Below are positions 1-42,639 of a DNA stretch of 42,639 nucleotides, one piece after another. The notes beneath the pieces were generated by a model. It searched no databases, was not told the DNA's origin, and saw nothing but the letters and a program-made list of their open reading frames with translations. Origin of the DNA: Roseovarius sp. (lineage in GTDB: Bacteria > Pseudomonadota > Alphaproteobacteria > Rhodobacterales > Rhodobacteraceae); NCBI GenBank assembly GCA_002720475.1, contig PBIL01000020.1, positions 1-42,639 on the forward strand, in the 5' to 3' direction. The first letter of the stretch is position 1. Each line of letters opens with the position of its first letter. The translations under genes and the position numbers were made by a program.

Positions 1-149
1 ACTTCGACCGTCAGGTCGCGGAGCTCCAGGTCCGGATCGCCGTCCTGAACGGCTACACCGCGCTCGGAATACCTGTCACAGAGGCCGTGGGATAAGTCTA
101 TCCGGGGAAAGGGGAGCCTCGGCCATCAGCCGATTTGTGCAACAGAGCC
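1..149 (+). mobile_element. Right end of an IS5-family insertion sequence (partial, cut by window start)
   Basis: These 149 bases are the reverse complement of 41586-41734 with a single difference (A at 100 against C at 41635, that is T on the compared strand). They hold the transposase C-terminus and end in the terminal inverted repeat, which reads GGCTCTGTTGCACAAA from the outside inward and finishes at 149. The rest of the element lies left of the window. The insertion abuts and truncates the nitronate monooxygenase-like gene on the minus strand. Confidence 0.9.
3..95 (+). CDS. IS5-family transposase, C-terminal fragment
   Basis: The frame reads FDRQVAELQVRIAVLNGYTA and ends at TAA 93-95. 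This is the conserved C-terminal tail of IS5-type DDE transposases, downstream of the Y-R-E-K signature. The start lies outside the window, so it cannot be judged whether this copy is intact. It matches the tail encoded at 41640-41734 on the opposite strand. It belongs to the left IS copy and plays no part in the catabolic genes. Confidence 0.85.
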   Translation, partial: FDRQVAELQVRIAVLNGYTALGIPVTEAVG

Positions 150-1112
150 GGCGCAGAGTGCCTCTTTGGCAGCATGGTATTCCCGGTCGAGGCAATCGAC
201 GTACTCCGCCGTGGTCATCATCTCTTTCACCGCTCCGATCCCCTGACCGCTGCCCCAGATGTCGCGCCAGGCCTTTGGGCGGATGTCGCCGGTGGACAGA
301 TTGAGTTTGTTGCCGACGCCGCTCAGGTTGTCAGGATCGAGGCCGACTGCCCGAATCGACGGTTTCAGATAGTTGGCATTCACGCCGCTGAAATGGTTGG
401 TGTACACAATATCATCGGCCCCGCTGTCGATGATCATCTGCTTGTAATCCTCCGACGCCACAGCCTCTGTCATGGCAATGAAGGACGATCCGATATAGGC
501 GAAATCCGCGCCCATGGCTTGCGCCGCCAGAATGGAACGCCCGGTCGCGATGGACCCGGACAAGGCAAGCGGACCATCGAACCATTCCCGGATTTCCTGA
601 ACCAGGGCAAAGGGTGACAAGGCACCGGCGTGGCCGCCCGCGCCAGCGCAGACCGCGATCAGGCCGTCGGCGCCCTTGTCGATCGCTTTCCTGGCGTATT
701 TGTTGTTGATCACGTCATGCAGTACAATGCCGCCGCAATCATGTGCCGCCCGGTTGACGTCCTCCCGCGCCCCCATTGATGTGATCCAGACAGGCACTTT
801 CCAGTGCGCACATATTTCAACGTCTCGCTCGACTCGGTCATTCGAGCGATGGACGATCTGGTTGACAGCGAAAGGCGCGGCAGGCCGATCGGGGTTGGCC
901 TGATTGTGCGCGTCGAGTTCTTCGGTAATGCGTTTGAGCCAGGCATCAAGCAAGGGGGGCTCGCCATCGTTCTCGCGTGCGTTCAGCGCGGGAAAGCTAC
1001 CGATCACTCCAGCTTTGCACTGGGCGATGACAAGGTCTGGCCCCGACACCAGGAACATGGGTGAGCAGATCACGGGCAGGCGCAGATGGCCGAGAGGAGT
1101 GTCGAAATACAT
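126..1112 (-). CDS. Nitronate monooxygenase / NPD-like flavin oxidoreductase, 3' end replaced by IS sequence
   Basis: This 328-residue protein is a TIM-barrel FMN enzyme of the nitronate monooxygenase (2-nitropropane dioxygenase, YrpB-like) family. The N-terminus has the typical LPVICSPMF strand, FPALNAR follows at 39-46, and the glycine-rich flavin-phosphate segment CAGAGGHAG lies at 155-163, followed by a G-GADFAYIGS region near 200. Family members oxidise nitronates. Some relatives, such as IpdC of steroid catabolism, act on CoA thioesters, and that role would fit this neighbourhood, but nothing here proves it. The last codons (SVAQIG and TGA) lie inside the IS terminus (up to 149), so the native C-terminus is lost. 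Length is close to the family norm, so probably few residues are missing. It is transcribed divergently from the operon starting at 1336. Confidence 0.85.
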   Translation of the reverse strand: MYFDTPLGHLRLPVICSPMFLVSGPDLVIAQCKAGVIGSFPALNARENDGEPPLLDAWLKRITEELDAHNQANPDRPAAPFAVNQIVHRSNDRVERDVEICAHWKVPVWITSMGAREDVNRAAHDCGGIVLHDVINNKYARKAIDKGADGLIAVCAGAGGHAGALSPFALVQEIREWFDGPLALSGSIATGRSILAAQAMGADFAYIGSSFIAMTEAVASEDYKQMIIDSGADDIVYTNHFSGVNANYLKPSIRAVGLDPDNLSGVGNKLNLSTGDIRPKAWRDIWGSGQGIGAVKEMMTTAEYVDCLDREYHAAKEALCAGSVAQIG

Positions 1113-1335
1113 GGATTCGTTTCTTTTCTATTTCAACAGGGTGTGGCGTCGCCCGTGGCTATCGCCAGCGCGCGTGGATAGCCAGATCGAAACATCCCTG
1201 TCAGGAGATCGCAAAAAAAAGGGGGTGACACAGTGAATTTCGCACAAGTCTGTTTTTCGACGTCCAGGTATAGTCCGACACTCCACCCTGCCCTTAGCGT
1301 GTAACAAACCGGTGCGTTCTTGGGAGGAGTAAGCC
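1113..1335. promoter_or_regulatory. Divergent intergenic region between nitronate monooxygenase and crotonase operon
   Basis: This 223-base gap should hold the promoters for the minus-strand flavoprotein gene and the plus-strand operon beginning at 1336. It contains an 8-bp perfect inverted repeat at 1156-1184, an A-run at 1214-1221, and near 1240 a TTTCGCACAAGTCTG segment that weakly resembles the CACATATGTG palindromes elsewhere (7 of 10). No convincing -35/-10 pair was identified by eye. Confidence 0.5.
1156..1184. promoter_or_regulatory. Inverted repeat, possible operator
   Basis: TGGCTATC at 1156-1163 is repeated in perfect inverted orientation as GATAGCCA at 1177-1184 with a 13-base spacer. 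It lies between two divergent genes, about 44 bases upstream of the minus-strand start and 150 bases upstream of the plus-strand start. The geometry fits a regulator binding site. An mRNA leader hairpin is the alternative. No T-run follows, so it is not a terminator. Confidence 0.4.
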
Positions 1336-2106
1336 GTGCCATTGCTTTACACCCGCTCAGAGGGCGTCGGTCGGATGACCTTCGACTTTCCCGACAAGAA
1401 AAATGCGCTTGACCAGGACGCACGGAAGGAGATGGAACGCATCGTCACTGAGGTGCGCGATGATGACCGTGTCCGCGCGCTGTTGATCACGGGCACCGGG
1501 GGCGCGTTCTGCGCCGGAGGCGACATCAATACCTTCGCCGGCTCTTCGCCTATGGCCACGCGGGACCGCATGAAACAGCAGCATCGCGTAACCCGGATGC
1601 TCTATGACCTTGAAAAGCCGGTCGTCGCGGCGGTCGCCGGGCCTGCCTTTGGCGTGGGGTTCAACATTGCGCTTCTGGCTGACGTGATCCTAGCTGCGCC
1701 CTCGGCCCGCTTTTGCCAGGCCTATGCGCGTGTGGCGATCGTGCCCGATGGCGGCGGGCTTTACCTGCTGGCACGGGTGGTCGGCACGCAGCGGGCGAAG
1801 GCGATGTTCCTGACGGCCCAGGTGATCAACGCGCAAGAGGCGCACGATCTTGGGATCGTGCACGCGATCGAGGACGAAGATGCTCTTGACGGGGAAGCCT
1901 CTGCTCTTGCTGCGCGTCTGGCCGAGGGGCCGACCAGAGCCTTCGGGCTGGGCAAGTCGATGCTGAGCCGTGGCATGGACTGCGATTTTGCAACCTTTCT
2001 GGAGATCGAGGCCACCGCGGAAGCCTTTATCATGCAGACCGAGGACCACCGCGAAGCCGTGGGCGCCTTCAGGGAAAAGCGTCAGCCGCGCTTTTGCGGA
2101 TCATGA
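1336..2106 (+). CDS. Enoyl-CoA hydratase/isomerase (crotonase) family protein, PaaG-like active site
   Basis: This 256-residue single-domain crotonase starts at GTG 1336 behind a strong GGGAGGAG. The oxyanion-hole segment CAGGDIN lies near 59-65 and a second glycine segment, GPAFGVGFN, at 102-110. The two glutamates of classical enoyl-CoA hydratases (Glu144 and Glu164 in rat ECH) align with Asn110 and Tyr130, while Asp138 in VPDGGG is present, as in PaaG-type isomerases. An isomerase role on an unsaturated acyl-CoA is therefore more likely than plain hydration. It is the first gene of the operon and overlaps the following CoA-transferase in an ATGA arrangement, so translation is probably coupled. 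Confidence 0.88.
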   Translation: MPLLYTRSEGVGRMTFDFPDKKNALDQDARKEMERIVTEVRDDDRVRALLITGTGGAFCAGGDINTFAGSSPMATRDRMKQQHRVTRMLYDLEKPVVAAVAGPAFGVGFNIALLADVILAAPSARFCQAYARVAIVPDGGGLYLLARVVGTQRAKAMFLTAQVINAQEAHDLGIVHAIEDEDALDGEASALAARLAEGPTRAFGLGKSMLSRGMDCDFATFLEIEATAEAFIMQTEDHREAVGAFREKRQPRFCGS

Positions 2107-3293
2107 GCGCGGCGGCTGCGGCCGGCCCTTTGGCAGGTCTCAGGGTGATCGACCTTGGCCAGGTTTACCTTGGGCCCTATTGCGGTCTGATGTTCGCGCT
2201 CATGGGTGCAGAGGTCATCAAGGTCGAGCCGCTCGGCGGCGACAGCATCCGCGGCATCGCAGGCCGGTGCGAAAACCCCGCGGCGATGATGCTCAATTCC
2301 AGCAAACAGAGCGTGTCGCTCGATCTGGGTTCAGATGACGGACGCACCGCCCTGCTGTCGCTGGCCGACACGGCTGACGTGCTGATCGAGAATTTCCGCC
2401 CCGGCACGATGGAGAAGCTGGGGCTGGGGTGGGAGACGCTCTCTGCCCGCAATCCGCGCCTGGTCATGGGCTCGGGCAAGGGTTACGCTGTCGATTCGGT
2501 CTTCCGTGATGCCCCGGCGATGGATTTTCCGATTCAGGCCCTGACGGGGTTGATGTCGGTGACAGGATTTGCCGACGGCCCGCCGGTGAAATGCGGGGCC
2601 GCCATCACCGATTTCCTGGGCGGCATCCATCTTTTCGGCGGCATCATGGCGGCGTTGCACGCGCGCGGCAACACCGGGCGCGGCGATTTCGTGCAGATCG
2701 CCATGCAGGACGTGACACACCACGCGCTGGCGTCGAATATCGCCAGCTTTCTGCTTGAGCCCGACGGGTTCGCGGAACGGGCCGGGAACAGTCAGGCGGT
2801 GCTCAAGGTCGCGCCTTACGACCTGTTTCCGGCGCGCGACGGGCAGGTCGCGATCATGTGCCTGAACGATCGTCACTGGAAACAACTGACCTGCGCCATG
2901 GGCCGCCGGGATCTTGCCGACGATCCGGAACTGGCCGAGGGACCCGCGCGCTGCGCGCGGCGTGACGAAGTCGATGGATGGGTGTCCGAGTGGACCTCCT
3001 GCCATACCCGGTCCGAGATTTTCACGACCCTGAGCGAGGCGCATGTGCCGGGCGCCCCGGTGCGTACGCTGGCAGAGGTCGTGTCCGACCCTGACATGCG
3101 TGCCCGCGGCATGATCCACGACTTTCCGCATCCCGAGCTGGGCACGGTCCCTGTTCCGGGGCTGCCCATGCGTTTCGCGGGGCACGCACAGGTCGCGCCT
3201 GTTCCCGCACCCGCCGCAGGCGCCGATACGGCGCGCATTCTGACTGCATTGAACCAGGAGCAGCCTTCTGCTCAACCAAAGGACACCAACTGA
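2103..3293 (+). CDS. Family III (CaiB/BaiF) acyl-CoA transferase
   Basis: This 396-residue protein transfers CoA between carboxylic acids through aspartyl-mixed anhydride chemistry. The N-terminal LAGLRVIDLGQ strand, GAEVIKVEPLGGD at 35-47, LIENFRPG at 94-101 and the catalytic aspartate Asp170 in AITDFLGG match the family (formyl-CoA transferase Asp169). The ATG at 2103 overlaps the crotonase stop (ATGA). A TTG at 2094 is in frame but less likely. The downstream acyl-CoA dehydrogenase starts after one base. It probably activates the operon's substrate using a downstream acyl-CoA as donor; the actual acids are unknown. Confidence 0.9.
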   Translation: MSAAAAAGPLAGLRVIDLGQVYLGPYCGLMFALMGAEVIKVEPLGGDSIRGIAGRCENPAAMMLNSSKQSVSLDLGSDDGRTALLSLADTADVLIENFRPGTMEKLGLGWETLSARNPRLVMGSGKGYAVDSVFRDAPAMDFPIQALTGLMSVTGFADGPPVKCGAAITDFLGGIHLFGGIMAALHARGNTGRGDFVQIAMQDVTHHALASNIASFLLEPDGFAERAGNSQAVLKVAPYDLFPARDGQVAIMCLNDRHWKQLTCAMGRRDLADDPELAEGPARCARRDEVDGWVSEWTSCHTRSEIFTTLSEAHVPGAPVRTLAEVVSDPDMRARGMIHDFPHPELGTVPVPGLPMRFAGHAQVAPVPAPAAGADTARILTALNQEQPSAQPKDTN

Positions 3294-3294
3294 C

Positions 3295-4470
3295 ATGTTC
3301 AAGCTCGATCCGGAATTGGCAGATTTTCGTAACGAGGTACGCAAGCTGGCCGAACGCGAGTTTGCTGCCAACGCCGCCCATTGGGACGAAAGAGAGGAGT
3401 TTCCGGCTGCGAACCGCGACAAGCTGGCCGAACTTGGCTACCTGGGCATGTTCATCCCCGAGGAATACGGAGGTTCCGGCGCGCCGGTGATCCAGGGTAC
3501 GGTGTTCTTGGAAGAAATGGCGCGGGTCTGTTTCAACACGGCGCTGGTCTCGCAGCTCTACCTGAACGGTCCATCGCGGGCGATCAGCGTTCTGGGCAGC
3601 GACGAACAGAAAAAGCGGTTCCTGCCAGACATGGCGGCAGGCAAGAAATTCATCGCAATCGCCATCAGCGAACCCGAGGCCGGATCGGCCGTGACCGACC
3701 TGCGCACCACGGCTACCAGGGACGGCGACGGATGGGTGCTGAACGGCAACAAATGCTGGTCCACTGGCGCCCATGTGGCCGATTATGCATTGGTCTTTTG
3801 CCGTTTCGGCAAGGCCAGTGGCGCGAAGGGGATCGGCGCCTTTGTTGTCGACCTGAAGAAACCCGGCGCGCGGATCGGCCACATATCGCTAAAGATGGGA
3901 GGCCGGGGCCTGACCGAAGCCGAGATCATCCTTGAAAACTACAAGGCCGGTTCCGAGGACGTTCTGGTCGAGGGGGATCCGGAAAGTTCGCGCTCCTTCG
4001 CGCTCTTGATGAGCAGTTTCGGACCCGAGCGGGTGGGCAACGCAGCGATGTGCGTTGGGCTGGCGCAAGGCGCTTTCGATGCGGCCAAGGAGTATTCCGA
4101 GATCCGCCATCAGTTCGGTCGCCCGATCAAGGAATTCCAGGGCCTGCAATGGAAGATCGCCGACATGGCCACGCAGATCCATGCCGCGCGCCTGATGGTC
4201 TATCGGGCCGCGACCAACCCGGCTCCGAACGGCTTTCCTGATCCGATGGATGCGACCATGGCCAAGCTTTATGCCAACGAAATGGCGCAGAGGGTCACAA
4301 ACGAAGCGCTGCAGATTCATGGTCATAACGGCTATACGCGCGAATACCCGCTGGAGCGCATGGTGCGGGACGCGCGCGGCTTCGCGCTTGGCGGTGGCAC
4401 GGTCGAAATCCTGCGCAATACGATCGCCGCCATGGTCTATGGCCACAGCTTTGACCAGCGGCGGGGGTAG
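3295..4470 (+). CDS. Acyl-CoA dehydrogenase (IVD-type base)
   Basis: This 391-residue FAD-dependent acyl-CoA dehydrogenase oxidises acyl-CoA to 2-enoyl-CoA and passes electrons to ETF. The flavin-binding ISEPEAGS motif lies at 125-132 and W-STGAH at 155-160. The C-terminal segment LGGGTVEILRN lacks the MCAD-type glutamate, but Glu245 in FGPERVG sits where isovaleryl-CoA dehydrogenase keeps its catalytic base (LDLER). An AAGGAC-like ribosome site precedes ATG 3295. It stands in tandem with another acyl-CoA dehydrogenase five bases downstream and presumably works on the CoA ester made by the preceding CoA-transferase. Substrate unknown. Confidence 0.92.
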   Translation: MFKLDPELADFRNEVRKLAEREFAANAAHWDEREEFPAANRDKLAELGYLGMFIPEEYGGSGAPVIQGTVFLEEMARVCFNTALVSQLYLNGPSRAISVLGSDEQKKRFLPDMAAGKKFIAIAISEPEAGSAVTDLRTTATRDGDGWVLNGNKCWSTGAHVADYALVFCRFGKASGAKGIGAFVVDLKKPGARIGHISLKMGGRGLTEAEIILENYKAGSEDVLVEGDPESSRSFALLMSSFGPERVGNAAMCVGLAQGAFDAAKEYSEIRHQFGRPIKEFQGLQWKIADMATQIHAARLMVYRAATNPAPNGFPDPMDATMAKLYANEMAQRVTNEALQIHGHNGYTREYPLERMVRDARGFALGGGTVEILRNTIAAMVYGHSFDQRRG

Positions 4471-4475
4471 GGCGG

Positions 4476-5630
4476 ATGCATCCCTCTTTGTTGACGGCGG
4501 AACAGACTGCGCTGAAGGATGCCGCACGCAAGCTGGCACATGGGGAATTCCGCGACCGCGCGGCGCGCTGGGACCGCGAAGGCATCTACCCCGAGGAAAA
4601 CCACCATCGCCTGGGCGAGCTTGGCTATCTGGGCATGACCATCCCCGAGGAATATGGCGGCGGCGGCGTTTCGCTGGTGGATTGCTACCTCGTGATCGAG
4701 GAACTGGCGAAGGTGGATTTCAATACCGCGCTGATCGTTCACGATCAGAATGTCTCGCCCCGGATCATCGCCGCCTGCGGCAGCGACGCGTTGAAACACG
4801 CCTTCCTACCGCGCTTCGCGGCGGGCGAGATCGAATGCGCGATATCCTGGACCGAGCCCGAGGCCGGGTCGGACGCCACCGCGGTGACGACTTCGCTGCG
4901 CCCGGACGGCGACGGGTTTGTGCTGAACGGCGGCAAGATCTTTACCACCTTCGGCGACAGGGCCGATTATCTTCTGGTCTATGCGCGGTTCTGCGAAAGC
5001 AAAGGCGCGCGGGGCATCGGCACCGTGCTGGTGGACCGACAGAGTCCCGGCGTCACGGTTAACATTCTTGAACAGAAGATGGGTGCGCGCGGTTGCAACG
5101 AATGCGAGATCCATTTTGACGATGTGCGGGTGCAGGCCGAAAACATCGTGACGGAAGGGCTGGCCGACAAATCCAGCGGCTTTGTCCGCCCGCTGGGCGT
5201 TTACAACGCCACGCGGGTCGGCATGGGGATCCTGGCGCTTGGTGTTGCCGAGGGGGCGTTCGACCTCGCGCGCGACTACATGAAGGCCCGCCGACAATTC
5301 GGGAAGGCGCTGTCCGAAATGCAGGGGCTGCAATGGATGATGTCGGACATGAAGGTACAGATCGAGGCCGCACGGTCGCTGTGCTACACGGCGCTGTCGC
5401 TGATCGACCGCGGCCAGCCCGATCCGACACTGTCTTCGATCGCCAAGGTTCAGGCCACCGAAATGGCGCAGCGCGTAACCCATGAGGCCATGCAGATGTT
5501 CGGAGGCTACGGCTATTTCGGTTCGCTCCCGTTGGAGCGGATGGTGCGGGACGTGCGGATGCTGACGATCACCGGGGGAACCACCCAGATACACAAGAAC
5601 GGGATTGCACGGACGTTGTTTACTGACTGA
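4476..5630 (+). CDS. Acyl-CoA dehydrogenase homologue lacking both usual catalytic glutamates
   Basis: This 384-residue full-length acyl-CoA dehydrogenase has WTEPEAGSD at 125-133, F-TTFGDRADY at 156-165 and the C-terminal ITGGTTQIHKN helix start near 365-375. The position of the IVD-type base is Thr246 (NATRVG) and the MCAD-type YEG position is a glycine (TGG), so neither standard glutamate is present. It may use a different base, as some cyclic acyl-CoA dehydrogenases do with aspartate, or work as partner of the enzyme encoded just upstream. It starts five bases after the previous stop. Confidence 0.88.
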   Translation: MHPSLLTAEQTALKDAARKLAHGEFRDRAARWDREGIYPEENHHRLGELGYLGMTIPEEYGGGGVSLVDCYLVIEELAKVDFNTALIVHDQNVSPRIIAACGSDALKHAFLPRFAAGEIECAISWTEPEAGSDATAVTTSLRPDGDGFVLNGGKIFTTFGDRADYLLVYARFCESKGARGIGTVLVDRQSPGVTVNILEQKMGARGCNECEIHFDDVRVQAENIVTEGLADKSSGFVRPLGVYNATRVGMGILALGVAEGAFDLARDYMKARRQFGKALSEMQGLQWMMSDMKVQIEAARSLCYTALSLIDRGQPDPTLSSIAKVQATEMAQRVTHEAMQMFGGYGYFGSLPLERMVRDVRMLTITGGTTQIHKNGIARTLFTD

Positions 5631-5658
5631 CGAATATTCGCCACCGGGAGAGGCGGTC

Positions 5659-6435
5659 ATGGCAAGTGACATCACTGTTGAACGCAAAGAAGGCCTGGCC
5701 GTCGTGTCGTTGAACCGGCCGGACAAGCTGAATGCGCTGACCCTCGAAATGCGGGTCGAACTTTTGGATGCGTTTCGCGATATTCAAACCGACTCCCAGA
5801 TCCGGGCAGTACTGCTGCGGGCCGAGGGCCGAGCCTTTTGTGCGGGAGCGGATATTTCGACCATGGGCAAGGACGATGTCTGGGGCGATCGTGCACGTTT
5901 GTACAGGGCACACCAGATGATCCTTTCCATCTTCAATTGTGAAAAGCCTGTGGTCGCCGCAGTGCGCGGTCCGGCGGTGGGGATCGGTTTGAGCATGGCG
6001 CTGGCCTGCGACGTCCTACTGCTCTCCGAGACGGCACAACTTGGTCAGGTCTTTCGCAAGATCGGCCTGGCCCCGGATGGCGGAGCGGCGTTTTTTCTTC
6101 AGAACCTGATCGGTCGGCAGCGCGCGACGGACCTTGCCTATTCTGCCCGGCTGGTGTCGGCCGATGAAGCCCTGAGCCTGGGATTGGCAAGTCAGGTTCA
6201 TCCCGATGATGCCCTTGACACGGCGGCGGCGGATTATGCGGCGGATCTGGCCGCGGGACCGACCTTTGCCCTGGCCGGTACCAAGCGGCTGATGCGCGCG
6301 GCGATTCAACCTTCGCTAGAGAGCTTTCTTGAGACAGAAGCCATCATTCAGGGGCAAATCATCAAGAGCGCAGATCACGCCGAAGGCATCGACGCATTCC
6401 TGAACAAGAGAAAACCGGTTTTCCGCGGCACCTGA
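5659..6435 (+). CDS. Enoyl-CoA hydratase/isomerase (crotonase) family protein, second copy
   Basis: This 258-residue crotonase starts at ATG 5659 after GGGAGAGGCGG; in-frame codons further upstream overlap the previous gene and lack a good ribosome site. CAGADIS at 61-67 and GPAVGIGLS at 104-112 form the oxyanion hole. As in the protein at 1336, the classical glutamates are replaced (Ser112 and Phe132) while Asp140 in APDGG is kept, which is typical of PaaG-like isomerases. The two copies differ widely in sequence, so they probably act on different intermediates. It lies between the tandem acyl-CoA dehydrogenases and the TRAP transporter genes of one operon. Confidence 0.88.
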   Translation: MASDITVERKEGLAVVSLNRPDKLNALTLEMRVELLDAFRDIQTDSQIRAVLLRAEGRAFCAGADISTMGKDDVWGDRARLYRAHQMILSIFNCEKPVVAAVRGPAVGIGLSMALACDVLLLSETAQLGQVFRKIGLAPDGGAAFFLQNLIGRQRATDLAYSARLVSADEALSLGLASQVHPDDALDTAAADYAADLAAGPTFALAGTKRLMRAAIQPSLESFLETEAIIQGQIIKSADHAEGIDAFLNKRKPVFRGT

Positions 6436-6471
6436 CCAAGCGGTTTGCGTCCTTATCATGACAGGGAAGAA

Positions 6472-6999
6472 ATGAGGATGGAAACAGTAATTGCACGACT
6501 TGGCTGGGTGTCGCGGATTATCACCTATGTCGCGACTGCCCTGGCGGCGCTAATGATGGTCCACGTCACGTTCGATGTTGTTCTGAGCCAGTTTGTCGCC
6601 GAACCGATGCCGGGCACGGTGGACTACGTATCCTATTATTACATGGTGGGGCTTGTCTTTCTGCCGCTCGCCTTCGTCGAGTTCACCAACGAGCATATCA
6701 AGGTCGATCTGATCCATGGTCAGCTGGGCCCCGGCGCGAGGACCGTTCTCGACATGCTGGCGCTGGCGCTGTCGGCGGTGTTCTACGGCCTCCTGACTTG
6801 GCAGACCTGGATAGACGCCGTCGAGAAATTCATGGTCGGAGAGCGGTCGATGGGAATGGCCGCCCTGACGATATGGCCCGGGCGGTTCTTTCTGCCTCTG
6901 GGGGCGGGATTGATGGTGCTTCTTCTGCTGGCCAAGCTGATTCAACGTCCGTTCACCGATGCCGGTATGGCGTCTCCCGATCACGACATGTATGAGTAG
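6472..6999 (+). CDS. TRAP transporter small permease (DctQ family)
   Basis: This 175-residue protein has four hydrophobic segments (roughly residues 12-35, 50-70, 88-110 and 130-155), the usual DctQ layout. The small subunit holds the large permease and solute-binding protein together in the inner membrane. AGGGA at 6462 precedes ATG 6472; ATG 6478 is an alternative. The large permease gene follows after 10 bases and the binding protein follows that, giving the order Q-M-P. Confidence 0.88.
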   Translation: MRMETVIARLGWVSRIITYVATALAALMMVHVTFDVVLSQFVAEPMPGTVDYVSYYYMVGLVFLPLAFVEFTNEHIKVDLIHGQLGPGARTVLDMLALALSAVFYGLLTWQTWIDAVEKFMVGERSMGMAALTIWPGRFFLPLGAGLMVLLLLAKLIQRPFTDAGMASPDHDMYE

Positions 7000-7009
7000 G
7001 AGCTGAGCG

Positions 7010-8317
7010 GTGAGCTTTTTCCAGATCGGTCTTTGCGGCATCGTCACTGTGATCGTGCTGGTATTGTTGCGCGTTCCAATCGCGGTTGCACTGGGCATCG
7101 TGTCCTTCTTTGGGTTCTGGGCCATGTTGGGCAGCGGTCCGGCATTCGGCCTTCTGACAGCGGTGCCCTACGATTTTGCGGCGCACTGGACCCTCAGTTC
7201 GATCCCGATGTTCCTTTTGATGGGTTACGTCTGCTATCAGACCGATATCACGCGCGGGATTTTCAAGGCCGCGCGGATCTGGCTGTCGTTTTTGCCCGGC
7301 GGGTTGGCGGTGGCCAGTGTGGGAGGGGCTGCGCTGTTTTCGGCGGCGGCCGGTTCCAGCCTTGCTTGCGCTGCGGCCATGGGACGGATCGCAGTGCCGG
7401 AAATGCTTAAGCGGAAATATGATCCTGGATTGAGCACCGCCGTCGTGGCTGCGGCCGGGACGATGGGCTCGCTCATTCCGCCGAGTATCCTTCTGATCAT
7501 TTACGGTATTTTTGCTGAAGTCGCGATCAGCAAGCTGTTTCTTGGCGCGATCGTGCCGGGCCTGCTGACGATGCTGGGCTACGCGGCGGTGATCATCATT
7601 CGCGTGCGGATCAACCCCGAACTTGCGCCTCCGCTGGACGAACGCTCGACCTGGTCGGAGCGATTTGAGGCCCTGGGCGAAACATGGCCTTTGTTATTGT
7701 TGGTGTTGGGCGTGTTTGGTGGATTGTTCTCAGGGCTTTTCACCCCCACACAAGCTGGTGCGGTCGGAGCTGGGATGTCCTTCATGATTGCGGCGGCGCG
7801 CGGCACTTTGAACTGGAAAACCTCGAAGATCGCGCTCCTGGACACTGCAAAGATGACTGCGGCGATCTTCATCATCGCCGTCGGGGCCAACCTGTTTTCG
7901 CGATTCCTGGCGATCAGCGGTGTCCCCGAGGCGATGACGGATCTGGTGGTCGATATGGGGGCCAGCTATCTGATGCTGGTCATCGGCACGGCGGTGATCT
8001 TTTGCCTGCTGGGGATGATTCTCGACCCGCTCGGAATCCTGCTGCTGACGCTGCCGATCCTTCTGCCGATCTACGAGGCCAACCACATCAGCCTGATCTG
8101 GCTGGGCGTTCTCGCGACCAAGCTCGTCGAGATGGCTCTGATCACGCCGCCGGTGGGGCTGAACGTCTTCGTAATCAAGGGCATCGTCGGAGACTCGGTC
8201 CCGATTTCACTGATTTTCAAGGGTGTCTTGTGGTTTCTGGCTGCAGATGTGGTGGTCCTGATCATCATGATCGCCTTTCCCGAACTGGTCATGTTCCTGG
8301 CTGAACTTGGCAAGTGA
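7010..8317 (+). CDS. TRAP transporter large permease (DctM family)
   Basis: This 435-residue, very hydrophobic protein with about 12 membrane segments is the ion-coupled transport subunit of a TRAP system. The glycine-rich FSAAAGSSLACAAAMG segment at about 111-126 and GTMGSLIPPSILLIIYG at 150-166 are family hallmarks, and a similar ITPPVGLNVFVIKG stretch occurs in the second half (near 379-392), reflecting the internal repeat. It starts at GTG 7010 after AGGAG. It is probably driven by a sodium gradient, as in characterised TRAP transporters (family knowledge). The cognate binding protein is encoded at 8387. Confidence 0.93.
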   Translation: MSFFQIGLCGIVTVIVLVLLRVPIAVALGIVSFFGFWAMLGSGPAFGLLTAVPYDFAAHWTLSSIPMFLLMGYVCYQTDITRGIFKAARIWLSFLPGGLAVASVGGAALFSAAAGSSLACAAAMGRIAVPEMLKRKYDPGLSTAVVAAAGTMGSLIPPSILLIIYGIFAEVAISKLFLGAIVPGLLTMLGYAAVIIIRVRINPELAPPLDERSTWSERFEALGETWPLLLLVLGVFGGLFSGLFTPTQAGAVGAGMSFMIAAARGTLNWKTSKIALLDTAKMTAAIFIIAVGANLFSRFLAISGVPEAMTDLVVDMGASYLMLVIGTAVIFCLLGMILDPLGILLLTLPILLPIYEANHISLIWLGVLATKLVEMALITPPVGLNVFVIKGIVGDSVPISLIFKGVLWFLAADVVVLIIMIAFPELVMFLAELGK

Positions 8318-8386
8318 TGCGGTCGAAGGGGCCGCAGCGAATCCCGCATGACAGCGGGGCAATGAAACAGAGGAGGAGGATACCAA

Positions 8387-9520
8387 ATGAAACTGACCAA
8401 GACGCTGGCCCTGATGGCAGCGAGCGCCGTCCTTGCGGCAACACCGGCCCTGGCCGAGAAACGGGTGACGATAACCAACTGGGTTTCGCCCAATCATGCG
8501 ACATCGCGCGGTCATGCCGCGTTTGCCGAAATGACCGAGGCTGAATTTCCCGACGCCTTCGACTTCAAGCTGTTTTCCGGCGGTGCCTTGCTTGGCCCCA
8601 AGCCGACACTGTCCGGCCTGCGCGACGGTGTTGCCGATGTCGGTCTGCTGGCGCTGACCTATTTCCGCTCGGAAATGCCCTATGCGCAGTTCGTTGCCGA
8701 TTTCGCCCTTCTGGGCGAGGACCACTATGCGATGGCCGGTGCGACCAGCGAGTTCGTGATGCTGCACTGCCAGCCCTGCAAGGACGAGTTCGCCCAAAAC
8801 GGCATGGTCGCCCTCAGCGGGATCAGCACCGCCCCATATGTGCTACTGACGACCGAACCGATCGTGGATATCGAAGACATGAAAGGCGTCAAGATACGCA
8901 CCGGTGGGTCGGTCTGGGATCGCTGGTCGACACGCCTGGGCGCACAGCCGGTGAACGTGCCGTCAAGCGAGATGTACGACACCATGAGCCACGGCGTCGT
9001 AACCGCCGCGGTGCAGCCGGTCGGGGCGCTCAAAGGGCACAGCCTGATCGAAGTTGCCAAGCACCTGACCAAATTGCCGCTGGGCACCTATCATTCCGGT
9101 TCGATCTTTGCCATAAGCCCCAAGTTCTGGGCTTCCCTGTCACAGGAGGAACGCGAAAAGTTCGCCAGGAACCTCCCCGAGGCCGTGGCGCAGACCGAGG
9201 TGTATTACGAAACCGACGATCTCGAGGTGCTCGAAGAAGCGGTCGGCCTGGGGCTGACGGTTCACGAGCCCTCGCCGGAATTCCTTCAGGATCTCGTTGA
9301 TTTCCGCGCTGCCGATCTGGAGGAAATCGCCCGCATCAGCCGTGAAGAGCGCGGGATCGAAAACCCCGAGGCGCTTATCGAGACCTATCGGGGCCTGATC
9401 GAAAAATGGCATGGCCTGGTAGAGCCGCTGCATCCGATCCGCGAAAACCCGCAGGTCTATGCCGATCTTCTGCAGCAGGAGATTTACTCGAAAATCGACC
9501 TGGCCGCCTACCCGAACTGA
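8387..9520 (+). CDS. TRAP transporter solute-binding protein (DctP family)
   Basis: This 377-residue periplasmic binding protein begins with a clear signal peptide (KLTKTLALMAASAVLAA..ALA, cleavage near residue 23). The mature part has the DctP fold markers LSGLRDGVADVG, DMKGVKIRTGG near 165-175 (the arginine that normally binds a substrate carboxylate) and SSEMYDTMSHGVV. AGGAGGAGG precedes the ATG. It is the last gene of the 1336-9520 operon, followed by a terminator hairpin, so its carboxylate ligand is probably the operon's substrate. The ligand cannot be read from sequence. Two cysteines in HCQPCKDE near residues 127-130 could form a disulfide. Confidence 0.93.
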   Translation: MKLTKTLALMAASAVLAATPALAEKRVTITNWVSPNHATSRGHAAFAEMTEAEFPDAFDFKLFSGGALLGPKPTLSGLRDGVADVGLLALTYFRSEMPYAQFVADFALLGEDHYAMAGATSEFVMLHCQPCKDEFAQNGMVALSGISTAPYVLLTTEPIVDIEDMKGVKIRTGGSVWDRWSTRLGAQPVNVPSSEMYDTMSHGVVTAAVQPVGALKGHSLIEVAKHLTKLPLGTYHSGSIFAISPKFWASLSQEEREKFARNLPEAVAQTEVYYETDDLEVLEEAVGLGLTVHEPSPEFLQDLVDFRAADLEEIARISREERGIENPEALIETYRGLIEKWHGLVEPLHPIRENPQVYADLLQQEIYSKIDLAAYPN

Positions 9521-9543
9521 GCCCCGGCCGACCAAAAAGCAAA

Positions 9544-9567
9544 GCGGCCCCCGATCCAGAGGGCCGC
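9544..9567. terminator. Bidirectional terminator between convergent operons
   Basis: GCGGCCC at 9544-9550 pairs with GGGCCGC at 9561-9567 across a 10-base loop. On the minus strand the stem is followed by TTTGCTTTTT, a good rho-independent tail for the thiolase operon. On the plus strand the tail is weaker (CTTCGTCTTT). It lies in the 63-base gap between the converging genes ending at 9520 and 9584. Confidence 0.75.
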
Positions 9568-9583
9568 CTTCGTCTTTCATGGA

Positions 9584-10729
9584 TCACAGCGTCGATTCGG
9601 TGCCCAGGATATTCGTCACCTGGCTGGACAGAACGCCGCCATTCCCGTGAGCAAGGGCCAGCTCGGCCCCGGAGATCTGGCGGTCTCCAGCATCGCCGCG
9701 CAGTTGCCGCACCGCCTCGACCAGCGTGAAGATGCCGTACATCCCGGGATGCACGCATGACAGACCGCCACCATTGGTATTGACTGGCAGGTGACCGCCG
9801 GGCGCGATGCCGCCGTTCGCCACAAACGCACCGCCTTCGCCTTTCTTGCAAAAGCCCAAATCCTCAAGAAACAGGATCACGTTGATGGTGAAAGCGTCGT
9901 AGAGCTGGACCACGTCGATGTCTGCGGGATTGACGCCAGCCATGTCCATCGCGGTTTGACCTGATTGCGCGGCCCCCGTGACGGTCAGATCTGCCATTTC
10001 GGAAATGTCGCGGTGCGTCGTGCCCTCGCCACCACCCAGCAGATACACGGGGGGCCTGGGATGATCCTTCGCCGTCTCGACCCGCCGCATCACGATCGCG
10101 CCGCCGCCATCGGTAACGAGGCAACAGTCGCGCACCCGCAGCGGGTCTGAAACCAGCCGCGAAGCGATGACATCCTCGCGCGTCAACGGATCGCGCATGA
10201 AGGCTTCGGGGTTCTTTTGCGCCCATGCGCGTGCAGCCACCGCCACGTCGGCCAACTGTTCGCGCGTGGTGCCGAATTGCGTCATGTGACGGTCTGCGGC
10301 AAGCGCATAGGAGGATAGCGGGAACAACGGCCGGTAGGGCGCCTCGTAGGTCGGCAGGCCAAGCGCGGTCATCAGCTTGCCCGAGGCGGTGCGTTGGTTC
10401 GATCCGTAGCAGATCAACACGGTATCCGCGAGCCGCAATTCGAGCAGCATCGCGGCCCATAGCGTATGCGACAGGAACGACGAACCGCCCATGCGGTTGT
10501 TCATCGTGAACTTGGGGTTCAACCCCAGTTCCTGCGCCAGCGTCAGCCCCGACAGCATGTCCAGCGGCTGGCAGGTGGCAATGGCGTTGACCTCACCAAG
10601 CGCAATCCCTGCGTCGGCCAAAGCGCCATGCACCGCCTCGATTGTGATCTCCATCGAGCTCTTGCCATGGGCCTCGCCGCAGCCCGCCAGCGCGGCGCCG
10701 ACGATGGCGGCCTTTCCACGCAAGCTCAT
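9584..10729 (-). CDS. Thiolase-fold protein without nucleophilic Cys; possible Ltp2-like retro-aldolase
   Basis: This 381-residue thiolase-superfamily protein is of the SCP-x/lipid-transfer type. The normal nucleophile region reads MGGSSF (80-85), with serines instead of cysteine, and the usual GHPxGxSG motif is HPGMYG (327-332), where the second catalytic cysteine is replaced by Tyr331. Tyr277 in QLYDAFT is also present. These tyrosines resemble those used by the steroid side-chain aldolase Ltp2, which works in complex with a DUF35 protein. The adjacent gene, overlapping by four bases, encodes a DUF35 protein. I infer C-C cleavage by retro-aldol chemistry rather than thiolysis. It is the last gene of the minus-strand operon and is followed by a terminator. 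Confidence 0.85.
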   Translation of the reverse strand: MSLRGKAAIVGAALAGCGEAHGKSSMEITIEAVHGALADAGIALGEVNAIATCQPLDMLSGLTLAQELGLNPKFTMNNRMGGSSFLSHTLWAAMLLELRLADTVLICYGSNQRTASGKLMTALGLPTYEAPYRPLFPLSSYALAADRHMTQFGTTREQLADVAVAARAWAQKNPEAFMRDPLTREDVIASRLVSDPLRVRDCCLVTDGGGAIVMRRVETAKDHPRPPVYLLGGGEGTTHRDISEMADLTVTGAAQSGQTAMDMAGVNPADIDVVQLYDAFTINVILFLEDLGFCKKGEGGAFVANGGIAPGGHLPVNTNGGGLSCVHPGMYGIFTLVEAVRQLRGDAGDRQISGAELALAHGNGGVLSSQVTNILGTESTL

Positions 10730-11121
10730 CGCGCGCCTCCTTGGGGCCGGAACACCACCGCAGGCTCTCCGCCCGCGCCCTTGCCCACAAACGCGGTCAC
10801 CTTCAGCCCCGCGGCAAGCCGGTCATTGTCGATGCCATCGACGCGGGACATCATCCGCACACCTTCTTCCAGATCCACCAGCACCACGTTGTAGTCGCCG
10901 CCCTTGTCGGGCTTGCGGCGGACGATGGTCCGGGCATGGACGGTGCCGCGGCCCGAAGGCGCGACCCAGCCCAGATCCGCGCTGCCGCAGGCCGGGCAGA
11001 TCACGCGCGGATGAAATACATGGGCACCGCAGCCACCGCATTTCTGAATTTCGAAGACGCCCTCAGCCAGTTTCGCGGCAAAGACAACATCCGGCCCGGA
11101 ACCTTTCCCAATGCCAGTCAT
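10726..11121 (-). CDS. DUF35 Zn-ribbon/OB-fold protein, partner of thiolase-fold enzyme
   Basis: This 131-residue protein has a rubredoxin-like zinc ribbon with Cys28, Cys31, Cys42 and Cys45 (KCGGC and ICPAC), followed by an OB-fold (GRGTVHARTIV, NVVLVDLEEGVRMMSRV). DUF35 proteins bind thiolase-fold enzymes and, in the Ltp2 system, are required for aldolase activity. Its stop overlaps the thiolase-fold gene start by four bases, and it begins one base after the SDR stop, so co-expression is almost certain. A similar pair occurs at 30297-31878. Confidence 0.9.
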   Translation of the reverse strand: MTGIGKGSGPDVVFAAKLAEGVFEIQKCGGCGAHVFHPRVICPACGSADLGWVAPSGRGTVHARTIVRRKPDKGGDYNVVLVDLEEGVRMMSRVDGIDNDRLAAGLKVTAFVGKGAGGEPAVVFRPQGGAR

Positions 11122-11122
11122 C

Positions 11123-11899
11123 TCAGAACCCGATGTGGAACCCGCCGTTCACGCTCAGGTGCTGGCCGGTGATATAGGATGCCGCGTTGGACAACAGGAA
11201 ACAGACGGGCTGCGCTACTTCTTCAGGGGTGCTCATCCGGCCCATCGGAATCTGCGCCATGTACTTGTCGACGAACTTGTCGGAGCGGATGGTCTCGGTC
11301 ATCGGTGTCTCCACCATTCCGAAACAGACCGAATTGACGTTGATCCCGTAACGGCCCCATTCGCGGGCGGCGCTCATTGTCAGGCCCAGCACGCCGGATT
11401 TCGCGGCGCCATAATTGATCTGACCGATGGTGCCGCGACGCCCGGCATCGGATGAAACATTCACGATGGCGCGGCGCGCAGAGCTTTCGGGGTCTTTTTC
11501 GGCCTGATCCCTGTAATAGGTACCCACGGCCTGAAGGCAGGCGAAGACACCGGTGAGGTTCACGTCGATGACCTGCTGCCATGTGGCCCGGTCCATCTTG
11601 TGGATCATGGCAGCGCGCACGATCCCGGCGTTGTTCACCAGCCCGTTGATGTCGCCGAACTCGTCGAGGGCGAATTTCACCAGTTTCCCAGGAAAGTCCG
11701 GGTCTGCCACATTCCCCACGATGGCGCGGGCATTGCCGCCGATCTGTTCGGCGGTTTCCTTGACGCCGTCTTCGTTCAGATCATTCACCACGATCTTGGC
11801 GCCCAGCTCTGCCGCCAGCGCCGCCACGCCACGGCCGATCCCCTGACCGGCCCCCGTGATGATTATCACCTGATTATCCAATGCCATCGGGTTGATCAT
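11123..11899 (-). CDS. Short-chain dehydrogenase/reductase (SDR)
   Basis: This 258-residue classical SDR has the cofactor motif TGAGQGIG at 15-22, NNAG at 89-92, the active-site serine near 149-150 and YxxxK as Tyr163/Lys167. Asp40 after the second strand favours NAD(H) over NADP(H). The ATG at 11899 is chosen because GGAGGA lies 7 bases upstream; a longer reading to 11932 overlaps the neighbouring thioesterase gene's end region without a ribosome site. It likely oxidises a hydroxyacyl-CoA or reduces a ketone in the pathway. It is the only dehydrogenase for hydroxyl groups seen in the window. Confidence 0.9.
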   Translation of the reverse strand: MINPMALDNQVIIITGAGQGIGRGVAALAAELGAKIVVNDLNEDGVKETAEQIGGNARAIVGNVADPDFPGKLVKFALDEFGDINGLVNNAGIVRAAMIHKMDRATWQQVIDVNLTGVFACLQAVGTYYRDQAEKDPESSARRAIVNVSSDAGRRGTIGQINYGAAKSGVLGLTMSAAREWGRYGINVNSVCFGMVETPMTETIRSDKFVDKYMAQIPMGRMSTPEEVAQPVCFLLSNAASYITGQHLSVNGGFHIGF

Positions 11900-11933
11900 G
11901 TCTGTTCCTCCGCGGTTTTGTTGATAGTGCATT

Positions 11934-12365
11934 TCATGGGGCGCGGCTGCCCTCGGCCGGCGCGAGAATCCGCTTGATCACCGCGTCGCCATGCGCCAGG
12001 CGGCGACCCTCCTGGTTGAGGATCTCGCCTTGCACGAAAACCAGCTTGCGCCCGCCACCGACGAGTCGGGCGCGCGCAGTCAGCACATCGCCCTCGACCG
12101 CCGGGCCCACAAAGCTGGTCGTCAGCGACAGGGTCAGGCAGCGGTGGCCGGGCAGGCCCTCGCCCGCGAAGGCTGCGCAAAAGGTCACCGCGTTATCGAG
12201 CATGGTCGCAAAGATACCGCCATGCACTGCCTGGGAGCCGTTGAGGTGATCGCGCCTGATCGGCAGTTGCAGCTCGGCCTTGCCCTCGGACCACGAGACA
12301 AAGCGCACACCCAGCAATGCGTTGAACGGGGCGGGTATGTCTGGTCTGCCGTCCTGTGCGCTCAT
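11934..12365 (-). CDS. PaaI-family hotdog-fold thioesterase
   Basis: This 143-residue single hotdog protein has the PaaI signature (AVHGGIFATMLDNAV, about 46-60), with the HGG turn and an aspartate four to five residues later. PaaI enzymes hydrolyse stalled acyl-CoA or aryl-CoA esters and free CoA. It begins one base before the stop of the upstream TRAP permease gene and probably acts as housekeeping for dead-end intermediates of this operon. Confidence 0.87.
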   Translation of the reverse strand: MSAQDGRPDIPAPFNALLGVRFVSWSEGKAELQLPIRRDHLNGSQAVHGGIFATMLDNAVTFCAAFAGEGLPGHRCLTLSLTTSFVGPAVEGDVLTARARLVGGGRKLVFVQGEILNQEGRRLAHGDAVIKRILAPAEGSRAP

Positions 12366-12366
12366 C

Positions 12367-14334
12367 TTACGCTGTCTCCTGCTTGGTCGAGAACATCACG
12401 AGAACGACAGCCAGTGCCGCCAGCCCAACACCTGTACCCACCGCGCCAAGGATCGGAACTGCCAGGCCCGCATGCGATGGAAAGGCGAAGGCCAGCCCGG
12501 CAATGCCGAGCAGGATCCGCGCAATTGTTCCCATCGGGTCGGATTCGATCCGCCCGACGCCCAAGAGATACCCCTGAACACCGGCGCAGATCAGTAGAAT
12601 GCCAACACCTGCGCGCAGAACGGTGAGCAGGCTTTCGAGCGGACCGGCTTGCAGGGTGAACGCAGGGTCAAGGACGAAGAAGAAGGGAATGATATAGATG
12701 ATAGTGCCAAGCTTCATCGCTTCGAAGGCTGCCGCGAAGGGTTTGGCCTGGGCAATGGCCGCCGCGGCGAAAGCCGCCAGCGCGACGGGAGGCGTGATAT
12801 AACTCAACATGCTCCAGTAAAGGATGAACAAATGGACGCCGATCGGATCGAGCCCGTCAGCGATCAGGGCGGGTGCCAGCGACACCGCGAGGATCACATA
12901 GGCGGCGGTCACGGTCATGCCCATTCCAAGGATGAAACTGGTCAAGGCCCCCAGAAGCAGTAGTAGAAAGGTGTTGCCGCCCGCGATGAACAGCAGATCG
13001 TTTGCGATAGTCCCGGACATCCCGGTTACGGCCAGGCCACCAACGATCAGTCCGACCGCCGCGAGGATGGCGACCAGTTCGACGAACAGCCGTCCTGTGG
13101 CTATCAGGAAGTTCATCAGCTCCTTCCGCCCCCAGCGCGATTTTGAGAGTAGCTGGTTCAGGACAAGGAGCAGCGCGGTCGCATAGAACGGGGCGATGGC
13201 CTCGCGCTTGAGGTAGAGCAGCATCCAGATCAGAAGCCCGAAGACGGCGAGAAAGTACCAGCCTTCGCGCAACACCCTGCCGATCCTGGGAAGATCGGCG
13301 CGCGGAACGCCTTTGACCCCGTTGCGCGCTGAGTACCCGTCGATTTGCGCGAACAGGCCGAAGAAATAGAGCAGCGATGGCAGCACAGCCGCCACCACGA
13401 TGTTGGTGTAGTCCGTCGCCAAGAATGTCGCCATGACGAAGGCGGTAGCGCCCATGATAGGGGGCATCAGCACCGCCCCCGTCGAGGCAGCCGCCTCGAT
13501 CCCTGCCGCATAATTGGGCCTGAAGCCCACCTTTTTCATAGCCGGAATGGTGATCGACCCGGTCGTCAGCACATTGGTGATCACACTTCCGCTCATCGAA
13601 CCTGTCAGCCCGCTGGTCAGAACGCCCACCTTGGCCGGCCCGCCCCGGACATGCCCGAGCGCCGCAAAGGCGATGTCGATAAAGAACGGACCCGCGCCGG
13701 TATGTTGCATCGCGACCCCGAAGATCATGAACCCCACGACAAGATTGACAAAGCTGCGCATCGGTATCCCCAGTACGCTTTCGCCGCTCATCGCGTGGAA
13801 AATCGCCGTCTCGACGGGCGTGCGCTGGAAACCCTGGATCGGGCCGGGGGCATAGCTGGCAATCACGGGGTAGATGGAAAACACCAGGATTACCGCGAAC
13901 AGCATCCAGCCGCCGGTGCGGCGCGCCGCCACGAGCATCAGGAACCAGAAGGCGAAGCTGGCGATCACGGCATGAATGGGCGCGGCGAAATCCCACCCTT
14001 TGTTCACCACGCTGCGCCCGTAGTAGGTGAAAAAAGCACAGGTGATCAGAGCCAGCAGGGCCAGAAAGTAATCCCACCATCGCGTTGATCCATAAGGAGC
14101 GGTCTTGGAGGAGGGAAAGACAAGGAACACGAGCGGCAGCGTCAGCAGAAGCATCACGTACAAGTAATGAATCTCAAGCAACCGGACGTTCATGAAGAAC
14201 CCCAGATTGAAGAGATGGTTAACCGACGCCGCGGTCAAAAGCACCGCCGAGGCGACGAGCAACCAGCGAACAAAAGCGGGCATTATGCCCATACCGACCG
14301 GTTGCGTCGGCGCGTCCTGTGTTTCTTGTAACAT
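12367..14334 (-). CDS. Fused TRAP transporter permease (DctQM fusion, TAXI type)
   Basis: This 655-residue polytopic membrane protein fuses the small and large TRAP subunits: about 4-5 N-terminal segments followed by a roughly 12-segment permease. Markers are GGPAKVGVLTSGLTGSMSGS, TGSITIPAMKKVGF, ASTGAVLMPPIMGA and, in the second repeat, YITPPVALAAFAAAA. This architecture goes with TAXI-type binding proteins, and one is encoded directly upstream (14403). The ATG at 14334 gives a normal N-terminus; a longer frame to 14463 overlaps the upstream gene and is rejected. The ribosome site is weak, and a hairpin lies in the gap upstream. Confidence 0.92.
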   Translation of the reverse strand: MLQETQDAPTQPVGMGIMPAFVRWLLVASAVLLTAASVNHLFNLGFFMNVRLLEIHYLYVMLLLTLPLVFLVFPSSKTAPYGSTRWWDYFLALLALITCAFFTYYGRSVVNKGWDFAAPIHAVIASFAFWFLMLVAARRTGGWMLFAVILVFSIYPVIASYAPGPIQGFQRTPVETAIFHAMSGESVLGIPMRSFVNLVVGFMIFGVAMQHTGAGPFFIDIAFAALGHVRGGPAKVGVLTSGLTGSMSGSVITNVLTTGSITIPAMKKVGFRPNYAAGIEAAASTGAVLMPPIMGATAFVMATFLATDYTNIVVAAVLPSLLYFFGLFAQIDGYSARNGVKGVPRADLPRIGRVLREGWYFLAVFGLLIWMLLYLKREAIAPFYATALLLVLNQLLSKSRWGRKELMNFLIATGRLFVELVAILAAVGLIVGGLAVTGMSGTIANDLLFIAGGNTFLLLLLGALTSFILGMGMTVTAAYVILAVSLAPALIADGLDPIGVHLFILYWSMLSYITPPVALAAFAAAAIAQAKPFAAAFEAMKLGTIIYIIPFFFVLDPAFTLQAGPLESLLTVLRAGVGILLICAGVQGYLLGVGRIESDPMGTIARILLGIAGLAFAFPSHAGLAVPILGAVGTGVGLAALAVVLVMFSTKQETA

Positions 14335-14366
14335 GCCCGTATTCCCGTTGTGTGCTGCGCTGCTTA

Positions 14367-14395
14367 TTGCACGGCGCCGCCTGGACGCCGCGCAA
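14367..14395 (-). promoter_or_regulatory. Stem-loop between TAXI binding-protein and permease genes
   Basis: TTGCACGGCG at 14367-14376 pairs with CGCCGCGCAA at 14386-14395 (ten pairs, one G-U in the minus-strand transcript) around a 9-base loop. No T-run follows. It sits in the 68-base gap between the SBP gene and the permease gene. Such intercistronic hairpins commonly protect the binding-protein mRNA or reduce permease expression. A comparable hairpin is found in the other TAXI operon at 28148. Confidence 0.6.
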
Positions 14396-14402
14396 TGCCG
14401 CA

Positions 14403-15548
14403 TCAGCGGAAAAAGACCTCGTGGCCGGCCTCTTCCAGTGCCTGAGCGCGGGCTTTCATCCATGCAGCGGCGAATTCTTCTTCACCGTCAGGTGCGTCGT
14501 CGACAAATCCGCTCCAAGCCTGGGCGAGTACATCTTGGCGCTCCACCAATTTGTCCTGGTGTGCCTGGGCCTCCGGGGTCCAAAGGCCCTTTTCCTTGAA
14601 GTAGGCCACGCTGCCATCGCTCCATGGCATCACCCAGGACAGGATCTGGCGATCAAGCGCATATGCATTGGCACCGGGGGCGGCATCCTTGTAGTCGTCA
14701 AACCCCGCGTCCATCGCGGCGACGACGTTGCGCACCTCGGTGCTATCCTGATCGGTTTCAGTGACAAGGATCGGGTAGGGGTACAGCGCCATAGACAGTG
14801 GAGAGGCAGGGTCGATGGCTGGCCCCACCGACACCATGTGCGGTGTCACGAAGGGCGTCACGCTGGTGTAGCGTTCCCATGCTTCGCTTTGGTCCGCAGG
14901 TGTTTCAAGCCATTTGAGGCCGCGCGGGCTCGATTCGATCTGGTAGTTCACAGTGGTTGTCGTCAGAGCAAAGGCCGCATCCACGCGATCTTCGAGAATG
15001 CCCTTGAGAGAGTTCACATAGCCCGAAAACTCCACTGTCTCCACGTCGTCCCATGTCAGGTCCCCAAAGGCCAGCAGACCCTCCATGTTGTTGACAATGG
15101 CGGGAGAACTGGCGGCGCGGGCGACCCGTTTTCCCTTGAGATCTGCGATCGTGTCGATGCCGGCATCGGCGGCAACAGCGACGCCCAGACCGTAGTCGCC
15201 AACTGCCTGAAGAACGGCCCGGATCGGCTGTGGCCCCCATTCAGGCGAGGCAAAAAGGAACACACCTTCAGCCGCGAAATAGGAGGCGATGCCGCATAGG
15301 CAGTAATCGACCGTCCCGTTCTTGAGAGGCGTCATCCGGGAGACATCGTTTCGTCCCGGAAGCACGCGGACTGTCGATCCGTATTTGCTACGCATCATGT
15401 TGCCGATGGCGATGGAATGCGCATGGCCGGCGGATCCCGTGTCATAGGCTGACCACGCGATCACGTCAGGCAGATCGATGTCTTGTGCGTTGGCCGACGT
15501 GGCAATCGCCAGACATGCAGCAGCGATACCTGTTGTCTTGAAAGTCAT
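14403..15548 (-). CDS. TAXI-family TRAP solute-binding protein
   Basis: This 381-residue protein starts at ATG 15548 behind GGAGGAG and has a signal peptide ending ANA (cleavage near residue 22). The mature protein shows TAXI-type features: AYDTGSAGHAHSIAIGNMM at the start, a D-YCLCG segment, IADLKGKRVARAASS near 158-172 and a C-terminal ATPG-like region. It delivers a carboxylated substrate to the fused permease encoded downstream. At about 359 mature residues it is somewhat longer than many TAXI proteins (about 300), with an extra charged C-terminal helix region. Ligand unknown. Confidence 0.88.
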   Translation of the reverse strand: MTFKTTGIAAACLAIATSANAQDIDLPDVIAWSAYDTGSAGHAHSIAIGNMMRSKYGSTVRVLPGRNDVSRMTPLKNGTVDYCLCGIASYFAAEGVFLFASPEWGPQPIRAVLQAVGDYGLGVAVAADAGIDTIADLKGKRVARAASSPAIVNNMEGLLAFGDLTWDDVETVEFSGYVNSLKGILEDRVDAAFALTTTTVNYQIESSPRGLKWLETPADQSEAWERYTSVTPFVTPHMVSVGPAIDPASPLSMALYPYPILVTETDQDSTEVRNVVAAMDAGFDDYKDAAPGANAYALDRQILSWVMPWSDGSVAYFKEKGLWTPEAQAHQDKLVERQDVLAQAWSGFVDDAPDGEEEFAAAWMKARAQALEEAGHEVFFR

Positions 15549-15597
15549 GATTTTCTCCTCCTTGTTGGTCTTTGTTCCCGGCCATCGCGTTTTCAGA

Positions 15598-16824
15598 TCA
15601 AAGCTCTGAAAACGCGACATCCTTGTCTACGCGTATTTCGGGCGGCAGCCCGAGAATGCGTTCTCCGATGATCGTGCGCTGGATCTCGTCCGTTCCCCCG
15701 GCGATCCGGTTACCCGGCGCGGTCAGGTATTCGTTGCGCCAGCGCGCCACGTCATCTCCTGTTTTGGCTGAAATACCCGCCGCGGTTCCCGCCAGTTCCA
15801 TCCCGAAAGCGCCCATTTCTTGCCGCAGCTTGCCCAGCAGCAGCTTGCCGATCGAGCCCTCTTCGCCCGGCGCTTCGCCGCGCGACAGCGATGTCATGAC
15901 CCGGTAGGACGTGAATTCGAGTCCGCGTTGCCGCGCGATGAAATCGGCAATGCGCGCGCGCACTTCGCCGTCCTCGATAGCCGGGCGGCCGTTCCGTTCG
16001 ACACGGGCGGCCAGCCCGATCAATTCCTCGGCCCGCGCACCCCCACTGGCGCGGCCAACGGAAATACTGAACCGTTCATTCATAAGTGTGGTCAGCGCTA
16101 CCTTCCACCCTTCGGATTCGCCGCCCAAACGGGCGCTGTCTGGCACCCGCAGGTTGTCAATGAACACTTCGTTGAAGCTGGCGCTGCCCGAAATCTGGCG
16201 AATAGGACGGGTTTCGATGGCCGGGTCGGACATGTCCACAAGGAACATGGTCATTCCCTTGTGCTTGGGTACCTGCGGATCGGTACGCGCCAGCAGGATG
16301 CCATGGGTGGAATAATGCGCCCCCGAAGTCCAGACTTTCTGACCGGAAATCACCCACTCGTCGCCTTCGCGGCGCGCGCGAGTGCGAATACCGGCCAAAT
16401 CGGACCCGGCCGCGGGTTCGGAAAACAGCTGGCACCAGATGTCTTCGCCAGTCAGGGCACGGGGCAGAACTGTGTTTTTCTGGGCATCCGTGCCATGCAT
16501 CATGACCGTAGGCCCGACTAGCCCGATTCCGATCAGAAAGACGTTGGGCGGCACGGCGTAGCGCCCTTCCTCCTGATTCCAGATCACCTGCTCGATCGGA
16601 GTGGCGTCACGGCCGCCGAAAGCGCGGGGCCATGTCAGTCCGGCCCAGCCTGCGTCGGCTTTTCGCGCCTGCCAGTCGCGCGCACGGGCAACTTCGTCGG
16701 CGTCTCGGGCCATGAAATGGTCCTGTGTCTTTTCGCTGCCATCGCGGCGGGTTGCGTTGGCATCAAGCCAGTCGCGCGCTTTTGCGCGGAACGCGGCTTC
16801 TTCCGGGCTGTCGCTGAAATCCAT
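15598..16824 (-). CDS. Acyl-CoA dehydrogenase, alpha-type subunit (catalytic)
   Basis: This 408-residue acyl-CoA dehydrogenase is of the large FadE class used in steroid and branched acyl-CoA oxidation. Markers are FSEPAAGSDLA at 134-144, KVWTSGAH at 163-170, the putative base Glu250 in LMNERFS and the C-terminal IAGGTDEIQRTIIGERILGL. The start at 16824 follows AAGGACA; a longer frame to 16911 overlaps the upstream gene. A smaller homologue without a base is encoded 16 bases upstream. Together they resemble alpha2beta2 dehydrogenases such as ChsE4-ChsE5. FAD binding is expected at the interface. Confidence 0.9.
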   Translation of the reverse strand: MDFSDSPEEAAFRAKARDWLDANATRRDGSEKTQDHFMARDADEVARARDWQARKADAGWAGLTWPRAFGGRDATPIEQVIWNQEEGRYAVPPNVFLIGIGLVGPTVMMHGTDAQKNTVLPRALTGEDIWCQLFSEPAAGSDLAGIRTRARREGDEWVISGQKVWTSGAHYSTHGILLARTDPQVPKHKGMTMFLVDMSDPAIETRPIRQISGSASFNEVFIDNLRVPDSARLGGESEGWKVALTTLMNERFSISVGRASGGARAEELIGLAARVERNGRPAIEDGEVRARIADFIARQRGLEFTSYRVMTSLSRGEAPGEEGSIGKLLLGKLRQEMGAFGMELAGTAAGISAKTGDDVARWRNEYLTAPGNRIAGGTDEIQRTIIGERILGLPPEIRVDKDVAFSEL

Positions 16825-16840
16825 CTGTCCAGTGTCCTTG

Positions 16841-17953
16841 TCAGTTACTGGCCAAGGGGCCGTTCGCCAGATCGCAAAGCAGCCGCTCGCGCCATAGATC
16901 GGCCGGGCCAAGTTCGGCCTTCAACTGCCAGCCGCGCCGCAGAAACAAATGCGGATCGGCGGCCCAGGTAAATCCGATCCCACCGTGAAGCTGCACCGAT
17001 TCCTCGGTGGTGAATTGCACTGCATCAAGTGCCGTGAGACGCGCCACCGCGGCCGCTTCGGCCAGCCGATTATCTTTGCTCGCCAGCGCCCAGGCACCAA
17101 AAAAGGCGTTGGATCGCGCCAGTTCGATCTTGGCGAACATGTCCGCAAGCCGGTGCTTAACTGCCTGAAAACTGCCGATCTGACGCCCGAATGCCCGCCG
17201 CTCGCAGGCATAGGCTTTGGTCATGGAAAGCGCGCGCTCGGCCAGACCAATCTGTTCGAAGGCCGCCAGCACCGCAGCGCCGTCCAGAAGGGTCCGGATC
17301 GCCGCGGGATCGGAACCGGGTAGCAATTCGACCGGAGTGTTGTGAAAGACGATCTCGGCCGCCGGGCGTGTGCAGTCGATCGCGTCCAGCGCGTTGATCG
17401 ACACTGACGGGTCGGACAGATCCACGAGATAGAGGCGCGGGGTGCCGCCTGCGTCCATGGCAGCGACCAGCGCAAATGACGCATCGGCTGCGAACGAAAC
17501 CGGCGATTTCCGTCCTGAAAGGCGATCCTGCACCACCTTTGCCGACACTCTTTCCGGTGCCAACCCTCCATCCTCGGCTAGCGCGGCGGCGACGATCATG
17601 CGGCCTTCGGCGATTCCGGACAGTAGCTCTTCCTTTTGGCTTTGCGTCCCCATGTCCTGAATCGCCGGGGTCGCCAAGCCAAGCACGGGGGCGAAGGGTA
17701 CGGCGGCCAGGCTGCGGCCGATCTCTTCGGCGAGAATGGCCAGTTCGACCGCCCCCATGGCCGAGCCTCCGGCCTCTTCGTCAATCGCAAGGCCCAGCCA
17801 TCCGCCGTCCGCCAACGCGGCCCATGTTGCGGTGTCGAACCCTTCGGCTGTATCGAGACAGTCATGCGCCACCGCGAGAGTAGCGTGATCGCTCAGCATT
17901 CGTGCCAGCGTGCCGCGTATGGCATCCTGCTCGTCGGAAAAACCGAAGTTCAT
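16841..17953 (-). CDS. Acyl-CoA dehydrogenase, beta-type (probably non-catalytic) subunit
   Basis: This 370-residue acyl-CoA dehydrogenase homologue begins MNFGFSDEQDAIRG behind GAAGGAGGT. It lacks the usual SEPxAGS flavin loop (corresponding region AALAEDGGLAPE), the ER base (region AAFEQIGLAERAL) and the C-terminal GGT-EI-RN motif, ending instead in HGGIGFTWAADPHLFLRR. This matches beta subunits of heteromeric FadE enzymes. It is the first gene of the minus-strand operon and is paired with the alpha-type gene downstream. The CACATATGTG palindrome lies 102 bases upstream of its start. Confidence 0.88.
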   Translation of the reverse strand: MNFGFSDEQDAIRGTLARMLSDHATLAVAHDCLDTAEGFDTATWAALADGGWLGLAIDEEAGGSAMGAVELAILAEEIGRSLAAVPFAPVLGLATPAIQDMGTQSQKEELLSGIAEGRMIVAAALAEDGGLAPERVSAKVVQDRLSGRKSPVSFAADASFALVAAMDAGGTPRLYLVDLSDPSVSINALDAIDCTRPAAEIVFHNTPVELLPGSDPAAIRTLLDGAAVLAAFEQIGLAERALSMTKAYACERRAFGRQIGSFQAVKHRLADMFAKIELARSNAFFGAWALASKDNRLAEAAAVARLTALDAVQFTTEESVQLHGGIGFTWAADPHLFLRRGWQLKAELGPADLWRERLLCDLANGPLASN

Positions 17954-18261
17954 GCTGACCTCCTTCGGATCATGGGCATAGGGCGCCCATCCAGGCAAGG
18001 GTAGTTACGCGTTCGGTCAGTCCCAAACGCTATCGGGCACTTGCCGCGCGAAACCACATATGTGCAATAGTGCCGGAACAGTGGCCGATGGACCGCAGGA
18101 TGTGATTCATCAAGAATGTGCTCAATCGACGTGAAAGCCGCAAAAACGAGCCGGTCAATTGATTGCTGCTGCGCTTGCCGCCTAACCTGAAGAACCCGGG
18201 GCTATTACAGGTATGGTCGAGCCCTCTCTGAACATGGAACCGAACAAGGGAATCGTACGAA
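17954..18261. promoter_or_regulatory. Divergent intergenic region with palindromic operator
   Basis: This 308-base region separates the acyl-CoA dehydrogenase operon (minus) from the MaoC-IclR genes (plus). It holds the CACATATGTG palindrome at 18055-18064. Apart from that I see no open frame with a ribosome site and no clear sigma-70 promoter. It is AT-richer around 18100-18170, where promoters for the plus strand may lie. Confidence 0.55.
18055..18064. promoter_or_regulatory. CACATATGTG palindrome, candidate operator (site 1 of 3)
   Basis: This perfect 10-base palindrome lies in the divergent region 102 bases from the minus-strand start at 17953 and about 198 bases from the plus-strand start at 18262. 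The same ten bases occur at 23345 and 25256, also intergenic. An IclR regulator gene lies in the plus-strand transcription unit at 18780, so autoregulation and co-regulation are plausible but unproven. Confidence 0.6.
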
Positions 18262-18744
18262 ATGGAAACTGTAGGGCTCGGATTTTGCTATGAAGATTTG
18301 CCCGTGGGACGCAGGTTTCGGACCATTGGCCGTACCGTGACCGAAAGCGACATCACGAATTTTGTCAGCGTCACCGGCATGCTTGAGGTTCTGTTCATCA
18401 ATAGTGACTTCCGGGAAAAGGAATCCGATATTCCCGGTTTTGCCGCTCCGGGTGCGCTGGTCTATACCTTCATGGAAGGGCTGTTGACCCAGTCCACAAT
18501 GCAACACACAGGCTTTGCCTTTCTGGACATGGAACTCAAGGTCATGGGGCCCACGTTCGCCGGGGACACCATCCATTGCGAGGTCGAGGTAACAGAATCG
18601 CGCCGTTCGAAGAGTCGGCCGGACCGTGGATTGGTGCGGACACGAAACAAGGTGTTCAAGCAAACTGGAGAGCAGGTATTGGAGTATACGCCGTTGCGGA
18701 TGATCAAGGCACGCACGATGGATACTGAGCCGGGAGAGACGTAG
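18262..18744 (+). CDS. MaoC-like hotdog protein with degenerate hydratase site
   Basis: This 160-residue MaoC/hydratase-2 fold protein has the N-terminal FCYEDLPVGRRF and a central APGALVYTFMEGLL helix. In active R-specific hydratases the catalytic Asp and His lie in a GDxNPxH-like loop; here the loop is TGMLEVLFIN (38-47), with Met40 and Phe45 at the positions that are Asn36 and His41 in the paralogue at 33065. It may be a structural partner in a heteromeric hydratase (as ChsH1/ChsH2 in steroid degradation), or a thioesterase-like protein. It precedes the IclR gene by 35 bases in the same direction. Confidence 0.8.
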   Translation: METVGLGFCYEDLPVGRRFRTIGRTVTESDITNFVSVTGMLEVLFINSDFREKESDIPGFAAPGALVYTFMEGLLTQSTMQHTGFAFLDMELKVMGPTFAGDTIHCEVEVTESRRSKSRPDRGLVRTRNKVFKQTGEQVLEYTPLRMIKARTMDTEPGET

Positions 18745-18779
18745 GTCTGTTTCGGACAGCGGCGCTGGAGACGTTGATT

Positions 18780-19598
18780 ATGAAAACCGCGCAATCTGAC
18801 CGAACTGAAGCCGCCGGACCTACATCGGGTGGCCCCCGGTCTCTGACGCGTATTCTTGCCCTCTTCGATATGTTGGCGTACAGCGAACGGCACATGTCTC
18901 TCTCGGAACTCAGCAACGCAATTGATTGCCCTAAGAGCAGTTTGCTGGTGTTGCTTCGCCCTCTCACCGAGAAGGGGTACCTGGTGCGCGAGGAAGACAA
19001 TTATTTTCTGGGCCCGAGGATTTTCCAGTTCGCCCAGTCGATCCTGACCAACCACCCGTTCGAATCGGTCCTGCGCGGGGTGATGAGCGATATGGTCAAC
19101 CAGACCGGAGAAACCATCCTGTTCGCTGTCCGGGATGGCGAAAATGTCGTTTATTCGTCGGTCGTCGAAAGCCCCCAGCCCGTCCGGTACGTCGCCCAGA
19201 AGGGGATCAACCGGCCATTGTTTTGTTCGGCATCGGGACTGGTCATGCTGGCCTTTGACACGCAGCAGGAACTCGACGATTACTTCCGGCGCACCGAATT
19301 GAAGCCCCTTACTCCCAATTCGATCACCGACGAAAATGAACTGCGGGGGATAATCTCGGAGATTCGCAAATCCGGGTATGCCAGCACGACTGGAACGGCG
19401 CATGTCGATGCTGCGGGTTTCGGGGTTCCGGTCTTTCGTGCCGACGGACACTTGGCAGGGGCCTTGGTGATTGGTGCTCCCTTGGAACGCGCCAAACGAA
19501 ACAGAAATCGGTATGTGGCCGCAGCCAAAACGGGGGCCGAACGGCTTTCCAGAGCACTAGGCTATCTTTCGGGCCTTGAGAAAACCGCCCTGCACTAG
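18780..19598 (+). CDS. IclR-family transcriptional regulator
   Basis: This 272-residue regulator has an N-terminal winged helix (roughly 20-85; SLTRILALFDMLA, then MSLSELSNAIDCPKSSLLVLLRPL as helix-turn-helix and GYLVREEDNYFLG as wing). A C-terminal GAF-like effector domain follows (about 100-265) with FCSASGLVMLAF and an AAGFGVPVF-DGHLAGALVIG segment. IclR proteins bind short palindromes and respond to small acids. GGAG lies about 9 bases before ATG 18780. Its location next to site 18055 makes it the leading candidate regulator for the CACATATGTG sites. Confidence 0.92.
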   Translation: MKTAQSDRTEAAGPTSGGPRSLTRILALFDMLAYSERHMSLSELSNAIDCPKSSLLVLLRPLTEKGYLVREEDNYFLGPRIFQFAQSILTNHPFESVLRGVMSDMVNQTGETILFAVRDGENVVYSSVVESPQPVRYVAQKGINRPLFCSASGLVMLAFDTQQELDDYFRRTELKPLTPNSITDENELRGIISEIRKSGYASTTGTAHVDAAGFGVPVFRADGHLAGALVIGAPLERAKRNRNRYVAAAKTGAERLSRALGYLSGLEKTALH

Positions 19599-19606
19599 GC
19601 GCATGC

Positions 19607-19639
19607 AGCCCGCCCCTGTTTTCTTACTGCAGGCGGGCT
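19607..19639. terminator. Weak inverted repeat between convergent genes
   Basis: AGCCCGCC at 19607-19614 pairs with GGCGGGCT at 19632-19639 around a 17-base loop containing a T-rich stretch. It fills the 40-base gap between the IclR gene and the convergent acyl-CoA dehydrogenase gene. The long loop and absence of a T-tail make it a weak terminator candidate. Confidence 0.4.
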
Positions 19640-20787
19640 CATCTCAGTCCCAGCCCTCGCGCAATGATACCGCGAAGAATTTCGCGGGTGCCCCCGCGGA
19701 GCGAAAACGACGGTACCGCAAGTTCGGTATAGGCCAGAACAGCCGCATAGCTGTCGCGCCCACCAGGCACCGCCGGGCGAGTGACAAGACTGCGGGCCAA
19801 GCGCGGAATGTCCTGCTCAAAGAGCGCGCCCAGATCCTTGACGATGGCGGCTTGCAGTGATGGATTCTTTCCCTCGTTCAGCATTCCGGCCACCGACCGT
19901 GACATCTGTCGCAGCACCATCAGATGCGCGGACAGACGGCCAATCTCGGCCTGTTGCGCTTCGGTTGCGTCCTCGCGCAGCAATCGGATCAGTTCCTCGA
20001 TCAGGGCAAAGGACGACAGGAACCGCTCCGGGCCGCTGCGCTCGAAGGCCAGTTCGCTCATGACCTGTGACCAGCCCTCGCCCTTCTCGCCCAGCAGCGC
20101 ATCGGATGGCAGAAAGGTATTGTCGAACACGACCTGGTTGAAATGATGCTCGCCACCCAGGTCGATGATCGGGCTGATCTGAATGTTGTCGGTGGCCTTG
20201 AGATCGACCAGGAACTGACTCATCCCGCCGTGGCGGTCGTCGCTCTTGCCGGTGCGGCAGAACAGGATCATGTAATCGGCGACATGCGCATAGGTTGTCC
20301 AGACCTTGGTGCCATTGATCCGGAACCCCCCTTCGACCTCGGTGGCGACGGTACGCGTGGCCGCAAGGTCCGAGCCGGAATCCGGTTCGCTCATCCCGAT
20401 GCAGAAACACAGCTCGCCCGCGGCGATGCGCGGTACGATCCGACGTTTCTGATCATCGGTGCCCTTGGCAAGTATCAGCGGGCCGCTCTGTCGATCGGCG
20501 ATCCAGTGCGAAATCACCGGCGCACCGGCGGCCAGCAGCTCTTCGGACACGACATAGCGCTCCAACGCGCTGCGCGCGTGGCCGCCGTATTCCTTGGGAA
20601 AGGTCATGCCGACCCAGCCGCGCTGTGCCAGCTTTCGTGAAAAGTCACGGCTGAACCCATTCCACGACTCTGCGCGTTTTTCGGGCGGGAAATCGGCCAG
20701 CTCTTTGGCCAGGAACGCGCGGACCTCTTGCCTGAGGTCGTCATAGTCGGTGCCGGGCGGTGGTGGCGGAAACGCGGTGAGGGTCAC
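19639..20787 (-). CDS. Acyl-CoA dehydrogenase, alpha-type subunit (second pair)
   Basis: This 382-residue acyl-CoA dehydrogenase has the flavin loop MSEPDSGSDLAATR at 132-145, KVWTTYAHVADY at 161-172, a putative base Glu249 in LAFERSGPER, and the C-terminal SLRGGTREILRGIIARGLGL. It starts at GTG 20787 overlapping the stop of the upstream gene (GTGA), so translation is coupled. Upstream lies a base-less beta-type homologue, giving a second likely heteromeric FadE enzyme in this window. Last gene of the MmgE/PrpD operon. Confidence 0.9.
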   Translation of the reverse strand: MTLTAFPPPPPGTDYDDLRQEVRAFLAKELADFPPEKRAESWNGFSRDFSRKLAQRGWVGMTFPKEYGGHARSALERYVVSEELLAAGAPVISHWIADRQSGPLILAKGTDDQKRRIVPRIAAGELCFCIGMSEPDSGSDLAATRTVATEVEGGFRINGTKVWTTYAHVADYMILFCRTGKSDDRHGGMSQFLVDLKATDNIQISPIIDLGGEHHFNQVVFDNTFLPSDALLGEKGEGWSQVMSELAFERSGPERFLSSFALIEELIRLLREDATEAQQAEIGRLSAHLMVLRQMSRSVAGMLNEGKNPSLQAAIVKDLGALFEQDIPRLARSLVTRPAVPGGRDSYAAVLAYTELAVPSFSLRGGTREILRGIIARGLGLR

Positions 20788-21842
20788 GCTCGGGCCCCTT
20801 GTGCAGTGCTGTCGGTGATGAAATGCCAGAAGGTGTCGTGGGGATTCGACAGGGCGAACCGCCCCAATTTCCTGGTCCAGTCAAGCTCGGTGCCGAACTC
20901 GTCGCGCCAACTCCAGATCCGCTTGGTGAAATGGTGAAGCGAATGTTCCTGGGTATAACCGATAGCCCCATGAATCTGGTGGGCCAATGCCCCGACCTTC
21001 TCTGCGGCTTCTCCGGCGCGAATCTTGGCTGCGGCAACGGTCAGGGCAAAGGCTGGTGTGTCATAGCTGCCTGCTGCCATCTCGGCGGCAGTGCGCGAGG
21101 CGGCGGTTTCTCCGGCCATGGTCGCCAGATTGTGCTGGATCGCCTGAAACTTGCCAATTGGCCGCCCGAATTGCACCCGGTCGTTGGCGTACTGAACGCT
21201 CATCTCCAGGATGGTCTCCATCGCGCCGGCGGTGGCCAGACTGCGCACAAGCGCACCGAGCCCGCGCATCCCGCCGATAGGCCGAGCCAAGGGGGCGACA
21301 TCGGCCTCTGTCAGGGCAAGATCGACCTCGGCATCGTCGCGTGGCATCCCGGCGAGATCCTGCGCCGGGTCCACGGTCAGCTCCTTCACCGGCAAAGACA
21401 GGACGTGATCATCGCCGCCCAGCACGGCGATGGTCACGATCCGGTCTGCCCAGCGGGCAAAGGGCACCAGCGTCAGATGCCCCCTCGCATGGATCGTCGC
21501 GCCGCGCCGCTCCAGCCGCAGCGCCTCTCCCTCGGCGATGGTCAGCCGGCCGCCGGGCAGGGGCAGATCCGCGCGCGCCAGCATCGCGTTCGCGATCAGG
21601 GTTTCAGCCAGTGGCAGGGGCAGGCCATGCGCACCGGCGATGCGCACGAGCCCGAGCGCCTCGGCGGGGGGTACGCCGAAACCGCCTGCAGCCTCGGGCA
21701 CCAGCGCCATGGCCAACCCGGCTTCCTCGATCCGCGTCCAGAGAGCCTCCGGGCGTTGCCCGGAGGCGGCGGCGGCGCGCAGGCGGTGGGTGACATGATC
21801 GCGCAACAGTCGCTCGGCCATGTCATGGATCATCGATTCCAT
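20784..21842 (-). CDS. Acyl-CoA dehydrogenase, beta-type subunit (second pair)
   Basis: This 352-residue acyl-CoA dehydrogenase homologue is reduced in the first domain (residues 1-100 rich in Ala/Leu, PEAAGGFGVPPAEA) and has no SEPxAGS loop. The C-terminal domain is recognisable (VQYANDRVQFGRPIGKFQA, then HQIHGAIGYTQEHSLHHFTKR), but without the GGT-EI-RN motif or ER base. This is the beta pattern of heteromeric FadE enzymes. Its ATG shares one base with the MmgE/PrpD stop (TGATG), and its end overlaps the alpha gene. Confidence 0.87.
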   Translation of the reverse strand: MESMIHDMAERLLRDHVTHRLRAAAASGQRPEALWTRIEEAGLAMALVPEAAGGFGVPPAEALGLVRIAGAHGLPLPLAETLIANAMLARADLPLPGGRLTIAEGEALRLERRGATIHARGHLTLVPFARWADRIVTIAVLGGDDHVLSLPVKELTVDPAQDLAGMPRDDAEVDLALTEADVAPLARPIGGMRGLGALVRSLATAGAMETILEMSVQYANDRVQFGRPIGKFQAIQHNLATMAGETAASRTAAEMAAGSYDTPAFALTVAAAKIRAGEAAEKVGALAHQIHGAIGYTQEHSLHHFTKRIWSWRDEFGTELDWTRKLGRFALSNPHDTFWHFITDSTAQGARA

Positions 21843-23272
21843 CAGATGGTCCTTTCAGGCGGTGATGGATCGGCGGCTGACGTGCTGTGCTCTGGTTTGT
21901 CCTGACGCACATAGGCTGACTGCCCGCTGGGGGCCATCGACTCTCGCAGCGGCGGCAGATGCAGCCGCGTGCGCAGATCCTGACGGAACGCCTTGGTAGC
22001 GGGCGGCACACCCCCGTCCCTGCGGTATTTCCCGAGACAATCGGCAATCTTGTCCCGGATCGCGGCAGGTGTCGCCGGATCCGAGGGCGAACCGGGGTGC
22101 GCCGCGACCGAGGTTTCGGCCAGGGTTACGTTCCCCTTGCGCAGGCGAACATGGACCGCGCCATGGTCCACGCCGACTCGAACCTGCCCCGCGTCCGGTA
22201 TGGTTCGGATGCTCACCATGTCCATGAGTCGGCGAACTGCGGGACGATGCGGATTATTGCCTTCGAAATCAGCGAGTCCGACCTGGCCTTGGTGCAGGGC
22301 CACGGCGAGGGTATAAGCGGCGCAGAACTTGGCTTGCGTTCCATCTTTGGGATCGGTGACATGCAACGGGACCATGACGCTTTTGGGCACCGTCATTTCG
22401 ATCACTGACCCTTCGGGCACCGCGTCGCCGCCGCGTTCGGCGTAAAGATGCCGCCCTGCGGCGATCATCCTGTGCGTGAGGTAGCAGCAGGGATACAGCT
22501 TACGGGACACAGTGCCCAGGTCGATCCGCGGCTCCACCTCCGCGGGGTCGGCCGCAAGCCCGTCTGGGCCGGCATAAAGATCGAAGAAGCCGCGCGCCGC
22601 AAAAATATCAGGAGCGCCTGTGATGTCCGCCTCGGCCATCCGGGCGGCACGCAGTCCGACAAGGGCGGCGTTGCCGGCCTGGATCGGTTTCGCCATGGTG
22701 CCGAAATTGATCTGCAACCCCCCGGCCAGCGACGCGGCCAGGGACAGGGCGTTGCGTATCGCGTCGTCGTCGAGGCCAAGCTGATGCGCAACCGCCGCCG
22801 CCGACGCCAGGGCCCCGATCGTCGATGTTGCGTGCCAGCCCGTGTCGTAGTGACCAAAACCCAGGATCTGACCGAGCGCGACATTGACGGCTGTTCCTAC
22901 CGCAAGCGCGGGGGCGATGCGGCTGGCCGTGTCCGGCCGTACATCCGCAATGGCCAGCAGCGCGGGCACGATTGCGACACTGGGATGGGTGACGCTGATC
23001 GTGTGGACATCGTCGAAATCGAGCGCATGACCGGCGACCGCGTTGAGGAACGCGGCCTGTTCGGGATCGCCGCCCTCGGCGGCTCCCGCCGGTACTGTCG
23101 GCCCGCCCTTGTCGAGCGCCGCCAGTCGGCGAACCATCGGTTCGTGCCACCCGCCATAGATGACGGCCACGGTATCCTCCACGCAAAGCGCAGCCTGCTC
23201 GGCGTCTGCATCGCCCAGCAGGTGCGGCGCGCCGACGAACCGCGACAAACGGGTAGTGAAATCGCTGATCAT
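21842..23272 (-). CDS. MmgE/PrpD family protein
   Basis: This 476-residue protein is of the family containing 2-methylcitrate dehydratase, cis-aconitate decarboxylase and iminodisuccinate epimerase. The large helical domain is recognisable from FLNAVAGHALDFDDVH (about 75-90), HPSVAIVPALLA (96-107) and GWHATSTIGALASAAAVAHQLG (143-164), and a lid domain follows with LYPCCYLTHRM. Members dehydrate, isomerise or decarboxylate di- and tricarboxylates; which reaction occurs here cannot be told. The C-terminal tail of about 40 residues is hydrophilic. It is the first gene of the operon with a dehydrogenase pair and lies 73 bases from the palindrome at 23345. Confidence 0.87.
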   Translation of the reverse strand: MISDFTTRLSRFVGAPHLLGDADAEQAALCVEDTVAVIYGGWHEPMVRRLAALDKGGPTVPAGAAEGGDPEQAAFLNAVAGHALDFDDVHTISVTHPSVAIVPALLAIADVRPDTASRIAPALAVGTAVNVALGQILGFGHYDTGWHATSTIGALASAAAVAHQLGLDDDAIRNALSLAASLAGGLQINFGTMAKPIQAGNAALVGLRAARMAEADITGAPDIFAARGFFDLYAGPDGLAADPAEVEPRIDLGTVSRKLYPCCYLTHRMIAAGRHLYAERGGDAVPEGSVIEMTVPKSVMVPLHVTDPKDGTQAKFCAAYTLAVALHQGQVGLADFEGNNPHRPAVRRLMDMVSIRTIPDAGQVRVGVDHGAVHVRLRKGNVTLAETSVAAHPGSPSDPATPAAIRDKIADCLGKYRRDGGVPPATKAFRQDLRTRLHLPPLRESMAPSGQSAYVRQDKPEHSTSAADPSPPERTI

Positions 23273-23786
23273 CGTTTTCCTTTACTGACACTGTACATTG
23301 CCTCACGAAGGAAGGTGCTATCAACTCTCGGTGCCACTCTTTCGCACATATGTGTTGGAGTAGGATGCTCGCGTTGTGATCCTTGCGGCCGTTGGGCATT
23401 CTGGATGTGCATCCTTCATCCGTGTCCGTGCTGGATCGGGGTTGGAGGTGACCGGTAAAGCTTCGGAAAGAAGGGCAAACGTGGCTGAGGGTGTCGGCGT
23501 GAAAGGTCGAGAAGACAAGCATGCGAGTGCGGAGAGACCGTTCGAGGCACCGTTGTGTCATTGTCGGCAAGACGATATATCCTCGGAGACCCGGAAGCGC
23601 GGCGGTGGGCTCCGCCGGGAATTCGGCCTTGCCATCCCCGCGCTGACACGATGAGCGCTTTGCGTGTCCCTGCTTGTGAAGGTGAAATAGTCGACATCGC
23701 ATTTTCGCCGTCGTGCCCTGAGCGACCGCATCCGCCGTTGCCTCGCAGACATGACATAACGGACGCCTTCGGAAGACTGGAGGCAG
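23273..23786. promoter_or_regulatory. 514-base divergent intergenic region
   Basis: This is the longest stretch without a convincing gene. It separates the MmgE/PrpD operon (minus) from the membrane-protein gene (plus) and contains the CACATATGTG palindrome at 23345. Small frames in it (for example 23376-23654) have no recognisable family and no good ribosome site. TTTACTGACACTGTACATTG near 23280-23300 is AT-richer and may hold minus-strand promoter elements. The remaining 350 bases could contain a long leader or gene relic. Confidence 0.5.
23345..23354. promoter_or_regulatory. CACATATGTG palindrome, candidate operator (site 2 of 3)
   Basis: This perfect palindrome lies 73 bases upstream of the MmgE/PrpD start on the minus strand and about 430 bases before the plus-strand gene at 23787. 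Together with the ten following bases it matches site 3 (25256) in 17 of 20 positions, so the similarity extends beyond the core. Confidence 0.6.
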
Positions 23787-25214
23787 ATGTCGTCCATTAA
23801 GTCCCTGAAACGTTCCGGCACGCGCAACCGGATTACTGCCGTCTGTCTGCTGTGTTGTCTCGGCGCTGCCATCGTGCAGGGTGTCTTCTTCTCCAGCGTC
23901 GCGTCCATCGCGGCCGTGCCGTTCTTCGGCATCTATCTTGCTATTGCGTCCTGCTACATCGCCCGCGTCGGATGGGTGCTGCTTTTCTTCTCCCTCGCGA
24001 TTGCCCTTGTGGCGCTGGCCGATGGTATTGAAACCGGCGTCTTCGTCGAAGCGGCGGGGCGTGTCGTGTTTCTGTCCGCGCTGCTGACGGCTGTCGCATT
24101 CCTGCGCATCGCGGCCACCCAGGACCCGGTTGTGGAGGTTGCCGGTGAATTCCTGACGCTGCAGCCGCCGACCCGCCGCTATGCCTCTCTGGGTGCGGGT
24201 GGGCATCTGTTCGGTGTGCTTTTGAACCTCGGCGGGCTTGGTGTGATGCTCGAGATCATCATGAAAGGGCTGGCGGCGCATCGGCATGAAATGGACGAAT
24301 TCGTGTTCAAGGCCCGCAAGCGAAGGATGGTCAGCGCCTGTATGCGGGGGTTTTCCTCGATCGCTTTCTGGACGCCGTTCGGGATCGCTCTCAATCTGAT
24401 GATCCTCACGATTCCGGGGCTCGAATGGGCGACTCTGGCCCCCTACGGGATTGCGCTGGCCGGGGTGCTGTTCCTTCTGGGATGGCTGTTCGACACGGTG
24501 GAATGGTGGCGCCCGCCCTCGTCGCGCGGCCGGGCACCGGCCCTGACCGGAGACTTGCCGGGCTGGAGCCGTTGGGCCGTCTTGATCGTGTCCGGACATG
24601 TCCTTTTTCTGGGAACCGCCGTGGTGACGCTGGACAGGGTGACCCAGTACAGTTTTCAGACCGTGCTGATCACCATCGTTCCGATTTATGCGCTGCTCTG
24701 GTCGGCTCTGCGCCGCGGCAGTGGCAGCGTTACCGATATGTCGCGCCAGTTCGTGACCCAGGCACCGGGTTTCGCGAACGAGATGAGCGTCATCGCGTCG
24801 GCGGGGTTCATCGGTCTTGTTGCACTGGAAATCGCCCCGGTTGAATGGATTGCCGCCCACCTCGGCTGGATTGCCGCGCGGCCGGTCACGACGGTTGTGC
24901 TGTTGATCATGACGGTGTTCCTGACGGGGCTGCTGGGCGTGCACCCGATGATCTCGGTGGTCCTGCTGGCAGAAGTGGTCAAACGCGTCGGCGTGGATGG
25001 TTTGTCTCCGCTTGCTCTGGGCCTTGCGCTGGCTGGCGGCTGGAGCAGCATCATCTGCATGGGGCCGGCCATCACGGCTGTCGTTTATGCCTCCTCCATC
25101 GTGGGAGAGCGGCCGCTGACCATCGGCTTGCGTTGGAACGGGATTTTCGGCATTGCGAGCATCCTCCTCATCACTCTCATCGTTGGCGGCGGTGTCGCGA
25201 CAGGGTTGTTCTGA
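23787..25214 (+). CDS. Polytopic membrane protein of unrecognised family, possible transporter
   Basis: This 475-residue protein has about 11-12 hydrophobic segments starting near residue 18, and a short basic N-terminus (KSLKRSGTRNR) that favours an inside orientation. A cytoplasmic basic loop lies near 185-193 (FKARKRRM). The second half holds GLLGVHPMISVVLLAEVV and GWSSIICMGPAITAVVYASS, re-entrant-like segments reminiscent of ion-transporter (IT) superfamily permeases. I do not recognise a specific family. ATG 23787 follows CTGGAGG. It stands alone or heads the region that continues with the CoA-transferase genes after a 152-base gap, so export or import of a pathway acid is possible. Confidence 0.7.
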   Translation: MSSIKSLKRSGTRNRITAVCLLCCLGAAIVQGVFFSSVASIAAVPFFGIYLAIASCYIARVGWVLLFFSLAIALVALADGIETGVFVEAAGRVVFLSALLTAVAFLRIAATQDPVVEVAGEFLTLQPPTRRYASLGAGGHLFGVLLNLGGLGVMLEIIMKGLAAHRHEMDEFVFKARKRRMVSACMRGFSSIAFWTPFGIALNLMILTIPGLEWATLAPYGIALAGVLFLLGWLFDTVEWWRPPSSRGRAPALTGDLPGWSRWAVLIVSGHVLFLGTAVVTLDRVTQYSFQTVLITIVPIYALLWSALRRGSGSVTDMSRQFVTQAPGFANEMSVIASAGFIGLVALEIAPVEWIAAHLGWIAARPVTTVVLLIMTVFLTGLLGVHPMISVVLLAEVVKRVGVDGLSPLALGLALAGGWSSIICMGPAITAVVYASSIVGERPLTIGLRWNGIFGIASILLITLIVGGGVATGLF

Positions 25215-25255
25215 CCGGTCTCAATTCCCTTTCAGGACCCGGGCGCAAGCATTCC

Positions 25256-25265
25256 CACATATGTG
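25256..25265. promoter_or_regulatory. CACATATGTG palindrome, candidate operator (site 3 of 3)
   Basis: This perfect palindrome lies in the 152-base gap upstream of the CoA-transferase-like genes, about 102 bases before GTG 25367, the same distance as site 1 from its minus-strand gene. The flanking TTCGATCAGG resembles TTGGAGTAGG at site 2. It implies a separate promoter for the 25367-30130 operon. Confidence 0.6.
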
Positions 25266-25366
25266 TTCGATCAGGCTTTGCGCCAGCCGGAAGGTGCAGG
25301 ATTGAGTACCGTTAACTAGGATGGGCCTGTGCAAATTTTCAGTGATCTGCAGAAAAAAGTATCGGA

Positions 25367-26320
25367 GTGGCAAGCCAAACGATGGAAGGCCAAACAAAAC
25401 CCACACGTCGCAGCAAGGTCACAAGCCTGCAAGACGCAGCACTTCTGGCACGAGGCGCTTTGGAAGAACGCCCCGAGCTTTGCCTCGGCGGTCTTTTCAA
25501 GCAAAGCCGCCCGGTCGCGCTGGTGCGCGCGTTGCTGGCCACGGGCGCGGATGGCCTGCATGTGTATTCCTCGCCGGGCGCGGGGTATGACATCGACCTG
25601 ATGATCGCGTCAGGGGCCGTCGAGCAGGTCTTCATTCCCGGCGTTACGCTAGAGAACCGTCTTTGCCCCAATTTCCGCCGCGCAGTCGAGGCAGGGCAGG
25701 TGACCGCCCACGCGCTGGATGCGCTGACCGTGGTGGGCGGGCTGATGGCGGCGGCACATGGTGTGCCGTTCCAGCCAGTCGACGCGCTGCGCGGATCAGA
25801 CGTTCTGAAATACAACCCGCTCTTGCGCGAAATCGACTGCCCATTTTCCGGTCGCCGCATTCACGCCGTCGGACCGATCCGGCCCAGTGTTACGTTTTTG
25901 CACGCGCAGGAAGCCGACCGTTGGGGGAACCTGCGCCATCTCAGTACGATGGTCTATGCCGATCAGCTGATGGCGCGCGCGTCTGACATGGTCATTGCCA
26001 GCGTGGACAGGATCGTGCCGGACGAGGTCGTTCTGGACGATCCTTCGCGGGTCACCGTGCCGTCTCATTATGTCGATGCCGTGGTCGAAGTGCCCTACGG
26101 AGCGCATCCTACGGCAAGCTTTCCCAACTATGCGATGGACGAGAAACATATCGATGCCTACGCCGACCTGGGCGACGCCGCCCGGACCGGCGACCGCAAA
26201 GGGCTGGATGCTTATATCACGCGCCATGTGACCGGACCGAAAAGCCAGGGGGACTACATCGAAGCGGTCGGGGGAGCCAGGCATTTCGCCTGGCTCGAAG
26301 CGGAGGCACGGAACAGATGA
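25367..26320 (+). CDS. Class I CoA-transferase-like protein, alpha subunit (IpdA/GctA-like)
   Basis: This 317-residue protein has the NagB/RpiA-like fold of CoA-transferase A subunits: GGLFKQSRPVALVRALLA at 41-58, SSPGAGYDIDLMIASGAV at 68-85 and LENRLCPNFRRAVEAG at 95-110. The family includes glutaconate CoA-transferase and IpdAB, the steroid C/D-ring opening hydrolase of mycobacteria. Glu96 is in the region where IpdA carries its essential glutamate, but this alignment is from memory. The start is uncertain: GTG 25367 or ATG 25382, neither with a strong ribosome site. The beta-subunit gene overlaps by four bases. Confidence 0.82.
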   Translation: MASQTMEGQTKPTRRSKVTSLQDAALLARGALEERPELCLGGLFKQSRPVALVRALLATGADGLHVYSSPGAGYDIDLMIASGAVEQVFIPGVTLENRLCPNFRRAVEAGQVTAHALDALTVVGGLMAAAHGVPFQPVDALRGSDVLKYNPLLREIDCPFSGRRIHAVGPIRPSVTFLHAQEADRWGNLRHLSTMVYADQLMARASDMVIASVDRIVPDEVVLDDPSRVTVPSHYVDAVVEVPYGAHPTASFPNYAMDEKHIDAYADLGDAARTGDRKGLDAYITRHVTGPKSQGDYIEAVGGARHFAWLEAEARNR

Positions 26321-27084
26321 GTGCGGCGGTTTCCCCACTTGAGCAGATGGTCGTCGTGCTGGCCCGCGACCTGGCCGACGGCGAACTGGGCGCGGCGGGC
26401 GCTGCTGCGTTAGTGCCGATGGCGGCAATCGCGCTGGCCCGCGAATTGCATGCACCGAACCTGACGGTCGGCGGCGAGATGTTCTTCAACCCCGAGCCGG
26501 GGCGTCTGTATCCGTCAATGCTGGACGATCGTGCCCTTGGCCGCTGCGAGGCCGCCGAGACCTTCATCGAGTTGTTCGGCCACAGCCATCACGGGCTGGA
26601 TTTTTTCTTTCACAGCGGCTTGCAACACGATGTTTATGGCAACATCAACCTGCACCACGTCGGCGGCACACTGCACGCGCCAAAGATGCGCGGGCCGGGG
26701 GCGGCAAACCTGTCCTACTGCCACACCTCGACGCGGTTCTACATCTGCCCCACGGCGCATACGGCGCGCAATTTCGTGGAGAAAGTCGACTTTGTCACCA
26801 TACCGGGGCACCTGTCGGGGCCCGAGGCAAAGCGGGCCGCCGGCCTGACCAACGAAGGCCCGCGGCTTGTGGTGACGCCGCGCGCGGTTCTGGATTTCGA
26901 CCCGACGACGCTGCGGATGCGGCTGAAATCGGTCCATGAGGGCAATACGCCTGAAGACGTCCAGCGGCACACCGGGTTCGATCTGGCGATCAGTGGCGAC
27001 GTGCCGCAGACTTGGCCGCCAACGGAGGAGGAGCTGCGCGTTCTGCGACAGCGGATCGACACGTCGGGGACCCTGCGCGCTTAA
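26317..27084 (+). CDS. Class I CoA-transferase-like protein, beta subunit (IpdB/GctB-like)
   Basis: This 255-residue partner of the preceding subunit is translationally coupled (ATGA overlap). Classical beta subunits carry the catalytic glutamate in an SENG motif. Here the corresponding stretch appears to be VGGEMFFNPEPG (51-62), with Glu54 but none of the usual neighbours, so the enzyme may be a ring-opening hydrolase (IpdAB-type) or a divergent CoA-transferase. FVEKVDFVTIPGHLSG (about 154-169) and RLVVTPRAVLDFD (188-200) are shared with the family. The TAXI binding-protein gene follows after 43 bases. Confidence 0.82.
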   Translation: MSAAVSPLEQMVVVLARDLADGELGAAGAAALVPMAAIALARELHAPNLTVGGEMFFNPEPGRLYPSMLDDRALGRCEAAETFIELFGHSHHGLDFFFHSGLQHDVYGNINLHHVGGTLHAPKMRGPGAANLSYCHTSTRFYICPTAHTARNFVEKVDFVTIPGHLSGPEAKRAAGLTNEGPRLVVTPRAVLDFDPTTLRMRLKSVHEGNTPEDVQRHTGFDLAISGDVPQTWPPTEEELRVLRQRIDTSGTLRA

Positions 27085-27127
27085 GCGGCCGGGCCCCAGA
27101 ACCTTTGAACAAAAATGGGAGGATAAA

Positions 27128-28099
27128 ATGTTCAAACGCAAGTTGACCGGATACCGGGCCGCGCTCAGTGCCGTGGCGGCCGTGGGTGCCATGGCCCTTG
27201 GCGGCGCGGCGTCCGCCAAGGATCTCACGATGGGCACGACCAGCCCGACATCGAGCCACTTCACCATCTCGGTCGCGATGAGCAAGGCGATCGAGAAGGG
27301 CATGGAAGACACCAATGTCAGCGTGATCGAGACGGGTGCCAGCGTGGACAATGTCCTGCGTCTGGCGCGCGACGAAATAGACCTTGGTCTTGCCACCACC
27401 GACATCCTGATTTCGGCCAGGAACGGAACCGGCAAGTTCGAAGGCAACCCCATCCCCGATACGGTTGCGCTTTATCCCTATAGCGCCTCGATCCTGCTGA
27501 TCGCCGTAACCGAGGAGTCGGGCGTGACCTCGCTCGAAGAGCTGGACGGGAAGAAGTTCAATCCCGGCATCCGGGGATCGGCCGCCGAAACGCTGACGAC
27601 CAACGTTCTGTCGATGTTCGACATCAACGCCGACCTGGTGCATGGTGCCGTCGGTGACGCGGTGGAAGGCATCAAGAACCGCCAGATCATCGGCTACAGC
27701 AAATACGGGGCTGCGGACTCTGTCGATGCAAGCCTGCAAGAGTTGATGACCAGCACCAAGATGCGCTTGATCGGCTTCACCGAAAAGCAGGAGAAAGCGG
27801 CGAAAGAGGCTATGGAGGGCGTCGCTTTCACGACCCTTCCCGCAGGGCTTATTCCCGGCTCCGAAGCGATGCGGGTGCCCAAGCTCAACGTTTTCTTCCT
27901 GACCCGCACCGGCGTCATGGATGACCAGACCGCCTATGACATCGCCCGCAGCATCCACCAGAACATGAATCTGCTGGCCGAAGCCTGGCCGCAACTGGCC
28001 GGTTACGACATCGCCGCCGATGCCGTCGCGACGATGGAGGCGGGCGTCACCTATCATCCGGGTGCGGCGCGTTACTGGAGAGAGGCGACCGGAAGCTGA
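27128..28099 (+). CDS. TAXI-family TRAP solute-binding protein (second TAXI system)
   Basis: This 323-residue protein starts at ATG 27128 behind GGGAGGAT. A signal peptide (KRKLTGYRAALSAVAAVGAM...ASA) is cleaved near residue 30. The mature protein begins DLTMGTTSPTSSHFTISVAMSKAI, a typical TAXI opening, with IDLGLATTDI, LEELDGKKFNPGIRGSA and the C-terminal AEAWPQLAGYD and YHPGAARYWRE segments. Size is normal for TAXI proteins. It feeds the fused permease encoded 88 bases downstream. Only limited similarity to the TAXI protein at 14403 is visible, so different ligands are likely. Confidence 0.9.
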   Translation: MFKRKLTGYRAALSAVAAVGAMALGGAASAKDLTMGTTSPTSSHFTISVAMSKAIEKGMEDTNVSVIETGASVDNVLRLARDEIDLGLATTDILISARNGTGKFEGNPIPDTVALYPYSASILLIAVTEESGVTSLEELDGKKFNPGIRGSAAETLTTNVLSMFDINADLVHGAVGDAVEGIKNRQIIGYSKYGAADSVDASLQELMTSTKMRLIGFTEKQEKAAKEAMEGVAFTTLPAGLIPGSEAMRVPKLNVFFLTRTGVMDDQTAYDIARSIHQNMNLLAEAWPQLAGYDIAADAVATMEAGVTYHPGAARYWREATGS

Positions 28100-28147
28100 C
28101 CTGCTTCGCGGCCAATCAGGACGGACGGCCGCGCGGGCTTGACCGGG

Positions 28148-28170
28148 GCGGGGTGCTGCGGGCACCCCGC
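28148..28170 (+). promoter_or_regulatory. Perfect stem-loop between TAXI binding-protein and permease genes
   Basis: GCGGGGTGC at 28148-28156 pairs perfectly with GCACCCCGC at 28162-28170 around a 5-base loop. There is no T-run, and the ribosome site of the permease (GGGAGC) begins 8 bases after it. It probably stabilises the binding-protein transcript or dampens permease expression. It parallels the hairpin at 14367-14395 in the other TAXI operon. Confidence 0.65.
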
Positions 28171-28186
28171 CGTTATGGGAGCGAAC

Positions 28187-30130
28187 ATGACACAGACATC
28201 GACCGCGATGCCCTATTGGGAACGGCGCGGAGGGCAGGCGCTTGGTGTGTTGTTTGCGGCATTTGTCGCGCTGCATTTCTTCAATGCCCTGTTCGGACAG
28301 TTCGAACCGCTGGTTCAGCGACCGATCTTTATCGGTTTTGGAATTGGCGGCGCGTTCTTTCTTTATGCGGCGCGGGCCTCACGGACCGGTGCGCGAAGCG
28401 GGCTTGAACGGGCCGTGGACATCGCGCTCGGGTTGCTGGCTTTCGGGGTTTGCCTCTATGTGATCCTGAACCGGGATCGCTTTACCGATATCATGGTGCG
28501 CTACGGATCGCTCGACAAGGCGGCCGCCCTGCTGGCCATCGTGTTGACGCTGGAGGCGGCGCGCCGGGTGATCGGCTGGTTCCTGCCGCTGCTGGCGCTT
28601 TGCACCGTGATCTACTTCTATTTCGGCTACGACCTGATCGACGGCGCCTGGCGCCCGCCGCGCGTGTCCGCACGCACGGCGGTCGAGACATTCTACAGTT
28701 CGACCACCGGGATTTTCGGCTATCTTGCGGATATCGGGGCACGGGTCATCGTGATCTATGTGCTTCTGGGGGCGCTGCTGCTGTCCACGGGGGCGACGGA
28801 TGCCTTCATGAAAATGGCCACATGGATCGCAGGTCGCTCTTATGGCGGCCCGGCAAAGGTCTGTGCCCTGTCTTCGGCGATGTTCGGGACGGTTACCGGC
28901 TCGGCGGTGGCCAATGTCATGGCGACCGGCTCTATCACCATTCCCACGATGAAACGGCTGCGCTACCCGCCGGCCTTTGCCGGCGCGGTCGAGGCAGTTG
29001 CGTCGTCCGCCGGGCAACTTACACCGCCGGTGATGGGGGCTGCGGCCTTCATCATGGCCGAGTTCCTGAACATCCCCTATACCGATATTGTCATCGCGGC
29101 GATCGGTCCGGCATTTCTCTACTACCTCGCTGTATGGCTCGGGGTGGATCTCTATGCGCGCCGGACGGGGCTGCAGCCGACACCGAAGAGCGAAATGCCC
29201 GAGCCGACGGAATTCCTCGCGCCCGACAAGTCGATCCCGCTGTTTCTTCCCATCGCGGCGATGGTCTACTTCCTATTCAATGGCTACACGCCGAGCTATG
29301 CGGGTGCGGGTGCGATTGTCATGCTGGTCCTGGCCTGCGTGGTGGTGCGCCCGTTCGCGCGCGTCGGCAGAGAGCAAGGCGTGCTGGCTTGTTGGGCCAA
29401 GCTGGCCCGCGACATCTATGAAGGGATGGTCGAAGCAGGGCGGGCACTGGTGATGATCGCGGCGCTGCTGGCCTGCGCCGCCATCGTCGTCAAGGTTCTG
29501 ACGGCGACGGGTGCCGGGGTCAAAGTCTCGAACCTGTTGTTTTCTGTGTCCGGTCAAGGGCTGATCGTGGCGTTGTTGCTGGCGGCGGTGCTGGCGATCC
29601 TGTTGGGCATGGATGTTCCGACGACAGCCTCCTACGTTCTGACTGCGGCGATTGCCGCACCGAGCCTCGTGCGGCTTGGCCTGCCAGAACTTACGGCCCA
29701 TCTCTTCGTCTTCTACTATGCGATCCTGTCGGCCATCACGCCGCCGGTCTGCGCCAGTGTCTATGCGGCCGCCGCCCTGGCGGGGGCCAATTTCTGGCGG
29801 GTGGCGGGACGCGCCCTGATGCTGGCCGGAGCGATCTATGTGGTGCCATTTCTCTTTGTCTTCCGACCGGGCATCATGGCCCAGGGCGACGCGGGGCAAA
29901 TCCTTCTGGACATGGGCGTGGCTTGCGCCGCGGTTTTCGCCGTCAGCGTCGGCACGAGCGGCTGGTTTCGTGGAAAGGTGCCGGCCATCGGCCGGTTGCT
30001 GTTCCTGTCGGCTGCTGCCTTGCTGTTCTATGCCGCGCCGGTGGCTGACATTCTTGGCGGACTGGCGCTGGCGGGGCTGCTGGCGTGGCGGTTTCTGCAA
30101 GGAGCGTCGCAAGCCGGCCGCGCCGGATGA
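28187..30130 (+). CDS. Fused TRAP transporter permease (DctQM fusion, TAXI type)
   Basis: This 647-residue protein has roughly 16-18 membrane segments. The N-terminal part (to about 170) corresponds to the small subunit and the rest to the large permease: GGPAKVCALSSAMFGTVTGS, ATGSITIPTMKRL, SSAGQLTPPVMGAAAF, and in the second half LLGMDVPTTASYVL and SAITPPVCASVYAAAA. It starts at ATG 28187 after GGGAGC. It is the transport partner of the SBP at 27128, and a strong terminator follows. It is similar in design to the permease at 12367 but clearly diverged. Confidence 0.93.
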   Translation: MTQTSTAMPYWERRGGQALGVLFAAFVALHFFNALFGQFEPLVQRPIFIGFGIGGAFFLYAARASRTGARSGLERAVDIALGLLAFGVCLYVILNRDRFTDIMVRYGSLDKAAALLAIVLTLEAARRVIGWFLPLLALCTVIYFYFGYDLIDGAWRPPRVSARTAVETFYSSTTGIFGYLADIGARVIVIYVLLGALLLSTGATDAFMKMATWIAGRSYGGPAKVCALSSAMFGTVTGSAVANVMATGSITIPTMKRLRYPPAFAGAVEAVASSAGQLTPPVMGAAAFIMAEFLNIPYTDIVIAAIGPAFLYYLAVWLGVDLYARRTGLQPTPKSEMPEPTEFLAPDKSIPLFLPIAAMVYFLFNGYTPSYAGAGAIVMLVLACVVVRPFARVGREQGVLACWAKLARDIYEGMVEAGRALVMIAALLACAAIVVKVLTATGAGVKVSNLLFSVSGQGLIVALLLAAVLAILLGMDVPTTASYVLTAAIAAPSLVRLGLPELTAHLFVFYYAILSAITPPVCASVYAAAALAGANFWRVAGRALMLAGAIYVVPFLFVFRPGIMAQGDAGQILLDMGVACAAVFAVSVGTSGWFRGKVPAIGRLLFLSAAALLFYAAPVADILGGLALAGLLAWRFLQGASQAGRAG

Positions 30131-30195
30131 CGCCCGGTTTGCCAACACGAGAGACCTGCGCATAACGTGCGCCCTCGCCGAAATTTACCGCCCGG

Positions 30196-30236
30196 CGGCA
30201 GCGCCTACCTGCCCCCCGAAGGCGCTGCCGTCTTTT
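30196..30236 (+). terminator. Rho-independent terminator after the TAXI operon
   Basis: CGGCAGCGCC at 30196-30205 pairs perfectly with GGCGCTGCCG at 30221-30230 and is followed by TCTTTT. The ten-pair GC-rich stem plus T-rich tail fits a plus-strand terminator for the operon ending at 30130, before the convergent DUF35 gene. Confidence 0.85.
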
Positions 30237-30296
30237 CACGGCGTGAGCGCCGCCATGAAGACCCCCCAAAGAGAAGAAGGGCCGACGCCTCTGGTC

Positions 30297-30701
30297 TCAG
30301 GTCATTCTGAAATAGGGAAAGGTAACCTCGTCGGATGCCTTGACAAACGTCACCTCCACCTTGGCTCCGATATGCACTTTTTCAGGATCGTCGGTTTGAA
30401 TTCGGCTCATCATCCGAGGACCTTCCTCCAGCTCGACCAACGCCACAACGTAAGGCACGTCATCCGCGAAAGCCGGGCCTGCCGGACGGCGCGCGATGGT
30501 GAAGGTATGCACCTCGCCACGCCCGCTCACGGTATCGAAGCCGAGATTGTCGGAATGGCAATACGGGCAAACAGACCGGGGATAAAAATGATGCTTGCCG
30601 CAATCGCCGCAAAGCGGGATGTCGAGGCGGCCTTCGCGCGCGGCCTCCCAATAGCGGGCGCTGTCATGGTCGATCACCGGAAGAGGTTTTTCAGTGCTCA
30701 T
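30297..30701 (-). CDS. DUF35 Zn-ribbon/OB-fold protein (second thiolase-fold partner)
   Basis: This 134-residue protein has zinc-ribbon cysteines Cys31, Cys34, Cys45 and Cys48 (LCGDC and VCPYC) followed by an OB-fold (GRGEVHTFTIARR, PYVVALVELEEGPRMMSRI). An N-terminal helix (SARYWEAAREGRL) is typical of DUF35 proteins and contacts the thiolase-fold partner encoded four bases upstream. Last gene of its operon. Similar in layout to the protein at 10726 but clearly diverged. Confidence 0.9.
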   Translation of the reverse strand: MSTEKPLPVIDHDSARYWEAAREGRLDIPLCGDCGKHHFYPRSVCPYCHSDNLGFDTVSGRGEVHTFTIARRPAGPAFADDVPYVVALVELEEGPRMMSRIQTDDPEKVHIGAKVEVTFVKASDEVTFPYFRMT

Positions 30702-30705
30702 CAGC

Positions 30706-31878
30706 TCAGTCCTTCTGCAAAATCACGGTCGCACCAGAGGACAGTGTGCCCCCGGTGCCATGCACCAGCGCGGTCTCGGCACCCTTGACTTGGCGCTCGC
30801 CGCAGTCGCCGCGAAGCTGCCGGACGGCCTCGATCAGCAGAAACATCCCGAACATGCCCGGATGCAGCGCCGAGAGGCCACCGCCACTGGTGTTCATCGG
30901 AAACGCCCCGCCCGGTGCCGTGCGCTGGCCCGACACGAAATCGCCGCCCTCGCCGAACTTGCAGAACCCCAGCGCCTCGAGCGTGAGCAGGACAGTGATG
31001 GTAAAGCTGTCATAGATCTCGACCACGTCGATATCCGAATGGCTCACCCCGGCCATTTTCATCGCGCGTTCCCCGGCCTTTTGCGCGGGAAGCAGGCGGG
31101 CGAGGTCCGGCATCTCGCCGATAGCCCAATGGGTATGCGCCTCGCCATAGCCTTTGACCGCGACGGGCTTGGATTTGAGGTCTTTGGCCCGTTCGGCGGT
31201 GGTCATTACGATGGCACCGGCCCCGTCGGTGACGAGGCAACAATCGAGCAGATGCAGCGGCTCCGAGATCATCGTGCTGGACAACACCTCGTCGACGGAA
31301 AGCGGATCGCGTCGCGTCGCGTCGGGGTTCAACTGTGCCCATTTTCGGGTAGCGACGGCAATTTCGGCCAGGTTCTCGGACGTGGTGCCGTATTCATGCA
31401 TGTGGCGCTGTGCGGCCATCGCATAGCCGCCCACAGGCGTTGGCATTCCGTAAGGGGTTTCATGTTGCATGGACAGGACTGAGGGCCGGCCACCCAGATT
31501 GCGGCTGCGCAGGGATTTTTGGTCCGAGCTGTAGACGATCAGCGCAACCTCGCAATACCCTTCGCGCAGGGCCATGGCGGCATGGGCAACATGCGCCTCG
31601 AAGGCCGATCCGCCGATATTGGTGCCATCGACAAAGGTCGGCATGATGCCAAGATATTCGCCCAGGGTCACGGTGGCAAGCTGGCCCGGTCCGGGCACCC
31701 CCCACATGCCTGCGGTCAGGAGCCCATCGACATCATCAAGCGTCAGCCCGGCTTCCTCGACGGCGGCCTTAGCCACCAATGCGGCATGACCCAGGACCGA
31801 GGCCTTGGTGACGAACTTGCCGTCCTCGAGGGGCGCGTCGGCGATGCCGACGATCACCGGATCTCGCCGGTTCTTCAT
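30706..31878 (-). CDS. Thiolase-fold protein without nucleophilic Cys (second DUF35-paired copy)
   Basis: This 390-residue thiolase-superfamily protein starts at ATG 31878 after AAGGAG. The nucleophile region is NIGGSAFE (88-95) with no cysteine, and the second cysteine motif is HPGMFG (339-344), so Phe343 stands where the paralogue at 9584 has Tyr331. Tyr289 in EIYDSFT is conserved. As with the other pair, retro-aldol (Ltp2-like) or scaffold activity seems likelier than thiolysis. The Phe343 change suggests a different mechanism or substrate from the first copy. Upstream in the operon are an acyl-CoA dehydrogenase and a MaoC hydratase that could prepare the beta-hydroxyacyl-CoA. Confidence 0.85.
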   Translation of the reverse strand: MKNRRDPVIVGIADAPLEDGKFVTKASVLGHAALVAKAAVEEAGLTLDDVDGLLTAGMWGVPGPGQLATVTLGEYLGIMPTFVDGTNIGGSAFEAHVAHAAMALREGYCEVALIVYSSDQKSLRSRNLGGRPSVLSMQHETPYGMPTPVGGYAMAAQRHMHEYGTTSENLAEIAVATRKWAQLNPDATRRDPLSVDEVLSSTMISEPLHLLDCCLVTDGAGAIVMTTAERAKDLKSKPVAVKGYGEAHTHWAIGEMPDLARLLPAQKAGERAMKMAGVSHSDIDVVEIYDSFTITVLLTLEALGFCKFGEGGDFVSGQRTAPGGAFPMNTSGGGLSALHPGMFGMFLLIEAVRQLRGDCGERQVKGAETALVHGTGGTLSSGATVILQKD

Positions 31879-31925
31879 ACGCTCTTTCTCCTTCTTGTCG
31901 GGCCGTCCCGATGCGGTCCGAACGG

Positions 31926-33068
31926 TCAGTTCGGGCGCATGGTCTTGGCAATCAGGGTGCGCTGAATCTGCGACGTCCCGCCCCCGATGGTGCTTTGCAT
32001 CCCTTCACGGAAATATCGTTCCATATCGGCCTCGGGCAGCATCGAATGGCCGCCAAGGATCTGCATGCCGTTGCGTGTGACAGTTTGCAAGGTCTCGGAG
32101 GCGAAAAGCTTGGCCATCGACACTTCGCGCATGCAGGGCGTCTTGGCCGCGGCCATATTGGCGGCGCGATAGACCAGCAGCCGCGCGGCATCAACCTGGG
32201 TCTGCATGTCGGCGAGCATGTGGCGGATCACCTGGAAATCGAAGATCGGACGGTCGAACTGGATACGGTCATGCGCATAGCGCAGGGCATCGTCCACCGC
32301 CGTCTGGGCATTGCCGACATAGGCGGCGGCCACGGCTACACGCTCCAGCTCCAGATGGTCGGTGATGATCGACCAGCCCTCGTTTTCCTTGCCCAGCAGC
32401 GCATCGGCGGGCAGCTTCACATCGTCCACGAAAATCTCGGTGGTGCCGGTCGCGCGCCGCGCCATGGTCGGCAGCTTGCGAATGTCCAGCCCGTCGGTAT
32501 CGTTGGGGATCAGAAAGACCGACAGGCCCTTGTGCTTGGGCGCGTCCGGGTCGGTCCGGGTCAGCATGGCGAGGATCGCGTTGTCGGCTGCGGCGCCCGA
32601 ACACCAGAGCTTCTGCCCCTTGACCACCCAGCCGTTGCCCTCGCGCCACGCGCGGGTCTTGGTCGATGCCGCGTCAGAACCGGCGCCGGGTTCGGAGATC
32701 GAGATCGAGAAACGAATATCGCCGTCGAGGAAGGGCTGGATATACCGCGCCTTCTGTTCGGGCGTGCCGAATTTCTCGACATTCATCGCCGTGAAGGTGG
32801 CCACCATCAGACCGGTCGCGAAATCGAAGCCGTATTTGGCCAACCCCTCGCACATCAGGGCATAGTCCATGATGTCACCGCCAAGACCGCCGCTTTCTTC
32901 GGAAAACAAAATGCCAAGCCAACCCTGCTTGGCCACTTTCTCATAGGCCTCGTAGGGGTATTCGCGCTCGCGGTCGCATTTGCGGATATAGTCGCGGCCG
33001 ATCTCTTCGTCGACGAAACGCTCGACGGTCGCGCGCCACATCTCTTGTTCCGGTGTCAGAAAGTTCAT
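31926..33068 (-). CDS. Acyl-CoA dehydrogenase (IVD-type base)
   Basis: This 380-residue acyl-CoA dehydrogenase has SISEPGAGSDAAS at 123-135, KLWCSGAAADN at 153-163, putative base Glu242 in LELERVAVA, and the C-terminal TIGGGTSQIQRTLIAKTM. It is a complete, probably homotetrameric enzyme with FAD. Its start overlaps the end of the MaoC gene upstream by four bases. In the operon context it likely forms the double bond that the MaoC protein hydrates. Confidence 0.92.
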   Translation of the reverse strand: MNFLTPEQEMWRATVERFVDEEIGRDYIRKCDREREYPYEAYEKVAKQGWLGILFSEESGGLGGDIMDYALMCEGLAKYGFDFATGLMVATFTAMNVEKFGTPEQKARYIQPFLDGDIRFSISISEPGAGSDAASTKTRAWREGNGWVVKGQKLWCSGAAADNAILAMLTRTDPDAPKHKGLSVFLIPNDTDGLDIRKLPTMARRATGTTEIFVDDVKLPADALLGKENEGWSIITDHLELERVAVAAAYVGNAQTAVDDALRYAHDRIQFDRPIFDFQVIRHMLADMQTQVDAARLLVYRAANMAAAKTPCMREVSMAKLFASETLQTVTRNGMQILGGHSMLPEADMERYFREGMQSTIGGGTSQIQRTLIAKTMRPN

Positions 33069-33565
33069 GCGCTCTCTCCCTGTGTTTTGTCGTGCGCCGC
33101 ACGGATTTTGGCTGGCTCTCCGGGGCGATCCAGACGCGACTTGCGGATGAGGAGGCTGAACTCGCAGCGCAGGACCGTTTCGTCCCGCTGGTTGATGCCT
33201 TCCAGCTTGCTAGTCACGACGCCGTGCTTTTCGTCATGGTCCTTCAGATCGACGATTTCGACGCGGGCCCAGAGGGTGTCGTTGATGAAGGTGGGCCTCA
33301 GAAAGCGCAGCTTGTCGCAGCCATAAAAGGCGGCCAGCACGGAGCTGTCGAAGGGGATCATCGCATTGACGATCGAGAACACGAGGCTGCCCTGAACCAG
33401 GCGCTGGCCGTAGAGAGAGGCTTTGGCGTACTCGACGTTGGAGTGCAGTTCCAGCCAGTTCCCGGTCAACATGCAGAAATTGACGACATCGGTTTCGGTC
33501 ATCGTCCGCCCGCTCGAAACGCCGGTCTGGCCAACTGACAACTCTCCGAAAGGGTGACGTATCAC
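33065..33565 (-). CDS. MaoC-like dehydratase/hydratase
   Basis: This 166-residue single hotdog protein of the MaoC family has the hydratase loop TGNWLELHSN (34-43) with His41 retained and Asn36 in place of the usual aspartate, a variation seen in several MaoC subfamilies. GQRLVQGSLVFSIVNAMI (53-70) forms the central helix. It probably hydrates an enoyl-CoA. It lies two bases after the ATP-grasp ligase subunit gene and overlaps the acyl-CoA dehydrogenase gene. Confidence 0.87.
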   Translation of the reverse strand: MIRHPFGELSVGQTGVSSGRTMTETDVVNFCMLTGNWLELHSNVEYAKASLYGQRLVQGSLVFSIVNAMIPFDSSVLAAFYGCDKLRFLRPTFINDTLWARVEIVDLKDHDEKHGVVTSKLEGINQRDETVLRCEFSLLIRKSRLDRPGEPAKIRAAHDKTQGESA

Positions 33566-33567
33566 GT

Positions 33568-34233
33568 TTAATTCTCCTGTTCGTCCGCCTTGGGTGACAA
33601 AACGATCAAGGCATCGGCAGCGACCAATCCCTTCCCGTTCGCCCGAACCATCACAGGGTTGATTTCAATTTCCGAGATCAGATCGGCGTTCTCGGCAAAG
33701 AAAACAGATATGCGTGAAATCAGGTCTGCCAAGGCATCTCTGTCGGCCGGTTCCGCGCCGCGCAATCCCGCCAGCAACCGCGCCCCCGGACCCGAGCGCA
33801 CCATGGCCTCGGCGGTTTGAGGCGCTGCGGGCGCAAGCCGGATTTCGACCGCATCAATCAGTTCCACAAGAATGCCGCCGGGGCCGGCCAGAACTATCGG
33901 ACCAAACGTGTTGTCGCGTTTACAGCCGATGATCCATTCAGCCACGGACCCTTCTTCCATTTCCTCGATCAGCGCCGTACCGCCCGCAAGTCGTTCCGCC
34001 ATTTCGGCAGCGGCCTTTTTCGCCTCTCCCGGGGAAAGATCCAATCGGACGAACCCATGATCGGATTTATGCGGATAGTCATCGTGACACAGCTTGGCGA
34101 CACAGCGTCCTTCGACGGGGTCACGTTGGGGCACCGGCACACCGATCCGTTGCAGCAGATCCTTCGCGTCGGCCTCGTGGACCACCTTGCGCCCGGCACG
34201 CTGCCATTTTTCCAGTGTTTCCCTTTCGGTCAT
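33568..34233 (-). CDS. ADP-forming acyl-CoA synthetase, beta (ATP-grasp) subunit
   Basis: This 221-residue protein carries the ATP-grasp domain of NDP-forming acyl-CoA synthetases: LLQRIGVPVPQRD, CVAKLCHDDYPHKSDHGFVRLDL (63-85), EWIIGCKRDNTFGPIVLAGPGG (118-139) and SEIEINPVMVRANGKGLVAADALI near the C-terminus. The alpha subunit gene overlaps by four bases upstream (34230). Together they make an acyl-CoA and ADP plus phosphate from acid, CoA and ATP, or the reverse. The fused homologue encoded at 38238 contains the same two parts in one chain. Confidence 0.9.
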   Translation of the reverse strand: MTERETLEKWQRAGRKVVHEADAKDLLQRIGVPVPQRDPVEGRCVAKLCHDDYPHKSDHGFVRLDLSPGEAKKAAAEMAERLAGGTALIEEMEEGSVAEWIIGCKRDNTFGPIVLAGPGGILVELIDAVEIRLAPAAPQTAEAMVRSGPGARLLAGLRGAEPADRDALADLISRISVFFAENADLISEIEINPVMVRANGKGLVAADALIVLSPKADEQEN

Positions 34234-35645
34234 ATCACTTCTCCTGTCGTGGCCGCCAGCGCGGCAAGGCCCGATGCTGCCCGCGCGGGCGAATCATAGA
34301 CAGGGACAGCTCGTTCGCGCAGGGCCTCACCCGAGGCATTGCTGCGCGCCGAACCGGTCCAGACGATCAGGACCGGCTTGTCTGTGCCGTCATAGGCCTC
34401 GGCGAGCGCCTCGATGAACTGCTGATCCGGCACGAATGTGATAATTGCGATGGCAATATCCACACCCGGATCCGCGGCAACGGCCTCCAAACAGCGGCCG
34501 ACAAAAGTGGGATTCGCCAGAACCACGCCGGTCAGATCGACCGGGTTTGTCACCGAACCATAAAAGGGCACATAGCGCGACAGCGCCGTCTGGGTCGTTT
34601 CATCCAGCACCGGAACTTCGAAGCCCGCGCTTTCGGCAAGGTCGGTCATCTCGACGCCAAGCCCACCGGTAACAGAAATGATCCCGACCCTGTTTCCAGC
34701 AGGTCGCCGACCCGCGGCGAGAGCTGTAACGGCATCGATGGCGGCGACGGATTCCCGGGCGCGGATGATTCCGGTTTCGCGAAAGACCGCGCTGATCACC
34801 CGGTCGTCCCCGGCCATAGCACCGGTATGCGACTGGACCGCGCGTGATCCGGCGCGGCTGCGGCCGCCCTTGACGGCGACGACATGCTTTCCCGCCTGCG
34901 TCAGACGCTGTGCCGCCTCGGCAAAGCGGCGCCCGTTGCGCAGTTCCTCGACGTAGCAAAGAACCACGCGCGTCTGGGGGTTGTTGCCCAGATAGTCGAG
35001 CAGATCCGCTGCGGTCAGGTCGGTCTCGTTGCCGCTAGAGACGATGGCGTTGATGCCCACGCCGCGTTCGCCCAAGCGCAACGCCATAAGGCCTCCAAGC
35101 GCGCCGGACTGGGAAATCATGGCCACGGGACCGGAGCGAAGGTCGTTGAACATCGGGCTGAAGGTTAGTTGCAGGTTCGACGCGGGGCGCACCACGCCTT
35201 CGCAGTTCGGCCCGACCAAGCGAAAAGGCGCGTCCTGCATGACCCTGCGAAGCCGGATTTCGTTTTCATTCCCATCGCCCCCGGCTTCCGAAAAACCCGA
35301 GGTCACCCCGACCACAACTTTCACGTCGAGCCGGGTGCAGGTTTCCAGGGCGTCGAGTGCGACACTGACAGGGGTTGCCAGCACAACCACGTCGATCGGG
35401 CCGTTAATCTCTTCCAGACTGCGCACGGCCGGAAGGCCCTCGATCTCGCCGCCAGAAGGGTTCACGGGGATAATTGTCCCGCTGTAACCGTTGCTCTTCA
35501 GCAGGGCCGTTACGGCCTGCCCCAACTTGCCCTTGGCGCGGGACGCTCCGACCACCGCGATGGTGCGAGGATCGAACAACCTGTCCAGTGCCTCGGCAAC
35601 CGAGGGTCGGCGTGCCGCCGTGTGATTCGTGTTCGGATCTGCCAC
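34230..35645 (-). CDS. ADP-forming acyl-CoA synthetase, alpha subunit (CoA-binding and phospho-His domains)
   Basis: This 471-residue protein has an N-terminal Rossmann CoA-binding domain (LFDPRTIAVVGASRAKGKLG at 23-42, VNPSGGEIEGLPAV at 61-74), followed by succinyl-CoA-ligase-like domains. GPNCEGV is near 145-151, AMISQSGALGG at 175-185 and the phosphorylated histidine His273 in QSHTGAMAGD. The start GTG 35645 is chosen because GGAGGAG lies five bases upstream; the frame stays open to 35750 but without a ribosome site. First gene of the minus-strand operon and divergent to the CoA-transferase at 35802. Confidence 0.92.
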   Translation of the reverse strand: MADPNTNHTAARRPSVAEALDRLFDPRTIAVVGASRAKGKLGQAVTALLKSNGYSGTIIPVNPSGGEIEGLPAVRSLEEINGPIDVVVLATPVSVALDALETCTRLDVKVVVGVTSGFSEAGGDGNENEIRLRRVMQDAPFRLVGPNCEGVVRPASNLQLTFSPMFNDLRSGPVAMISQSGALGGLMALRLGERGVGINAIVSSGNETDLTAADLLDYLGNNPQTRVVLCYVEELRNGRRFAEAAQRLTQAGKHVVAVKGGRSRAGSRAVQSHTGAMAGDDRVISAVFRETGIIRARESVAAIDAVTALAAGRRPAGNRVGIISVTGGLGVEMTDLAESAGFEVPVLDETTQTALSRYVPFYGSVTNPVDLTGVVLANPTFVGRCLEAVAADPGVDIAIAIITFVPDQQFIEALAEAYDGTDKPVLIVWTGSARSNASGEALRERAVPVYDSPARAASGLAALAATTGEVI

Positions 35646-35801
35646 GTTCTCCTCCGTCAAGTAAAAAAATCTTGGCTCGTTTTGGCGATCTAACGGCTGT
35701 TTGATTATGCTCGCAATAGATTTCGGGTCCGAGCAGACTGATGCTGTCAAAGCCGCAAACTAGGGCTTGACGTCGGAAAATTTCGCAAACGAGGCAGATG
35801 C
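35646..35801. promoter_or_regulatory. Divergent intergenic region between split ligase and CoA-transferase operons
   Basis: This 156-base gap should contain promoters in both directions. TGCTCG at 35708-35713 and CGAGCA at 35730-35735 form a 6-base inverted repeat with 16-base spacer, a possible operator. No CACATATGTG copy is present here, which suggests that these two operons are controlled differently, perhaps by the IclR regulator at 40496. Confidence 0.45.
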
Positions 35802-37016
35802 GTGAAAATGGATAACGGACCACTGAGCGATGTCAGGGTGATTGAACTGGGTCATGTGATCGCCGCGCCGATGTGCGGCGCATTGCTGTCCGATTTCGGA
35901 GCTGACGTGGTCAAGATCGAGCGTCCGGGGCAGGGTGACATGCTACGGGTGCTGAGTGCACGCGCCAGCGATGGCGTGGGTGCCTGGTGGAAGACCCTGG
36001 CACGAAACAAGCGTCTTCTGGCACTGGACTGGAAGAGCGAAGACGGTCGCGCCATTCTGCGCCGCTTGGTTGAAAACGCGCATGTGCTCATCGAGAACTT
36101 CCGCCCCGGCGTGCTGGAAAAGGCAGGGTTGGCACCAGAGGTCTTGCACGACTGGAACCCCGATCTGGTGATCGTACGGATCTCGGGTTACGGCCAGACG
36201 GGGCCGCGCGCCTCGTGGCCCGGTTTCGGTCGGGCCGGTGAAGCCATGAGCGGGTTGGCCCACATGACAGGGTTTGCTGACAATGCGCCGATGCATCCCG
36301 GTTTTCCTGCGGCGGATTCGACCACCGGCCTCATGGCGGCCTACGGCGCTATGATGGCGCTGTATGCGGTGCGAAACGGCAGCGCCCGGGGACAGGTGGT
36401 CGACCTGGCCATATTCGAACCGCTTTTGCGTTTGATCGACTACCACGTCCCGACGCGCACAGGCGCGGGTCTGCCGGTTGACCGAAACGGACTTCAGGCC
36501 CCCAATTCCTACGCCCCTGCAGGGGTATTCCGCGCCCGGGACGGGAAATGGATCACTGTCAGCGCGGGCAGTGCGGCAACCGGGCGGCGCCTTCTGGAGG
36601 CGGCGGGTGGAAAGAAATGGGCCGAACAGCCGCAGTTCCAGAGCCTCGACGGTTTTGCAGAGCATATGGACGAAGTCATCGACCGGCTCGGGGCATTCGT
36701 TGCACAGCATGACGCACAGGAGGCGATCGACATCTTTCGCGCCCACGATGCCGTGGCAGCGATGATCTATGACGTCGATGACATTCTGGCCGATCCTCAG
36801 ATAGCCGCGCGCGGGGACATTGTCGGTGTGGAAGGCGACGACACAAAGGTTGTCGGGCCGGTGCCAAAGCTGGACAAGACGCCGGGGCGGCTGCGCTGGC
36901 TTGGGCGCAGCGAACTGGGCGCCGACACCCGCGAGATTTTGCAAGAGCTCGCCTACGATGCCGGAGACATCGAAGAACTGATGGAAAAAGGCACCGTGGC
37001 CGAGCCGAGCCGCTGA
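35802..37016 (+). CDS. Family III (CaiB/BaiF) acyl-CoA transferase, second copy
   Basis: This 404-residue protein has LSDVRVIELGHVIAAPMCG at the N-terminus, GADVVKIERPGQGD at 33-46, LIENFRPG at 96-103 and catalytic Asp172 in FPAADSTTGL. GAGG lies seven bases before GTG 35802; ATG 35808 is an alternative start. It is distinct from the CoA-transferase at 2103 and followed by an acyl-CoA dehydrogenase 30 bases later, repeating the transferase-dehydrogenase pairing of the first operon. Substrates are unknown. Confidence 0.9.
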   Translation: MKMDNGPLSDVRVIELGHVIAAPMCGALLSDFGADVVKIERPGQGDMLRVLSARASDGVGAWWKTLARNKRLLALDWKSEDGRAILRRLVENAHVLIENFRPGVLEKAGLAPEVLHDWNPDLVIVRISGYGQTGPRASWPGFGRAGEAMSGLAHMTGFADNAPMHPGFPAADSTTGLMAAYGAMMALYAVRNGSARGQVVDLAIFEPLLRLIDYHVPTRTGAGLPVDRNGLQAPNSYAPAGVFRARDGKWITVSAGSAATGRRLLEAAGGKKWAEQPQFQSLDGFAEHMDEVIDRLGAFVAQHDAQEAIDIFRAHDAVAAMIYDVDDILADPQIAARGDIVGVEGDDTKVVGPVPKLDKTPGRLRWLGRSELGADTREILQELAYDAGDIEELMEKGTVAEPSR

Positions 37017-37046
37017 TCCAGGTCTGCAAGATTCTAGGAGGAAATC

Positions 37047-38213
37047 ATGACATATCAGATGACATCCGAGCAGCAGGGAATCCGCGATGCGGTCCTGCGG
37101 ATCTGCGAAGAATTCGATGACGAATTCTGGCTGACCCGCGATCGCGAGGGCGGTTTCCCGCGAGAGCTGCATCAAAAACTGGCCCGTGATGGCTGGCTGG
37201 GGATTGCGATCCCCGAAGAATACGGGGGCGCCGGTCTTGGCATCGTCGATGCCGCGATCATGATGCAGGCCATTGCGGAATCCGGCGGCGGCAACAGCGC
37301 CGCCTCGGCGATCCACATGAACATCTTCGGCCTGAACCCGGTCGTGCAATTTGGCACTGAAGACCAGAAAAAGAACTATCTTCCGCCTTTGGTGGCAGGC
37401 GATGAGCGTGCGTGTTTCGGGGTGACCGAACCGACAACCGGCCTGGACACCACCAAGCTAAAAACACGCGCTGTGCGTCAGGGTGACCGCTATGTGGTGC
37501 ATGGCCAGAAGGTCTGGATTTCGACCGCACAGGTCGCCGACAAGATCCTGCTTTTGGCGCGCACGACCCCACTTGAGGAAGTCAAGAAACCGACGGAAGG
37601 CTTAAGCCTTTTCTACACCGATTTGGACCGAACGTTCGTCACCGTGCGCGAGATCGAAAAGATGGGCCGGAAATGTGTCGATTCGAACGAACTGTTCATC
37701 GACGGGCTTCCGATCCCGGCCGAGGATCTGATCGGCGAAGAAGGCCAGGGCTTTCGCCAGATCCTGCACGGGCTGAACCCCGAACGGATCCTGATCGCCG
37801 CCGAAGCGGTCGGAATCGGACGCAACGCGCTTCGGCGCGCCGCGGAATACGCCAATGAGCGCGTCGTTTTTGGCAGGCCGATCGGTCAGAACCAGGGTGT
37901 GCAGCACCCCCTGGCCGCCAGCTGGGCGGAACTGGAAGCGGCCAATTTGATGGCGATGAACGCAGGCGCGCTCTACGATGCTGGCAAGCCCTGCGGAACC
38001 GAAGCCAACGCAGGCAAGTACCTTGCCGCCGAGGCGGCGGTGAAGGCGACGCAGACCGCGCAGCTGACTTTTGGCGGGTTTGGATATGCCAAGGAATACC
38101 ATGTCGAGCGCCTGGTTCGGGAAGCCATACTGTTCCGCATCGCGCCGGTCACCCCGCAACTGGTGCTTTCGTTCATCGCGGAACATGCGCTCGGCCTGCC
38201 AAAATCCTACTAG
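37047..38213 (+). CDS. Acyl-CoA dehydrogenase (IVD-type base, divergent C-terminus)
   Basis: This 388-residue acyl-CoA dehydrogenase starts at ATG 37047 behind AGGAGG. The flavin loop is VTEPTTGLDTTK (126-137) rather than SEPxAGS, and the base is probably Glu247 in LNPERILIA. The C-terminal GG-T-EI motif is replaced by RIAPVTPQLVLSFIAEHALGL, a variant found in a subfamily of acyl-CoA dehydrogenases. It lies between the CoA-transferase and fused synthetase genes in one operon. Confidence 0.9.
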   Translation: MTYQMTSEQQGIRDAVLRICEEFDDEFWLTRDREGGFPRELHQKLARDGWLGIAIPEEYGGAGLGIVDAAIMMQAIAESGGGNSAASAIHMNIFGLNPVVQFGTEDQKKNYLPPLVAGDERACFGVTEPTTGLDTTKLKTRAVRQGDRYVVHGQKVWISTAQVADKILLLARTTPLEEVKKPTEGLSLFYTDLDRTFVTVREIEKMGRKCVDSNELFIDGLPIPAEDLIGEEGQGFRQILHGLNPERILIAAEAVGIGRNALRRAAEYANERVVFGRPIGQNQGVQHPLAASWAELEAANLMAMNAGALYDAGKPCGTEANAGKYLAAEAAVKATQTAQLTFGGFGYAKEYHVERLVREAILFRIAPVTPQLVLSFIAEHALGLPKSY

Positions 38214-38237
38214 TTACTAAAAATCAAAGGAAGACCC

Positions 38238-40352
38238 ATGCGAATTCACGGAATGGATGCCATTTTCGCCCCTCGATCGGTGGCTGTGATTGGCGCCTCA
38301 GGCGACCCCAAGCGCATCGGCGGGAGGCCGGTGGATTTTCTCAAACGGCACGGCTTCGACGGCCCGATCCTGCCTATCAACCCGAAATCGTCCCAGGTGC
38401 AGGGCCTGACGGCGTATCCGTCGATCTCGGAGAGCCCGACGACACCGGACCTGGCCGTGATAGCGCTGCCCGCGCCGCTGGCTGTTCAGGCGGTTGAACA
38501 GTGCGCAGCCCGCGGTGTGCGGGGGGCGGTGATCTTTAGCTCGGGGTTCTCGGAGGTCGATGCCGATGGGGCCGCGCTGCAGGCGCGCATGGTCGATATC
38601 GCGCGCGAGGGCGGCATGCGACTTGTGGGGCCGAACTGCCTTGGCATCGCCAATGTTCGCCACAACCTCTATGCAACATTCACGCCGGGGGTCGAAAAGC
38701 ACCTGCCAAAACCGGGCGGCGTATCGATCATCAGCCAGAGCGGCGCTTTCGGGTCGTATTGCATGACGCTCGTACGAATGCGCGGACTGGGGGTCAACAT
38801 CTGGGCGACGACGGGCAATTCCTGCGATGTCGATTTTGCCGATGCCGTGGCCTATTGCGCGCAAGATGATGATACCCGCGTGATCATGGGATATCTCGAA
38901 GGCGCAACCGATCGCGACAGGCTGGTCGAGGCACTGGAACTGGCGCGAGCCCGGGAAAAGCCGGTGGTCATGATGAAAGTTGGGCGCAGCGCGGTCGGTG
39001 CAGAGGCCGCGCAGTCGCACACAGCTTCGCTGGCGGGAGCTGACGCGGTCTATGACGCGGCTTTTCGGCAATACGGCGTTTACCGGGCGCACTCGGTCGA
39101 CGAAATGTTCGATGTGACCTACGCTTGCGCGGAATCCGGTTCGACGATGCTGGGCGATCGCCTGGGTCTCGTGACGGTGTCCGGCGGTGTAGGGGTGTTG
39201 ATGGCCGACGAAGCCGAAAAGCTGGACCTGGACGTGCCCGCCCTTCCCGATGATGCGCAGAAGAAGTTGAAGGAGGTGCTGCCCTTCGCGGGTGTCCGGA
39301 ACCCGGTCGATGTAACGGCACAACTGGTCAACCAGATCGACCTTCTGGAAACCAACATGGATGTGTTGTTTGGCGACGGCGAGATCGATGGGGCAATCAT
39401 CTTCATGTCAACGGTGGGTCTTGTCGCCGACCTGAACGAAGCCATTCGAACCGGTCTGGAACGCATACGCAAGAAATTTCCCGGTCGACCGATGCTGTTT
39501 TGCTCGCTGACGGAGCCAGAGGGCCGCGCGGCGTACGAACGCTCGGGGTTCATTGTATTCGAGGAACCGACCCGCGCCGTCCGCGCGATAGCCGCATTGC
39601 GCTATTTCGCCCGGTCCTTCGCACGGGCTTGCGAACATGACCCGATACCCGAATTGTCCAGCCTGTCACCATTGCCGGACGCAATGGTGAATGAGATCGA
39701 GGCCAAAGCCCTGCTTGCCGAAGCCGGCATCGGGGTCGTACGCGAAACCCTGGCCAACACCCCCGAAGCAGCAGCCCAAGCAGCACAAGAAATGGGATTC
39801 CCGGTTGTGCTGAAGATTGCCTCGCCCGACATCCTGCACAAATCCGACATCGGGGGCGTCGCGCTTGGCCTGCGTTCGACCGAAGATGTCCGCTCCGCCG
39901 GGGCACAAATCCTGAAGCTGGTGTCCGAGAAAATGCCCGACGCGCGGATCGACGGGCTGATCGTAGCCGAACAGGCCGCGCCCGGGCTGGAAACCATACT
40001 TGGCGTGACCCAGGACCCGGCTTTCGGCCCGGTGGTCATGTTCGGACTGGGCGGGGTATTTGTCGAGGCCCTCGAAGACGTGTCTTTCCGCGTCGCGCCT
40101 TTTGGACCTGCCGAAGCACACCGTATGATTGACGAAATCCGCAGTCGCAAACTTCTGGACGCATTCCGGGGCGCGCCCGATCGCGACATCGGCGCCCTTG
40201 CCGACGCCCTTGCGCGACTGTCTGCCTTTGCCGCTTATCACGGGGCGGCGCTTGAGACCATTGATGTCAATCCGTTGATCGTCAGGGCGAGCGGGCAGGG
40301 CGCTGTCGCCGCTGACTGCGTAATCATACCCGCCAAGCGAGGAGGCCACTGA
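38238..40352 (+). CDS. Fused ADP-forming acyl-CoA synthetase (alpha plus ATP-grasp beta)
   Basis: This 704-residue protein combines a CoA-binding Rossmann domain (FAPRSVAVIGASGDPKRIGG at 10-29), ligase domains with GPNCLGI near 131-137 and phospho-His261 in QSHTASLAGAD, and a C-terminal ATP-grasp domain from about 480 (LLAEAGIGVVRETL; PVVLKIASPDILHKSDIGGV; ETIDVNPLIVRASGQG near the end). It converts an acid to its CoA ester with ATP to ADP. AAGGAAG precedes the ATG. It complements the split version encoded divergently at 33568-35645, so the region encodes two independent activation enzymes. Confidence 0.93.
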   Translation: MRIHGMDAIFAPRSVAVIGASGDPKRIGGRPVDFLKRHGFDGPILPINPKSSQVQGLTAYPSISESPTTPDLAVIALPAPLAVQAVEQCAARGVRGAVIFSSGFSEVDADGAALQARMVDIAREGGMRLVGPNCLGIANVRHNLYATFTPGVEKHLPKPGGVSIISQSGAFGSYCMTLVRMRGLGVNIWATTGNSCDVDFADAVAYCAQDDDTRVIMGYLEGATDRDRLVEALELARAREKPVVMMKVGRSAVGAEAAQSHTASLAGADAVYDAAFRQYGVYRAHSVDEMFDVTYACAESGSTMLGDRLGLVTVSGGVGVLMADEAEKLDLDVPALPDDAQKKLKEVLPFAGVRNPVDVTAQLVNQIDLLETNMDVLFGDGEIDGAIIFMSTVGLVADLNEAIRTGLERIRKKFPGRPMLFCSLTEPEGRAAYERSGFIVFEEPTRAVRAIAALRYFARSFARACEHDPIPELSSLSPLPDAMVNEIEAKALLAEAGIGVVRETLANTPEAAAQAAQEMGFPVVLKIASPDILHKSDIGGVALGLRSTEDVRSAGAQILKLVSEKMPDARIDGLIVAEQAAPGLETILGVTQDPAFGPVVMFGLGGVFVEALEDVSFRVAPFGPAEAHRMIDEIRSRKLLDAFRGAPDRDIGALADALARLSAFAAYHGAALETIDVNPLIVRASGQGAVAADCVIIPAKRGGH

Positions 40353-40420
40353 CAGCCAGACCCGACATCTTTCCTGATCCCCAGGTCGCCAGCGGCGAGT
40401 CCCCAGCAATTTTCTAACAG

Positions 40421-40449
40421 TTGACAGAAATCATATGCGCGGCCATTCT
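40421..40449 (+). promoter_or_regulatory. Possible promoter for the second IclR gene
   Basis: TTGACA at 40421-40426 is a perfect -35 hexamer. A poor -10 match (CATTCT, 40444-40449) follows at 17 bases spacing. It lies in the 143-base gap upstream of the IclR gene. The weak -10 means this is only a suggestion. Confidence 0.3.
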
Positions 40450-40495
40450 CCTATGCCGAACGCTGTTCATATAATTGCACGCGGGGGAGGGGATC

Positions 40496-41299
40496 ATGGA
40501 AGACGCGCATCAGACTTCAGTGAAGACAGGCGGCGATCACATCGTGAAATCGGTCGCGCGCACCTGCCAGACTTTGGTGTACTTCGATGAAGTTCGGCGA
40601 CCGCTGTCGGTCGTGGAAGTGTCCAAGGAACTGGGGTACCCGCAGTCGAGTACCTCGGCGCTGCTGAAAAGCTTGGTCAAGCTTGGATTTTTGACGCACG
40701 ATGCCCGAAAGAAAAGTTATTTTCCCACCGAGCGCGTTCCGCTTTTGGGTTCGTGGATGAATCCCGATCTGTTTGGCGAAGGCACGATCCACCGGCTGCT
40801 CAAGACGATTTCAGAGCGAACGCAACACGTGGTGGTGCTGGCTATAAAGAACGGGGACGAAGCCGAGTATGTGCAAGTTATCCGTCCGAAAAAATCGTCG
40901 ATCCACCACATATCACTCGGGACGCGTCGTCCGCTGGGGAACTCGGGTGTTGGGCGTGTTCTGCTGAGCCGCTTCAGCGACGACGAAGTGAGTAGTCTGC
41001 TCCGCAAGATCAATGCTTATCGCGCGCCCGATCAACCGGCAGTGGACGTGAAGGCCTTCGTTGCCTCGCTGGCAGAAACCCGTGCGAAGGGCTACTACCT
41101 CTCAACCGATCAGGTGGTTCAAGGGAGCGGCTTAATTTCCATGCCGTTTCCTAACCACTGGAGTTCGCGGCTTTTCGCCGTCGGGGTTGGCGCCCCAACT
41201 GCTGTTATCCTGCGATCCGAGAAGGAGATCGTAAAGATCATGCGCGAAGAAATCGTTCGAAATCTGACAAAGATGGGTCAACGATCCCTGTCCTGCTGA
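40496..41299 (+). CDS. IclR-family transcriptional regulator (second)
   Basis: This 267-residue regulator has an N-terminal winged helix (about 15-80; IVKSVARTCQTLVYFDEV, then SVVEVSKELGYPQSSTSALLKSLVKLGFL as helix-turn-helix). The effector domain has HVVVLAIKNGDEAEYVQVI and LGTRRPLGNSGVGRVLLSRF. ATG 40496 is preceded by a strong GGGGGAGGGG; a longer reading from 40475 is less likely. It is only distantly similar to the regulator at 18780. Its position suggests control of the adjacent CoA-transferase, dehydrogenase and synthetase operons. Confidence 0.92.
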   Translation: MEDAHQTSVKTGGDHIVKSVARTCQTLVYFDEVRRPLSVVEVSKELGYPQSSTSALLKSLVKLGFLTHDARKKSYFPTERVPLLGSWMNPDLFGEGTIHRLLKTISERTQHVVVLAIKNGDEAEYVQVIRPKKSSIHHISLGTRRPLGNSGVGRVLLSRFSDDEVSSLLRKINAYRAPDQPAVDVKAFVASLAETRAKGYYLSTDQVVQGSGLISMPFPNHWSSRLFAVGVGAPTAVILRSEKEIVKIMREEIVRNLTKMGQRSLSC

Positions 41300-41585
41300 A
41301 CGTCTGGATCAGCAAGCGTCGTGAAATATGGTCCGACCTCACGAAACGTATGGCCCGCCCCGTTGCAAGCGACGATTGGGTGGCAACACGATCAGTCTGC
41401 ACAAACGTATCCGGCATGTCGGCTCTTTGGCCGCTGCCAAGATGGAGATCCGCACATCCCGATCCTCATAAAGGGGTCGGCCTCCTTGGGCCATTTTGCG
41501 CCGGAGGTTTTCGGGACACCGGTCGACTGTCAGGTGACCTGCCCCCCGGAAGTTCCTTCGCTGTGATGTAGAGTCTGCCCAACCT
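41300..41585. other. Gene-poor stretch next to the IS, possible mobile-element remnant
   Basis: These 286 bases contain no frame with a recognisable product. Near 41535 the sequence reads TGACCTGCCCCCCGG, which resembles ends of IS3-type elements known in alphaproteobacteria; this comes from memory and is weak. The IS5-family element begins directly after it at 41586, so this could be a hot spot for insertions. Confidence 0.3.
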
Positions 41586-42639
41586 GGCTCTGTTGCACAA
41601 ATCGGCTGATGGCCGAGGCTCCCCTTTCCCCGGACAGACTTATCCCACGGCCTCTGTGACAGGTATTCCGAGCGCGGTGTAGCCGTTCAGGACGGCGATC
41701 CGGACCTGGAGCTCCGCGACCTGACGGTCGAAGTCCCGTGCCATGAGCCGCTGGCCCATCAGTTTCGCTTCGCGGACCTTCGGTTCACGCAATGCATTTT
41801 CGTCTCGACGCGGCTCCGGCGGTGGTATCCGCTCCATCGCCGCCAGAGCGCGCGGCCAAGGTATTTCGAAGCGCGCAGGGCCTCGTTACGGGCCACGGCC
41901 CCGGCGGTGACGGTCTTCCACGGTTTCGCGTTCTTGCGGGGCGGGATGACGGCATGAGCGCCGCGCTCGGCGATCGCATCATGGCACTTGCGGGTGTCGT
42001 AGGCGCCGTCTGCCGTGACGCTGCCGATCTCCTGGCCCTCCGGTATCTGGCTGAGAAGGTCGGGCAGCACCGGCGCATCGCCGATATGGCTCCCGGTGAT
42101 CTCGACGGCTCGAACCTCCAGCGTTTGCTCGTCGATCCCGAGATGGATCTTGCGCCAGACGCGCCGTTTCGGGCCACCGTGCTTGCGTGCATGCCATTCG
42201 CCTTCGCCCTCGACCTTGATGCCGGTGCTGTCGATCAGCAGGTGCAACGGCCCTCTGGAGCCGCGATACGGGATGTTCACGGCGAGCGTCTTCTGGCGGC
42301 GAGACAGCGTGCTGAAGTCGGGCACCGACCAGCCAAGCCCGACCAGCCGCAACAAGCTTTCGACGAACCCGGTCGACTGCCGCAGTGCCATGCCGAACAG
42401 CACCTTCATCGTCAGGCACGTCTGGATGGCGGTATCGCTGTAAGTCTGCTGGCGGCCACGCTTGCCTGTCGGCACGGCATCCCAGGTCATCTCGGGGTCG
42501 AACCAGATCGTCAGCGAGCCCCGGCGCTTGAGCGCTTCGTTATAGGCCGGCCAGTTCCTGGTCCTGTAGGTGGCTAATGTGGGTCTGCTCAGGCACCCAA
42601 GCTACCACGCCGTATTCACGAGATGAATCCCTCACGGGA
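41586..42639 (-). mobile_element. IS5-family insertion sequence, inverted relative to the left copy (runs off window)
   Basis: The element starts at 41586 with the terminal repeat GGCTCTGTTGCACAAA and carries a transposase on the minus strand. Its first 149 bases equal the reverse complement of 1-149 with one difference. The far terminal repeat is not reached by 42639, so more than 1,054 bases belong to it. With the left copy it brackets the catabolic region in inverted orientation. Confidence 0.88.
41640..42592 (-). pseudogene. IS5-family DDE transposase, frameshifted near its C-terminus
   Basis: The main frame (ATG 42490 in sequence; homologous sequence open to a CTG at 42592, reading SRPTLATYRTRNWPAYNEAL) contains the catalytic residues: Asp in LLIDSTGIKV, Asp in VTADGAYDT, and the Y-R-E-K box SGYHRRSRVETKMH. 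It then hits a stop at 41759 after MHCVNRRSAKRN. The conserved tail (LMGQRLMARDFDRQVAELQV) continues in another frame to 41640. Removing about 20 bases at 41766-41785 would restore the expected MHCVK-L-GQRL junction. No normal start codon is seen at the expected N-terminus, only CTG. The copy is probably inactive in itself. Confidence 0.8.

Follow-up and report, generated by a model that had tools for sequence, protein, structure and literature searches.

The regulons of IclR-family proteins as such are already known, and the closest described systems are found among them. In the survey of Suvorova and Gelfand (2021, PMC8222616), IclR group 2 operators are given as TGRAACA-N1-2-TGTTYCA, tandem sites 18-22 nt apart are reported for 94 orthologous groups, a Leu at a recognition-helix position is linked to G/C at an operator position, and AtoDA-type CoA transferases, DctPQM transporters, COG1545 and COG2030 are named as co-regulated sets. 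The operators of PcaR, PcaU and PobR appear in Table 1 of that survey as inverted boxes of the GTTCGAT type. For BhcR of the alphaproteobacterium Paracoccus denitrificans, PMC11323563 describes an IclR-type protein which activates a catabolic cluster and has a divergent promoter region.

The window analysed here, a stretch of 42,639 nt, is a Roseovarius MAG contig with a catabolic island, in which the palindrome CACATATGTG occurs in three exact copies (Table 1). Compared with the group 2 operators of the survey, CACATATGTG is likewise a perfect, intergenic palindrome and shares the inner core ACA-N2-TGT (C-ACA-TA-TGT-G), but the outer boxes TGRAACA/TGTTYCA are absent, since TGTG replaces TGTT and YCA is not kept. 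The sites of the window are single and the flanks of sites 1-3 differ, while two relatives carry tandem sites at 21 bp. With PcaR, PcaU and PobR, the IclR proteins of the window share TIGR02431 as the best NCBIfam model for both, but the scores (IclR1 126.9, IclR2 85.5 bits) are far below the cut-off of 284.75; in the stretches around sites 1-3 the inverted GTTCGAT pair was not found, a single GTTCGAT lying to the right of site 3. BhcR is similar in its IclR type, its catabolic cluster and its divergent region, but it serves another pathway and its model (NF045644, cut-off 350) scores 111.2 bits for IclR1 and 64.6 bits for IclR2. Literature searches revealed no earlier description of a CACATATGTG regulon among the matches listed, and the regulon is apparently undescribed.

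Table 1. Positions in the window of the predicted sites, promoters and genes
Feature	Position	Strand	Basis and remarks
Rest of presumed operon 1	9584..16911	-	Pfam, NCBIfam; order kept in relatives
acdD, acyl-CoA dehydrogenase subunit, first gene of presumed operon 1	16841..17953	-	Pfam; no middle-domain match
Predicted acdD promoter	17998..18026	-	-35 TTGGGA (18026-18021), 17-bp spacer, -10 TACCCT (18003-17998)
Predicted operator site 1, CACATATGTG	18055..18064	.	Between divergent acdD (-) and maoC-iclR1 (+); exact match and orthologs
Predicted maoC-iclR1 promoter	18159..18188	+	TTGATT-N18-TAACCT; TTGAT and TAnnnT kept in 17/17 distinct sequences
MaoC-type hydratase	18262..18744	+	Pfam; upstream of iclR1, same strand
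IclR1, candidate binder beside site 1	18780..19598	+	Pfam HTH_IclR and IclR_C
Presumed operon 2: mmgE/prpD-like, acdF, acdE	19639..23272	-	Pfam
Predicted operator site 2, CACATATGTG	23345..23354	.	Ahead of mmgE-acdF-acdE (-); exact match and orthologs
Predicted operator site 3, CACATATGTG	25256..25265	.	Ahead of CoA-transferase/TAXI-TRAP genes (+); exact match and orthologs
Predicted -10 of CoA-transferase operon	25317..25322	+	TAGGAT; TAnnnT at offset 61 in 15/15 distinct sequences
Presumed operon 3: two CoA-transferase subunits, TAXI binding protein, fused TRAP permease	25367..30130	+	Pfam, NCBIfam, PDB sequence matches
IclR2, candidate binder	40496..41299 (about)	+	Pfam HTH_IclR and IclR_C; ORF from 40475, ATG at about 40496 kept in relatives

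A sequence-only reading of this DNA had reported the three copies, and all were recovered at the positions it gave. None lies in a gene, as it had claimed, even though our own gene list makes 94% of the window coding. Its estimate of less than one copy by chance agrees with dinucleotide shuffles of the window (n=100; mean count 0.00) and with the density of CACATATGTG in the genus (104 copies in 232.8 Mb, per-genome counts summed over 60 genomes), at which a 42.6-kb stretch should contain 0.019 copies (P(>=3) = 1.1e-6). The distances to the gene starts at 17953, 23272 and 25367 are indeed 102, 73 and 102 bases, and sites 2 and 3 are identical at 17 of 20 bases when extended to the right, again as reported; the near miss CCCATATGTG is also present, at 8833 instead of 8832. 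The genome-wide scan it had proposed showed that the motif is not common. The whole genome (2,680,812 bases in 24 contigs, 73.8% complete) contains four copies, three of them inside the window, and the reversed pattern used as control has none in these 2.68 Mb. The fourth copy (G000:C1:24784) lies close to the beginning of an ORF with a PAS domain that faces a YicC gene; its context is not catabolic, and it was counted as background. In the 4.6-Mb genome G006 all four copies are located on one 55.8-kb contig, the clustering of copies across the genus being judged among the matches listed. One of these four (G006:C26:6285) falls within a MaoC-type ORF (Pfam) and was dropped as a regulon member, as was G015:C103:130186, which also lies within an ORF.

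The assignment of catabolic operons downstream of the sites is supported, with Pfam and NCBIfam matches for the genes of three presumed operons. Beyond acdD, presumed operon 1 encodes AcdC, a TAXI binding protein, a fused TRAP permease, a thioesterase, an SDR, an OB-fold (ChsH2-type) protein and a thiolase. We take COG1545 and COG2030 to be the OB-fold and MaoC proteins, respectively. The best PDB sequence match of AcdD is 6wy8, and the protein also matches the IpdE2 model below its cut-off. For the CoA-transferase A subunit the best matches are 6coj and 6co6, presumably the steroid-ring enzyme IpdAB, and for the B subunit glutaconate CoA-transferase 1poi. The CoA-transferase and AcdD matches are hints that the island may degrade cyclic acid CoA thioesters. 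Both regulators belong to the IclR family, as PF09339 and PF01614 score above cut-off in IclR1 and IclR2 alike. The predicted structure of IclR1 has the IclR fold, matching 1mkm, PcaR 8eju and TtgV 2xrn, with a mean pLDDT of only 67.9, which is too low for conclusions about the pocket or DNA contacts.

The island was found in 25 further roseobacter loci, with IclR1 relatives 73-89% identical, and on 29 plasmid records. Among the orthologous loci holding the respective regions, site 1 is exact in 22 of 24 (CACATACGTG in the remaining two) and sites 2 and 3 are exact in 22 of 22 each; the 25 loci include near-identical copies, two (L091 and L093) being from one strain, and distinct sequences, window included, number 17, 16 and 15 for sites 1, 2 and 3. 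Unlike the palindrome itself, its flanks drift among the 25 loci, while the site 3 flank TTCGATCA is nearly invariant too. In two reduced loci, L087 (UBA6141) and L092 (MAG-85), the mmgE and CoA-transferase genes are absent together with sites 2 and 3 and site 1 is kept; in L083 and L084 the permease gene has no match and sites 2 and 3 are still there, and in L088 mmgE has no match and site 2 still stands in front of acdF (absence meaning no tblastn match over more than 40% of the query in the fetched stretch). This operon-linked loss and retention was counted as support for an operator function. Site 3 is also kept in G103, in which IclR2 has no match at an E limit of 1e-15; this speaks against IclR2 as binder, although the contig is only 6.3 kb long. 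In a genome of another genus, G527 (IclR1 44-46%, IclR2 60% identical), an exact palindrome precedes acdD, with TTG at offset 37 and TAnnnT at offset 62. A candidate CACATGTGTG ahead of the CoA-transferase gene of this genome (L127:8949) looked coding by eye and was left out. The proposed comparison of orthologous intergenic regions and the count of four copies in 2.68 Mb thus bear out a cis-regulatory motif of a small, dedicated regulon, and judging from the sequence the three sites are almost certainly operators of a catabolic-island regulon.

The palindrome is conserved, operon-linked and intergenic, and at sites 1 and 3 its spacing to a -10-like box is fixed. Counted from the start of the palindrome, a TAnnnT box lies at 60-62 bases in all distinct sequences of site 1 (17/17) and site 3 (15/15); at site 1 it is accompanied by TTG at offset 37-39 (17/17), while no TTG was found at the -35 position of the site 3 promoter. 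Such a placement is like that of an activator. At site 2, 15 of the 16 distinct sequences have TTG at offset 30, but a consistent -10 was not found, TAnnnT (offset 59) being present in only 4 of them. Of 13 sites outside the roseobacter island, 4 show the -10 spacing in the directions that were tested. The last two counts weigh against the activator model.

These data make it probable (about 0.62) that an IclR-family regulator uses CACATATGTG as its operator to control, most likely to activate, the three presumed operons, and that IclR2, encoded at least 15 kb from the sites, is a likelier binder than IclR1. An IclR dimer would bind the palindrome, and a pair of sites at 21-bp spacing would be bound by a tetramer. 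The palindrome centre would be positioned at about -68 relative to the predicted start of transcription, on the upstream side of the -35 position, from where the regulator could recruit RNA polymerase once a pathway compound is bound. The three presumed operons of an island for CoA thioesters would in this way stand under one IclR regulator, which at site 1 may also act on the divergent maoC-iclR1 pair. The identity of the binder, its oligomer state, activation, the operon structure and the ligand are what we infer here.

The sequence-only reading had pointed to IclR1, described as next to site 1, as the binder. The gene does share the divergent region of site 1, but it is the second of the maoC-iclR1 pair and about 715 bases away, and its role as binder found no support among distant homologs: around IclR2 homologs, exact sites occur in stretches lacking any gene of the IclR1 clade, whereas no case of the opposite kind was observed. 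The regulator encoded closest to a site is thus not always the best candidate, and distant homologs can redirect an assignment. Exact intergenic sites were present in 5 of 24 IclR2-clade stretches versus 0 of 18 IclR1-clade stretches, a contrast of borderline significance (one-sided Fisher p 0.050, or 0.031 with <=1 mismatch; 0.087 and 0.047 without G060, the source of the idea) that comes from a post hoc test on related loci hand-picked from the matches, with 19 of the 24 IclR2-clade stretches lacking an exact intergenic site. The IclR2-clade sample comprised 16 of 23 other loci, 3 of 3 later-found loci and 5 of 8 more distant single-regulator records, and the IclR1-clade sample 11 of 29 other loci fetched, 5 of 7 single-regulator records and two second-best matches; each of these 42 one-clade stretches has one IclR-like gene, scoring higher with its own clade. 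Sites were called intergenic outside the longest ORFs, save their first 60 bases, a rule which left out CATATATGTG in L213, 17 bases ahead of the matched gene part, and L220:2683, intergenic by the annotation of the record.

Counted over all positions, the IclR2-clade stretches (454 kb) contain 8 exact sites, one of them in an ORF, versus 0.20 expected. The 18 IclR1-clade stretches (313 kb) contain none, intergenic or genic, and intergenic sites with one mismatch in two; L200 is among those with no exact site despite a recognition helix, PKSSLLVLLR, identical to that of IclR1. Exact sites are present in each of the three stretches that encode both regulators, and the reversed control (<=1 mismatch, intergenic) was found in 0 of 45 stretches. 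In 3-kb stretches of the unused loci, no exact site was detected in 7 IclR2-clade or 18 IclR1-clade loci. Within 300 bases upstream of the genes (<=2 mismatches), 7 of 23 IclR2-clade loci had sites, compared with a shuffled mean of 1.7 and a site count that none of 500 shuffles attained; for the IclR1-clade loci it was 6 of 29, with a shuffled mean of 2.5 (P 0.068). Directly upstream of an IclR2-clade gene, G060 has tandem exact sites 21 bp apart, and a Sulfitobacter pontiacus plasmid has tandem sites with the same spacing, one exact and one CACATATGTA. No CACATATGTG-type site was found upstream of the window's own iclR2.

That IclR1 binds all three sites as the island regulator, with IclR2 controlling other genes, is the next reading to be weighed and appears rather unlikely. 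Its gene adjoins site 1 in the roseobacter loci holding the region, and the reduced loci L087 and L092 retain IclR1 together with site 1; these two do not separate the regulators, because IclR2 is present in both L087 and the genome of L092 (G114). The IclR1 of G527, at only 44-46% identity, still has the recognition-helix sequence PKSSLL(V/I)LLRP along with the site. By our own mapping IclR1, unlike IclR2, has Leu at the helix position which the survey (PMC8222616) links to G/C at the operator base where TGTG deviates from TGTT. CATATG-centred palindromes precede the IclR1-clade genes of L179 and L184, but these are CGCATATGCG, two mismatches from CACATATGTG; CACATACGTG precedes those of L199 and L217, and CACTTATGTA that of L171. 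The absence of exact sites from the IclR1-clade stretches argues against this assignment.

Binding of the same operator by both proteins, through overlapping specificity or in a cascade, is improbable. Homologs of iclR1 and iclR2 occur together in the island, G527, Pontibrevibacter and Rhizobium gallicum, and site 1 and the maoC-iclR1 promoter share one region, but the recognition helices differ (PKSSLLVLLR in IclR1, PQSSTSALLK in IclR2), and a second conserved element, ATTCATCAAGAAT at 18105, could be the site of IclR1 instead. Still less credible is a regulator of another family, with a coincidental link to IclR genes: the palindrome alone names no protein, and among the remaining copies of the genus the context was looked at for a minority, but two distant loci carry tandem copies immediately ahead of an IclR-family gene, three of the four copies being exact and one having a mismatch, at a spacing of 21 bp that fits the 18-22 nt between the centres of IclR tandem sites in the survey (PMC8222616). 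Chance or a non-regulatory repeat has in its favour the shortness of the palindrome and nothing further, and is virtually discounted by density, placement and conservation across roseobacters with drifting flanks.

The predicted operator and promoters, together with both candidate regulators and the three presumed operons, make up a complete regulon that can be tested, for a so far uncharacterised catabolic island which about 25 roseobacter genomes share and which also occurs on plasmids. If the assignment to IclR2 is true, the operator could locate other regulons of the clade and hence the substrate. More tentatively, and on balance doubtful, a clade of IclR-family activators with the recognition helix PxSS(T/A/S)(S/A) may read a common (TT)CACATATGTG(AA) in alpha- and betaproteobacteria, several cases sharing a geometry with the -35 at about 38 and the -10 at 61-63. 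The roseobacter operator would then have turned trans-acting, with IclR2 controlling three operons 15-22 kb away plus the region of the second IclR, in a circuit that travels on plasmids with the pathway. In G060 and on the S. pontiacus plasmid, the farther copy shows TTG at 38-39 and TAnnnT at 62-63 in the divergent direction, as at site 1, and in a further locus (L239) the copies lie 42 bp apart.

An exact-match scan showed that the ten-base palindrome CACATATGTG, a putative operator, is present in three copies in the window, with no fourth. The window represents the entire contig C20 of a MAG from the genus Roseovarius (2.68 Mb, 73.8% complete), and the genome-wide scan proposed with the sequence-only reading located only one copy elsewhere in this genome, at C1:24784. 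In this genus 104 copies were counted in 232.8 Mb (60 genomes). At this density 0.019 copies are expected per window, with a probability of 1.1e-6 for three or more, and dinucleotide shuffles of the window (n=100) gave a mean count of 0.00. The intergenic placement of all three sites, their distances to the nearest starts (about 102, 73 and 102 bases) and the agreement of sites 2 and 3 at 17 of 20 bases, all noted in the sequence-only reading, were correct on re-check. An exact copy within a 285-aa ORF is common to two Roseovarius genomes (L013:3286 and L019:10187). This ORF belongs to a neighbouring acyl-CoA dehydrogenase cluster and was of MaoC type in a Pfam scan, performed on the L013 ORF only.

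Positions and surroundings of the palindrome sites, regulator genes and neighbouring features
Feature	Position	Context	Basis
Site 1	18055-18064	between leftward acdD and rightward maoC-iclR1 pair	Pfam, NCBIfam
Presumed operon 1		leftward, acdD first: acdD and acdC (acyl-CoA dehydrogenase subunits), TAXI-TRAP transporter, thioesterase, SDR, OB-fold protein, thiolase	Pfam, NCBIfam
Near-palindrome ATTCATCAAGAAT	18105-18117	about 50 bases from site 1, upstream of maoC-iclR1 promoter	
iclR1	18780-19598	neighbour of site 1	
Site 2	23345-23354	in front of leftward mmgE/prpD-acdF-acdE	Pfam, NCBIfam
Hydrophobic protein, 475 aa, predicted	23787-25214	between sites 2 and 3	
Site 3	25256-25265	in front of rightward two CoA-transferase subunit genes and second TAXI-TRAP transporter	Pfam, NCBIfam
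iclR2	about 40496-41299	second IclR gene	
DDE transposase	41759-42490	contig end, adjoining iclR2	
Variant site CATATATGTG/CACGTATGTG	L105:49019, L106:46814, L135:2868, L136:922, L137:2994, L139:1313	beyond iclR2, outside this contig	

Orthologs of IclR1 were found at 73-89% identity in 25 roseobacter loci (e.g. Pseudooceanicola, Salipiger, Sulfitobacter and Sedimentitalea), and at 73% or more in five of 84 genus genomes, the window's own counted, in addition to one fragment. The island DNA was matched by 29 plasmid records, in 26 cases over 80% or more; plasmids carrying it include pMaD1 of Marinovum algicola and pRIdsm_01 of Roseovarius indicus. On pRIdsm_01 the left part of the island (L106:7416-13327) looks as if partly decayed, with acyl-CoA dehydrogenase genes annotated as split and DctM matching in two pieces. 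Transposase genes lie beyond iclR2 on pMaD1 too. For the 475-aa hydrophobic protein, Pfam and NCBIfam searches gave no match, and no counterpart was seen in the fetched stretches L083 and L084.

Comparison of the orthologous intergenic regions bore out the sites. The site 1 region was present in 24 of the 25 loci and the palindrome was exact in 22 of these, with CACATACGTG in the other two (L082, L089); the regions of sites 2 and 3 were each present in 22 loci, all with the exact palindrome. Among the loci not counted, L087 and L092 have no operons 2-3 in the fetched stretch, L091 stops short of site 1 and L093 short of sites 2-3. After removal of identical sequences (17, 16 and 15 distinct rows at sites 1, 2 and 3), median pairwise identity outside the core was 0.60-0.68 and mean identity of the core 0.99, 1.00 and 1.00, placing it as the top or among the top ten-column stretches for conservation. 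Rearrangements in five loci separate genes from sites: IclR1, operon 1 and site 1 are present in L087 and L092, where sites 2-3 were likewise not seen; L083 and L084 retain sites 2 and 3, the permease gene between them not being seen in the fetched stretch; and in L088 site 2 now stands in front of acdF, with mmgE not seen in the fetched stretch. An exception is G103, which retains site 3 and carries CATATATGTG at site 2.

Promoter elements were positioned by counting toward the operon, with the palindrome's first base as reference point, in distinct sequences only. At site 1, TTG at 37-39 and TAnnnT at 60-62 were kept in 17/17 with variable intervening letters, and at site 3 TAnnnT was found at 61 in 15/15, with TTG absent at the -35 position. 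Site 2 showed TTG at 30 in 15 of 16 and TAnnnT (at 59) in just four. Based on the conserved spacing, and assuming that transcription begins 7 bases downstream of the -10, sites 1 and 3 would both have their palindrome centre at about -68, a placement that would suit activation more readily than repression by blocking. The opposite-direction maoC-iclR1 promoter kept TTGAT and TAnnnT in 17/17. Among 13 sites outside the island, promoter spacing was present in only four in the directions tested.

Judging from gene neighbourhoods, the regulator binding the sites is probably IclR2 (probability about 0.62). In G060, a tandem CACATATGTG pair, 21 bp apart, lies immediately upstream of an IclR gene closer to IclR2 (118 bits) than to IclR1 (69 bits), and homologs of both regulators were therefore compared with their surroundings, mostly 20 kb. 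Exact intergenic sites occurred in 5/24 IclR2-clade stretches (G060, G149, Variovorax SRS16, Sulfitobacter pontiacus plasmid unnamed04 and G245) versus 0/18 IclR1-clade stretches, and intergenic sites with at most one mismatch in 10/24 and 2/18; the reversed pattern, allowing one mismatch, gave no intergenic hit in 45 stretches. At E 1e-4 a single IclR-like gene is seen in every one of the 42 single-clade stretches, and it scores higher with the query of its own clade. Exact sites are present in all three stretches that carry the two regulators together (G527, Pontibrevibacter, Rhizobium gallicum). The IclR2-clade surroundings (454 kb) contain eight exact sites, one within an ORF, against 0.20 expected; the IclR1-clade surroundings (313 kb) contain none against 0.14. 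The S. pontiacus plasmid has CACATATGTA and CACATATGTG in tandem, 21 bp apart, immediately upstream of the regulator gene. There and in G060 the farther copy shows, in the divergent direction, TTG at 38-39 and TAnnnT at 62-63, the spacing of site 1. In G245, two exact copies 42 bases apart (L239:5527 and L239:5569), intergenic by the ORF rule, lie about 4 kb from an IclR2-clade gene.

The clade contrast is borderline by Fisher's test (p 0.050 exact, 0.031 with one mismatch; 0.087 and 0.047 without G060), involving related loci chosen from longer match lists and a question framed on part of the same data. Exact intergenic sites were not found in 19 of the 24 IclR2-clade stretches, nor was such a palindrome found upstream of the window's iclR2, and IclR2 was not detected in G103 (E limit 1e-15) though site 3 is retained there. 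Binding by IclR1, initially favoured, is now considered the less likely alternative. In its favour, G527, of another genus, has the exact palindrome before acdD (TTG at 37, TAnnnT at 62) and an IclR1 of 44-46% identity retaining the recognition helix PKSSLL(V/I)LLRP; however, iclR2 (60%) is located there between iclR1 and the palindrome. Related palindromes also stand upstream of some IclR1-clade genes, namely CGCATATGCG (L179, L184) and, read toward the gene, CACGTATGTG (L199). In PMC8222616, Leu at helix position 35 correlates with G/C at operator positions 13/25, which by our own position mapping fits IclR1 (Leu56) and not IclR2 (Ser).

Both the IclR family and the palindromic operators within it are well known, and the proposed CACATATGTG regulon would be a further member of this kind. 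The literature consulted was PMC8222616, PMC13273656 and PMC11323563. Set against the description in the first, CACATATGTG fits the group 2 core ACA-N1-2-TGT but not the outer boxes. In the papers searched the motif was absent as a separate word; one of four motif strings stood inside longer words in 29 papers, and none of the 20 titles listed concerns such a regulon. Searches for the regulon itself likewise met no description among the matches listed; it is apparently undescribed.

The variant beyond iclR2 (CATATATGTG, or CACGTATGTG in G015) was found in six records from five genomes, L106 and L136 being one plasmid. It precedes a dctP gene in both annotated records and has GATCT conserved on its right, with no TAnnnT at the usual distance in the six records; it may be regarded only as a candidate further regulon member. 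The near-palindrome ATTCATCAAGAAT is perfect as ATTCATCATGAAT in several relatives. A similar element occurs in 17/17 distinct acdD/maoC regions; it may be another operator, which IclR1 might bind.
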